Positions 1 through 37,289 of a DNA stretch of 37,289 nt are shown in pieces. The notes below the pieces were generated by a model. It was given only the letters and a program-made list of their open reading frames with translations, was not told the origin of the DNA and did no database searches. The DNA comes from Lachnospiraceae bacterium (GTDB lineage Bacteria; Bacillota; Clostridia; Lachnospirales; Lachnospiraceae), in the NCBI GenBank assembly GCA_024698145.1, contig JAILRO010000060.1, positions 1-37,289 of the forward strand, given 5' to 3'. Both the position numbers and the translations under genes were made by a program. Numbering within the stretch: position 1 is the stretch's first letter; each line of letters opens with the position of its first letter.

Positions 1-158
1 GGTCCTCTTTGACCGCCGGTACTTAGTGAGTACGTAGTACGAACTTAGTACCGTTGCGCTCAAAACGGGCGAAAGCTTGCCTGCGTTGGAACTGCAATCA
101 TAAGAGACGCCTTAAAACAATTAGAAGTTTCGCTCGTAAAATTTAACTAAACAGCAAT
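1..158 (+). repeat. Left copy of 158-bp inverted repeat
   Basis: Bases 1-158 match the reverse complement of 37129-37286 with about three substitutions, near 111-113 and at 143. The similarity stops exactly before the stop codon of the four-helix gene at 159. The repeat contains a GTAC-rich imperfect dyad (20-52, arms GGTACT/AGTACC). It codes for nothing obvious. Housekeeping genes lie between the two copies and no transposase is present, so a dispersed intergenic repeat is more likely than transposon ends. Confidence 0.9.
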
Positions 159-590
159 TTAGACGAATTGCTTCATCTCGCACATCAGGTCCTCTTCCGT
201 TTTGATGAGCTTCTTGGCAAGGTGCACACTCTCCGGCGATGCGTCATCATATTTGTTGAGGTACTCGGATACCGATTGGATTCCCATGTTACAACCATCC
301 ATAATAATCTTGGCAATCTGGCTTGCGTCATCTTTGATAAGAAGCTTTGCCTCTGTACTTATCCACGACATTGCAGATGCCATTATATTAGGTTTATCCT
401 CACTTTTACCGTAACGTGCAAGTTGGTCTCCTGTATCCTTCTCCAATCTTTCGTGCTCCATGGTATAACTTTTTAATATATCATCAAGTTTCTCATCCAC
501 CACGTATTCCTTTACCTGCTTCATACTGTTTATAGCCATTTTGCAGCCTTCATTTACCTTATCAAGTAGATTTAGTGTCTGTTCAGTCAT
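159..590 (-). CDS. Small four-helix-bundle (ferritin-like, DUF2383-like) protein
   Basis: A 143-residue soluble protein with no signal peptide, predicted almost entirely helical. Acid/His pairs sit within the helices, for example MEHERLE near residues 44-50 and a C-terminal KTEEDL segment. This resembles small ferritin-like or DUF2383/PA2169-type bundles, but a complete di-iron ligand set cannot be confirmed by eye. A moderate ribosome site (AAGAAGG) precedes the ATG. The stop codon abuts the left inverted repeat. It faces the divergent membrane-protein gene across about 170 bp. Its function is unknown, and the family assignment is by general resemblance only. Confidence 0.6.
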   Translation of the reverse strand: MTEQTLNLLDKVNEGCKMAINSMKQVKEYVVDEKLDDILKSYTMEHERLEKDTGDQLARYGKSEDKPNIMASAMSWISTEAKLLIKDDASQIAKIIMDGCNMGIQSVSEYLNKYDDASPESVHLAKKLIKTEEDLMCEMKQFV

Positions 591-650
591 AAATATAAAC
601 CTTCTTTCTTATTTTTTCTCTATTATGCCCATTATCAGACAATTTATTCC

Positions 651-679
651 TTTACGAAACCTTAATTTTCATGTATAAT
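651..679 (+). promoter_or_regulatory. Candidate sigma-A promoter for the 759-2147 gene
   Basis: TTTACG (651-656) and TATAAT (674-679) are separated by 17 bp and lie 80 bp upstream of the chosen ATG. The -10 is perfect and the -35 matches 4 of 6 positions. Confidence 0.5.
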
Positions 680-758
680 AAATGTACTGTTTTTTGATTA
701 TATTTACTGCGTTTTGCAGACATTTATACATCAGTTGATAACAAAGGGGGCTTTACAC

Positions 759-2147
759 ATGAACAGATCTAACGATAACAGAATTGCACTTTCTGTGGTG
801 GCAACATTAACCTCGGGAATTGCATTGGTCTATACTCTTATTACATTTCAAAAGCAGATATTCCCGGTTGCGGGAGTGAGCATCATTTTTCTTATATGTG
901 CTTACCTGCTCACCCAGAACATCGTCGCGTTCGTTAATATGAAGAACAAGTCGTTAAATGTTCAGATTAAGAACGGTATGGACGACCTCTCGACACAGAT
1001 TGAGGGCATGAGCAGTTCACAGGCACAGCTTGGCAAGGCAACTTATCTTTACACCCGTCAGGCTGCCGAGAATCTTGCAAGTCTTAAGGGCAACTACGTT
1101 GACGGACAAGAAACTCTTGTTAAGAATCTTTCGGTTCTTGCCAATGCTCAGAACAAGTCAACTAAACTCCTTATCAAATACGACCAGAATAATACAACCA
1201 AGTTGATTTCCACAATGAAGGATTTGAGGAATCATTTAAATGAAACTATGACGCAAGGATTTGACCAGATCCAGCCTAACAACGCTGACGTAGTTTCGAT
1301 GTTAGAGAATATTGTTGAATATCTTAAGTCTCAACCGGCCGGAATGGACCAGAGCTTAAGTATGCAGATTAACAATGTCGCTCACGAGTTACAGAACATA
1401 TCAAGTAACATCGCAAGAGTTCAGGCAATGCCAATACCTAACATGATGCAGGGCATGCCGGCACAGCCCGTATATCAAGAGCCTACCTTTATGGAAGAGG
1501 CACCTGCCATGAATGAAGTTCCTGTTACGGAAACTATTCAAGCAGAAGCTCCTGTCGCAGAAGAAATGCCTGTCATGGAAGAAGCACCGATTATGGAGGA
1601 AACTCCTGCTGATGTTCCCGTTACAGATGAGATTCCAACAGATATCCCTATCGCAGAGGAAGCCCAGGTCATGGAAGAAGTTATCCCTGAAGCAACTGAC
1701 GAACCTGTTGTTATGCAGGGTGATATACCTGTGGGACCTGAAGAGGCAGCTATGGACGAAGCAATTGCTGAGATGAATGCAGAGCTTGCCGCCGAGCCCG
1801 AACCGGTTGTTGAGGAAGCTGTAGAAGAAGCTCCTGCAAAAGAAGAACCGTTCACACCGACATTTACAGTTGTCGGTAAGGAAGAGCCGGAAGAACCTGC
1901 TGCTGAACCTGAGATTGCCGAAGCAGCTCCTGAACCTGCAACTCCAACTGTTGGTGATGTGAGCGATCCTAACAAACAGTTATCAGCAGATGAGATTGCA
2001 GCACTTTTTGCAGCTGCCGATCCTGCTCCTAAGAAGGAAGAGCCGGCACCTGAACCTGTCGCTCCTGCTCCAACCCCGGTTTCAGATGACCCTAACAAAC
2101 AGTTATCACCTGATGAGATTGCAGCACTCTTTGCATCAATCGGATAA
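759..2147 (+). CDS. Membrane protein with coiled coil, Pro/Glu-rich stalk and two C-terminal FliM-like motifs
   Basis: A 462-residue protein of unrecognised family. The ATG at 759 follows AAAGGGGG at the right spacing; an in-frame TTG at 714 lacks such a site. Two membrane helices lie near residues 9-29 and 35-56. A helical, probably coiled-coil region follows (60-225), then a long acidic Pro/Glu/Ala region (235-400). The C-terminus carries DPNKQLSADEIAALFA (403-418) and a near-exact copy (444-459), the second ending two residues before the stop. The LSxDEIxALF core resembles the N-terminal LSQDEIDALL segment of the flagellar switch proteins FliM and FliY, which binds CheY-P. An adaptor or scaffold role is inference. 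A hairpin terminator follows the gene. Confidence 0.8.
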   Translation: MNRSNDNRIALSVVATLTSGIALVYTLITFQKQIFPVAGVSIIFLICAYLLTQNIVAFVNMKNKSLNVQIKNGMDDLSTQIEGMSSSQAQLGKATYLYTRQAAENLASLKGNYVDGQETLVKNLSVLANAQNKSTKLLIKYDQNNTTKLISTMKDLRNHLNETMTQGFDQIQPNNADVVSMLENIVEYLKSQPAGMDQSLSMQINNVAHELQNISSNIARVQAMPIPNMMQGMPAQPVYQEPTFMEEAPAMNEVPVTETIQAEAPVAEEMPVMEEAPIMEETPADVPVTDEIPTDIPIAEEAQVMEEVIPEATDEPVVMQGDIPVGPEEAAMDEAIAEMNAELAAEPEPVVEEAVEEAPAKEEPFTPTFTVVGKEEPEEPAAEPEIAEAAPEPATPTVGDVSDPNKQLSADEIAALFAAADPAPKKEEPAPEPVAPAPTPVSDDPNKQLSPDEIAALFASIG

Positions 2148-2150
2148 TAT

Positions 2151-2184
2151 AAAAATAGCAGTGGATATTTCCACTGCTATTTTT
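2151..2184. terminator. Bidirectional intrinsic terminator between convergent genes
   Basis: A perfect 14-bp stem (2151-2164 with 2171-2184) has a six-base loop. It starts with a run of A and ends with a run of T, so it can serve both the gene ending at 2147 and the CAP gene ending at 2197. Confidence 0.9.
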
Positions 2185-2196
2185 CTTTGTCATACA

Positions 2197-3132
2197 TTAC
2201 TTCGTTTTAGCCGATGCTTTCTTCCACGCACCATATAAAATCTCATTTTCACTGTAAGAGAAAGCTCTGATTCTTACATAATATTTCTTATTTGACTTAA
2301 GCTTTTTGTTCTTATACTTCTTAATAACCATTTTCTTTCCTGTCGATGCAATATTATAAGTATCTGCTTTCTTGTAATTCTTTTTCGCAGATATCTGAAT
2401 CTGATACCCATCAACATTTGCCTTTTTCCAGACAAGGGTAAGCTTCTTCTTTCCTCTTACAACTTTAACCCCAGCTACCTTGGACGGTTTTGCAACCGCA
2501 CCGTCATCAGTATCCTCCGATGTATTATCTGTCTTTTTCTGCTCTGTGGATTTCTCTGTTGTTTCTTCCTTAGATTCCACACCCTTTAATAATTTGGTTT
2601 CTCCGGAAGTATTAAGTGCGACTTGATATGTTGCGTTTCCGCTTGCCGGCTCCTTAACACTCTCCGCTTTGTCAAATCCAAAACACTGCACCCAGTAAAA
2701 GGAACCATTAAGTTCCATACAGCCTATTCCGATTGAATTATAACTCTTGTCAAGAATATTTTCTTTATGTCCCTGCGAGTTCATCCAGGCGTTCATAACC
2801 GCTGTAGGATTTCTCTGTCCCCACGCTATATTCTCTCCAAACATCTTTTTGTTCAAACTAAAACATGACTCACCATTAGGTCTTGTATGGTCAAATGATA
2901 CCGTTGTTTCCGCAGCACGCGCCATTGCAGTTTCCAAGAGACTTGCATCCATTTCCACAGAAGGAACTCCTGCAGATGCTCGCTCCTTATTGACAAGTTC
3001 CAACACCTTAAATGCGTAATCGTATCTGACCTTTCCGGTTATTTCCTTATTGTTGGCAGCTTTAACATTAACTACCGGTGACAAAACCATAATCATCGCT
3101 AACGCCATGATTAATCTCGACATTCTCTTCAT
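2197..3132 (-). CDS. Secreted CAP/SCP-domain protein with C-terminal fibronectin-III-like domain
   Basis: A 311-residue exported protein. A signal peptide (about 1-25, ending NVKA) is followed by a CAP (YkwD-like SCP/PR1) domain at about 43-155. The CAP signatures are SFDHTRP, FGENIAWG and SQGHKENIL, which supply the conserved His/Glu residues. A Thr/Glu/Lys-rich linker (about 180-215) leads to a C-terminal domain with the beta pattern of an Fn3 module (LTLVWKKANVDGYQIQIS and KYYVRIRAFS). An AGGAGG site precedes the ATG. Bacterial CAP proteins are usually extracellular and their biochemical activity is mostly unknown. It is transcribed divergently from the serine hydrolase at 3292. Confidence 0.9.
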   Translation of the reverse strand: MKRMSRLIMALAMIMVLSPVVNVKAANNKEITGKVRYDYAFKVLELVNKERASAGVPSVEMDASLLETAMARAAETTVSFDHTRPNGESCFSLNKKMFGENIAWGQRNPTAVMNAWMNSQGHKENILDKSYNSIGIGCMELNGSFYWVQCFGFDKAESVKEPASGNATYQVALNTSGETKLLKGVESKEETTEKSTEQKKTDNTSEDTDDGAVAKPSKVAGVKVVRGKKKLTLVWKKANVDGYQIQISAKKNYKKADTYNIASTGKKMVIKKYKNKKLKSNKKYYVRIRAFSYSENEILYGAWKKASAKTK

Positions 3133-3230
3133 AACACTCCTCCTGTATATTAGATATTTTCGATACCAACCCTACCCTTTAAAAATAACACAAAATGCCT
3201 TATTTTACAATGTTTGCCTACAAAAACAAC

Positions 3231-3259
3231 TTGCCAACATTAACCATTTTCATTATAAT
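3231..3259 (+). promoter_or_regulatory. Promoter of the serine hydrolase gene
   Basis: TTGCCA (3231-3236) and TATAAT (3254-3259) are separated by exactly 17 bp, about 32 bp upstream of the ATG at 3292. This is a near-consensus sigma-A promoter. Confidence 0.75.
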
Positions 3260-3291
3260 TATCACAGTTTTTGAAAGGGAGACTCTCACAT

Positions 3292-4407
3292 ATGGATAAA
3301 CCAAAAAGAAACAATCTTCTTCCCTCAGACACAAAAATAATCGTACTCGGCTCGTTAGCGGTAATACTTATAGTTCTTGTATTATCGATACTCTTTCCCA
3401 ACGCTTCAAAAAAAGGGGAAGAAACAACCACAGAAGCCGCTACTACTGAAACAACCGTATCGGAAAAACTTCCTATGGGTTGGCAGGAAATTGACGGTGC
3501 CGAAAGGTACGTTCGTGCAGACGGAAAGATTGCAAAAAGTCAGTGGGTTGGCAACTATTATGTAGGTTCAACAGGCGCAAAATTTACTTGCGCCATAACC
3601 CCTGACGGCAAATATGTGGGATACGACGGTCTTGTCAACGACTCCGCCGGAATTACCGGAAGTCACTCCGGTCTTAACTCTCTTAAAAAAACTCTTGAAG
3701 ACACTGTTTCAGATTACCGCGGAACATGGTCTATCTATGTTAAGGACATCGGACACAACGAGTTTCTTCTAATCAACAACGTTCAACATTTTTCCGCCAG
3801 TTTAATAAAACTTTATTGCGCAGGTGCTGCATTTGAACTTATGGACGAAGGCAAACTTGAAAGAACCGACAAAGTCGACAACCTTATGTACCAGATGATT
3901 TCTGTAAGTGATAATGACGCATTTAATCTTATGGTTAGACAATGTGACGAGAATTACAACGCTGTAAACGGTTGCAAAGTCATTCAGCATTTTATAGACC
4001 GCGAGGGTTTTACCGACACAACCATTACCACAATGTTAATTCCAACCAAATACCCTTTTCCATCCTCACCCGGCCGTAATTATACGACTGTTGCGGATTG
4101 CGGAAAAATACTTGAAAAAATATACAAAAAACAACTTGTAAACCCTAAAGTATCTGATGAGCTTTTGGAACTTTTGCTTAACCAGCAACACATTAACAAA
4201 ATACCGGCAGGACTTCCCGAAGGTACCAAATGCGCCAATAAAACAGGCGACACCGATGATGCTCAACACGATGCCGCCATTGTCTATTCTCCCGGAGGAG
4301 ACTATATAATTGTTGTAATGAGCAGCAACTGCGGTGCTGCAATCCCTAACATTCAGAATATTTCTTCTATAGTGTATGATTACTTCAATAAGACTACTTC
4401 ACAGTAA
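3292..4407 (+). CDS. Membrane-tethered serine hydrolase of the class A beta-lactamase/transpeptidase fold
   Basis: A 371-residue protein. The ATG at 3292 is preceded by GAAAGGGAG. A short basic N-terminus and one membrane helix (15-36) are followed by a Thr/Glu linker. A Trp/Tyr/Gly-rich segment (62-112, GWQEIDGAERYV and SQWVGNYYVGSTG) resembles cell-wall-binding repeats. A beta-lactamase-like domain follows, with the three classical motifs: SLIK (Ser170, Lys173), SDN (206-208) and KTG (317-319). A clear omega-loop ExxxN general base was not found, so true beta-lactamase activity is doubtful. A penicillin-recognising peptidase or accessory hydrolase at the outer membrane face is more likely. 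The 3' end overlaps that of the convergent gene by 14 bp. Confidence 0.85.
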   Translation: MDKPKRNNLLPSDTKIIVLGSLAVILIVLVLSILFPNASKKGEETTTEAATTETTVSEKLPMGWQEIDGAERYVRADGKIAKSQWVGNYYVGSTGAKFTCAITPDGKYVGYDGLVNDSAGITGSHSGLNSLKKTLEDTVSDYRGTWSIYVKDIGHNEFLLINNVQHFSASLIKLYCAGAAFELMDEGKLERTDKVDNLMYQMISVSDNDAFNLMVRQCDENYNAVNGCKVIQHFIDREGFTDTTITTMLIPTKYPFPSSPGRNYTTVADCGKILEKIYKKQLVNPKVSDELLELLLNQQHINKIPAGLPEGTKCANKTGDTDDAQHDAAIVYSPGGDYIIVVMSSNCGAAIPNIQNISSIVYDYFNKTTSQ

Positions 4408-5647
4408 GCTTAGTCTTCTTCTTAGCCTTAGCCGACCTTGACTTATCAATGAGCTTCTTGACTTTATCTTTCTTTCCGGCAATCTTGATTGTAAGCTTCT
4501 TCGAGTTTGTATCGAATGCATTCTTACCAATCTTGCTAACCTTCTTGGACTTGATAGTAATCGTCTTAAGCTTCTTAGAATTGTAGAATGCTTTCTTACC
4601 GATAGTTGTGATATCTGCCTTGATAACAACAGATTCTAATTTCTTGTTATTGGCAAATGCTGAAGCTGCAATCTCTTTGACAGGATATTTCTTGCCGAGA
4701 ATCTTAATACTCTTCTCAACCGTTGCTTTCTTAGTAGAAGCACATTTCGTAACTACGATATATGCTTTCTTTTTCTTTCCTTTGCCCTTATATACAACCT
4801 TATAGCTTATAGGACCATTTGATGTAGGTGTTATATAACCATCTTCAAGAATAGCGTTCTTAATCGCTTCCTTTGGAATTGAAAGTGCAATTGACTCTTC
4901 GCCCGGACCCGGATATGCAATATCAACATCGATAATAAGTCCGTCCTTGCTCTCTGCGTGAACCCATGCTCCCGTATCCTTTGTTATATAATAATATATT
5001 GTTGCGTAATCCGGAGTTGAATCATCCTCTTCTTCAAAGTCATCTTCTTCTCCATCGTCCTCATCGTCCTCATCATCCTCGTCATCCTCGTCCTCTGAAT
5101 CGTCATCAGTGATAATGATTGGAATATCTGCCTTAAAGACATAACAGTTAAACTCTGTATCCGCACCAGTATGACTGTTGCTGACAAACACCGTAGCCTC
5201 ACCGTCATAAGCGTATGTTGCACCGTCAACAATCTTTGTCTCGACACCGTTCTCCACAAGTGTCTTACCTATTCCCTGAAGATCCTCCGGATCTGTCGGA
5301 TACTTATACCAGGTGCCTCCGTCTTTGTAGTATGTAACCTTCTCCTTTAAGTCTGTGTAATAATCCGTCCATTCCCCACTGTCTGGATCCTCTGACGATA
5401 TATTCTTGATATTATTCTTCTTATCAAGTTCCACCTTCTCATAGAGAATCGTCTCGTTCTCAGCACTTATAGAATATTCCAGAAACAATAACTGATTGGC
5501 ATCAAACGCGTTAAATGCAGCCTGAAGTGTAGCCTTGGGATCCGGCGTATCGGCCTTAACAACCGAAGGCTTTGTTGTAAGCACAAGCGCAGATACCAAA
5601 ACAAAGGACAATACAGTCCTTAAAACCTTAGAAAACTCTCTTTTCAT
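4394..5647 (-). CDS. Secreted protein with acidic tract and C-terminal Lys-rich LRR_5 module
   Basis: A 417-residue exported protein. The ATG at 5647 is chosen because GAGGAGG lies about 9 bp upstream; the in-frame ATG at 5665 overlaps that site. A signal peptide (1-33, ending VVKA) precedes a beta-rich region (40-260) vaguely like LolA/LppX-type lipoprotein folds but not assignable. An almost pure Asp/Glu run lies at 181-210. Residues about 318-390 form BspA-type LRR_5 repeats (VKEIAASAFANNKKLESV, TTIGKKAFYNSKKLKTI, SKIGKNAF), followed by a very basic tail (391-417). The same tail design ends the proteins at 11852 and 26685. Its function is unknown. Confidence 0.8.
   Translation of the reverse strand: MKREFSKVLRTVLSFVLVSALVLTTKPSVVKADTPDPKATLQAAFNAFDANQLLFLEYSISAENETILYEKVELDKKNNIKNISSEDPDSGEWTDYYTDLKEKVTYYKDGGTWYKYPTDPEDLQGIGKTLVENGVETKIVDGATYAYDGEATVFVSNSHTGADTEFNCYVFKADIPIIITDDDSEDEDDEDDEDDEDDGEEDDFEEEDDSTPDYATIYYYITKDTGAWVHAESKDGLIIDVDIAYPGPGEESIALSIPKEAIKNAILEDGYITPTSNGPISYKVVYKGKGKKKKAYIVVTKCASTKKATVEKSIKILGKKYPVKEIAASAFANNKKLESVVIKADITTIGKKAFYNSKKLKTITIKSKKVSKIGKNAFDTNSKKLTIKIAGKKDKVKKLIDKSRSAKAKKKTKLTVK
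5053..5097 (-). repeat. 9-bp-period repeat encoding the Asp/Glu run
   Basis: About five units of a 9-bp repeat (plus-strand unit CATCGTCCT and variants) encode repeated Glu-Asp-Asp in the secreted protein. Such a tract could change length by slippage in steps of three codons without breaking the frame. Confidence 0.7.
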
Positions 5648-5678
5648 ACATTGTAACCTCCTCATTTAAGATACTGTA

Positions 5679-5707
5679 ATTTTACCACATTTTACCTAAT
5701 TCAGCAA
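5679..5707 (-). promoter_or_regulatory. Promoter of the LRR-tailed secreted protein gene
   Basis: Read on the minus strand, TTGCTG (5707-5702) and TAAAAT (5684-5679) are separated by 17 bp, about 32 bp upstream of the ATG at 5647. Confidence 0.6.
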
Positions 5708-5749
5708 CATAATTCACCCCTTAACACCCTATCATTTACCGACGGAAAG

Positions 5750-5758
5750 TGTTATAAT
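5750..5758 (+). promoter_or_regulatory. Extended -10 promoter for the Nudix gene
   Basis: TGTTATAAT is a perfect -10 hexamer with an extended TGn element, 36 bp upstream of the ATG at 5795. No good -35 was seen at 16-18 bp, which is usual for extended -10 promoters. Confidence 0.5.
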
Positions 5759-5794
5759 ATCCTTGCGTAAAGTTTGACCAATGAGGAGGTAACT

Positions 5795-6331
5795 ATGGAA
5801 CCTGTTAAACGTCTGAAAAGAGAGTTACGTGCCGAGGGCACAGTTATAAAACTGTACAAAGATACAGTAGAAGTTGCCGGCAAAACTGCCGAGTGGGACT
5901 ACATTCATCATGATGGTGCAGCCGCTGTTGTTGCGGTAAATGATTCCGGAAAACTACTTATGGTTCGTCAATACCGAAATGCTCTTGACCGCTTCACTCT
6001 TGAACTTCCGGCAGGCAAACTTGATTCCCCCGACGAACCGACTCTTGAATGTGCAATGAGGGAATTAGAAGAAGAAACCGGCTACAGAGCAGGCAAATCA
6101 GAATACCTGCTTACCGTCAATACAACCGTCGCCTTCTGCAATGAGAAGATTGACATTTATCTTGCCACGGACCTTGAAAAGACCGAACAACATCTTGATC
6201 CTGACGAAGAGATTAATGTAGAAGAATGGGAAGTTTCAGACCTAAAGAAACTTATTTACGAAGGTAAGATCACCGACGGCAAGACTGTCGCCGGCATCAT
6301 GACATACGCCGAGAAATTCGGAATTATTTAA
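5795..6331 (+). CDS. nudF: Nudix hydrolase, probable ADP-ribose pyrophosphatase
   Basis: A 178-residue cytosolic protein. The ATG at 5795 has GAGGAGG at the right distance. Family enzymes split ADP-ribose and related nucleotide sugars into AMP and a phosphosugar. The Nudix box spans Gly74-Tyr97, with the metal-binding core RELEEETGY intact (89-97). The preceding LELPAGKLD is typical of the ADP-ribose subfamily. The spacing between the first Gly and the RE core is one residue longer than the textbook pattern. The length fits the B. subtilis NudF class. The 3' end overlaps uppP by 8 bp on the opposite strand. Confidence 0.9.
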
Positions 6332-7220
6332 TAAATAAGAAATAGATAAGCACGAGCACACCAAGGGCGATTCGGTACCAGCCGAACACCTTGAAATCGT
6401 GCTTTTTTATATATCCCATAAGGAACTTAATGGAAAAATATGAAACACCGAAGGCTACAGCCATTCCGAGCAATAATACAAAAAACTCCGAGCCGGTGAA
6501 CACAAATCCAAACTTAAGCAACTTCACAAGACTTGCACCAAACATAATCGGAATGCCGAGGAAGAAAGTAAACTCCGCAGCAACCTCTCTTGAAGCACCA
6601 ATCAGTATTCCACCGATAATTGTTGAACCGGAACGTGATGTACCCGGAATCAAAGCAAGAATCTGGAACACACCAATAAGTATTGCAGTCTTGAATGTCA
6701 TATCCTCAAGACTTGTTATTCTCGGGCGACGTCTCGCATTAAACGTCTCAAGAACAATGAATATTACACCATATACAATAAGAGCAATTGATACAACTGT
6801 CGGATTATAGAAATGTTCCTCCATATAATCATCAAACTTGATTCCCATAACAGCAGCAGGAATACATGCTACGACAATCTTAACCCAAAGAGCAAGTGTA
6901 TCCATATAACAATACTTGTCGCAGAAGTTCTGAAAACTCTTCATAAAACCGCTTTCAGCCTTATTCACAAACCAGCTACTCTGCGGGGCTTTCTTCGCGG
7001 TATGAAACGGCCACAACTTACCCCAGAATAGAACAACAACCGCCATAATCGCGCCTAGCTGAATAACCACATCAAACATCTCCATGAAAGCATCACTCTG
7101 CTCCATCTTAAGAAACTCATTAACAAGGATAAGATGTCCGGTACTGCTTATCGGCAGCCACTCCGTTATTCCCTCAACAACTCCAAGTATTATAACCTTA
7201 ATCCACTCTATGAAAGACAT
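6324..7220 (-). CDS. uppP: Undecaprenyl-diphosphatase UppP (BacA)
   Basis: A 298-residue integral membrane enzyme that removes one phosphate from undecaprenyl pyrophosphate, recycling the lipid carrier for peptidoglycan and wall polymer synthesis. The ATG at 7220 follows AGGAGA; an in-frame ATG at 7244 lacks a site. Signature 1 ([15 protein letters not shown], residues 15-29) and the PGTSRSGST motif are both intact, with about eight hydrophobic segments. Loss or excess of this family alters bacitracin tolerance, but this copy looks like the housekeeping gene. Confidence 0.97.
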
Positions 7221-7340
7221 ACTCAATCTCCTATCGACAATCAAACAATTTCAACCACGGTTAAAAATCAACCGTTACCGATTACATTTACATAGTAGCA
7301 TATAGCCCTCGAAAAATCAAACTTGATACACGGTGTTGCC

Positions 7341-9920
7341 TCATTTCCTCTTAACCCTCTGTAACTTCTCAAGCATAGGCTTTGCGCCTATCATCAGAAA
7401 TATAAATGTCGATACTGCATGAATTATATCAATCGGTATTCCCGGTGCATACGAAGCGAGCAACATCTTCCACGAAACATTTTCCTGATACATAAGCACG
7501 GAAGCCGGATTCATTATGCCACCATATATAACAAGGACAGCAAGCAGTCCGTAAACGCTAATCTTTATACGTATGTCCTTATCTTTGTCGGCGATTCGAT
7601 TAAAAATGAGTCCTGCCACTAGGCCTAACAATCCCATCGCAAACATTTGCCAGGGCGTCCACGGGCCCTGGCCGAAGAATATATCGGAAACAAGCATCGA
7701 CAACGCACCTACAATAAAGCCGTCCGTTCCACCGAGTGCAACACCCGATATTATTGTAAATGCAGCCATTGGTTTCACAGCCGGAACCATGTAAAATGCT
7801 GCTCTTGATAACGCCGTTATTGCTGCCATGGCTGCAACAGTTATTATTTCCTTAAGTCTGGGCTTGCCGTGTTCAAAGCCGGCAAGAAATGCCCCCACAC
7901 CCTCCACAATGAGTAAGAGTGAAATGAAGTAATACTTTCGTTGATGAAGCACTCTTTCACCAAAATATATTGTAAGTGGCATAAGAACAAGGAATGTGAG
8001 AAGCGGTATTATTGTCATACACAAGTTGGAAGTACTTTCTGTTTTTTCTCCCACGAGTATGTCATCTTCACATTTTACGCTATCTTTAGCATTCTCGTCA
8101 GGAATCTTATCGACGGACGAATACTCATCAGACTCGTTTTCGATATACTGTATATTCTCATCTAAATTTTTAGAATCATCAGAGCTTTCTTCCAGTGTAT
8201 CCTTGTTGTCTACAGAACTTTCACTGTCAGATTGCGAGTCATCCTGACTTGGATTCATAACACCACATAACTTTCCCTTGAAGACTTTCACAACATCTTC
8301 ATAGAGGACAGCATCTTCAATTATCCCCTTGCACATTCTACGTACTGCCGTTGTATAGAGAGAATTATCTTTGAAAAACTCCCTTGTGCTTACAAGTGAC
8401 ACAATGTGCCCGTCAAAAAACATACCGCAGCAGTCCGCATAAGAAGCACACATTTCCAGGTCATGACTTACCATGAGAATTGTCTTACCCTTTGCTGTAA
8501 GCTCTTTTAAGTATATTCCAAGTTTTTCCTTAAATGCATAATCCATTCCTTTTCCCGGCTCATCAAGAAGAAGAACATCTTGGCCTTGTGACACAAGTTT
8601 TGCCAATGCAAGCTTCTCCATTTGTCCACCGGAAAGGTCAAACGGATGCATATCCAGACATTCTTCAAGTTCAAAATGTTTAACAATATCCGGATAATCA
8701 CCAATCTCTTTTGAGACTTTATCATACAAAAACATTGCCTGTGGATTCTGTGGCAACATACCTATTGATATATCACCTTTTTTCACTTTACCGATATACG
8801 CAGCAATATTGCCGGCTAGCACGTGAAGAAGCGTCGATTTACCGGCTCCGTTTCCGCCCATCAACGCAGTAATCTTCCCTTCCGGTAGTTTGATATCACA
8901 ATTCTTTAAAACGTCGTTTGCATTCTTGTCATAACGAAACCACAACTCTTTTCCTTCGAGAATCGGTTTGTATTTCTTTTCAAACTCTCTTTTACCCGGC
9001 AAACTGTCACGACTCTTATCTTCTTTGCCACCGTAATCACAGGTCGACATATCCGGCACTTCCAAGTTATTTTTCGCCATATATCGTGATAGAAATTGTC
9101 TTCCTTCGTTGACACTTTCAGGAACCTTCTCATCGGATTTTCTTCCCTCTGTCAGATCATAAAAGAGCCTCGTTGCCACAGGGAGACTTCTAAACAACGA
9201 CAACCTGCCTTCATAAAGATATCGGCCAACCTCGTCAGTCGTACCATGCATAATCATTTTACCTTTATCAAGCACCAGGACTTTATCAGCCATCACATAC
9301 GCTTCTTCAAGCCTGTGTTCCGTCATAATTATTGTCGTTCCAAGTTCGTCGTGTATGCGTCTTACCATACGGAAAAACTCTGCCGCCGCCATAGGATCTA
9401 ACTGGCTTGTCGGCTCGTCAAGAATTAAGATTTCCGGCTCTGTAACCATTACCGCCGCAAGATTGACTAGTTGTCTTTGTCCCCCCGACAAATGAGACAG
9501 TTTTTCATGGAACACTTTTTCCAATCCAAAAAATGCCGCTATCTCGGATACTCTTCTCGACATAACATCCTGCGAAGCTCCCATGCTTTCAAGCCCAAAA
9601 GAAAGCTCATGCCACACTTTATCCGTCACCTGACACGCCTCTGCCTGCTGACCAACATAGCCTATCATAAATGCCTGCTGTTCATCGCTAAGTTCATCCA
9701 GCAAACTTCCCTCGACGTAAATGCGCGATTCCTTAGTAATGTTTCCCACAGGCTTATACGCAGGCTTTAAATGCCTAAGCAATGTCGTCTTGCCGCTTCC
9801 GGACTCACCGATCACAAGCAACATTTCACCTTTTCCTACAGAAAAAGAAACATCATCAAGTGCATAAGCTGCTCTTTCACTATATGAAAATGTCAAATTG
9901 CGGACATTGATTTCTTCCAT
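7341..9920 (-). CDS. Fused ECF transporter: two energy-coupling ATPases plus S-component-like membrane domain
   Basis: An 859-residue protein. The first ABC ATPase (1-235) has Walker A GESGSGKTT (38-46), LSGGQ (144-148) and Walker B LILDEP. The second (about 320-510) has GGNGAGKST (355-363), LSGGQ (429-433) and LLLDEP, with its His switch in VSHD. An acidic Ser/Asp linker (about 556-625) follows. The C-terminal 634-855 region has at least five membrane helices and a GPWTPWQMFAMGLLGLVAG segment typical of ECF S components. ECF transporters normally encode A, A' and S separately. The gene overlaps the end of ecfT by 28 bp and has AGGAAGGA before its ATG. Because of the upstream riboswitch, the inferred substrate is cobalamin or another corrinoid. 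Confidence 0.9.
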   Translation of the reverse strand: MEEINVRNLTFSYSERAAYALDDVSFSVGKGEMLLVIGESGSGKTTLLRHLKPAYKPVGNITKESRIYVEGSLLDELSDEQQAFMIGYVGQQAEACQVTDKVWHELSFGLESMGASQDVMSRRVSEIAAFFGLEKVFHEKLSHLSGGQRQLVNLAAVMVTEPEILILDEPTSQLDPMAAAEFFRMVRRIHDELGTTIIMTEHRLEEAYVMADKVLVLDKGKMIMHGTTDEVGRYLYEGRLSLFRSLPVATRLFYDLTEGRKSDEKVPESVNEGRQFLSRYMAKNNLEVPDMSTCDYGGKEDKSRDSLPGKREFEKKYKPILEGKELWFRYDKNANDVLKNCDIKLPEGKITALMGGNGAGKSTLLHVLAGNIAAYIGKVKKGDISIGMLPQNPQAMFLYDKVSKEIGDYPDIVKHFELEECLDMHPFDLSGGQMEKLALAKLVSQGQDVLLLDEPGKGMDYAFKEKLGIYLKELTAKGKTILMVSHDLEMCASYADCCGMFFDGHIVSLVSTREFFKDNSLYTTAVRRMCKGIIEDAVLYEDVVKVFKGKLCGVMNPSQDDSQSDSESSVDNKDTLEESSDDSKNLDENIQYIENESDEYSSVDKIPDENAKDSVKCEDDILVGEKTESTSNLCMTIIPLLTFLVLMPLTIYFGERVLHQRKYYFISLLLIVEGVGAFLAGFEHGKPRLKEIITVAAMAAITALSRAAFYMVPAVKPMAAFTIISGVALGGTDGFIVGALSMLVSDIFFGQGPWTPWQMFAMGLLGLVAGLIFNRIADKDKDIRIKISVYGLLAVLVIYGGIMNPASVLMYQENVSWKMLLASYAPGIPIDIIHAVSTFIFLMIGAKPMLEKLQRVKRK

Positions 9921-10756
9921 ATGATATCCTTCCTAATCTCCTCAATAACTGCACACATACACAGAATAAAATAAGCGATATACACGGTCAATCCGTATAT
10001 GTTAAGAGTTGCACCCTCCGTAATCGGATAATACGACCAGTACAAAACTCCTTTGATTTTTCCTATTATCACATAAGCAGCAAGTACAATAATTATAATC
10101 AGCATAACTCCGTCTCTTGTAGAGAACCTGTATATCGAATAGTTTCTGCGTCCTTCAAGACCATAGCCGCGGCCCCTCATGCTTTTCCCCAATTCTACCG
10201 AATCTTCAAGCATCCAAGTAACGAGTAATGACAACTGTTTTATCTTATAACTAATGGCAGGTATTCCGGATAGCGTCGCACCGTTTCCACACAATTTTAT
10301 CTGTTCGTATTTGTATTTTAATTTGGGGATAAATCCAAGAATCATCGAAAGCAAAAGACCTAATATAGGAAATGTTTTCCCGAACAAATATACAATTTTA
10401 TCTGCGGTTAATATTTCGCCCATTGTCCGAAACCAGACAAGACTCGCCCCAAGCATAAATGCAGCACCGATTCCAAACCATATAGATTCCAATGTCAACA
10501 TGTTGCCGCTTGGAAGCATGTAAAGTTCCGTCACTCCCTGATGCGAGAATGTAGGATTGATGAGTGCCGTCAGCAACATAAGAACAAAAACCGTCACAAA
10601 TCCTTTTCTCACCCTTGCAGCCCCAAATACATATAAGGCATACGCCACTGCACCTGTAATACTTATAATCAGACATATTGGATGAAGAAAACTCATAGAA
10701 AGTCCGATTACCACCGCAAAATATATGAAATTGACTATCGGATGGTACTGCTCCAT
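9893..10756 (-). CDS. ecfT: ECF transporter transmembrane component EcfT (CbiQ-like)
   Basis: A 287-residue membrane protein with five or six hydrophobic segments. A cytoplasmic coupling region carries the Arg-Gly motif MRGRGYGLEGRR (193-204), which in known ECF complexes docks onto the two ATPases. The length is slightly above the usual 250-270. It starts at an ATG preceded by GAGGTGA, 16 bp after the membrane-tethered DUF4430 gene, and overlaps the fused ATPase gene. It should bridge the ATPase domains and the S-like domain of its neighbour. Confidence 0.9.
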   Translation of the reverse strand: MEQYHPIVNFIYFAVVIGLSMSFLHPICLIISITGAVAYALYVFGAARVRKGFVTVFVLMLLTALINPTFSHQGVTELYMLPSGNMLTLESIWFGIGAAFMLGASLVWFRTMGEILTADKIVYLFGKTFPILGLLLSMILGFIPKLKYKYEQIKLCGNGATLSGIPAISYKIKQLSLLVTWMLEDSVELGKSMRGRGYGLEGRRNYSIYRFSTRDGVMLIIIIVLAAYVIIGKIKGVLYWSYYPITEGATLNIYGLTVYIAYFILCMCAVIEEIRKDIIWKKSMSAI

Positions 10757-10772
10757 ATTTCACCTCATAATC

Positions 10773-11828
10773 TCATTCAAAAGAAGAACCTACGTCCTTA
10801 CCAAAATTACACGTGTACACAAACTTGATTACATCACCGTCACTCACCTTATATCCCGAGCAACCCATTCCCGGGAACTTGTCATTGACACTATACATCC
10901 AGCCCGACAGGTTGCCGGCATCAAACTCGTATAAATTGCCAATGCCCTCGATATAGTAAGTCTTGTAAGCCGGCGTGTAGTTGTACTCCAAGTGAAGCTT
11001 GTTCTTTCTTGCAGCCTTGCTAAGCACGTCAAAAACTGTCGAGCCGTCCTTGACCTTCACCTCATAAGTTTCAAGCATCACGCCGTTTTCCGGAATAATT
11101 TTCTTCGTTGCGTCGCTTAACTTGTCCATGTGATCAAGCACGCTGGCACAACTTATATAAATGGTACATGTTATTGTGCCGTCTTCAACCTCCTCCGGCT
11201 CCTGCTTGTTTTTGTCAGTTTGGGTTGTCTCTGTAGTTTTATCCGTCGGCTTGTCATCTTTTATTTCCGACGTTTTTTCGGAAGTGTCCTCTTCTATCTT
11301 ATTGTCAGATTTCTTGCTGTCCGAATCGTCCTTTTTTTCATCAGACGTTCTATCTATATTATCGTTTTGTACGTTATTATCATTGTTATTCTCAGTACTT
11401 TTTTTACTTTTACGATTCTTTAATCTCTTATTCTTTTTTTCGTTTTTTACTACTGCCTTATTGGCATTTTTCTGCGCTCTTTTATTAAGCTGCGGATTCT
11501 TCTTTTTCTTAGACGAACCGACGTGCTTAATGTTCATCACTATCTTGTTAAAGAATCCACCCTTCTTTTTCTTGGAATTGTCTTTCGTTATTTTTGTCGT
11601 ATCTTTTTTTGTAACATCATGTGACGTGTTGACATTACTTTCTGTCTGCTTGACCGAAGCACTATCCGCATCAACATCCGTTCTGTATTCCGTCGTGACG
11701 GCAGTCGAATCATCGTCTGACGAAAAACCTCTAAGTCCGGGGGCATTTCCGCCGTACCAAAAGGCAAAAATAAGCGCCCCTACGACCAGAATTACACCAA
11801 ATAGTTTTTTCCATTTAACTCTGTTCAT
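10773..11828 (-). CDS. Membrane-tethered DUF4430 protein with long charged stalk, putative corrinoid-binding
   Basis: A 351-residue protein. One N-terminal membrane helix (8-25) acts as an uncleaved anchor or signal. Residues 26-216 are a low-complexity Lys/Asp/Asn/Thr stalk long enough to span part of the wall. Residues 217-351 are a DUF4430 domain, shown by GSTVFDVLSKA, TYYIEGIGNLYEFD, SGWMYSVND and DGDVIKFVY. DUF4430 is related to the beta domain of animal transcobalamin and intrinsic factor, which contacts B12. GGAGGTG precedes the ATG, 23 bp after the larger binder gene. I infer that it passes substrate from the wall protein to the ECF importer. The two Cys near GMGCSGY and YTCNFG could form a disulfide. 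Confidence 0.85.
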   Translation of the reverse strand: MNRVKWKKLFGVILVVGALIFAFWYGGNAPGLRGFSSDDDSTAVTTEYRTDVDADSASVKQTESNVNTSHDVTKKDTTKITKDNSKKKKGGFFNKIVMNIKHVGSSKKKKNPQLNKRAQKNANKAVVKNEKKNKRLKNRKSKKSTENNNDNNVQNDNIDRTSDEKKDDSDSKKSDNKIEEDTSEKTSEIKDDKPTDKTTETTQTDKNKQEPEEVEDGTITCTIYISCASVLDHMDKLSDATKKIIPENGVMLETYEVKVKDGSTVFDVLSKAARKNKLHLEYNYTPAYKTYYIEGIGNLYEFDAGNLSGWMYSVNDKFPGMGCSGYKVSDGDVIKFVYTCNFGKDVGSSFE

Positions 11829-11851
11829 AGGAGCACCTCCATTACATTAAA

Positions 11852-14311
11852 TTATTTCTTTTTAGCTTTCTTTTTTGTCTTCTTCACAAACTTAAACTTA
11901 GCTTTTTTAACACCGGCCTTTTTGATCATCTTAACAATCTTCTTATACTGTTTCTTTGTTTTTGCTGAAACTTTGATTGTTGCATTTTTCTTGATGCCGC
12001 TAAATGCATTCTTTCCAATTGATTTTATTGAATCTCCATCAACGCTGATTTTACTAAGCTTTGTACATCCGGCAAATGCGCCCGCACCAATCTTGGTAAC
12101 GTTCTTACCGATGTTTACAGTTGTGAGGTTCTTGTTATCCTTACAAGCATTTTCAGCAACCTCAGTTACCTTATATGTTGTCTTTGTATCAGGATCTGTA
12201 ACAGTGTCTGATATGGTAACTTTCTTTGCTTTTGAGTTGTCATCACCTGTATATGCAACTGTCTGTTTCTTCTCATCTGTACTTGTTACTGTATAAGTAT
12301 CCTTAACAGTCTTTGGTGCTTCAGCAGTTGTTGTAGGTGCCTGTGTTGTTTCCTGTTTCTTACCTGTTGCAGGAACATCCTTCTGTGCCTCTATAATTGC
12401 TCCACATACCGAACACTTCTTACCGGCAGTCTTGCCTGCGGTAGTCTCTGTTGCCGCAACTGCAGGAATCTCTACAGGTTTATGACCTTGGGCTGCGATT
12501 TCTTGACCCTTCTCGACAATCTCACCACAGTCCACGCAAACTTTGTCTCCTGTGTAACCTTTTTCGTTACATTTAGGCTCTTTGGCATCTTTAGTTACAA
12601 CTTTATGCGCGTGATCTTCTGACATAAACAATCTTGAATTGTCTTCAATCATAAGATCAAGAGAAGTAAGCGCATACAGCACCTGCTGTGTAGCAAGTGC
12701 ATTCTTTTTTGTGTCCTTTGCAGAGTTTTTGAATCCTTTATCTTCTTCGTTATAATAAGCAAGTGTTGCATCAAGCAGAGATTTTCCATTCTTGATAAAT
12801 CTTTCATCACAATCAGGATTAAGTCCAAGCGCTGTCAATGCACAAATCACCTGCGCGCAACTGCAACTGTTTTCATTACCCCAACTACTGTAACCACCAT
12901 TTTCATTTTGCATATTTGAAAGAACCGTTAATGCATTATCTACAGCATTTTTAACTTTTTTGTTTGATTTGTAATACGGAGCCAACGCCTGTATAGCCAT
13001 ACCTGTAAGGTCAGGATCGGAAGTTTTCGATGTAGCAGTGTAATTCCAGCCACCATCTGCTATACGCGCGTCTAAAATACCGTTTATAAGTAATTCTCTT
13101 GTCGTCTGTGTACCCTCGCCCTCAATTTCCGGAACTTCATGCTTTCCTGAATCAAGTGCAATCAATGCATATATTATGCCATTAGCACCCTGTTTCTTTA
13201 CATAATCATAATTTGCAAGTGGAGAAATAAGATTGTATCCTGATACATCTTCAGGATTTTTATCAACAGCATTAAGCACTAGTGCTATTTTAGAGTTATT
13301 TGTAGAGTTTGTCTTATGAAGAATATTTGAACCATTCTCTTTAACCTTATCTTCTACACTGTTTATATACAAATCGTTCCAAGCCTTATCGCTTAATCCT
13401 TTTCTTGCAATTGACAAAACTGTCCATTCATTACCATATGCAGGTGATGTAAGTTCTTCTTTAGCATTTGTTAACACTTCTTTATATGCTTCACTGTATT
13501 TATCTAAAGTCTTAACATTCTCTGTCGCAGTATCAACTTCTGCTTCAGTAGCGTCCCAATCTTCTAAAACTGCGACCGCATCTGTATATCCTTTACAGTC
13601 TCTGTTTCCTGTATAATCAACTATTGCACGAATAAGTTCATCTTTGTCTGCAAAATCGATGAGTGTGGTTCCATACGCAATGTTAAGGTCACCGCCGTAA
13701 TAGTATATTCCATATTCTATACGAATAACTGAACCATCGTGATATGCCGATCCGTCTGTTGCAGCGCCATTTTTAAGGCCTGATATTCCATATTGTGCCG
13801 ATTTATTATCAACACATACCATAAGATATGACTGACCTGTATAATCATAATTTGCTAATGTATCTGCCTTTGTTCTTTTTGTAATTTCATTTTTCTTTAC
13901 AGCAGGTGGTGCATATTCACCTTCTGCACCTGCGTCTAAAGCCTCTATAATCTTTTCGGGTATATCGTCTGTTGTCCAACCCTCAGGTTCTCCACCATCA
14001 ACAAATCCATCAAAACTTTTTCCATAATCGCCATCAGATACAATTATGCTATCCTTACCATATGCTCTTTTAAGAATATCCTCAACTGTATCCCCATCAT
14101 CATAACCTATCTTCTTTGGCTCAGCAGCAAGTCCCTGACCTAAAGTAAATCTCTCTACAGTTACATACACATAACCGGCGTATTCAGCTTTAGCTTTAGC
14201 TTCAGCATTAACAACTGTTGTACTTCCCGGAGAAATGATACCAACAACCATTGCAATGGCAAGTATCAATGAGAAGATTCTTTTCTTCTGTTGCATCATT
14301 CTTTTCGTCAT
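11852..14311 (-). CDS. Secreted DUF4430 + alpha/alpha-toroid protein with LRR_5 tail, intrinsic-factor-like
   Basis: An 819-residue exported protein. Signal peptide 1-36. A DUF4430-like beta domain lies at about 44-205 (DGDTVEDILKRAYG near 72, SVIRIEYGIYY near 194). A prenyltransferase/squalene-cyclase-type alpha/alpha toroid lies at about 285-560, with repeats DGGWNYT and DLTGMAIQALAPYY, then ENGGYSSWG and CAQVICALTALGLNP. Two Cys-x2-Cys modules follow (592/595 and 633/636, each before a Gly-x-Ile), then a Thr-rich linker, LRR_5 repeats (672-780) and a Lys-rich tail. Transcobalamin and intrinsic factor use the same two folds in the reverse order. The ATG overlaps the upstream TGA (ATGA), suggesting translational coupling. 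B12 capture is inferred from architecture and riboswitch context; the catalytic DxDD of true cyclases was not seen. Confidence 0.85.
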   Translation of the reverse strand: MTKRMMQQKKRIFSLILAIAMVVGIISPGSTTVVNAEAKAKAEYAGYVYVTVERFTLGQGLAAEPKKIGYDDGDTVEDILKRAYGKDSIIVSDGDYGKSFDGFVDGGEPEGWTTDDIPEKIIEALDAGAEGEYAPPAVKKNEITKRTKADTLANYDYTGQSYLMVCVDNKSAQYGISGLKNGAATDGSAYHDGSVIRIEYGIYYYGGDLNIAYGTTLIDFADKDELIRAIVDYTGNRDCKGYTDAVAVLEDWDATEAEVDTATENVKTLDKYSEAYKEVLTNAKEELTSPAYGNEWTVLSIARKGLSDKAWNDLYINSVEDKVKENGSNILHKTNSTNNSKIALVLNAVDKNPEDVSGYNLISPLANYDYVKKQGANGIIYALIALDSGKHEVPEIEGEGTQTTRELLINGILDARIADGGWNYTATSKTSDPDLTGMAIQALAPYYKSNKKVKNAVDNALTVLSNMQNENGGYSSWGNENSCSCAQVICALTALGLNPDCDERFIKNGKSLLDATLAYYNEEDKGFKNSAKDTKKNALATQQVLYALTSLDLMIEDNSRLFMSEDHAHKVVTKDAKEPKCNEKGYTGDKVCVDCGEIVEKGQEIAAQGHKPVEIPAVAATETTAGKTAGKKCSVCGAIIEAQKDVPATGKKQETTQAPTTTAEAPKTVKDTYTVTSTDEKKQTVAYTGDDNSKAKKVTISDTVTDPDTKTTYKVTEVAENACKDNKNLTTVNIGKNVTKIGAGAFAGCTKLSKISVDGDSIKSIGKNAFSGIKKNATIKVSAKTKKQYKKIVKMIKKAGVKKAKFKFVKKTKKKAKKK

Positions 14312-14592
14312 ACTTCTTCCTTTCCTTTCTTCTCCGCCATGTTTTGTTTCTTGTTTATTTTTCTTTCTGCATTTCTTACTCTTTTTTGCAATATGCGTTT
14401 TTCTTCTCTTTGCTGCTTTTTCGTGACAGGTTTGGAATCCTTGACTCCGGCAGCTTCAAGAGCACGCGGCCACGGACCGAAATGCGACTTGATTGCCGCA
14501 ACCTCATGAAAAGAGAAATCCGTCTTCTTTGGCAATCGCCCAAGTTCTTTGTACTTGTTATTGATCAATTCAATACACTGATTACCCGTCAT
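14308..14592 (-). CDS. Small basic protein with HNH/homing-endonuclease-associated repeat
   Basis: A 94-residue protein, first gene after the cobalamin riboswitch. The ATG at 14592 is selected by GAGGAGAG six bases upstream; further upstream in-frame starts lack a site. The N-terminal half, with LGRLPKKTDF, IKSHFGPWPRALEAAGV and regular spacing, matches the short helical HNH-associated repeat found near homing endonucleases and as stand-alone proteins in Clostridia. The C-terminal half is Lys/Arg/Gln-rich and probably helical. No nuclease domain is present. Nucleic-acid binding is likely; a role in B12 uptake is unknown. Its stop overlaps the next start by four bases. Confidence 0.75.
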   Translation of the reverse strand: MTGNQCIELINNKYKELGRLPKKTDFSFHEVAAIKSHFGPWPRALEAAGVKDSKPVTKKQQREEKRILQKRVRNAERKINKKQNMAEKKGKEEV

Positions 14593-14789
14593 ACTTACTC
14601 TCCTCGCCACTTTTAATCTCGTCATGCATTTCAAATAAAAAAACCAACACGCATGCCACACATGGCACCTCGTATCGGCATCTTATCATTGGTATGCATA
14701 AGTCAAAGCAACATCTTAAACACACAAAGAAAACTTCGCGCATTTTGCGAAATGAACAAATCGCTCTTCCTTAACCCAAAAGCTAAAAT

Positions 14790-14905
14790 GCCGGAATATG
14801 CGGGTAATCTGGCTTAAAGGAATCATTTCCTTAACACAGTAATGGCGGTTGCACCGCATTCTCACCGGGTTTCCCCCTAATCTGACTTTCGTCAGAGCTA
14901 TATTC
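14790..14905 (-). ncRNA. Cobalamin riboswitch
   Basis: Read on the minus strand, the leader contains the conserved elements in order: GGGGAAACCCGGTGAGAAT (14875-14857), GCGGTGCAACCGCC, then ACTGTG (B12-box region) and AAGCCAGATTACCCGC. A local hairpin of AAGGAAATGATTCCTT separates the last two. This is the cobalamin riboswitch consensus, slightly divergent at the B12 box. It lies between a strong promoter and the five-gene uptake operon. Repression by bound cobalamin is expected. The expression platform was not resolved; it may lie in the 200 nt before the first ATG. Confidence 0.92.
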
Positions 14906-14924
14906 CTATGAAATTACAAGACAT

Positions 14925-14953
14925 ATTGTAAGTGCAGTAAACACAAATGTCAA
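14925..14953 (-). promoter_or_regulatory. Promoter of the cobalamin uptake operon
   Basis: On the minus strand, TTGACA (14953-14948) and TACAAT (14930-14925) are separated by 17 bp, just upstream of the riboswitch. The -35 is perfect and the -10 differs at one position. Confidence 0.85.
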
Positions 14954-15053
14954 TCGAAAAAATAGAGGCAATTATTGTTTCTCAATATACAAAATCTGCA
15001 TTATCCAAACACTTATCGAATATCATGTAAAGAAGACGAATTGGAGAAGATGT

Positions 15054-15695
15054 ATGATGCTCGACATACTATGGTCATTTCTGATACTTATAGGCATAGC
15101 TGTTGCTGCAATTACAGGAAATATCGAAGCGGTAAGCACCGGAATTCTCGCGTCCGCAAAAGATGCCATAGAACTGCTTATCGTCATGGCTGGCGTTGTT
15201 GCCATGTGGAACGGCTTCTTATACATAGCAGACGGCTCAGATCTTACCAGACTTCTTGCTCGCAAAATGAAACCACTCCTAAAATTCCTCTTCCCATCTC
15301 TTCCCCAAGACCACATTGCAGGCGATTATATATGTGCCAATTTTATTGCCAACATGCTCGGTCTTGGATGGGCATGCACACCAACCGGACTTTCTGCCAT
15401 GAAAGCACTTAAAGAACTGGAACAGGAACGACTCCGCACCAACATCAATCATTCCGACAATTCATTTTCCAAATCACACAAACAATTGTCTCTCGATACA
15501 GCAAGCGATGAAATGTGCACATTCCTTATACTTAACATATCCTCTCTACAGTTGATTCCTATGAATCTGATTGCTTATCGCAGTCAATACGGAAGCCCAC
15601 AACCTATGGCGGTTATAATCCCGGGACTTATCACAACAACACTAACCACTGTTATTGCAATCATTATTTGTAAAGTCATGTGTCATCGACAATAA
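15054..15695 (+). CDS. spmA: Spore maturation protein A
   Basis: A 213-residue membrane protein with a nucleoside-recognition (Gate) domain: ITGNIEAVSTGILASAKDAI near the N-terminus, VMAGVVAMWNGFLYIA, and the conserved NFIANMLGLGWACTPTGL. In Bacillus, SpmA and SpmB are needed for spore core dehydration. GGAGA precedes the ATG at 15054; the ATG at 15057 is equally possible. It is followed 65 bp later by spmB, as in other spore formers. It is transcribed divergently from the cobalamin operon. No convincing sigma-A promoter was found, which would fit sporulation-sigma control. Confidence 0.93.
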   Translation: MMLDILWSFLILIGIAVAAITGNIEAVSTGILASAKDAIELLIVMAGVVAMWNGFLYIADGSDLTRLLARKMKPLLKFLFPSLPQDHIAGDYICANFIANMLGLGWACTPTGLSAMKALKELEQERLRTNINHSDNSFSKSHKQLSLDTASDEMCTFLILNISSLQLIPMNLIAYRSQYGSPQPMAVIIPGLITTTLTTVIAIIICKVMCHRQ

Positions 15696-15760
15696 TCTTC
15701 TATCATTAAATATTTTGCAAGAAACTCAGGTGACCTCTTAACAAACCGAAAGGAAACATC

Positions 15761-16303
15761 ATGCGACTAATCTCATATATATCCGTAATGATAATCCCAC
15801 TTGTCATATTCTATATTACCCTTCATGCTCTATTGATGAGAAAACATGTATTTGAACTTTTCTTAAATGGTGCCAAACAGGGTCTTCTTACAGTTTTCGA
15901 AATTGCCCCCTCATTAATCGGACTACTTGTTGCTGTCGGAATCTTTCGCAATTCAGGTGCTCTTGATCTCTTTTGCAACTTTTTAACCACAGTTAATAAT
16001 TCGTTGCCTTTTTCGACTTTGACATTACCACCGGAACTTCTACCACTTACTTTCCTTAAATTGTTTTCCTCATCCGGTGCCAATGCACTTCTATTCGATA
16101 TTTTCAAAAAGCACGGCACAGACTCTTATATCGGGTTTGCCGCCTCCGTTCTTCTTTGTTGTACCGAAACTCTCTTCTATACGATATCTATATATTTTAC
16201 AAGTGTACAAATCAAAAAGACAAGGTGGGTAATCCCTGTCGGAATCCTCCTGTCCCTTGTCTCTTTAATATCGAGTGCGTGGATTGCAAGATTATTTGTC
16301 TAG
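15761..16303 (+). CDS. spmB: Spore maturation protein B
   Basis: A 180-residue membrane protein, the partner of SpmA. The Gate-domain signature includes GAKQGLLTVFEIAPSLIGLL, LLPLTFLKLFSSSGANALL and the C-terminal VLLCCTETLFYTISIYF. There are about five hydrophobic segments and the length is normal for the family. GAAAGGAAAC precedes the ATG. The gene converges on rsmI, with about 40 bp between the two stops. Confidence 0.93.
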   Translation: MRLISYISVMIIPLVIFYITLHALLMRKHVFELFLNGAKQGLLTVFEIAPSLIGLLVAVGIFRNSGALDLFCNFLTTVNNSLPFSTLTLPPELLPLTFLKLFSSSGANALLFDIFKKHGTDSYIGFAASVLLCCTETLFYTISIYFTSVQIKKTRWVIPVGILLSLVSLISSAWIARLFV

Positions 16304-16345
16304 AATAATTACAATCACAAAATATAATAGTCCGTAAAGAACTAT

Positions 16346-17203
16346 TTAAACATCTTCCTCAAGTAACACATTGTATATATCTCGCTTGCCAACTCCCCTG
16401 TCCTTGGCAACAAGTTTCATGGCTTCCTTCTTATCAACGCCCTGATTCATGTAATGCTCCACATGCTCTTTGATGCTCATTTCAAGAAGGTCTTTGATTG
16501 CTTCAGCCTTCACTTCTTCTCGCGATACGCCTTCAATCACAAGAACATACTCACCTCTAGGCTCATTTTCTTCATAATACGAAAGTGCATCAGAAAGCGT
16601 CGTCCTGAAATTCTCCTCATGCTTCTTCGTTAATTCTCTGCACAAAGATATCTTTCTGTCTCCAAGCATTTCATATAAATCCTTGAGTGTTCCAACAAGT
16701 TTGTGTGGTGCCTCATACAGTATGATTGTCCTCGTCTCTTTAGATAACTCCGAAAGAATTGCCTTTCTCTCTTTCTTGTTATCCTTCTCTGTCGGCAAAA
16801 ATGCTTCAAAACAGAAACGTCTTGTTTCTCTGCCGGATATAGTAAGCGCAGTGACAAATGCTGTTGCTCCCGGCAAAGATGTAACCTGTACCCCTGCCTC
16901 ATGGCACTGTCTGACAAGTTCCTGTCCGGGATCCGATATCGCGGGTGTACCCGCATCCGTAATAAGAGCAATATTAACTCCGGTTAACATTTTCTCAACC
17001 AACTGCTTGGCCTTATCGTATTTGTTGTACTCATGATAACTTGTCATAGGTGTCTTAATCTCAAAATGATTCAGTAATTTAATGCTGTTTCTTGTATCCT
17101 CTGCGGCAATAAGATCCACCTCTTTCAAAACACGAAGAGTTCTTAACGTTATATCTTCAAGATTGCCTATAGGGGTTGCACATATATATAAAGTTCCGGA
17201 CAT
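16346..17203 (-). CDS. rsmI: 16S rRNA (cytidine-1402-2'-O)-methyltransferase RsmI
   Basis: A 285-residue SAM-dependent tetrapyrrole-methylase-fold enzyme that 2'-O-methylates C1402 in the ribosomal P site. The ATG at 17203 follows AAGGAGA, whereas the in-frame ATG at 17224 has no site. TPIGNLEDITLRT (10-22), AEDTR (34-38), TDAGTPAISDPG (82-93) and the LPGATAF segment are all present. It lies 51 bp downstream of the tRNA methyltransferase gene, an arrangement conserved across Firmicutes (yabB-yazA-yabC). The small yazA gene usually found between them is absent here. Confidence 0.96.
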   Translation of the reverse strand: MSGTLYICATPIGNLEDITLRTLRVLKEVDLIAAEDTRNSIKLLNHFEIKTPMTSYHEYNKYDKAKQLVEKMLTGVNIALITDAGTPAISDPGQELVRQCHEAGVQVTSLPGATAFVTALTISGRETRRFCFEAFLPTEKDNKKERKAILSELSKETRTIILYEAPHKLVGTLKDLYEMLGDRKISLCRELTKKHEENFRTTLSDALSYYEENEPRGEYVLVIEGVSREEVKAEAIKDLLEMSIKEHVEHYMNQGVDKKEAMKLVAKDRGVGKRDIYNVLLEEDV

Positions 17204-17254
17204 ACATTTATCTCCTTGTATCATTGTCTCTTCGAAAAGCTGCGAAGATTTTCT

Positions 17255-18004
17255 CTAATCCACATTGCAATTTTCATAAATTTCATGTATCTCATCAGTA
17301 TATACATTCTTATCTTTATATACAATAAGAGGCGGTTCTATCGTAATTCGCGACTTGCCTCCCTTTGTTCCATGAACCATTACCATTGTGGGCTCTTTGT
17401 CAACATATGGATGTATTAGTCTCATTCGCTTGGGTTCAATATGATGCTTCTTCATAACATCAAATATCTCCGCAAGACGAAACGGCTTGTGTATCATAAA
17501 GAAATCACCACCAACCGGCAAAACATAGTCAGCCAACGCGATAACATCCTCAAGACACAGAGCAACTTCGTGTCTTGCAATCGTTTTCGGCTCATACAGA
17601 TTCTTAATGCCATGATTATCTGTCATATACGGCGGATTAACTGTCACCACCCGGTAAGAATTAGGGGCGAAGAATTCTTTGCCTAATTTGACATCACCGC
17701 ATATTATATCTATTGTATCGGAAAGACCATTAAGTTCTACACTTCTTGATGCCATATCCGCATATTCCTTCTGCAGTTCCAAACCGGTAATATGCTCTCC
17801 CTTATCCTTACCGGCAAGCAGAATAGGGATAACACCACTTCCGGTACAAAGATCAAGTACATTACATCCAGGTTTGACATTGACAAAATCAGAAAGCAAC
17901 ACAGCATCTATCCCAAAGCAAAACCCATTCGGTTTCTGGATTATCCGGTAACCCTTGCACTGTAGGTCGTCTATTCTTTCGTCATCATATATTTGTGTTT
18001 CCAT
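17255..18004 (-). CDS. tRNA1(Val) (adenine-37-N6)-methyltransferase family protein (YabB-like)
   Basis: A 249-residue Rossmann-fold methyltransferase. The SAM-binding motif is LDLCTGSGVIPILL (50-63), and the N6-adenine signature NPPY lies at 123-126. GFCFGIDAVLLSDF upstream is typical of the TrmN6/YabB family. GGAGCTGA precedes the ATG. Its partner rsmI follows. The family assignment is firm; the exact tRNA substrate is taken from family knowledge. Confidence 0.92.
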   Translation of the reverse strand: METQIYDDERIDDLQCKGYRIIQKPNGFCFGIDAVLLSDFVNVKPGCNVLDLCTGSGVIPILLAGKDKGEHITGLELQKEYADMASRSVELNGLSDTIDIICGDVKLGKEFFAPNSYRVVTVNPPYMTDNHGIKNLYEPKTIARHEVALCLEDVIALADYVLPVGGDFFMIHKPFRLAEIFDVMKKHHIEPKRMRLIHPYVDKEPTMVMVHGTKGGKSRITIEPPLIVYKDKNVYTDEIHEIYENCNVD

Positions 18005-18033
18005 ATCATTTCAGCTCCAAAACCTTAATATAC

Positions 18034-18076
18034 AAAAACATCACATCACCATGCAACTATGGTCTGTGATGTTTTT
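18034..18076. terminator. Bidirectional terminator between trmN-like gene and Rpn remnant
   Basis: A 12-bp stem (18034-18045 with 18065-18076) flanked by A and T runs. An inner ACCAT/ATGGT pairing further stabilises it. It terminates minus-strand transcription from the remnant and separates it from the housekeeping genes downstream. Confidence 0.85.
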
Positions 18077-18082
18077 TACATA

Positions 18083-18385
18083 TTAGTGTAATACTTTCTT
18101 ATATTCCTCATATATCTTATCTACGTCGTAATCATACATCTTTCTAGTAGTATCGTCAACAACATTCTCGGCATTACTGTTAAGCATAAATTTAAGCAAA
18201 TTGTGAATTACTTCATTGCCACCCTTTACACCTTGGATATTGAAATACATTATCTTCAAACCATCATCATAATCGAGTTTGGGAACTTCCTCACACATGT
18301 TCTTAATTGTGTAACACATATGGTCATATCCAAAAGGGTCATAGTCCAAAATATTGATTATGTATAGATTGGAAAGTTTGTACTT
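18083..18385 (-). pseudogene. C-terminal remnant of an Rpn-family (PD-(D/E)XK) nuclease
   Basis: The readable frame runs from just after a TAA at 18386-18388 to the stop at 18083. Its translation has the C-terminal pattern of Lachnospiraceae Rpn proteins: LYIINILDYDPFGYDH, CYTIKNMCEEVP, then a DDGLKIMYFNIQG strand and helices. The N-terminal catalytic PD-(D/E)XK core, about 150 residues, is missing. The first possible start is a TTG at 18349 without a ribosome site, inside the conserved motif. The similarity continues upstream of that TTG, so this is a decayed fragment and not a short gene. Confidence 0.75.
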
Positions 18386-18480
18386 TTATGTACCAATTTT
18401 GAACAAAAGTACATAAATCAAAATAAATGTACATAACTTTGTGTACGCACGTACACAAATAGAAATTATATGGCACAAAT
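18386..18480. other. AT-rich segment with 22-bp palindrome
   Basis: No gene is seen. The segment holds several GTAC-containing words and a near-perfect palindrome at 18438-18459 (10-bp arms TTTGTGTACG/CGTACACAAA around CA). It sits exactly where the Rpn remnant is cut off. It could be a regulator site or a scar of rearrangement. Confidence 0.5.
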
Positions 18481-18486
18481 TCAAAA

Positions 18487-18517
18487 AAGAGGTTACCGCA
18501 AAATGCGATAACCTCTT
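18487..18517 (-). terminator. Terminator of the Thr-rich secreted protein gene
   Basis: Stem AAGAGGTTA (18487-18495) with TAACCTCTT (18509-18517), plus an inner GCA/TGC pairing. On the minus strand it is followed by a T run (A83-A88 on plus). The stem is identical to that of the terminator at 20897-20928. Confidence 0.85.
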
Positions 18518-18545
18518 ATAGTTATGTCGTTATATAGTTGATTAA

Positions 18546-20762
18546 TTAGTCTAAACCAACAACTCCGTTAAGAGCACCGTTCTGGATAATCCACTGCTGC
18601 TTATCAGCATTAGTGCTTCCCTTCTTAGACTTGATAGAAAATACTTTACGAGACAAATAAGATCCGGCAGACTTTTCTCTGTCACTAGTACCTGTATTAA
18701 CAGTGAGTTTTTTCGTAAGTCTCTTAGTGCCCTTCTTAACTGTATTCTCCATTGCATCCTTATCGGTATACTTATGAGTATATGTTACCTGCTTCGCTTT
18801 AAGCTTACCAGCTGCATCAACCACATATATTGTGTTGCCATATGTTTCGTTTTTAGCATCAGTTACCTTTGTCTCTGTACCGCTTGTCTTAGCAGACTTA
18901 ACATTGCCACTCTTATCATATTTGTAAACAGTTGTACTCTTCGATGGTGTTGCAATTACAGTGTCTGTCTCAACTTTGCTAAATGGTGTTCCGGTTGCCT
19001 CAAGAGTAGCCTTAGCTGCATTAATCTTATTAGCGGCATCTAAAGAAAACTCCGATTTACCATTCTCTGTATAGTAAGCAGAGCTACGATCTGTTCCTGC
19101 TGTTACAACTTTTTCATAACCTGTAACTTTGCCATCCTTATCAAATTGATAACTAGTGGTTGTTCCGGCATCAGTTGCACCCTCTGCATTTGTTTCACTA
19201 TATGTATCAACTGACTTATCTCCACCATTTGCATAGTATGTATGGCTTATACTATGTGAATCACTAGATGTCACTTTGCCTGTTGCATCTTTTGTACTAC
19301 TTGTAGATGTTGAAGTGTACGCATTTTTTGTTGTTGTTATTGTTTTAACACCATTAGATACAACCTTTGTTGTTGTTGAAGGGTAATTATCAACTGCATA
19401 TGTTCTACTAACAACACTTGAAACAGTTCCATCCGAATTATAATTTGTTGTCTCTGAGCTTGAGCTTACTGTCATCTCAGAAGAAGCTGTAGATTTACTA
19501 TCTTCCTTGCCATCTGTTGTTTCATTTATTTTTTTAGCATATCCCTTTTTGTTATATGCGTATGTAGTAGTACTTGAAGTTGTACTTTCGCTTGTCGACT
19601 CGCTTTTCTTTGTACTATTACTTGTACTAGAAGAATTCGCAGAAATCATATTACTTGATTCTGCGATTGTTTTTTTATTACCATCAGTTGTCACGCTCGT
19701 AGATACAGCTTTTTTCACACGTTTCTTCTTATCGTATGTATACTTCGTAGTAGTAACCGTCTTTCCTGTTTCATCATCAGTAGTAACAGTTGTTGTAGAT
19801 GACGAACTCTTAGGGTCTGCAGTTACATTAACCTGTGTACAGACTTTAAAAGAATATCCAGAGTATTCTTTTCCTGTTGCATCTTTATAAGAAACATAAG
19901 TATAAGTATCCCCATCTGAAACGGTTTTTGTCTCCTCTGTTCTCGTTACGGCAACAGGATTATTATTAGCATCCTTTGCATAATACTGATAAACAGGCTC
20001 TGTTTTTATTCCGGAATTCTTTTCCGTTACAGTAGTAGTTGTTGTGTACGAACCGTTACCATTATCCTTATATTCTGTTTTTGTTGTTTTTTCATCTTCT
20101 CCTATTGCAAAAGTTGTTCCCGGTGCATAGAAGAAAGCATTGTTAATTGAATATTCATCTGAAGAAATCCATTTTCCATCCAAAGAATATTCATTGTATC
20201 CGGCAAGGATTCTTCCATCTTCCAATTCCGTAGCTTCAAGATGAAGGTTAAAATCATCATCCCAACCACCAGAAAATCCTCTAGTCTTTTCTGTTTCCGT
20301 ATTTGATCCTGACTTACCTACAGTAGTTGTTGTAACAGACTGTGTAGCAAGACCCTTCTTGTTATAAGTGAACTTTGTTACAGCTGATGTTGTAGTTGTA
20401 ACAGTTCCCTTCTTTGCACCAAGCTTTAAGCCTGTGGTCTTATCTGTCTCATAAGTTGTTGCTTTATCAACTGTCTTTGCTGTCTTAGTAGCAATCTTAT
20501 TCTTCTTGTTATACTTATATGTTATTGTTGTTGTAGTTGAATGATCACTGTCACTTTCCTTATAAGAAGTTGTTCCAACCTTCTTAGTCACAAGACCTTT
20601 CTTGTTATAGCTATACTTCCAAGTATAACCACTGTTATCTGTTTGCTTTGTTACGACATTGCTCTTAGAAGCAGCCTGCGATGTTGTTGCAGGAGCAAGT
20701 GTCGATGCAGCAAGTGATGCAGCAAGGGCAAATGCCATAATACTCTTGATACTTCTCTTCAT
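18546..20762 (-). CDS. Secreted Thr/Ser-rich protein with degenerate YD (RHS-like) repeats
   Basis: A 738-residue exported protein. Signal peptide about 1-31 (ending SQAAS). The mature part is extremely rich in Thr, Ser and Lys. A motif of the form Thr-x-Tyr-x-Tyr-Asn/Asp-Lys-Lys-Gly-x-x-x-Lys recurs at least seven times, for example WKYSYNKKGLVTK, ITYKYNKKNKIATK, TKFTYNKKGLATQ and TVYKYDKSGNVKS. This resembles the YD repeats of RHS and wall-associated proteins, though less regular. No transmembrane or LPXTG anchor is present. AGGAGG precedes the ATG. It interrupts the normally tight yaaT-yabB cluster. The function is unknown; a fibrous surface or adhesive role is a guess. Confidence 0.8.
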   Translation of the reverse strand: MKRSIKSIMAFALAASLAASTLAPATTSQAASKSNVVTKQTDNSGYTWKYSYNKKGLVTKKVGTTSYKESDSDHSTTTTITYKYNKKNKIATKTAKTVDKATTYETDKTTGLKLGAKKGTVTTTTSAVTKFTYNKKGLATQSVTTTTVGKSGSNTETEKTRGFSGGWDDDFNLHLEATELEDGRILAGYNEYSLDGKWISSDEYSINNAFFYAPGTTFAIGEDEKTTKTEYKDNGNGSYTTTTTVTEKNSGIKTEPVYQYYAKDANNNPVAVTRTEETKTVSDGDTYTYVSYKDATGKEYSGYSFKVCTQVNVTADPKSSSSTTTVTTDDETGKTVTTTKYTYDKKKRVKKAVSTSVTTDGNKKTIAESSNMISANSSSTSNSTKKSESTSESTTSSTTTYAYNKKGYAKKINETTDGKEDSKSTASSEMTVSSSSETTNYNSDGTVSSVVSRTYAVDNYPSTTTKVVSNGVKTITTTKNAYTSTSTSSTKDATGKVTSSDSHSISHTYYANGGDKSVDTYSETNAEGATDAGTTTSYQFDKDGKVTGYEKVVTAGTDRSSAYYTENGKSEFSLDAANKINAAKATLEATGTPFSKVETDTVIATPSKSTTVYKYDKSGNVKSAKTSGTETKVTDAKNETYGNTIYVVDAAGKLKAKQVTYTHKYTDKDAMENTVKKGTKRLTKKLTVNTGTSDREKSAGSYLSRKVFSIKSKKGSTNADKQQWIIQNGALNGVVGLD

Positions 20763-20824
20763 ATCTAATCCTCCTATAATATAATTTGCTTGTGTGTCCT
20801 TTCTATTCAGACACCCATGATGAC

Positions 20825-20852
20825 ATTATAGCACAAATATTATATTTATCAA
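20825..20852 (-). promoter_or_regulatory. Promoter of the Thr-rich secreted protein gene
   Basis: On the minus strand, TTGATA (20852-20847) and TATAAT (20830-20825) are separated by 16 bp, about 63 bp upstream of the ATG. Confidence 0.65.
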
Positions 20853-20896
20853 TATTTACCACAAAAAAAATGCCCTTATTTGTTGATTTGGCACAA

Positions 20897-20928
20897 AAAG
20901 AGGTTACCGCAACCGCAGTAACCTCTTT
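20897..20928 (-). terminator. Terminator after yaaT
   Basis: Stem AAAGAGGTTA (20897-20906) with TAACCTCTTT (20919-20928). Minus-strand T run at the foot. It ends the housekeeping transcript coming from the decarboxylase side. Confidence 0.85.
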
Positions 20929-20964
20929 CTAATACCATTGAATATACAATCTAATCCGTTATAA

Positions 20965-21867
20965 TCAATCAATCCTTGATCCGGTCTCTTTCTTTTCAAG
21001 AGCCTCTAATGCCTTAAGCTCGGCATCAACCTTCTCGTTGTTTCTACGTTTCTTAGGCTTGAACTTAAGTTCCTCTGTATGATATTCGCGAATCTCTTTC
21101 TCGCCGTCATCAAGATCTACAATAACCTTAACCTTCTGTCGTATAACGCTTACTGAACTAACCTCACCGCGAAGTCCGTCTATCGTCTTAACGTGGTCGC
21201 CGACATTAGGAAGACGATCATTAAGATACTCATATGTCTCCTGCTCATTCTTAAGGCAACACATAAGTCGTCCGCAAACACCTGATATCTTAGTCGGGTT
21301 AAGAGAAAGATTCTGTTCCTTCGCCATTTTGATTGACACAGGAACAAAGTCAGAAAGATGCTTGTTACAGCAAAGTTCTCTACCACATATTCCTATACCA
21401 CCAAGAATCTTGGTCTCGTCTCTTACACCAATCTGCCTAAGCTCAATTCTTGTCTTAAATACTGCCGCCAAATCCTTAACAAGCTCACGGAAATCGATTC
21501 TTCCGTCTGCTGTGAAATAGAAAAGGATCTTATTGTTGTCAAATGTATATTCAACATCGATAAGTTTCATTTCGAGGCCGTGCTTCTTAATCTTCTCAAG
21601 ACAGATATCAAATGCCTTGGAACATTTCTCCTTGTTATCCTCATGTTTCTTATCATCAGCAGCTGTTGCCTTACGGATTACCGGTTTTAACTCGCTGTTC
21701 ATCTTCTCTTCGTCAATCTCACGACGACCAAGTACAACCTTGCCGTACTCAACGCCTCGGATAGTCTCAACAATAGCCGCATCTCCGACTTCTATCTCAA
21801 TATCGCCCGGTGCAAAAAAGTATATCTTACCATTGGGACGAAAACGTACTCCTATTACTTCTGTCAT
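20965..21867 (-). CDS. ricT: PSP1-domain protein YaaT (RicT)
   Basis: A 300-residue cytosolic protein. It carries the PSP1 domain with the Cys-rich signature GGIGICGRELCC (156-167) and GVCGRLMCC (196-204). These six cysteines are the known Fe-S ligands or their neighbours in the B. subtilis Ric complex. With YlbF and YmcA, RicT promotes RNase Y-dependent mRNA maturation and affects sporulation, competence and biofilm formation. The ATG follows AAGGAGA. It is located directly after holB, as in Bacillus. The C-terminal tail (from about 265) is rich in Lys, Arg and Glu. Confidence 0.95.
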   Translation of the reverse strand: MTEVIGVRFRPNGKIYFFAPGDIEIEVGDAAIVETIRGVEYGKVVLGRREIDEEKMNSELKPVIRKATAADDKKHEDNKEKCSKAFDICLEKIKKHGLEMKLIDVEYTFDNNKILFYFTADGRIDFRELVKDLAAVFKTRIELRQIGVRDETKILGGIGICGRELCCNKHLSDFVPVSIKMAKEQNLSLNPTKISGVCGRLMCCLKNEQETYEYLNDRLPNVGDHVKTIDGLRGEVSSVSVIRQKVKVIVDLDDGEKEIREYHTEELKFKPKKRRNNEKVDAELKALEALEKKETGSRID

Positions 21868-21921
21868 TTCTATAAATCTCCTTAAAATGCTATGAGTATT
21901 ATATTAATCTATCAAATTGTA

Positions 21922-22914
21922 TTACATGTTATCCTTAATAGTCAACAGCAACAATTCCATAGCAATATCAAAATTAACATTCGCCTCTAATCTTATCTTA
22001 ACCTTGTTAAGCGAACGAAGAACCTCCTCAACACCCTCGTAAGACATCATGCTTGCCTGCTTTTTAAGCACCGAATACTCGTCCTTGAAAAGAAGTTTGT
22101 TGGGCGAATTGGATATCTTAACCATAAGAATATCTCTAAACCATACCATCATAATGTCCATGTAGTCGGTCACATCAAGCTTATACTTGCCAAGATTCTT
22201 AACGGCCTCTATTATATCTTCCATGTCCATATCAGAAAGACGTTTTAACAACCTTACACTATCCTCAAGGAGTTCATTGTACTCCGGTGATATTGCAAGT
22301 CTGATTGCCTTACCGAGATTACCCTGTGCAAACTCTGCACAGAATCTTGCCTTGGCCTGATCAACACCCAAATTGTTGGTCAGATACTCAACAACATGAA
22401 GCGGCTCAACCGGCTTAAAGTTAAGTATTGTACAACGGCTAAGTACCGTAGGCAGGAACTTGCCGATGCTATTAGCAAGAAGCAAAATGATTGCGTACTC
22501 CGGTGGTTCCTCCAAAGTCTTAAGCAGTGCATTTTGCGCCTGCGGATTCATAAGCTGCGCGTCCGGAACAATGTATATCTTGTACCGGCTGCTATATGGT
22601 TTCAAATCGACATCATTTACAATCTGCTCTCTTATCTCATCAACAGAAATAAGACTTGGTTTCTCGTGCTTAACCCAAATAATATCCGGCTGGTTGTTGG
22701 AATCTGCCTGAATGCAGGAGTGACATTTACCGCAAGGGTCCGGTTCACCTGCCTCGCACTGCAACGACTTTGCAACAACCGCAGCAAGCGTTCTCTTACC
22801 TGCACCCTTCTCTCCATTGAGAATATATGCGTGCGAAACCTTGCCAAGTTCTATGCTGTTTTTAAAATGTTTGACTATGTCCTCATGTCCTATTATATCA
22901 CTGTAATTTGCCAT
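21922..22914 (-). CDS. holB: DNA polymerase III delta' subunit
   Basis: A 330-residue clamp-loader subunit of the AAA+ family. P-loop-like GEKGAGKRT (34-42) has Arg in place of the usual Ser/Thr immediately after Lys. A zinc-binding Cys cluster (53, 61, 64, 67; PCGKCHSC) follows. QNALLKTLEEPPEYAIILL is the classic delta'/tau signature, and LPTVLSRC contains the SRC motif with its arginine finger. It is placed between yaaR and yaaT as in Bacillus. The start is supported by a GAGAGGG site. Confidence 0.95.
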   Translation of the reverse strand: MANYSDIIGHEDIVKHFKNSIELGKVSHAYILNGEKGAGKRTLAAVVAKSLQCEAGEPDPCGKCHSCIQADSNNQPDIIWVKHEKPSLISVDEIREQIVNDVDLKPYSSRYKIYIVPDAQLMNPQAQNALLKTLEEPPEYAIILLLANSIGKFLPTVLSRCTILNFKPVEPLHVVEYLTNNLGVDQAKARFCAEFAQGNLGKAIRLAISPEYNELLEDSVRLLKRLSDMDMEDIIEAVKNLGKYKLDVTDYMDIMMVWFRDILMVKISNSPNKLLFKDEYSVLKKQASMMSYEGVEEVLRSLNKVKIRLEANVNFDIAMELLLLTIKDNM

Positions 22915-22935
22915 ACCTTATCACCCTCTCTTGTA

Positions 22936-23376
22936 TCAAGTCGAAATATCCATAAGCATTCCCCGTATATCGTCTATCTTACCGAGAATTGCCAGATTGT
23001 CCTTCTCTTCTTTCATAAGCTCTTCCGCTAATTCATCAAGGGATTTGTCAACCTCCTTGACGATGCCATACACCCTGTGTCTTCCTCTCCTGTCAAGGAA
23101 GTTCTCCCTGGAAAACTCATGGGAATTGGCAGCCACCTCATTCATGAACTCTTTGACGAGACTTCTATATCTCTTCATATCTTTGATGTCCATGTGCTTG
23201 GCAATCTTAGCTCCCTGCTCCTCAATATCCTTCATCAGGTTAGAGAGCTTCTCTTTCAATTCGTTATTCTCAATATGACTCACCAACGTGAATCGGAAGC
23301 TGTCATCATCTTTTGGCGCCTGCGTCTGTTGCTCTATCTGCGCCTGCGGTGTCAGCTGATTGATTCTCATATCCAT
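22936..23376 (-). CDS. yaaR: YaaR-like DUF327 protein
   Basis: A 146-residue soluble, mostly helical, charged protein of unknown function. It matches the YaaR/DUF327 family by size, by its [36 protein letters not shown]-like core (residues about 85-120) and by its position between tmk and holB. AAGGAGAG precedes the ATG. In Bacillus, yaaQ normally lies before yaaR; it is missing here. Confidence 0.85.
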
Positions 23377-23412
23377 AGCAATCTCTCCTTCCCTGTAATC
23401 ATTCTTTGTTAC

Positions 23413-24033
23413 CTAAAAAAATCTCTTCTCAACTTCTGCCACGATTCGTGAATGAATATCTTCAACCGACATAAGTGCGTCAATCGTCACTATACGCTCG
23501 GGATAGAGCTGTGCCAATTTGCGATATCCTTCAACAACCCTCATATGAAAAGCAATATCCTCCTGCTCCATACGATCAAGTGATGTCTGTTTCTTCTTTC
23601 TTTTAAGACCATCTTCTGCATCCAAATCCATGAGAATGGTAAGCTTAGGTTTGACATCTCCTAAAGCATAATTATTAACCTCATATACAGTATCTACTCC
23701 AAGTCCTCTTCCGATTCCCTGATAAACAGCAGATGACTCAACAAAACGATCACAGATGACCGCCTTACCCTCATGAAGCGCCGGTCGGATTATCTGATTG
23801 ACAAGCTGTGCACGTGCAGCCGCATATAACAAAAGCTCCGTCATGTGACTCATTTCCTTATACTCCGGATTAAGTATAATCTTCCTAATTGCCTCACTTA
23901 TGGCTGTACCGCCCGGTTCTCTTGTCACTACACTATCATAGCCTTTGTCCTCAAGATACTTCTTAAGAAGCTCTATCTGTGTTGATTTGCCGGAACCGTC
24001 CGGTCCCTCTATTGTTATGAAAATGCCTTCCAT
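23413..24033 (-). CDS. tmk: Thymidylate kinase
   Basis: A 206-residue cytosolic kinase that phosphorylates dTMP to dTDP for DNA synthesis. P-loop GPDGSGKST (10-18), the TREPGGT motif, DRFVESSAVYQG and a basic LID region (LKRKKKQTSLDRMEQED) are all present. The length is typical. GAAAGGA precedes the ATG. It lies between the PLP decarboxylase gene and yaaR, as in the Bacillus yaaO-tmk-yaaQ-yaaR-holB order. Confidence 0.97.
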   Translation of the reverse strand: MEGIFITIEGPDGSGKSTQIELLKKYLEDKGYDSVVTREPGGTAISEAIRKIILNPEYKEMSHMTELLLYAAARAQLVNQIIRPALHEGKAVICDRFVESSAVYQGIGRGLGVDTVYEVNNYALGDVKPKLTILMDLDAEDGLKRKKKQTSLDRMEQEDIAFHMRVVEGYRKLAQLYPERIVTIDALMSVEDIHSRIVAEVEKRFF

Positions 24034-24060
24034 TATTATTATCCTTTCTGCGTGATATTA

Positions 24061-25602
24061 TCAGATTCTCTTTTTCCTTCTTGGAAGCCATACATTCCTT
24101 GCTTCCTTGACAACGTGTACATATCCGCCCGACGTCGACTCATTATCAATTCCCTTAATACTTCTGCCGTTATCAAGAGCACGTTTCATTGCCCTGATAG
24201 CTTCTGCTGAAATCACCTCTCCCGGCGCTACAATTGGTATTCCCGGCGGATACACATATATAAAATCGCTGCTGACACGTCCAACCGCGTCATAAAGAGG
24301 CATTCGGATGTCCTGCTTACTCTTGGCCTCTGATATTTCCATACGTTTCTCAGGTGCAGTCTTATTAACTATTATATCGGCTTCCTGCTCGTATTCCGTT
24401 AATTGTTTATCTATTGTTGACATAGCCAGCAAAAGTGCTTCAAAAGCTTCCTTTGTATCAGCAATAGTCGAAATCGCAACAACGTAGTTGCCTCCGGCCA
24501 TCTCCATTGTCTGTCCGTATTCTTTCTCCAAAATCTCTGAAAGCATTTGTCCACGAAGCGGAACAATGTTGCCATCTTTCTCAATACCGCAATCCTTAAC
24601 AGAGAACACCAACCGCGAATGGTCGTAACTTATGTTGCTAAGTCCTTTGAAATCATCAGGACCAATCAAATGAATGTGCTCAAGTTCAGAGAACTTCTTA
24701 CGGCATTCGCTAAGCAACTGCTTAAAAACAAGGAATAAGCCGTCGCGTTCAAAATCCATTTTCTCAATGCACGCCTCCATGGATGCCATGAAAACATAAG
24801 ACGGCGATGTCGTCTGATATAAAGAAGCAAACTCATCGAGTCGTTTCTGCGAAACCAAACCTTTCTTATAATGCAGAATCGCACATTGCGTCATCGCAGG
24901 CAAAGTCTTGTGAAGACTTTCTATCACAATGTCTGCACCGAGTCTTATTGCCGGATTAGGTACATTCTTATAATTGATCGAGGAAATGGTTTCGTTGACG
25001 TTCGATAAGAACTCAAAATGGGCTCCGTGCGCCTCATCAACAATAAGCGGTATCTTGTGCTTGTGTGCTGTCTTGGCAATCTTTTCAACATCACTTACAA
25101 CGCCCTCGTAAGTCGGCGATACTATAACCACCGCTTTGGCATGTGGATGCTCCTTGATTGCTTTGCTAACTGTGTCATGCGACAAGCCACCAAACATACA
25201 AATATCATCATTCCACTCAGGCATAACATATACTGTTTTAAGTCCCAAAAGTCTTACCGCATTATACACAGATTTGTGGCAATTCCTCGCAATTATTATT
25301 GTATCGCCTGCCGAACAAACAGAAGAAATCGCAGCAAGCACACCACAAGTCGCACCATTGACAAGATAATAACTCTTATCAGAGCCGTATATCTGCGCCG
25401 CCCTTTCCTGTGCCTTAAGGATTATTCCTTCAGGGTCGTGAAGCTCATCCAAACCTGCAACTTCCGTAACATCTATCGAAAACGGATTATCAACGATATC
25501 AGGAAATATCGTGTTGTATCTACGCTTATGTCCCGGCATATGCCATGGATATGAGCCCTCATTATTATATTGTATAAGGCCGTTAAGTATCGGTTGTTCC
25601 AT
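24061..25602 (-). CDS. Orn/Lys/Arg decarboxylase family protein (YaaO/SpeA-like)
   Basis: A 513-residue PLP-dependent fold-type I enzyme. HMPGHKRRY (21-29), Asp189 in the VDEAHGAHF motif, and the Schiff-base Lys232 in IESLHKTLPA are visible. The C-terminal domain contains YPPGIPIVAPGE. Family members decarboxylate lysine, ornithine or arginine to polyamine precursors; the substrate cannot be set from sequence alone. It is the first gene of the minus-strand housekeeping cluster and has its own promoter. Confidence 0.92.
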   Translation of the reverse strand: MEQPILNGLIQYNNEGSYPWHMPGHKRRYNTIFPDIVDNPFSIDVTEVAGLDELHDPEGIILKAQERAAQIYGSDKSYYLVNGATCGVLAAISSVCSAGDTIIIARNCHKSVYNAVRLLGLKTVYVMPEWNDDICMFGGLSHDTVSKAIKEHPHAKAVVIVSPTYEGVVSDVEKIAKTAHKHKIPLIVDEAHGAHFEFLSNVNETISSINYKNVPNPAIRLGADIVIESLHKTLPAMTQCAILHYKKGLVSQKRLDEFASLYQTTSPSYVFMASMEACIEKMDFERDGLFLVFKQLLSECRKKFSELEHIHLIGPDDFKGLSNISYDHSRLVFSVKDCGIEKDGNIVPLRGQMLSEILEKEYGQTMEMAGGNYVVAISTIADTKEAFEALLLAMSTIDKQLTEYEQEADIIVNKTAPEKRMEISEAKSKQDIRMPLYDAVGRVSSDFIYVYPPGIPIVAPGEVISAEAIRAMKRALDNGRSIKGIDNESTSGGYVHVVKEARNVWLPRRKKRI

Positions 25603-25657
25603 ATTATCGGTCTCACTTTTCTTTTATGCATAGTTATGTCAGTTTACAATCTGTATT

Positions 25658-25686
25658 ATTATACCAAAACTCAAGCAAAAATGCAA
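25658..25686 (-). promoter_or_regulatory. Promoter of the decarboxylase-tmk-yaaR-holB-yaaT cluster
   Basis: On the minus strand, TTGCAT (25686-25681) and TATAAT (25663-25658) are separated by 17 bp, and an extended TGG precedes the -10. It lies 56 bp upstream of the first ATG. Confidence 0.7.
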
Positions 25687-25742
25687 AAAAAAGTATAAAT
25701 ACCGTCGGTCTGTCAATACTTTGAAAAAGGAGGTTTTACGGT

Positions 25743-26621
25743 ATGGTTTTTCATAGAGTTGTTGACCGCATAAAGATAGAAATACCGAGGCTTATTTTGA
25801 TACTTCTCGGTTCCCTGCTTTACTCCGCAGGTATCGGCCTTTTTCTCGAACCAAACTCCCTCACATCCGGCGGTGTTATGGGTATTTCGATTATATTAAG
25901 CCACACTGTCGGCCTGTCCACAGGACAATGGTACTTTGTGCTTAATATTCCACTGATAATTATAGGCCTATACAAATTCGGCGCAGATTTCATATCACAT
26001 ACATTTATCGCAATTTTCTTAAACTCTCTTTTTACCGATTGTTTTCGTTCCTTCAGGCTCGCCGGATTAGATCTTATTCCCACGGTTGTAATCGGTAGCC
26101 TTCTGGTAGGCGCAGGTCTCGGTACAGTGATTCGTGCAGGCGCAACCACCGGCGGGATGGACATTGTAGTTAAACTTTTAAGAACCCGGTATCCTGCCAT
26201 GAAAACAAGCACTCTTTTCATACTTGTGGATGTGCTCGTCGTTGCCGCCTCCGGTGTTGTCTTTGGAAGTTACAATCTTGCAATTTATTCATTTATTGCA
26301 ATATTACTAAATGGTCGTGTAATGGATTTTATTCTGTATGGCAATGACGAGGCACGGCTAGTCTATATAATATCTACCAAACCAAAAGAATTGCTTTCTC
26401 ACATCTTAAATGATGTGGCAATAGGCGCAACTTTACTTTCCGGCACCGGTGCCTACAGCAACAGCCACAGGGATATTATCATGTGCGTCGTAAGGAAAAG
26501 ACGAGCACCCAGGCTTCAAACGCTGGTGCGAAACCTTGACCCGGATGCATTTATGATAATAACGAGTGCCAATGAGATATACGGGGAAGGGTACAAGAAC
26601 ATAAGAAGCGATAGCATGTAA
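25743..26621 (+). CDS. YitT-family membrane protein (DUF161 + DUF2179)
   Basis: A 292-residue protein. The N-terminal two thirds hold about five membrane helices with YitT/DUF161 signatures: GIGLFLEPNSLTSGGVMGIS near 30-49, and GTVIRAGATTGGMDIV near 125-140. The C-terminal cytosolic DUF2179 domain (about 205-285) includes ISTKPKELLSHI and DPDAFMIITSANEIYG. A consensus AAAGGAGG precedes the ATG. The family is common in Firmicutes; some members are suspected transporters but the function is not established. It converges on the giant surface protein gene. Confidence 0.92.
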   Translation: MVFHRVVDRIKIEIPRLILILLGSLLYSAGIGLFLEPNSLTSGGVMGISIILSHTVGLSTGQWYFVLNIPLIIIGLYKFGADFISHTFIAIFLNSLFTDCFRSFRLAGLDLIPTVVIGSLLVGAGLGTVIRAGATTGGMDIVVKLLRTRYPAMKTSTLFILVDVLVVAASGVVFGSYNLAIYSFIAILLNGRVMDFILYGNDEARLVYIISTKPKELLSHILNDVAIGATLLSGTGAYSNSHRDIIMCVVRKRRAPRLQTLVRNLDPDAFMIITSANEIYGEGYKNIRSDSM

Positions 26622-26640
26622 AAACCTTCCGTTATCAGGC

Positions 26641-26681
26641 AACCAAAAAGGACGTGCGGTATATCCCACACGTCCTTGGTT
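26641..26681. terminator. Bidirectional terminator between yitT-like and giant surface protein genes
   Basis: A 9-bp stem AAGGACGTG (26648-26656) with CACGTCCTT (26669-26677), extended inside by GG/CC. An A run precedes it and a TCTTTT run follows, so it can stop transcription from both sides. Confidence 0.88.
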
Positions 26682-26684
26682 CTT

Positions 26685-29600
26685 TTAATATTTTTTAACT
26701 TTAACCTTTTTGGACAATCCTTTGCTTCTGAACAATTTCTTGTAAGCTTTGACTTTGCTCTTGTGTACTTTTATCACTGTGCTTTTCTTGATTCCCTTAA
26801 AGGCTTTCTTGTGGAGCTTCTTCTTATTAAGCTTCTTGCTCTTGATTATTATTGTCCTTAACTTAGAGCATCCGTTAAATGCATTGGCACCAATAGTTGT
26901 TATGTTGCTGCCAACCGTTACCTTCTTAAGATTCTTGGCACCTGCAAATGCGTTACTTCCAATCTCTGTAATGTTATTACCAAGAGTGATTTCCGTGATC
27001 GCTTTATTGTTCTTAAATGCATTGTCCGCAACCTTGGTTACCTTGTAAGTAACACCATTAAGAGTTACCGTATCCGGTACCTTAACTTTCTTTGCCTTGG
27101 TATCAATCGGTCCTGCATAAGAAACTGTCGGATTAGCAGAATCTGTGCTGGTGATTACATAGTTCTGTCCTGTTGACTCATCAGCAACACTTGTTCCAAC
27201 TGCAACCTGAGGTGCTTGTGTTGTGCCCTGACCCTGAGGTGTTGTCTGACCCGGTACAGGCTGTGGCTGCGGCTGTGGTTGTGGCTCCGGTTCAGGTTCA
27301 ACTAATGTAGAGAGGTCTGTCCAATGCGCATATAATACGTGATTATATGGCTTTTCTACTATTGATTCGGCAGTTATCAGGTCACCATCATCTGCTTTTG
27401 TGAACCAGCCGTCAAATCTGAAACCATCTCTTTCTAGTTCAGGAAGTTCACCATACGATGAAGAATACTGAACCTTCGTATCTCCTACTATACCTTCGCC
27501 GTAATTCATGTCGAATGAAACCTTAACCCATAACGGTGCTGTATCATCCCACCATTGTGCATACAAAGTGTGCGAATCCTGAAGCTCGCATATCGTTTCC
27601 TCATCTACACGCTCTCCGTTCTTTTGTTCTGTGTACCAACCCAGGAACAAATATCCTTCTCTTTGAGCTTCCGGCAATTCTCCATATGCCGTGTCAGAAA
27701 CAACCAACTTATCATTTACTTCTACTTCACCATTGTTTGCATCAAATGTTACAGTGATTTTAACCTTAGCCTTTTCCCAACGAGCATATATCTCGTGGTC
27801 ACTTGTTTTTTCAACAACCGTATTGAACAATATCTCACTGCCACCTTCAGGCGCTGTAAACCATCCAACAAAATCATAGCCGTCTCTCTCCGGCATCGGA
27901 AGATTACCGTAGATTCCACCCACCGCGCGATCATACGTTTCAACTTCTTCCTCGCCATCTTTCAGAGTAACAGTAATTATTTGCTCTGTCCAATGTGCAT
28001 ATAATGTATGTGCTTCTTTGTCGGTTACAGTAGTATCCGATGTAATGATCTCGCCTTCATCTACCTCTGTAAACCAACCTGTAAATACATATCCTGCTCT
28101 TGCCGGTGTTGGTAATGTTCCATACACTTCACCATATGTAACTTCTTTAACACTTGTCTCAACATTTCCGCCATTAGCGTTAAATGTCACCTGTACATTT
28201 CTGGCCTCTTTTACCCAATGTGCATATAATATATGGTCGGTATCACGCCACATCACATCATCGTTATATACTCTTTCTCCGCCACTTCCGGATGTAAACC
28301 ATCCAACGAACACATAATCCTCGCGTGTAACCTCAGGCATGCTTGCCCCATATGTATCGCCGTACGAAAGCGTCGCAGAAGATGATGCAGGAACACCACC
28401 GTTAGCATTAAATGTTACCTGTACCGTTTTGTGTGTCCAATGTGCATATATTACGTGATCATCCTTGTTCGTTACTGTAGTGGTGGCTATCACTTCAGTA
28501 CCGCCATCCTGTGTCGTGAACCATCCTTCAAAATTATATCCGGTTCTTACAGGCGTATCAAATCCACCATACGTACTATCAACTGTCACCTCTTTACCCC
28601 ACGAAGATACACTACCTCCGTTGGCATTATAGATAACATTAACCTTATATACTATACGAGTCCAATGTGCCCACAAAGTTCTGGTCGTCATAGCCTTATC
28701 GACAGAAGTAATCTTAGTTCCTCCCTCTTCCGAATCATACCAACCATCAAACGTATAATTCTCCCTTTCAATAACAGGCAGATCATAAGATGAACCCTGT
28801 ACAAGTTGAAGTGTTACCTCTTCTCTACCATCAATCATACCACCATTTGCGTCATATGTTATATCAACATACGTTGTCGTATTGGTCTTTGTCCAATGTG
28901 CGTATATACTATGGGCCGCTGTTGTAGTAACTTTCGTTTCACTAAACACTCTTGTTCCATCGTTTGATGACGTGTACCATCCACCAAATGTATATCCGCT
29001 TCTTGTCGGGGTTGGAAGTTCTCCGTATGTTTCTCCTGCCGTCACATTCGCGCTCGTCTTTGTTACGTTTCCACCATTGGCATTAAACGTAACCACAACT
29101 GTTATCGGATTCCATCTTGCAATAAGAGTGTGTGCACTCTCATTCAAAACCTGTGTAGACGATGTAACCTTTGTTCCACCGGTCTTTGCCGTATACCAAC
29201 CTGCGAATTCACAATACTCTTTGTAAGGTACCGGAAGATCAGTATAGTTACCACCATACGTATAATCCACATTTCTCGAACCTGACATCGTTCCGCCATT
29301 AGGATTAAATGTTACCGCAACAGTTTTTGCAGTCCAGCTTGCATATATCGAATGATCCTTAGCGATATTCACAATGCTGTCAGAAGAAATCTTGTTACCG
29401 AACTCATCATACCAGCCATCAAAATTATATCCGGTGCGAGTAGGTGTTTCCAACTCTCCGTATGTTGCATCATATGTAACCTGCTTACTTGTTGATGATA
29501 TGCTTCCGGTATCCGCATTAATATCATATGTTACTGTATAAGTATTTGCTTTCCAATGAGCATATATCGTCTGCGCAGAAGTCTGCGTAAGTTTCGTACT

Positions 29601-32600
29601 TTCTGTAACCTTCGTTCCTCCGGATATAGCTGTATGCCAACCATCAAAAGAATATCCGGTTTTTGTAGGTGTCGGAAGTTCACCGTATGCCACATCATAT
29701 TCTATCTGCTTACTTGTTGGGGTTACATTTCCACCGTTAGCATTAAACGTCAATGTGTATTTGTTCTTCGTCCATCTTGCATATATCGTATGGTCAGAGG
29801 TCTGCTGTACAGTAGTTTTGTCAGTCACCTGTGTTCCGCCCGTCTTGCTTGTGTACCATCCAACAAATGTTGAACCCGGCAAAGTAGGAACCGGAAGAGT
29901 ACCATATTGCTTACCGTACTCAACCATTTTGATTTCATCTCTTACGCTTCCACCATTTGGATCAAAAGTAACTGTGCACGCCATTACTGACCAATGTGCA
30001 TATAATGTCTGATTATCGGTTATCAAAACTCTCGATGTGGCAGTAACCTCTTCACCACCGGAAGCTGATGTAAACCAACCTAAGAAGGTGTAGCCATCAC
30101 GTTCAGGAGTTTTCAACTCCCCGTATAAATCGTTGTATGTAACCTTCTTCACTCCATAATTGAGACTGACACCATTACCGTTATATGACACGTTGTAGGT
30201 ATTAGCGGTCCATCTTGCATACAATGTTATATCTGATGTAAGCTCAACTATACTGTCCGCCTTAACGAGTGTACCACCTGTTTTTGCGGTGTACCAACCT
30301 GTAAGTGTATATCCTGTACGACTCGCAATCGGAAGATCTCCATACGACTGTCCATATACAACACTTATCGTATCTGTAACATCCTCACCATCTCCCGCAT
30401 CAAACGATACAGTATAATTATTAACTGACCAATGCGCATACAGAATCTGATCATCTGTAATGGTTACAACGCTCGATTCAGTAATCAATGTTCCGCCGGA
30501 TGTTGAAGTATACCATCCTTCAAAGGTGTGCCCCTGATATTCAGGAATAGGTAATTCCCCGTAAAAATCGTCACTTACAACATTTACACTTTCAGGTGTA
30601 ACTGTTCCTCCGTTAGGATTAAATGTTACCTTATACGAATTGTTTGACCACATAGCATACAAAGTATGGTCTGTCGCAATATTAACTGTAGTTGATTCGT
30701 ATATTCTCGTTCCGTTGGTCTTTGCTGTATACCAACCGGTAAATGTATATCCCGAACGTGTCGGAGTAGGAAGACTTGCATACTTACTTCCAAACGTATA
30801 TGTTTTGCTTGCCACACTTACCGAACCACCATTAGCATTAAATGTAACTTTTGGTGTAGCAGCCGTCCAGTGTGCATACAATGTTTGATTGGATGTAATA
30901 TTGACACTTGTTGAAGATGTAATCTTCGAACCTGATGTTTTATCCGTGTACCAACCATTAAAGGTATAGCCAGATACTGACGGTGACGGAAGTGTTCCAT
31001 ATGTTCCGCCATAAGTTACCTGCTGCGAATTAATACTGCTACTTTCATTACTAAGATTAATATCAAACGATATTGTATATTTCTTTGCTGTCCAATGTGC
31101 ATATATTGTATGATCTGCAAGTTTTGACATAGTTGTCTCTGAAGTGATCAAAGTTCCGCCGGTCTTTGCTGTATACCAGCCATCAAAATTGTATCCTGTA
31201 CGTGTCGGTTGCTCAAGATTTCCGTATTGAGCACCATATGCAACCGTAAAACTTTCTTTGTCGACACTTCCACCATTGGCATCGTATGTAACCGTATATC
31301 TGTTGGTTATCCAATGTGCATATATCGTCGTATCGGTGGTTGACTTAAATATTGTTGACTCAAGAACTCTATTTCCACTAGTCTGAGCCGTGAACCAACC
31401 ATCAAATGTATGTCCGGTATATTCCGGTGTCGGAAGTTCTCCGTACTCGCTATCATAACTTACATTCTTGTAGGTAGGAGTTACACTTCCTCCATTCGGA
31501 TTGAATGTTACTTTCTTGGTGTTTGCTGTCCAGCGTGCATATAATGTCTGATTTGATGTTATTTCAACTCTTGTAGAAGCCGTAATCTGGGTTCCACCTG
31601 TCTTTGCCGTATACCAGCCAACAAATGTATATCCTGTTCTTGGGTTCGGATCACCCAAATTACTATAGGTGCCACCATAAGAAACTGTAAAACTGGTAGT
31701 GGCTACCGAACCTCCATTGGCATCTAAGTTGATGGTGTATGTCGATGTAGTCCAGTGCGCATATAATGTCTGATTACTCTCCGTCGAATACACACTACTC
31801 TCCGTAATCTTAGTTCCTCCCGATATAGCTGTGTACCAACCGGCAAATGAATAACCGGGGTTTGTCGGTGTCGGAAGGTCAGCATATGCACTTCCATAAG
31901 TATATGTTTTTTTGGTAGGGCTCACTGTACCACCGTTGGCATCAAAAGTAACGGTATAAGTGTCTGCTTCCCAATGTGCATATATGGTTATATTAGTTGT
32001 GGATTTAAATATTGTCGTTCCAAATATTTTATCTCCACCTGATGCCTTTGTGTACCATCCAACGAATGTATGTCCCGCATATGTCGGTGTAGGAAGGTCA
32101 CCGTATGCAGATTCATAGTCTATCTGTCTGCTTGTTTCCGTTACACTTCCTCCATTAGGGTTAAACGTCACCTTATATTTTCTTGCAGTCCAATGCGCAT
32201 ATAACGTCTGATTAGATGTCAATTGAACTGTTGTAGAAGTAGTAATCTGAGTTCCGCCGGTTCTTTCTGTATACCATCCATTAAAAGTATATCCTGTTCT
32301 CGCATAAGGATCCTTTAGATTTCTATATGTACCGCCGTTAGTAACTGTAAAACTTGTTGTAGATACCGTACCACCGTTGGCATCTAAGGTAACCGTAAAT
32401 GTGTTAGTTGTAGATGCAGCTGTCCAATGCGCATACAAAGTCTGAGCACCCACTGTCGAGTATATACTGCTTGTAGTAACCTTTGTTCCGCCCGATGCAG
32501 CAGTATACCAACCGTCAAAAGAATATCCAGAATACGTCGGTGTAGGAAGGTCAGTGTATGCACTTCCATAAGTATATGTATTGCTTGTTGGACTAACCGT

Positions 32601-34457
32601 TCCACCGTTAGCATTAAACGTAACGGTATAGGTATTAGCTGTCCAATGTGCATATAATGTATGATTTGATGTATTAGTCACTTTGGTCGTCGCTGTTACA
32701 AGTGAACCACCGGAAGCCGCTGTATACCAACCATCAAATGCGTATCCATTTCGCGTCGGTGACGGAAGTGTTCCATATGTTTCTCCTACATTAACCGTCT
32801 TACCTGTTGCACTTCCTGTTCCACCATTATAATCATAGGTTACATTAACAGGAATTACATCTCCACCCCCTCCGGAAGAATTGTAGTTAATTGTTACGCT
32901 ACTACCAACTGTATTATTAAGATTTGTCCACTGAGTCTGCGATCCAGCATAATATATATTTTTCAAATTACTTACACTCGTGAAATCCTGATTCTTAACC
33001 CATTTTTCAGGCAAATATATATTATTTACAGACGCCGAACTAAACATAGAGTTGACTGAACCATTAATATCAAAATTTTGTATATTGATACTAGTAGCTG
33101 TAACATTTACACCTACTTTCTGGAACATACTCGAATAATTCTTAACATTTGATGTATCGAAATCGCTTAAATCAATATTCTTAAGTGCATAGCACTGAAA
33201 GAACATATTCGACATATCAAATACATCTGAAGTATTAACCCCAGCAAGTGTTATAGTACTTAATTTCTGAAGGTTTGCAAACATATATTTCGAATCCTGC
33301 GAAAACTCTACGCCCGGCTTAAGGACAAGTGTGGAAAGCGTTGAAGCAACACTGTTCCATATCGAGGCCTTGTTATAACCTGATGTATTATTGGACGAAT
33401 CAATGACTGTTGTATATGTCACACCATTAATTTTCGTATACGCCGGCACCGTGATACTTGTTGCGGAACTACCGGTGTATGATGTTATCTTAAGTCTCTT
33501 GTTTTTTTTGTTGATTGCATATTTATAATTCTTATACCAATCAGTAGTATCTGCATGACTTTCATCGGGCGATGTTTTTGTCATACCGTTATGATTGCAT
33601 ATAACGACAACTGACGAGGACGGTAATTTAACAGCTTTCTCATTCCATTCGCTTTGCGTTCCGGCATAATACACTCTCTTAAGAGTTGATGCATTTGATA
33701 TGTCCCAACCATCCGGAATGGCCTCGGGAAGATAAAGATCATAGACACTTGACCCTCTTAGCATGTTTGTGCTGTCTGAAGCAGGGTTAGTCGTAATTGG
33801 GAATAAAAAGTTTGAAAGATCTAATTCCTGAATATTATATCCCACACCATAAAACATCTCTTGAGAATTAAGAAGTTTTGACGACCTTAACGCCGACGCA
33901 TCAATTGTTACAAGTTTCGGGCAACTTTCAAACATTCCCTTCATAGTTGTAACTTCAGCCGTATTGATACTACCAAAATCAACACTCAACAACACCGAAG
34001 CATTGTTAAACATATAAGACATAATCTTAACATTTGATGAATCTGCACCACTCAAATCAACTCTTTCAAGATTCTCCATGCCAGCAAACAAGCTGTTACA
34101 GTTTGAATCCAAAAGCACACCCTGACTTAGATTAATCTCCTTTATCCTGGTATCCTTTGCCCACAAAGAACTTCCCACACTATAACCATTCGAAACCGCA
34201 TTCTTATTCTTCAAGCATACCGTATAAGTCTGACCATCTTTTGTCACAGTAGCGGGTACGGTAACTGTATCAGATGATATCGAACCTTTTGATTCCGTAA
34301 TATACATGATATTACCTGATGTCTCATAGTTGTAATCGTCATACCAGGCAGCACTCACCTTGCCCATCGAGCCGGTTGACGACAACATCACCCCGCCAAA
34401 CAGAACCAATAACGTCAGAACTGCATGCAAACGCCCTTTCTTCAAACATTCCTTCAT
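26685..34457 (-). CDS. Giant surface protein: DUF285 repeats, about 25 InlB-type B-repeats, LRR_5 tail
   Basis: A 2590-residue exported protein. Signal peptide about 1-36. Residues about 80-530 hold two blocks of DUF285/BspA-like repeats (LERVDLSGADSSNV, MFNNASVL and IDLSDFDTSNVKNYSSMF), each ending in YYAGTQSEW or YYAGSQTQW. About 25 tandem repeats of 72-77 residues follow (DNA 27322-32861), of the Listeria-Bacteroides type: VTFNANGG, LPTPTRxGYxFxGWYT, GGTxVT and LYAHWT. A PEPQPQPQP linker leads to LRR_5 repeats and a Lys-rich tail. No LPXTG is present. AAAGGAG precedes the ATG. Related repeats form stiff rods in adhesins and internalins, so an adhesive fibre is the likely role. Confidence 0.92.
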   Translation of the reverse strand: MKECLKKGRLHAVLTLLVLFGGVMLSSTGSMGKVSAAWYDDYNYETSGNIMYITESKGSISSDTVTVPATVTKDGQTYTVCLKNKNAVSNGYSVGSSLWAKDTRIKEINLSQGVLLDSNCNSLFAGMENLERVDLSGADSSNVKIMSYMFNNASVLLSVDFGSINTAEVTTMKGMFESCPKLVTIDASALRSSKLLNSQEMFYGVGYNIQELDLSNFLFPITTNPASDSTNMLRGSSVYDLYLPEAIPDGWDISNASTLKRVYYAGTQSEWNEKAVKLPSSSVVVICNHNGMTKTSPDESHADTTDWYKNYKYAINKKNKRLKITSYTGSSATSITVPAYTKINGVTYTTVIDSSNNTSGYNKASIWNSVASTLSTLVLKPGVEFSQDSKYMFANLQKLSTITLAGVNTSDVFDMSNMFFQCYALKNIDLSDFDTSNVKNYSSMFQKVGVNVTATSINIQNFDINGSVNSMFSSASVNNIYLPEKWVKNQDFTSVSNLKNIYYAGSQTQWTNLNNTVGSSVTINYNSSGGGGDVIPVNVTYDYNGGTGSATGKTVNVGETYGTLPSPTRNGYAFDGWYTAASGGSLVTATTKVTNTSNHTLYAHWTANTYTVTFNANGGTVSPTSNTYTYGSAYTDLPTPTYSGYSFDGWYTAASGGTKVTTSSIYSTVGAQTLYAHWTAASTTNTFTVTLDANGGTVSTTSFTVTNGGTYRNLKDPYARTGYTFNGWYTERTGGTQITTSTTVQLTSNQTLYAHWTARKYKVTFNPNGGSVTETSRQIDYESAYGDLPTPTYAGHTFVGWYTKASGGDKIFGTTIFKSTTNITIYAHWEADTYTVTFDANGGTVSPTKKTYTYGSAYADLPTPTNPGYSFAGWYTAISGGTKITESSVYSTESNQTLYAHWTTSTYTINLDANGGSVATTSFTVSYGGTYSNLGDPNPRTGYTFVGWYTAKTGGTQITASTRVEITSNQTLYARWTANTKKVTFNPNGGSVTPTYKNVSYDSEYGELPTPEYTGHTFDGWFTAQTSGNRVLESTIFKSTTDTTIYAHWITNRYTVTYDANGGSVDKESFTVAYGAQYGNLEQPTRTGYNFDGWYTAKTGGTLITSETTMSKLADHTIYAHWTAKKYTISFDINLSNESSSINSQQVTYGGTYGTLPSPSVSGYTFNGWYTDKTSGSKITSSTSVNITSNQTLYAHWTAATPKVTFNANGGSVSVASKTYTFGSKYASLPTPTRSGYTFTGWYTAKTNGTRIYESTTVNIATDHTLYAMWSNNSYKVTFNPNGGTVTPESVNVVSDDFYGELPIPEYQGHTFEGWYTSTSGGTLITESSVVTITDDQILYAHWSVNNYTVSFDAGDGEDVTDTISVVYGQSYGDLPIASRTGYTLTGWYTAKTGGTLVKADSIVELTSDITLYARWTANTYNVSYNGNGVSLNYGVKKVTYNDLYGELKTPERDGYTFLGWFTSASGGEEVTATSRVLITDNQTLYAHWSVMACTVTFDPNGGSVRDEIKMVEYGKQYGTLPVPTLPGSTFVGWYTSKTGGTQVTDKTTVQQTSDHTIYARWTKNKYTLTFNANGGNVTPTSKQIEYDVAYGELPTPTKTGYSFDGWHTAISGGTKVTESTKLTQTSAQTIYAHWKANTYTVTYDINADTGSISSTSKQVTYDATYGELETPTRTGYNFDGWYDEFGNKISSDSIVNIAKDHSIYASWTAKTVAVTFNPNGGTMSGSRNVDYTYGGNYTDLPVPYKEYCEFAGWYTAKTGGTKVTSSTQVLNESAHTLIARWNPITVVVTFNANGGNVTKTSANVTAGETYGELPTPTRSGYTFGGWYTSSNDGTRVFSETKVTTTAAHSIYAHWTKTNTTTYVDITYDANGGMIDGREEVTLQLVQGSSYDLPVIERENYTFDGWYDSEEGGTKITSVDKAMTTRTLWAHWTRIVYKVNVIYNANGGSVSSWGKEVTVDSTYGGFDTPVRTGYNFEGWFTTQDGGTEVIATTTVTNKDDHVIYAHWTHKTVQVTFNANGGVPASSSATLSYGDTYGASMPEVTREDYVFVGWFTSGSGGERVYNDDVMWRDTDHILYAHWVKEARNVQVTFNANGGNVETSVKEVTYGEVYGTLPTPARAGYVFTGWFTEVDEGEIITSDTTVTDKEAHTLYAHWTEQIITVTLKDGEEEVETYDRAVGGIYGNLPMPERDGYDFVGWFTAPEGGSEILFNTVVEKTSDHEIYARWEKAKVKITVTFDANNGEVEVNDKLVVSDTAYGELPEAQREGYLFLGWYTEQKNGERVDEETICELQDSHTLYAQWWDDTAPLWVKVSFDMNYGEGIVGDTKVQYSSSYGELPELERDGFRFDGWFTKADDGDLITAESIVEKPYNHVLYAHWTDLSTLVEPEPEPQPQPQPQPVPGQTTPQGQGTTQAPQVAVGTSVADESTGQNYVITSTDSANPTVSYAGPIDTKAKKVKVPDTVTLNGVTYKVTKVADNAFKNNKAITEITLGNNITEIGSNAFAGAKNLKKVTVGSNITTIGANAFNGCSKLRTIIIKSKKLNKKKLHKKAFKGIKKSTVIKVHKSKVKAYKKLFRSKGLSKKVKVKKY
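27322..32861 (-). repeat. Tandem array of about 25 B-repeats (Flg_new type), about 222 bp each
   Basis: About 25 units of roughly 222 bp code for the rod of the giant protein. Units 2-3-4 and 5-6-7, counted from the N-terminus, match each other in order (types TYTYGSAY, SFTV with LDANGG, and NPNGG with GHTF). This shows a duplicated three-unit block of about 665 bp. Later units diverge more, and those nearest the C-terminus are the most acidic. Confidence 0.88.
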
Positions 34458-34500
34458 AATTATCCCTACTCCTTTCCAATTCTGTATAATAAACCATCTA

Positions 34501-34531
34501 AATCATGCAATATACCGTGTTCTGCATGATT
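34501..34531. promoter_or_regulatory. Inverted repeat in the leader of the giant surface gene
   Basis: AATCATGCA (34501-34509) and TGCATGATT (34523-34531) are perfect 9-bp arms around 13 bases, located between the promoter and the start codon. It could be an operator or an mRNA hairpin; it has no T run and is not a terminator. Confidence 0.55.
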
Positions 34532-34567
34532 ATTGGATTGTCCGATATTACACTCATAAGTAGATAT

Positions 34568-34596
34568 ATTTTACTGCAAAATGACGATTTTTTCAA
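34568..34596 (-). promoter_or_regulatory. Promoter of the giant surface protein gene
   Basis: On the minus strand, TTGAAA (34596-34591) and TAAAAT (34573-34568) are separated by 17 bp, 110 bp upstream of the ATG. The rest of the 34458-34769 gap holds this promoter, the leader dyad, AT-rich sequence and one terminator; no gene was seen. Confidence 0.6.
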
Positions 34597-34700
34597 GCAA
34601 AACCGCACTTTGTTTGTTTATTTTCAACATTTATCCCATATATTTTTACTTCATTTTCCAACATCCACAAGATATCGTTTGCGTCATGCTTAAAATACAC

Positions 34701-34737
34701 AAAAATGGAGGATTCTGAAACTTTTTAGAATCCCCCA
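34701..34737 (-). terminator. Terminator of the DUF1858 gene
   Basis: An 11-bp stem with one mismatch (34706-34716 with 34727-34737), followed on the minus strand by five T (34705-34701). Confidence 0.75.
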
Positions 34738-34769
34738 TAACAGATGTCATTTACAAATTAAATATGCAA

Positions 34770-34982
34770 TTAAGCTTCCTTACCTGCAAGGTAATTGTTG
34801 ATGTCCTTGATAAGCTCGTCAACGTCCATACCATGAACCTGTGCAGCCTCCTCAAGAGTCTCGCCCTGAGCTGAAGGACAACCTACGCAATGCATTCCAC
34901 TTGCCATAAGGATTGCGGCATTGCCCGGATCTACCTGAATAATCTCGCCGATTAACATATCTTTATTAACTGTCTGTGCCAT
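34770..34982 (-). CDS. DUF1858 domain protein
   Basis: A 70-residue soluble protein made entirely of a DUF1858 domain: an N-terminal IGEIIQVDPGNAAILMASG, then a Cys-Val-Gly-Cys pair (32 and 35) in GMHCVGCPSAQGETLEEA, then a helical end. Stand-alone copies and fusions are common in anaerobes, where the CxxC suggests redox or metal handling; the function is not known. AGGAGG precedes the ATG. It has its own promoter and terminator, so it is monocistronic. Confidence 0.92.
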   Translation of the reverse strand: MAQTVNKDMLIGEIIQVDPGNAAILMASGMHCVGCPSAQGETLEEAAQVHGMDVDELIKDINNYLAGKEA

Positions 34983-35071
34983 TAGTTTTTCCTCCTAGAT
35001 AATATATATTACTTAATTATAATAAAGCCTTAGTACCATAAAATAACGGTATTGCGTCATTAAGTGCCACT

Positions 35072-35099
35072 ATTATAACATGATTTTTCAAAAACACAA
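35072..35099 (-). promoter_or_regulatory. Promoter of the DUF1858 gene
   Basis: On the minus strand, TTGTGT (35099-35094) and TATAAT (35077-35072) are separated by 16 bp, with an extended TGT before the -10. Confidence 0.6.
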
Positions 35100-35102
35100 C
35101 CT

Positions 35103-36089
35103 TTATTTTACAAAATGAAGACCTTGCCTGCACGAAAGCGTCACATTCCTGACGCGACATGGAGTCTCGCCGTCCATATGAATCCATTGCGGCTCACTGG
35201 TTACAACACGCACGCTTCGGCTTCTATACTGGTCTATGTTAGAGAACAAAATGTGCTTGCCACGATATACCATCAAAACCTCCAAAAGCAATTTGGGGAT
35301 CGGGGCCGCACTTGCAAGACATATATCAAGATACCCGTCTGTAGGGTCTGCATCAGGACAAAACGGTACGCCACCGCCTTCCATTTTGTGAATCATACCA
35401 ACCGAAAAGAAAAGCCTGTCCACACTGACTGTATTGTTATCGTCCATGTAGAGCGTAACCTTCGTTGTCTTTCTTGAAAATATCTGCTTAATTCCAACCG
35501 CAACATACACAAGCTTGCCCATGTATAGTTTGTTGAGTTTCTTTTTTAACTTGCTTTTTGACACTTCTTCGCAAATATCAGCATCATATCCAACACCACT
35601 GCTTATTATAAATCGTTTAGTTGTCGTTTGTCCTACATCGTCTTCATAAGTTGCCTCACCGTAATCAAGAAGCAACTCCTCCGGCTCATCCAACAAGTGC
35701 AACAACGCTTTTTCAGGTTTCTTATCAATACCGTTATTTCTCGCAAAATCATTACCCGAACCAATTCGAATACAAGAAAGCTTTGTGTTATTAAGATTAA
35801 CAATTGCATTAAGCACAAGGTTAAGAGTTCCGTCTCCACCAAGCACCACAAGGTGAATTGAGGAAGCATTTTGCAAAATGTTAAGCGACTTTTTGCCAAG
35901 CGTCTTCGTCGTTTCTTCGGTAATACCACCTCCGGTTGCGGCGCTTACAAATGCAACCAGTTTCTCTATTTTATTGAAAACAAGTAGTTTGTATTCAACA
36001 TCTCTAGCGTCGAGTATGGGTTTTAACTTTTTCCAAACTCTGCGTCCCATTCCTGATGAAGCAGTTGGATTCATTATGAAACAATACAT
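35103..36089 (-). CDS. Diacylglycerol kinase family lipid kinase (DgkB/YegS-like)
   Basis: A 328-residue cytosolic or membrane-associated kinase. The ATG at 36089 follows GGAGG with six bases spacing; in-frame upstream starts would run into ansA. NPTASSGMG (7-15), the catalytic-loop GGDGTLNLVLNAI (84-96) and IGSGNDFARN are the DAGK_cat motifs. PTDGYLDICL and VRVVTSEPQWIHMDGE mark the C-terminal beta-sandwich domain. Family members phosphorylate diacylglycerol or related lipids for phospholipid and lipoteichoic-acid lipid recycling. It starts two bases after the asparaginase stop, and its ribosome site overlaps the end of that gene, so the two are probably translationally coupled. Confidence 0.93.
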   Translation of the reverse strand: MYCFIMNPTASSGMGRRVWKKLKPILDARDVEYKLLVFNKIEKLVAFVSAATGGGITEETTKTLGKKSLNILQNASSIHLVVLGGDGTLNLVLNAIVNLNNTKLSCIRIGSGNDFARNNGIDKKPEKALLHLLDEPEELLLDYGEATYEDDVGQTTTKRFIISSGVGYDADICEEVSKSKLKKKLNKLYMGKLVYVAVGIKQIFSRKTTKVTLYMDDNNTVSVDRLFFSVGMIHKMEGGGVPFCPDADPTDGYLDICLASAAPIPKLLLEVLMVYRGKHILFSNIDQYRSRSVRVVTSEPQWIHMDGETPCRVRNVTLSCRQGLHFVK

Positions 36090-36091
36090 TA

Positions 36092-37108
36092 TTATCCTCC
36101 AAAGAATCCTTGTACTTTCTCTGTTGTTATATGTTTTTCCTGCGTAGCAAGTATCCATAACTTCATATACACCGCAACAGGCGACACACCATAAATCAGT
36201 GATATACCAAGTTCGTCATAGACACTTGTACTTTCGTAGGAAATTCCTTTATTAACTCCGGCAAGAAATATAGGAATATTTCTCTTTTTCATTTCGTCAA
36301 AAAATGAACGATATCCCAGGTACTCTGTATTAATGGTTCCGGAATGATAGCCTTCTATTAATACACACTTTGTGCCTTCGGAAACATCGGGCAATTTTAA
36401 CCCCGGATAAAATTTGATTCTGGTAATATCATTACACTCATCATTAAGACTTACATTATCAACTTGTAATATATTAAAGTCCTTAAAAGTATCATTTATA
36501 CAAAATCTGTCATCCTTAATATGTCCGAAACACTCATTATTTATGCTGAAATATTCATCGGAACACGTAAACGTTTCAAGAAGTTTTGTAGGCCTGTGAA
36601 TATAAGTTATGTCGTCGTGGTTCGTATATGGAACAAACACACCGCGCAGAGAATGTTCTTCAATAAGTTTGATTGCCCCACGCAGGTTGGCAAGGGCATT
36701 ACTTCTCTTGTCATTTATAGGATAGTTGGCAGATACAACGCATACAGGAACACAGTCCTGTCCAAGTGCATAATCGAGTGCTGCCGCCGAGTACGGCAAA
36801 GTATCCGTTCCGTGAGTAACAATAACACCATCATAACTATCAGCTTGCGCTTTGCCGGGCGACGAGTTTTTGTTATTACCAGCACCTATAGCATCAGCCA
36901 CACATTTAACGAGGTTTGTGATAGTTTTGCCGGTGTTGTTCTCGCTTAATTTTGTGTACGGCGTGATAATATCATACGAATGAGGCAGACCGTGCTTTCT
37001 GCTGTAAGCCTCTATAAGTTCATACGGCGCACTCTCGTCGGTTTTGATGTAGTTGTCATTTACCTTGCTGCCGATTGTTCCACCGGTAAATACAAAGAGA
37101 AGTTTCAT
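36092..37108 (-). CDS. ansA: L-asparaginase (type I/AnsA-like)
   Basis: A 338-residue enzyme hydrolysing asparagine to aspartate and ammonia. The catalytic motif TGGTIGSKV (8-16) and the second Thr/Asp motif VTHGTDTLPYSA (97-108) are intact. There is no signal peptide, so it is cytosolic. AGGAGG lies close before the ATG. Its upstream region is the right inverted repeat, which begins 21 bp from the start codon, so any promoter must lie in or across that repeat. Downstream it is coupled to the lipid kinase gene. Confidence 0.93.
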   Translation of the reverse strand: MKLLFVFTGGTIGSKVNDNYIKTDESAPYELIEAYSRKHGLPHSYDIITPYTKLSENNTGKTITNLVKCVADAIGAGNNKNSSPGKAQADSYDGVIVTHGTDTLPYSAAALDYALGQDCVPVCVVSANYPINDKRSNALANLRGAIKLIEEHSLRGVFVPYTNHDDITYIHRPTKLLETFTCSDEYFSINNECFGHIKDDRFCINDTFKDFNILQVDNVSLNDECNDITRIKFYPGLKLPDVSEGTKCVLIEGYHSGTINTEYLGYRSFFDEMKKRNIPIFLAGVNKGISYESTSVYDELGISLIYGVSPVAVYMKLWILATQEKHITTEKVQGFFGG

Positions 37109-37128
37109 TGTGCCTCCTAATTATTTAT

Positions 37129-37286
37129 ATTGCTGTTTAGTTACATTTTACGAGCGAAACTTCTAATTGTTTTTAAGCGTCTCTTATGATTGCAGTTCCA
37201 ACGCAGGCAAGCTTTCGCCCGTTTTGAGCGCAACGGTACTAAGTTCGTACTACGTACTCACTAAGTACCGGCGGTCAAAGAGGACC
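37129..37286 (-). repeat. Right copy of 158-bp inverted repeat
   Basis: The reverse complement of 1-158 with about three substitutions. It lies directly upstream of ansA, so on the minus strand it forms most of that gene's visible leader. A TAAAAT hexamer near its inner end could be a -10, but no good -35 was seen at the right spacing. Confidence 0.9.
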
Positions 37287-37289
37287 TGC

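Follow-up and report, generated by a model that had tools for sequence, protein, structure and literature searches.

A riboswitch-controlled operon of a Lachnospiraceae bacterium that probably captures and imports corrinoids

For many gut bacteria the importers of vitamin B12 have not been identified, a gap that has been called an open problem (PMC6593275). In 2007, Burroughs et al. predicted a role in B12 scavenging for transcobalamin-like proteins that Gram-positive bacteria encode next to CbiO/CbiQ-like genes (PMC1796856). DUF4430 is the family of the C-terminal (beta) domain of animal transcobalamin (PMC4350170; PMC1796856), and the halves of human transcobalamin, when produced separately, join only once cobalamin is added (PMC5599065). 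Among transporters, structure 6FNP is CbrT of ECF-CbrT, a proven B12 S-component (PMC5997447). Our literature search returned no experimental characterization of a Gram-positive transcobalamin-like design, and the sections of PMC5640608, PMC3306737, PMC2667541, and PMC7478625 used here hold nothing on such a system. An earlier note on the DNA described below knew of no characterized Gram-positive system of this kind, but the general design had already been predicted in 2007 (PMC1796856).

We analyzed a window of 37,289 nucleotides, the whole stretch of DNA under study. On its minus strand, which carries every feature given below with coordinates, a cobalamin riboswitch aptamer (RF00174; 14783–14917) is followed by five closely packed genes, encoding in order an HNH-repeat protein, an 819-aa protein, a 351-aa protein, an EcfT-like protein, and a fused ATPase-ATPase-S protein. 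The earlier note had placed five adjacent genes behind such a riboswitch; the open reading frames were found, and the aptamer exceeded the Rfam gathering score by a margin of only 0.3 bits (31.8 versus 31.5 bits; E = 0.00016 over the window, 2.2e-6 over 501 bases). The alignment covers model positions 1–189 of 189 with an internal stretch omitted. This is the sole RF00174 match detected genome-wide, and the homologous operon in locus L033 scores 38.9 bits at the equivalent place. A putative sigma-70 type promoter (TTGACA, 17 nt, TACAAT; 14925–14953), found by consensus scan with 11 of 12 matches, stops 7 bases ahead of the riboswitch; promoter-type sites occur over the region at chance level (20 versus 20.7 in shuffles), and only the position of this one fits. 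The same kind of scan gave a terminator-like hairpin with a T-rich tail (14733–14753), a possible expression platform, such sites numbering 4 over the region versus 4.6 in shuffles. The fold of 14725–14917 has a z of −1.66 against shuffles.

The gene adjoining the riboswitch encodes a small basic HNH_repeat protein (14308–14592; PF18780, 48.4 bits) of 94 aa from the likely ATG at 14592; as a listed open reading frame it spans 14308–14661 and 117 aa. Its stop codon overlaps the start of the 819-aa gene, and tblastn found a homolog in 9 of 12 same-genus loci. We correct the earlier note in one respect: this is its fifth gene, and an import role for it is not evident.

The 819-aa protein (11852–14311) has a signal peptide, a DUF4430-type domain, an alpha/alpha toroid, Cys-rich repeats, an LRR_5 region, and a Lys-rich tail. 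The N-terminal domain (about residues 40–205; 13697–14194) was assigned to the DUF4430/transcobalamin-beta type by profile-profile comparison: hhalign matched it to the 351-aa family with 95.8% probability and E = 6.9e-9, versus 0.1% for two unrelated control profiles. Pfam leaves it below the cut-off (18.1 versus 23.8 bits), and among the seven homologous N-domains scanned, the window's included, DUF4430 was weak in two and unmatched in five. The toroid (about residues 285–563; 12623–13459) falls just under the Pfam cut-off for SQHop_cyclase_C (24.2 versus 26.1 bits); at E up to 1, this profile matched 55 of 57 toroid homologs and Prenyltrans 47. The LRR_5 region (11951–12163; PF13306, 43.5 bits) precedes the Lys-rich tail. 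LRR_5 regions are common to many other proteins of the genus, with repeated matches across same-genus genomes. The 351-aa protein (10773–11828) would be tethered to the membrane by an N-terminal TM-like segment (residues 4–30), from which a long charged linker leads to a C-terminal DUF4430 domain (PF14478, 69.9 bits, residues 262–339), the sole PF14478 match in the genome at E ≤ 0.001. The two DUF4430 surface proteins of the earlier note, and the toroid in one of them, thus stand. Its wall-bound binder is at most a possibility for the 819-aa protein itself, in which no LPxTG motif was found; of 10 toroid proteins scanned in relatives, 9 end in S-layer (SLH) wall anchors. Two large relatives carry fn3.

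The last two genes encode ECF transporter parts, as the note had read them. The EcfT-like transmembrane component (9893–10756; CbrV-like by role) has no Pfam match as a single sequence; the family alignment profile matched solved EcfT chains with E = 1.4e-9. The 859-aa protein (7341–9920; PF00005 in two stretches, PF07155) has two copies each of Walker A and LSGGQ, and for both ABC domains ECF_ATPase profiles are top among the matches listed, at scores under the NCBIfam equivalog cut-offs. Its S-component domain (7344–7943) is CbrT-like. Searched against the PDB, the S-domain profile hit 6fnp_A with E = 7.9e-14 over positions 27–199, the next S-component following at 0.0035. The same profile found no second CbrT-like domain in the genome at E ≤ 1. 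With a CbrT-homologous S domain, an EcfT, and an ECF ATPase pair, the module may be classed by sequence as a CbrT-type ECF transporter. A literature phrase search found no published S-component/ATPase fusion.

The host appears to need the vitamin. Its genome encodes a MetH-like protein with pterin, S-methyl_trans, and both B12 domains, and enzymes of the MetH type require a complete cobamide. CobS was not found in this genome, rated 99.85% complete, so assembly of the nucleotide loop from cobinamide or a free base should be impossible by the known route. The FecCD/BtuC permease family (PF01032), by which a BtuFCD importer would be recognized, had no match in the genome. We had considered tying the short riboswitch to a host unable to make adenosylcobalamin; since two BtuR-type adenosyltransferases are present, this idea was dropped, even though PF01923 was not found in the genome.

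The earlier note had proposed a survey of co-occurrence across Clostridia genomes and had asked whether homologous clusters usually lie under other riboswitches. We scanned the 80 loci retrieved via the EcfT-like protein. A cobalamin-riboswitch model match lay upstream on the same strand in 40 of them. Rfam hits alone, with a check of coordinates and B12 box, account for 35 of the 80, against about 0.24 expected from the genome-wide Rfam density; a count by the B12-box motif alone was too loose and was superseded by Rfam hits plus covariance model. The model has only 4 base pairs, and 24 of its 30 training rows came from the 80 loci scanned, which leaves 24 of the 40 positives dependent on it. 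Those 24 had first been detected by Rfam (L053 below gathering), and the other 16 positives were not training rows. Five positives are repeat contigs (L051–L055): L051, L052, L054, and L055 duplicate L042, L041, L036, and L037, respectively, of which L036 and L037 were training rows. Where at least 9 kb of upstream sequence was available (45 loci), 15 loci had no model match of at least 40 bits there, among them L057, which has an Rfam hit over the cut-off; with less than 9 kb (35 loci) the number was 25. Four model matches of at least 40 bits were not upstream on the importer strand (L063, a second one in L067, L069, and L080), and those of L069 and L080 precede another surface-protein gene. 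In same-genus operons a riboswitch match stood ahead of a surface-protein gene in 11 of 11 testable cases, 4 of them at the Rfam gathering level. No riboswitch of another class reached that level in the first 17 loci or in 7 of the 15 negative loci. Wherever a toroid lay upstream (60 loci), a DUF4430 gene sat beside the EcfT-like gene, and surface genes were often riboswitch-proximal across loci.

Taken together, these results suggest that the operon is probably a riboswitch-controlled system for capture and import of corrinoids (B12-type cobamides). The earlier note's claim of corrinoid import is well supported by the riboswitch, the CbrT-like S domain, a host need with none of the tested alternative routes detected, and the linkage in many genomes; together with the parts and their order, all of these can be read from sequence. 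Could the cargo instead be an incomplete corrinoid (cobinamide or cobyrinate diamide) or a lower base (dimethylbenzimidazole)? The MetH-like enzyme needs the complete cobamide, and without CobS the known nucleotide-loop route should be closed, so we consider such a cargo improbable, although related transporters do handle these compounds: uptake of cobyrinate diamide has been assigned to CbrUVT and that of dimethylbenzimidazole to CblTS (PMC8123684), and ECF-CbrT also carries cobinamide (PMC5997447). That the operon transports cobalt, or an unrelated vitamin under incidental riboswitch control, is very hard to credit. CbiMNQO cobalt importers are also found under cobalamin riboswitches (PMC11477304, PMC4285132), and the best S-family label that Pfam gives is the riboflavin S-component. 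However, CbiM and CbiN were not among the matches listed for the five proteins (the best 25 for the 859-aa protein), CbrT is the nearest solved relative of the S domain, and the first 17 loci and the 7 negative loci scanned gave no riboswitch of another class at the gathering level.

Somewhat less remote, yet still unlikely, is that the ECF part imports corrinoids while the DUF4430 and toroid proteins are merely co-regulated and serve, for instance, adhesion or another ligand. The abundance of LRR_5 modules in the genus and the fn3 of the two large relatives would suit this explanation, as would the resemblance of the toroid sequences to cyclase/prenyltransferase folds; a reviewer of the 2007 paper cautioned against assigning B12 to every member (PMC1796856). 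Moreover, no DUF4430 gene was present in the stretch covered at 13 loci, and at three of these (L057, L115, and L129) a riboswitch match still lies shortly before the EcfT-like gene; in some loci the importer may thus work without the surface proteins. Against co-regulation alone stand the membership of DUF4430 in the family of the transcobalamin beta domain, its constant place beside the importer in upstream-toroid loci, and the frequent riboswitch-proximal position of the surface genes.

In the corrinoid capture and import reading, low cellular cobalamin would let the riboswitch permit expression. The DUF4430-type domain and toroid of the secreted 819-aa protein would then capture corrinoids near the cell wall, and the membrane-tethered 351-aa protein may help to capture them or to pass them on. 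Import itself would fall to the CbrT-like S domain, with its two ATPases on the same polypeptide, together with the EcfT-like protein; inside the cell, the MetH-like methionine synthase would use the corrinoid, as would any other B12 enzymes once it had been adenosylated. Toroid and DUF4430 halves occur on separate proteins of neighboring genes in many Clostridia and Paenibacillus. A tentative extension, which we hold to be possible though on balance doubtful, is a split transcobalamin: the vitamin could close a wall-anchored toroid half and a membrane-tethered DUF4430 half into a clamp above the CbrT-like S domain. Capture, bridging of the wall space, and hand-over would then be a single event. 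More broadly, a B12-riboswitch capture system that shares its domain types with the human B12 carriers and is linked to a CbrT-type pump would close some of the gap in gut B12 importers and account for the way in which cells enclosed by a wall accumulate a scarce vitamin. The operon makes the 2007 prediction directly testable, and such a system would open an experimental route to the proposal that animal transcobalamin came from Gram-positive bacteria (PMC1796856).

The earlier note's analogy to animal transcobalamin is supported at the level of domains, more weakly for the toroid. Both systems have a DUF4430-family beta domain and an alpha/alpha toroid, but the order is reversed in the 819-aa protein (beta, then toroid), the two domains sit on separate proteins in many relatives, and the bacterial proteins are cell-anchored and pump-linked. 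The operon toroid is only marginally similar to the animal profile: Cobalamin_bind (PF01122) gave weak matches in 3 of 57 toroids (best E = 0.0057) and none over the cut-off in 54 genomes, and cyclase/prenyltransferase profiles fit far better. A control search with PF01122 also gave a sub-cut-off match in B. subtilis. Profiles of both surface families retrieved no transcobalamin or intrinsic factor chain from the PDB at E up to 10, nor did smaller alignments of these families retrieve a transcobalamin chain.

The B12-binding lipoproteins of Bacteroides are not known to share folds with the operon's surface proteins. They too capture corrinoids at the surface ahead of import, but belong to a Gram-negative outer-membrane system, unlike this operon (PMC6143338). 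ECF-CbrT/CbrTUV (Santos et al. 2018, PMC5997447; CbrUVT in PMC8123684 and PMC6722938) shares a CbrT-homologous S domain and EcfT-like and ATPase parts; there the subunits are separate and the module is shared, whereas the operon joins ATPases and S domain in one polypeptide and co-encodes two surface proteins. Also close is the transcobalamin-like clade of SLBB proteins (PMC1796856), with its predicted secreted DUF4430-type proteins, some fused to a toroid, a second paralog, and CbiO/CbiQ-like genes. The operon has the like: DUF4430 over the Pfam cut-off in the 351-aa protein, signal and TM segments, and the CbiO/CbiQ-like linkage. The word riboswitch is absent from the 2007 text, and its sections used here describe no CbrT-type S domain fused to ATPases. 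To that prediction the operon adds riboswitch control, kinship with CbrT, a host that appears to need the vitamin, and a proposed division of the two halves between wall and membrane.

Five genes with very small or overlapping gaps between their ORFs lie on the minus strand, the 3′ end of the set falling at 7341. Ahead of them, Rfam placed a cobalamin riboswitch at 14917-14783 (minus strand); its score of 31.8 bits is barely above the gathering threshold of 31.5, and folding of 14725-14917 showed modest stability (z −1.66). Our scans also placed a promoter-like pair at 14953-14925 and a terminator-like hairpin at 14753-14733, both on the minus strand. Across the region, the site counts of these scans were not above those of shuffled DNA, so it is position alone that supports the promoter and the terminator. 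The riboswitch is credible because homologous operons have riboswitches too; the earlier note's placement of a cobalamin riboswitch ahead of the five genes holds.

The product of the first gene is small and basic and matches HNH_repeat at 48.4 bits. The ORF was listed at 117 aa; an ATG behind a purine-rich stretch gives a likely reading of 94 aa (14308-14592, minus strand), whose stop overlaps the start of the second gene. HNH_repeat proteins are encoded in the window and in 9 of 12 same-genus operons (loci L033, L035, L036, L038, L039, L040, L041, L042 and L047 from relatives), either between the riboswitch and the surface-protein gene or between that gene and the DUF4430 gene, and their role is perhaps regulatory. 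The 819-aa product of the second gene starts with a signal peptide and an N-terminal domain; an alpha/alpha toroid, Cys-rich repeats, LRR_5 and a Lys-rich end follow, and no LPxTG was found in it. In the 351-aa product of the third gene, a membrane helix at the N-terminus is joined through a long charged linker to a DUF4430 domain (69.9 bits). The N-terminal domain of the 819-aa protein scored 18.1 bits against DUF4430 (Pfam cut-off 23.8), and among seven homologous N-domains, the window's included, the window's and one other matched weakly and five did not match. When a profile of these seven was aligned with the 351-aa family, the probability was 95.8% (E 6.9e-9), against 0.1% for two unrelated profiles. 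Thus, both surface proteins appear to contain a DUF4430-type domain.

The 287-aa product of the fourth gene had no Pfam match as a single sequence, and its family profile matched solved EcfT chains (E 1.4e-9). The 859-aa product of the fifth gene combines two ABC ATPase domains with an S domain. The earlier note had described two DUF4430 surface proteins and two ECF transporter genes, one with an S-like domain; both descriptions were upheld, the 819-aa protein by profile alignment and below the Pfam cut-off.

We compared a profile of 30 S domains with 177,635 PDB sequences. 6FNP chain A came out best (E 7.9e-14, positions 27-199), with the second-ranked S-component at E 0.0035 and no further one at E up to 1. 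The cited text describes 6FNP as ECF-CbrT, a transporter of cobalamin and cobinamide in which CbrT is the binding subunit (PMC5997447). We take chain A to be CbrT because it is unique to 6FNP in the match lists, EcfT being common to other entries. By similarity, the S domain of the 859-aa protein points to B12.

The 819-aa protein was searched for in 39 relatives and the window's own genome, and 17 surrounding stretches were taken. Of 23 same-genus genomes, 12 contained a homologous operon; among the matches listed, those of the other 11 fell in the tail modules alone. A riboswitch match lay ahead of a surface-protein gene in 11 of the 11 same-genus operons having upstream sequence, the twelfth (L048) beginning at a contig end. 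Four were at the Rfam gathering level (L033, L036, L037, L038). The other seven (L034, L035, L039, L040, L041, L042, L047), not at that level, were found with R1, a covariance model of the riboswitch with 30 training rows. Of these seven, the four scanned in Rfam lax mode all had a cobalamin-clan match below gathering in the same place (27.9-33.3 bits); L034 shares its contig with L053, an R1 training row that Rfam scored below gathering (25.9 bits), and R1 is the sole source of the L035 and L039 riboswitches. Loci from other families of the order (L043, L044, L045) had Rfam riboswitch hits as well, L043 and L045 having toroid/DUF4430 genes and no EcfT-like gene within the stretch. Neither Rfam nor R1 gave a riboswitch match in L046, where the operon is present, or in L049.

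A C-terminal LRR_5-type module like that of the 819-aa protein also occurs in two other proteins of the window (4394-5665, 423 aa, and 26685-34457, 2590 aa; both minus strand). It is used in many proteins of the genus, possibly as a general surface anchor.

A contig search with the EcfT-like family retained 80 loci out of at least 572 confirmed relatives; by record titles they span several families of Clostridia, Paenibacillus and numerous metagenome-assembled genomes, and six (L050-L055) duplicate contigs already counted. With a threshold of 40 bits, R1 found an upstream match on the same strand in 40 of the 80 loci (35 of 74 without repeats), 24 of the 40 positives being R1 training rows. 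Where upstream sequence reached 9 kb or more, 30 of 45 loci were positive; where it was shorter, 10 of 35 were. Counting Rfam hits alone, with positions assigned from coordinates and a B12-box check, 35 of 80 loci have one upstream on the same strand, two of them (L053, L075) below gathering. About 0.24 such matches were expected in the 578,716 upstream bases, a figure that is like for like with the 35, not the 40. It is based on 183 Rfam matches at E up to 0.001, weak ones included, in about 221 Mb; the search across 49 genomes ran with stricter filters.

In fifteen loci R1 gave no 40-bit match despite 9 kb of upstream sequence; one of them, L057, had an Rfam hit over the cut-off directly upstream. 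Two more of the fifteen, L101 and L120, had a same-strand Rfam hit just beyond the examined stretch, on what we infer from the matching number to be the same contig. When 7 of the 15 were scanned against all of Rfam, tRNAs and an ssnA RNA came up and no riboswitch of another class; the prospect raised in the earlier note, homologous clusters usually under other riboswitches, was not borne out within the scanned loci. In the Paenibacillus loci L069 (13385-19904) and L080 (13411-17324), a cobalamin riboswitch of its own lies just upstream of a second large DUF4430 gene on the opposite strand; the L069 gene also encodes a toroid. In L057, L115 and L129, the riboswitch match lies just upstream of the EcfT-like gene and DUF4430/toroid genes are absent from the examined stretch, possibly a surface-binder-free version of the operon.

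The ATPases and the S domain shared one frame in 66 of the 80 loci and the S domain was apart in 4; in 10 it was not seen downstream, nearly all of these being contig ends (L088 is not). It is split over two overlapping frames at L036 11343-13867 and L070 10846-13495, which may reflect a frameshift or sequencing error. A DUF4430 gene adjoins the EcfT-like gene in 67 of 80 loci, and all 60 with an upstream toroid match, a few of them weak, have a DUF4430 gene. The usual order is toroid protein (~550 aa), DUF4430 protein (~300 aa), EcfT-like protein and fused ATPase-ATPase-S protein; a very large surface protein with DUF4430 or a toroid often comes before them. SLH wall-binding domains end 9 of 10 toroid proteins scanned. 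Most of the relatives' DUF4430 proteins have a membrane helix at the start; a lipobox pattern marks one, and several others looked lipoprotein-like by eye. Tethering to wall and membrane is thus evident among relatives. The 819-aa protein would be wall-bound through its LRR and Lys-rich tail. Certain annotation pipelines assign a name such as "additional lipoprotein component of predicted cobalamin ECF transporter", and this may denote the DUF4430 protein here.

Our searches of the window's own genome, 99.85% complete, found one cobalamin riboswitch, one CbrT-like S domain and, with E limited to 0.001, a single DUF4430 match. It encodes a MetH-like protein that combines S-methyl_trans, Pterin_bind and both B12 domains, a B12-binding radical-SAM protein and two BtuR-type adenosyltransferases. 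Searches of it did not find CobS, the FecCD/BtuC permease family or PduO-type adenosyltransferase, which the same searches found in 10, 13 and 9 of 14 control genomes, respectively. Given this gene content, the cell seems to depend on finished cobamides; the operon is the only candidate B12 importer found among the kinds tested, CbrT-like S domains and the FecCD/BtuC permease family. In the same-genus locus L038, a gene whose N-terminus resembles that of MetE, cobalamin-independent methionine synthase, begins beyond the operon (18558-19001, plus strand).

Taken together, the operon is real, conserved and functionally coherent; judged from sequence, it very likely imports corrinoids, and its surface proteins probably bind them. 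Low cobalamin would lift riboswitch repression, a direction predicted from the riboswitch class (PMC11477304, in the part cited). The wall-side protein would capture corrinoid, the membrane-tethered DUF4430 protein would assist capture or receive it, and the CbrT-like S domain, EcfT and fused ATPases would import it, if the hand-over runs in this order. The boldest reading is a split transcobalamin (TC), in which equivalents of the TC alpha and beta halves would face each other across the wall space; the human halves, produced separately, are described as assembling only with cobalamin (PMC5599065, in excerpt).

The earlier note knew of no characterised Gram-positive system of this design. Our open-licence literature searches (DUF4430, CbrT/CbrU/CbrV, transcobalamin-like, SLBB, fused S-components) likewise found no experimental study, but the design itself had been predicted: the cited sections of Burroughs et al. 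(PMC1796856) describe a bacterial transcobalamin-like clade, toroid fusions, paired paralogues and operons with CbiO/CbiQ-like genes, and predict B12 scavenging. CbrUVT is treated as an accepted corrinoid-uptake gene set in the cited parts of PMC8123684 and PMC6722938. A riboswitch-regulon survey reports, in the text cited, 26 B12 transport-gene orthologues under cobalamin riboswitches (PMC3766115), and its underlying gene lists could hold genes of this kind. This operon is a variant within a kind that was predicted earlier and is, as far as we have found, uncharacterised.
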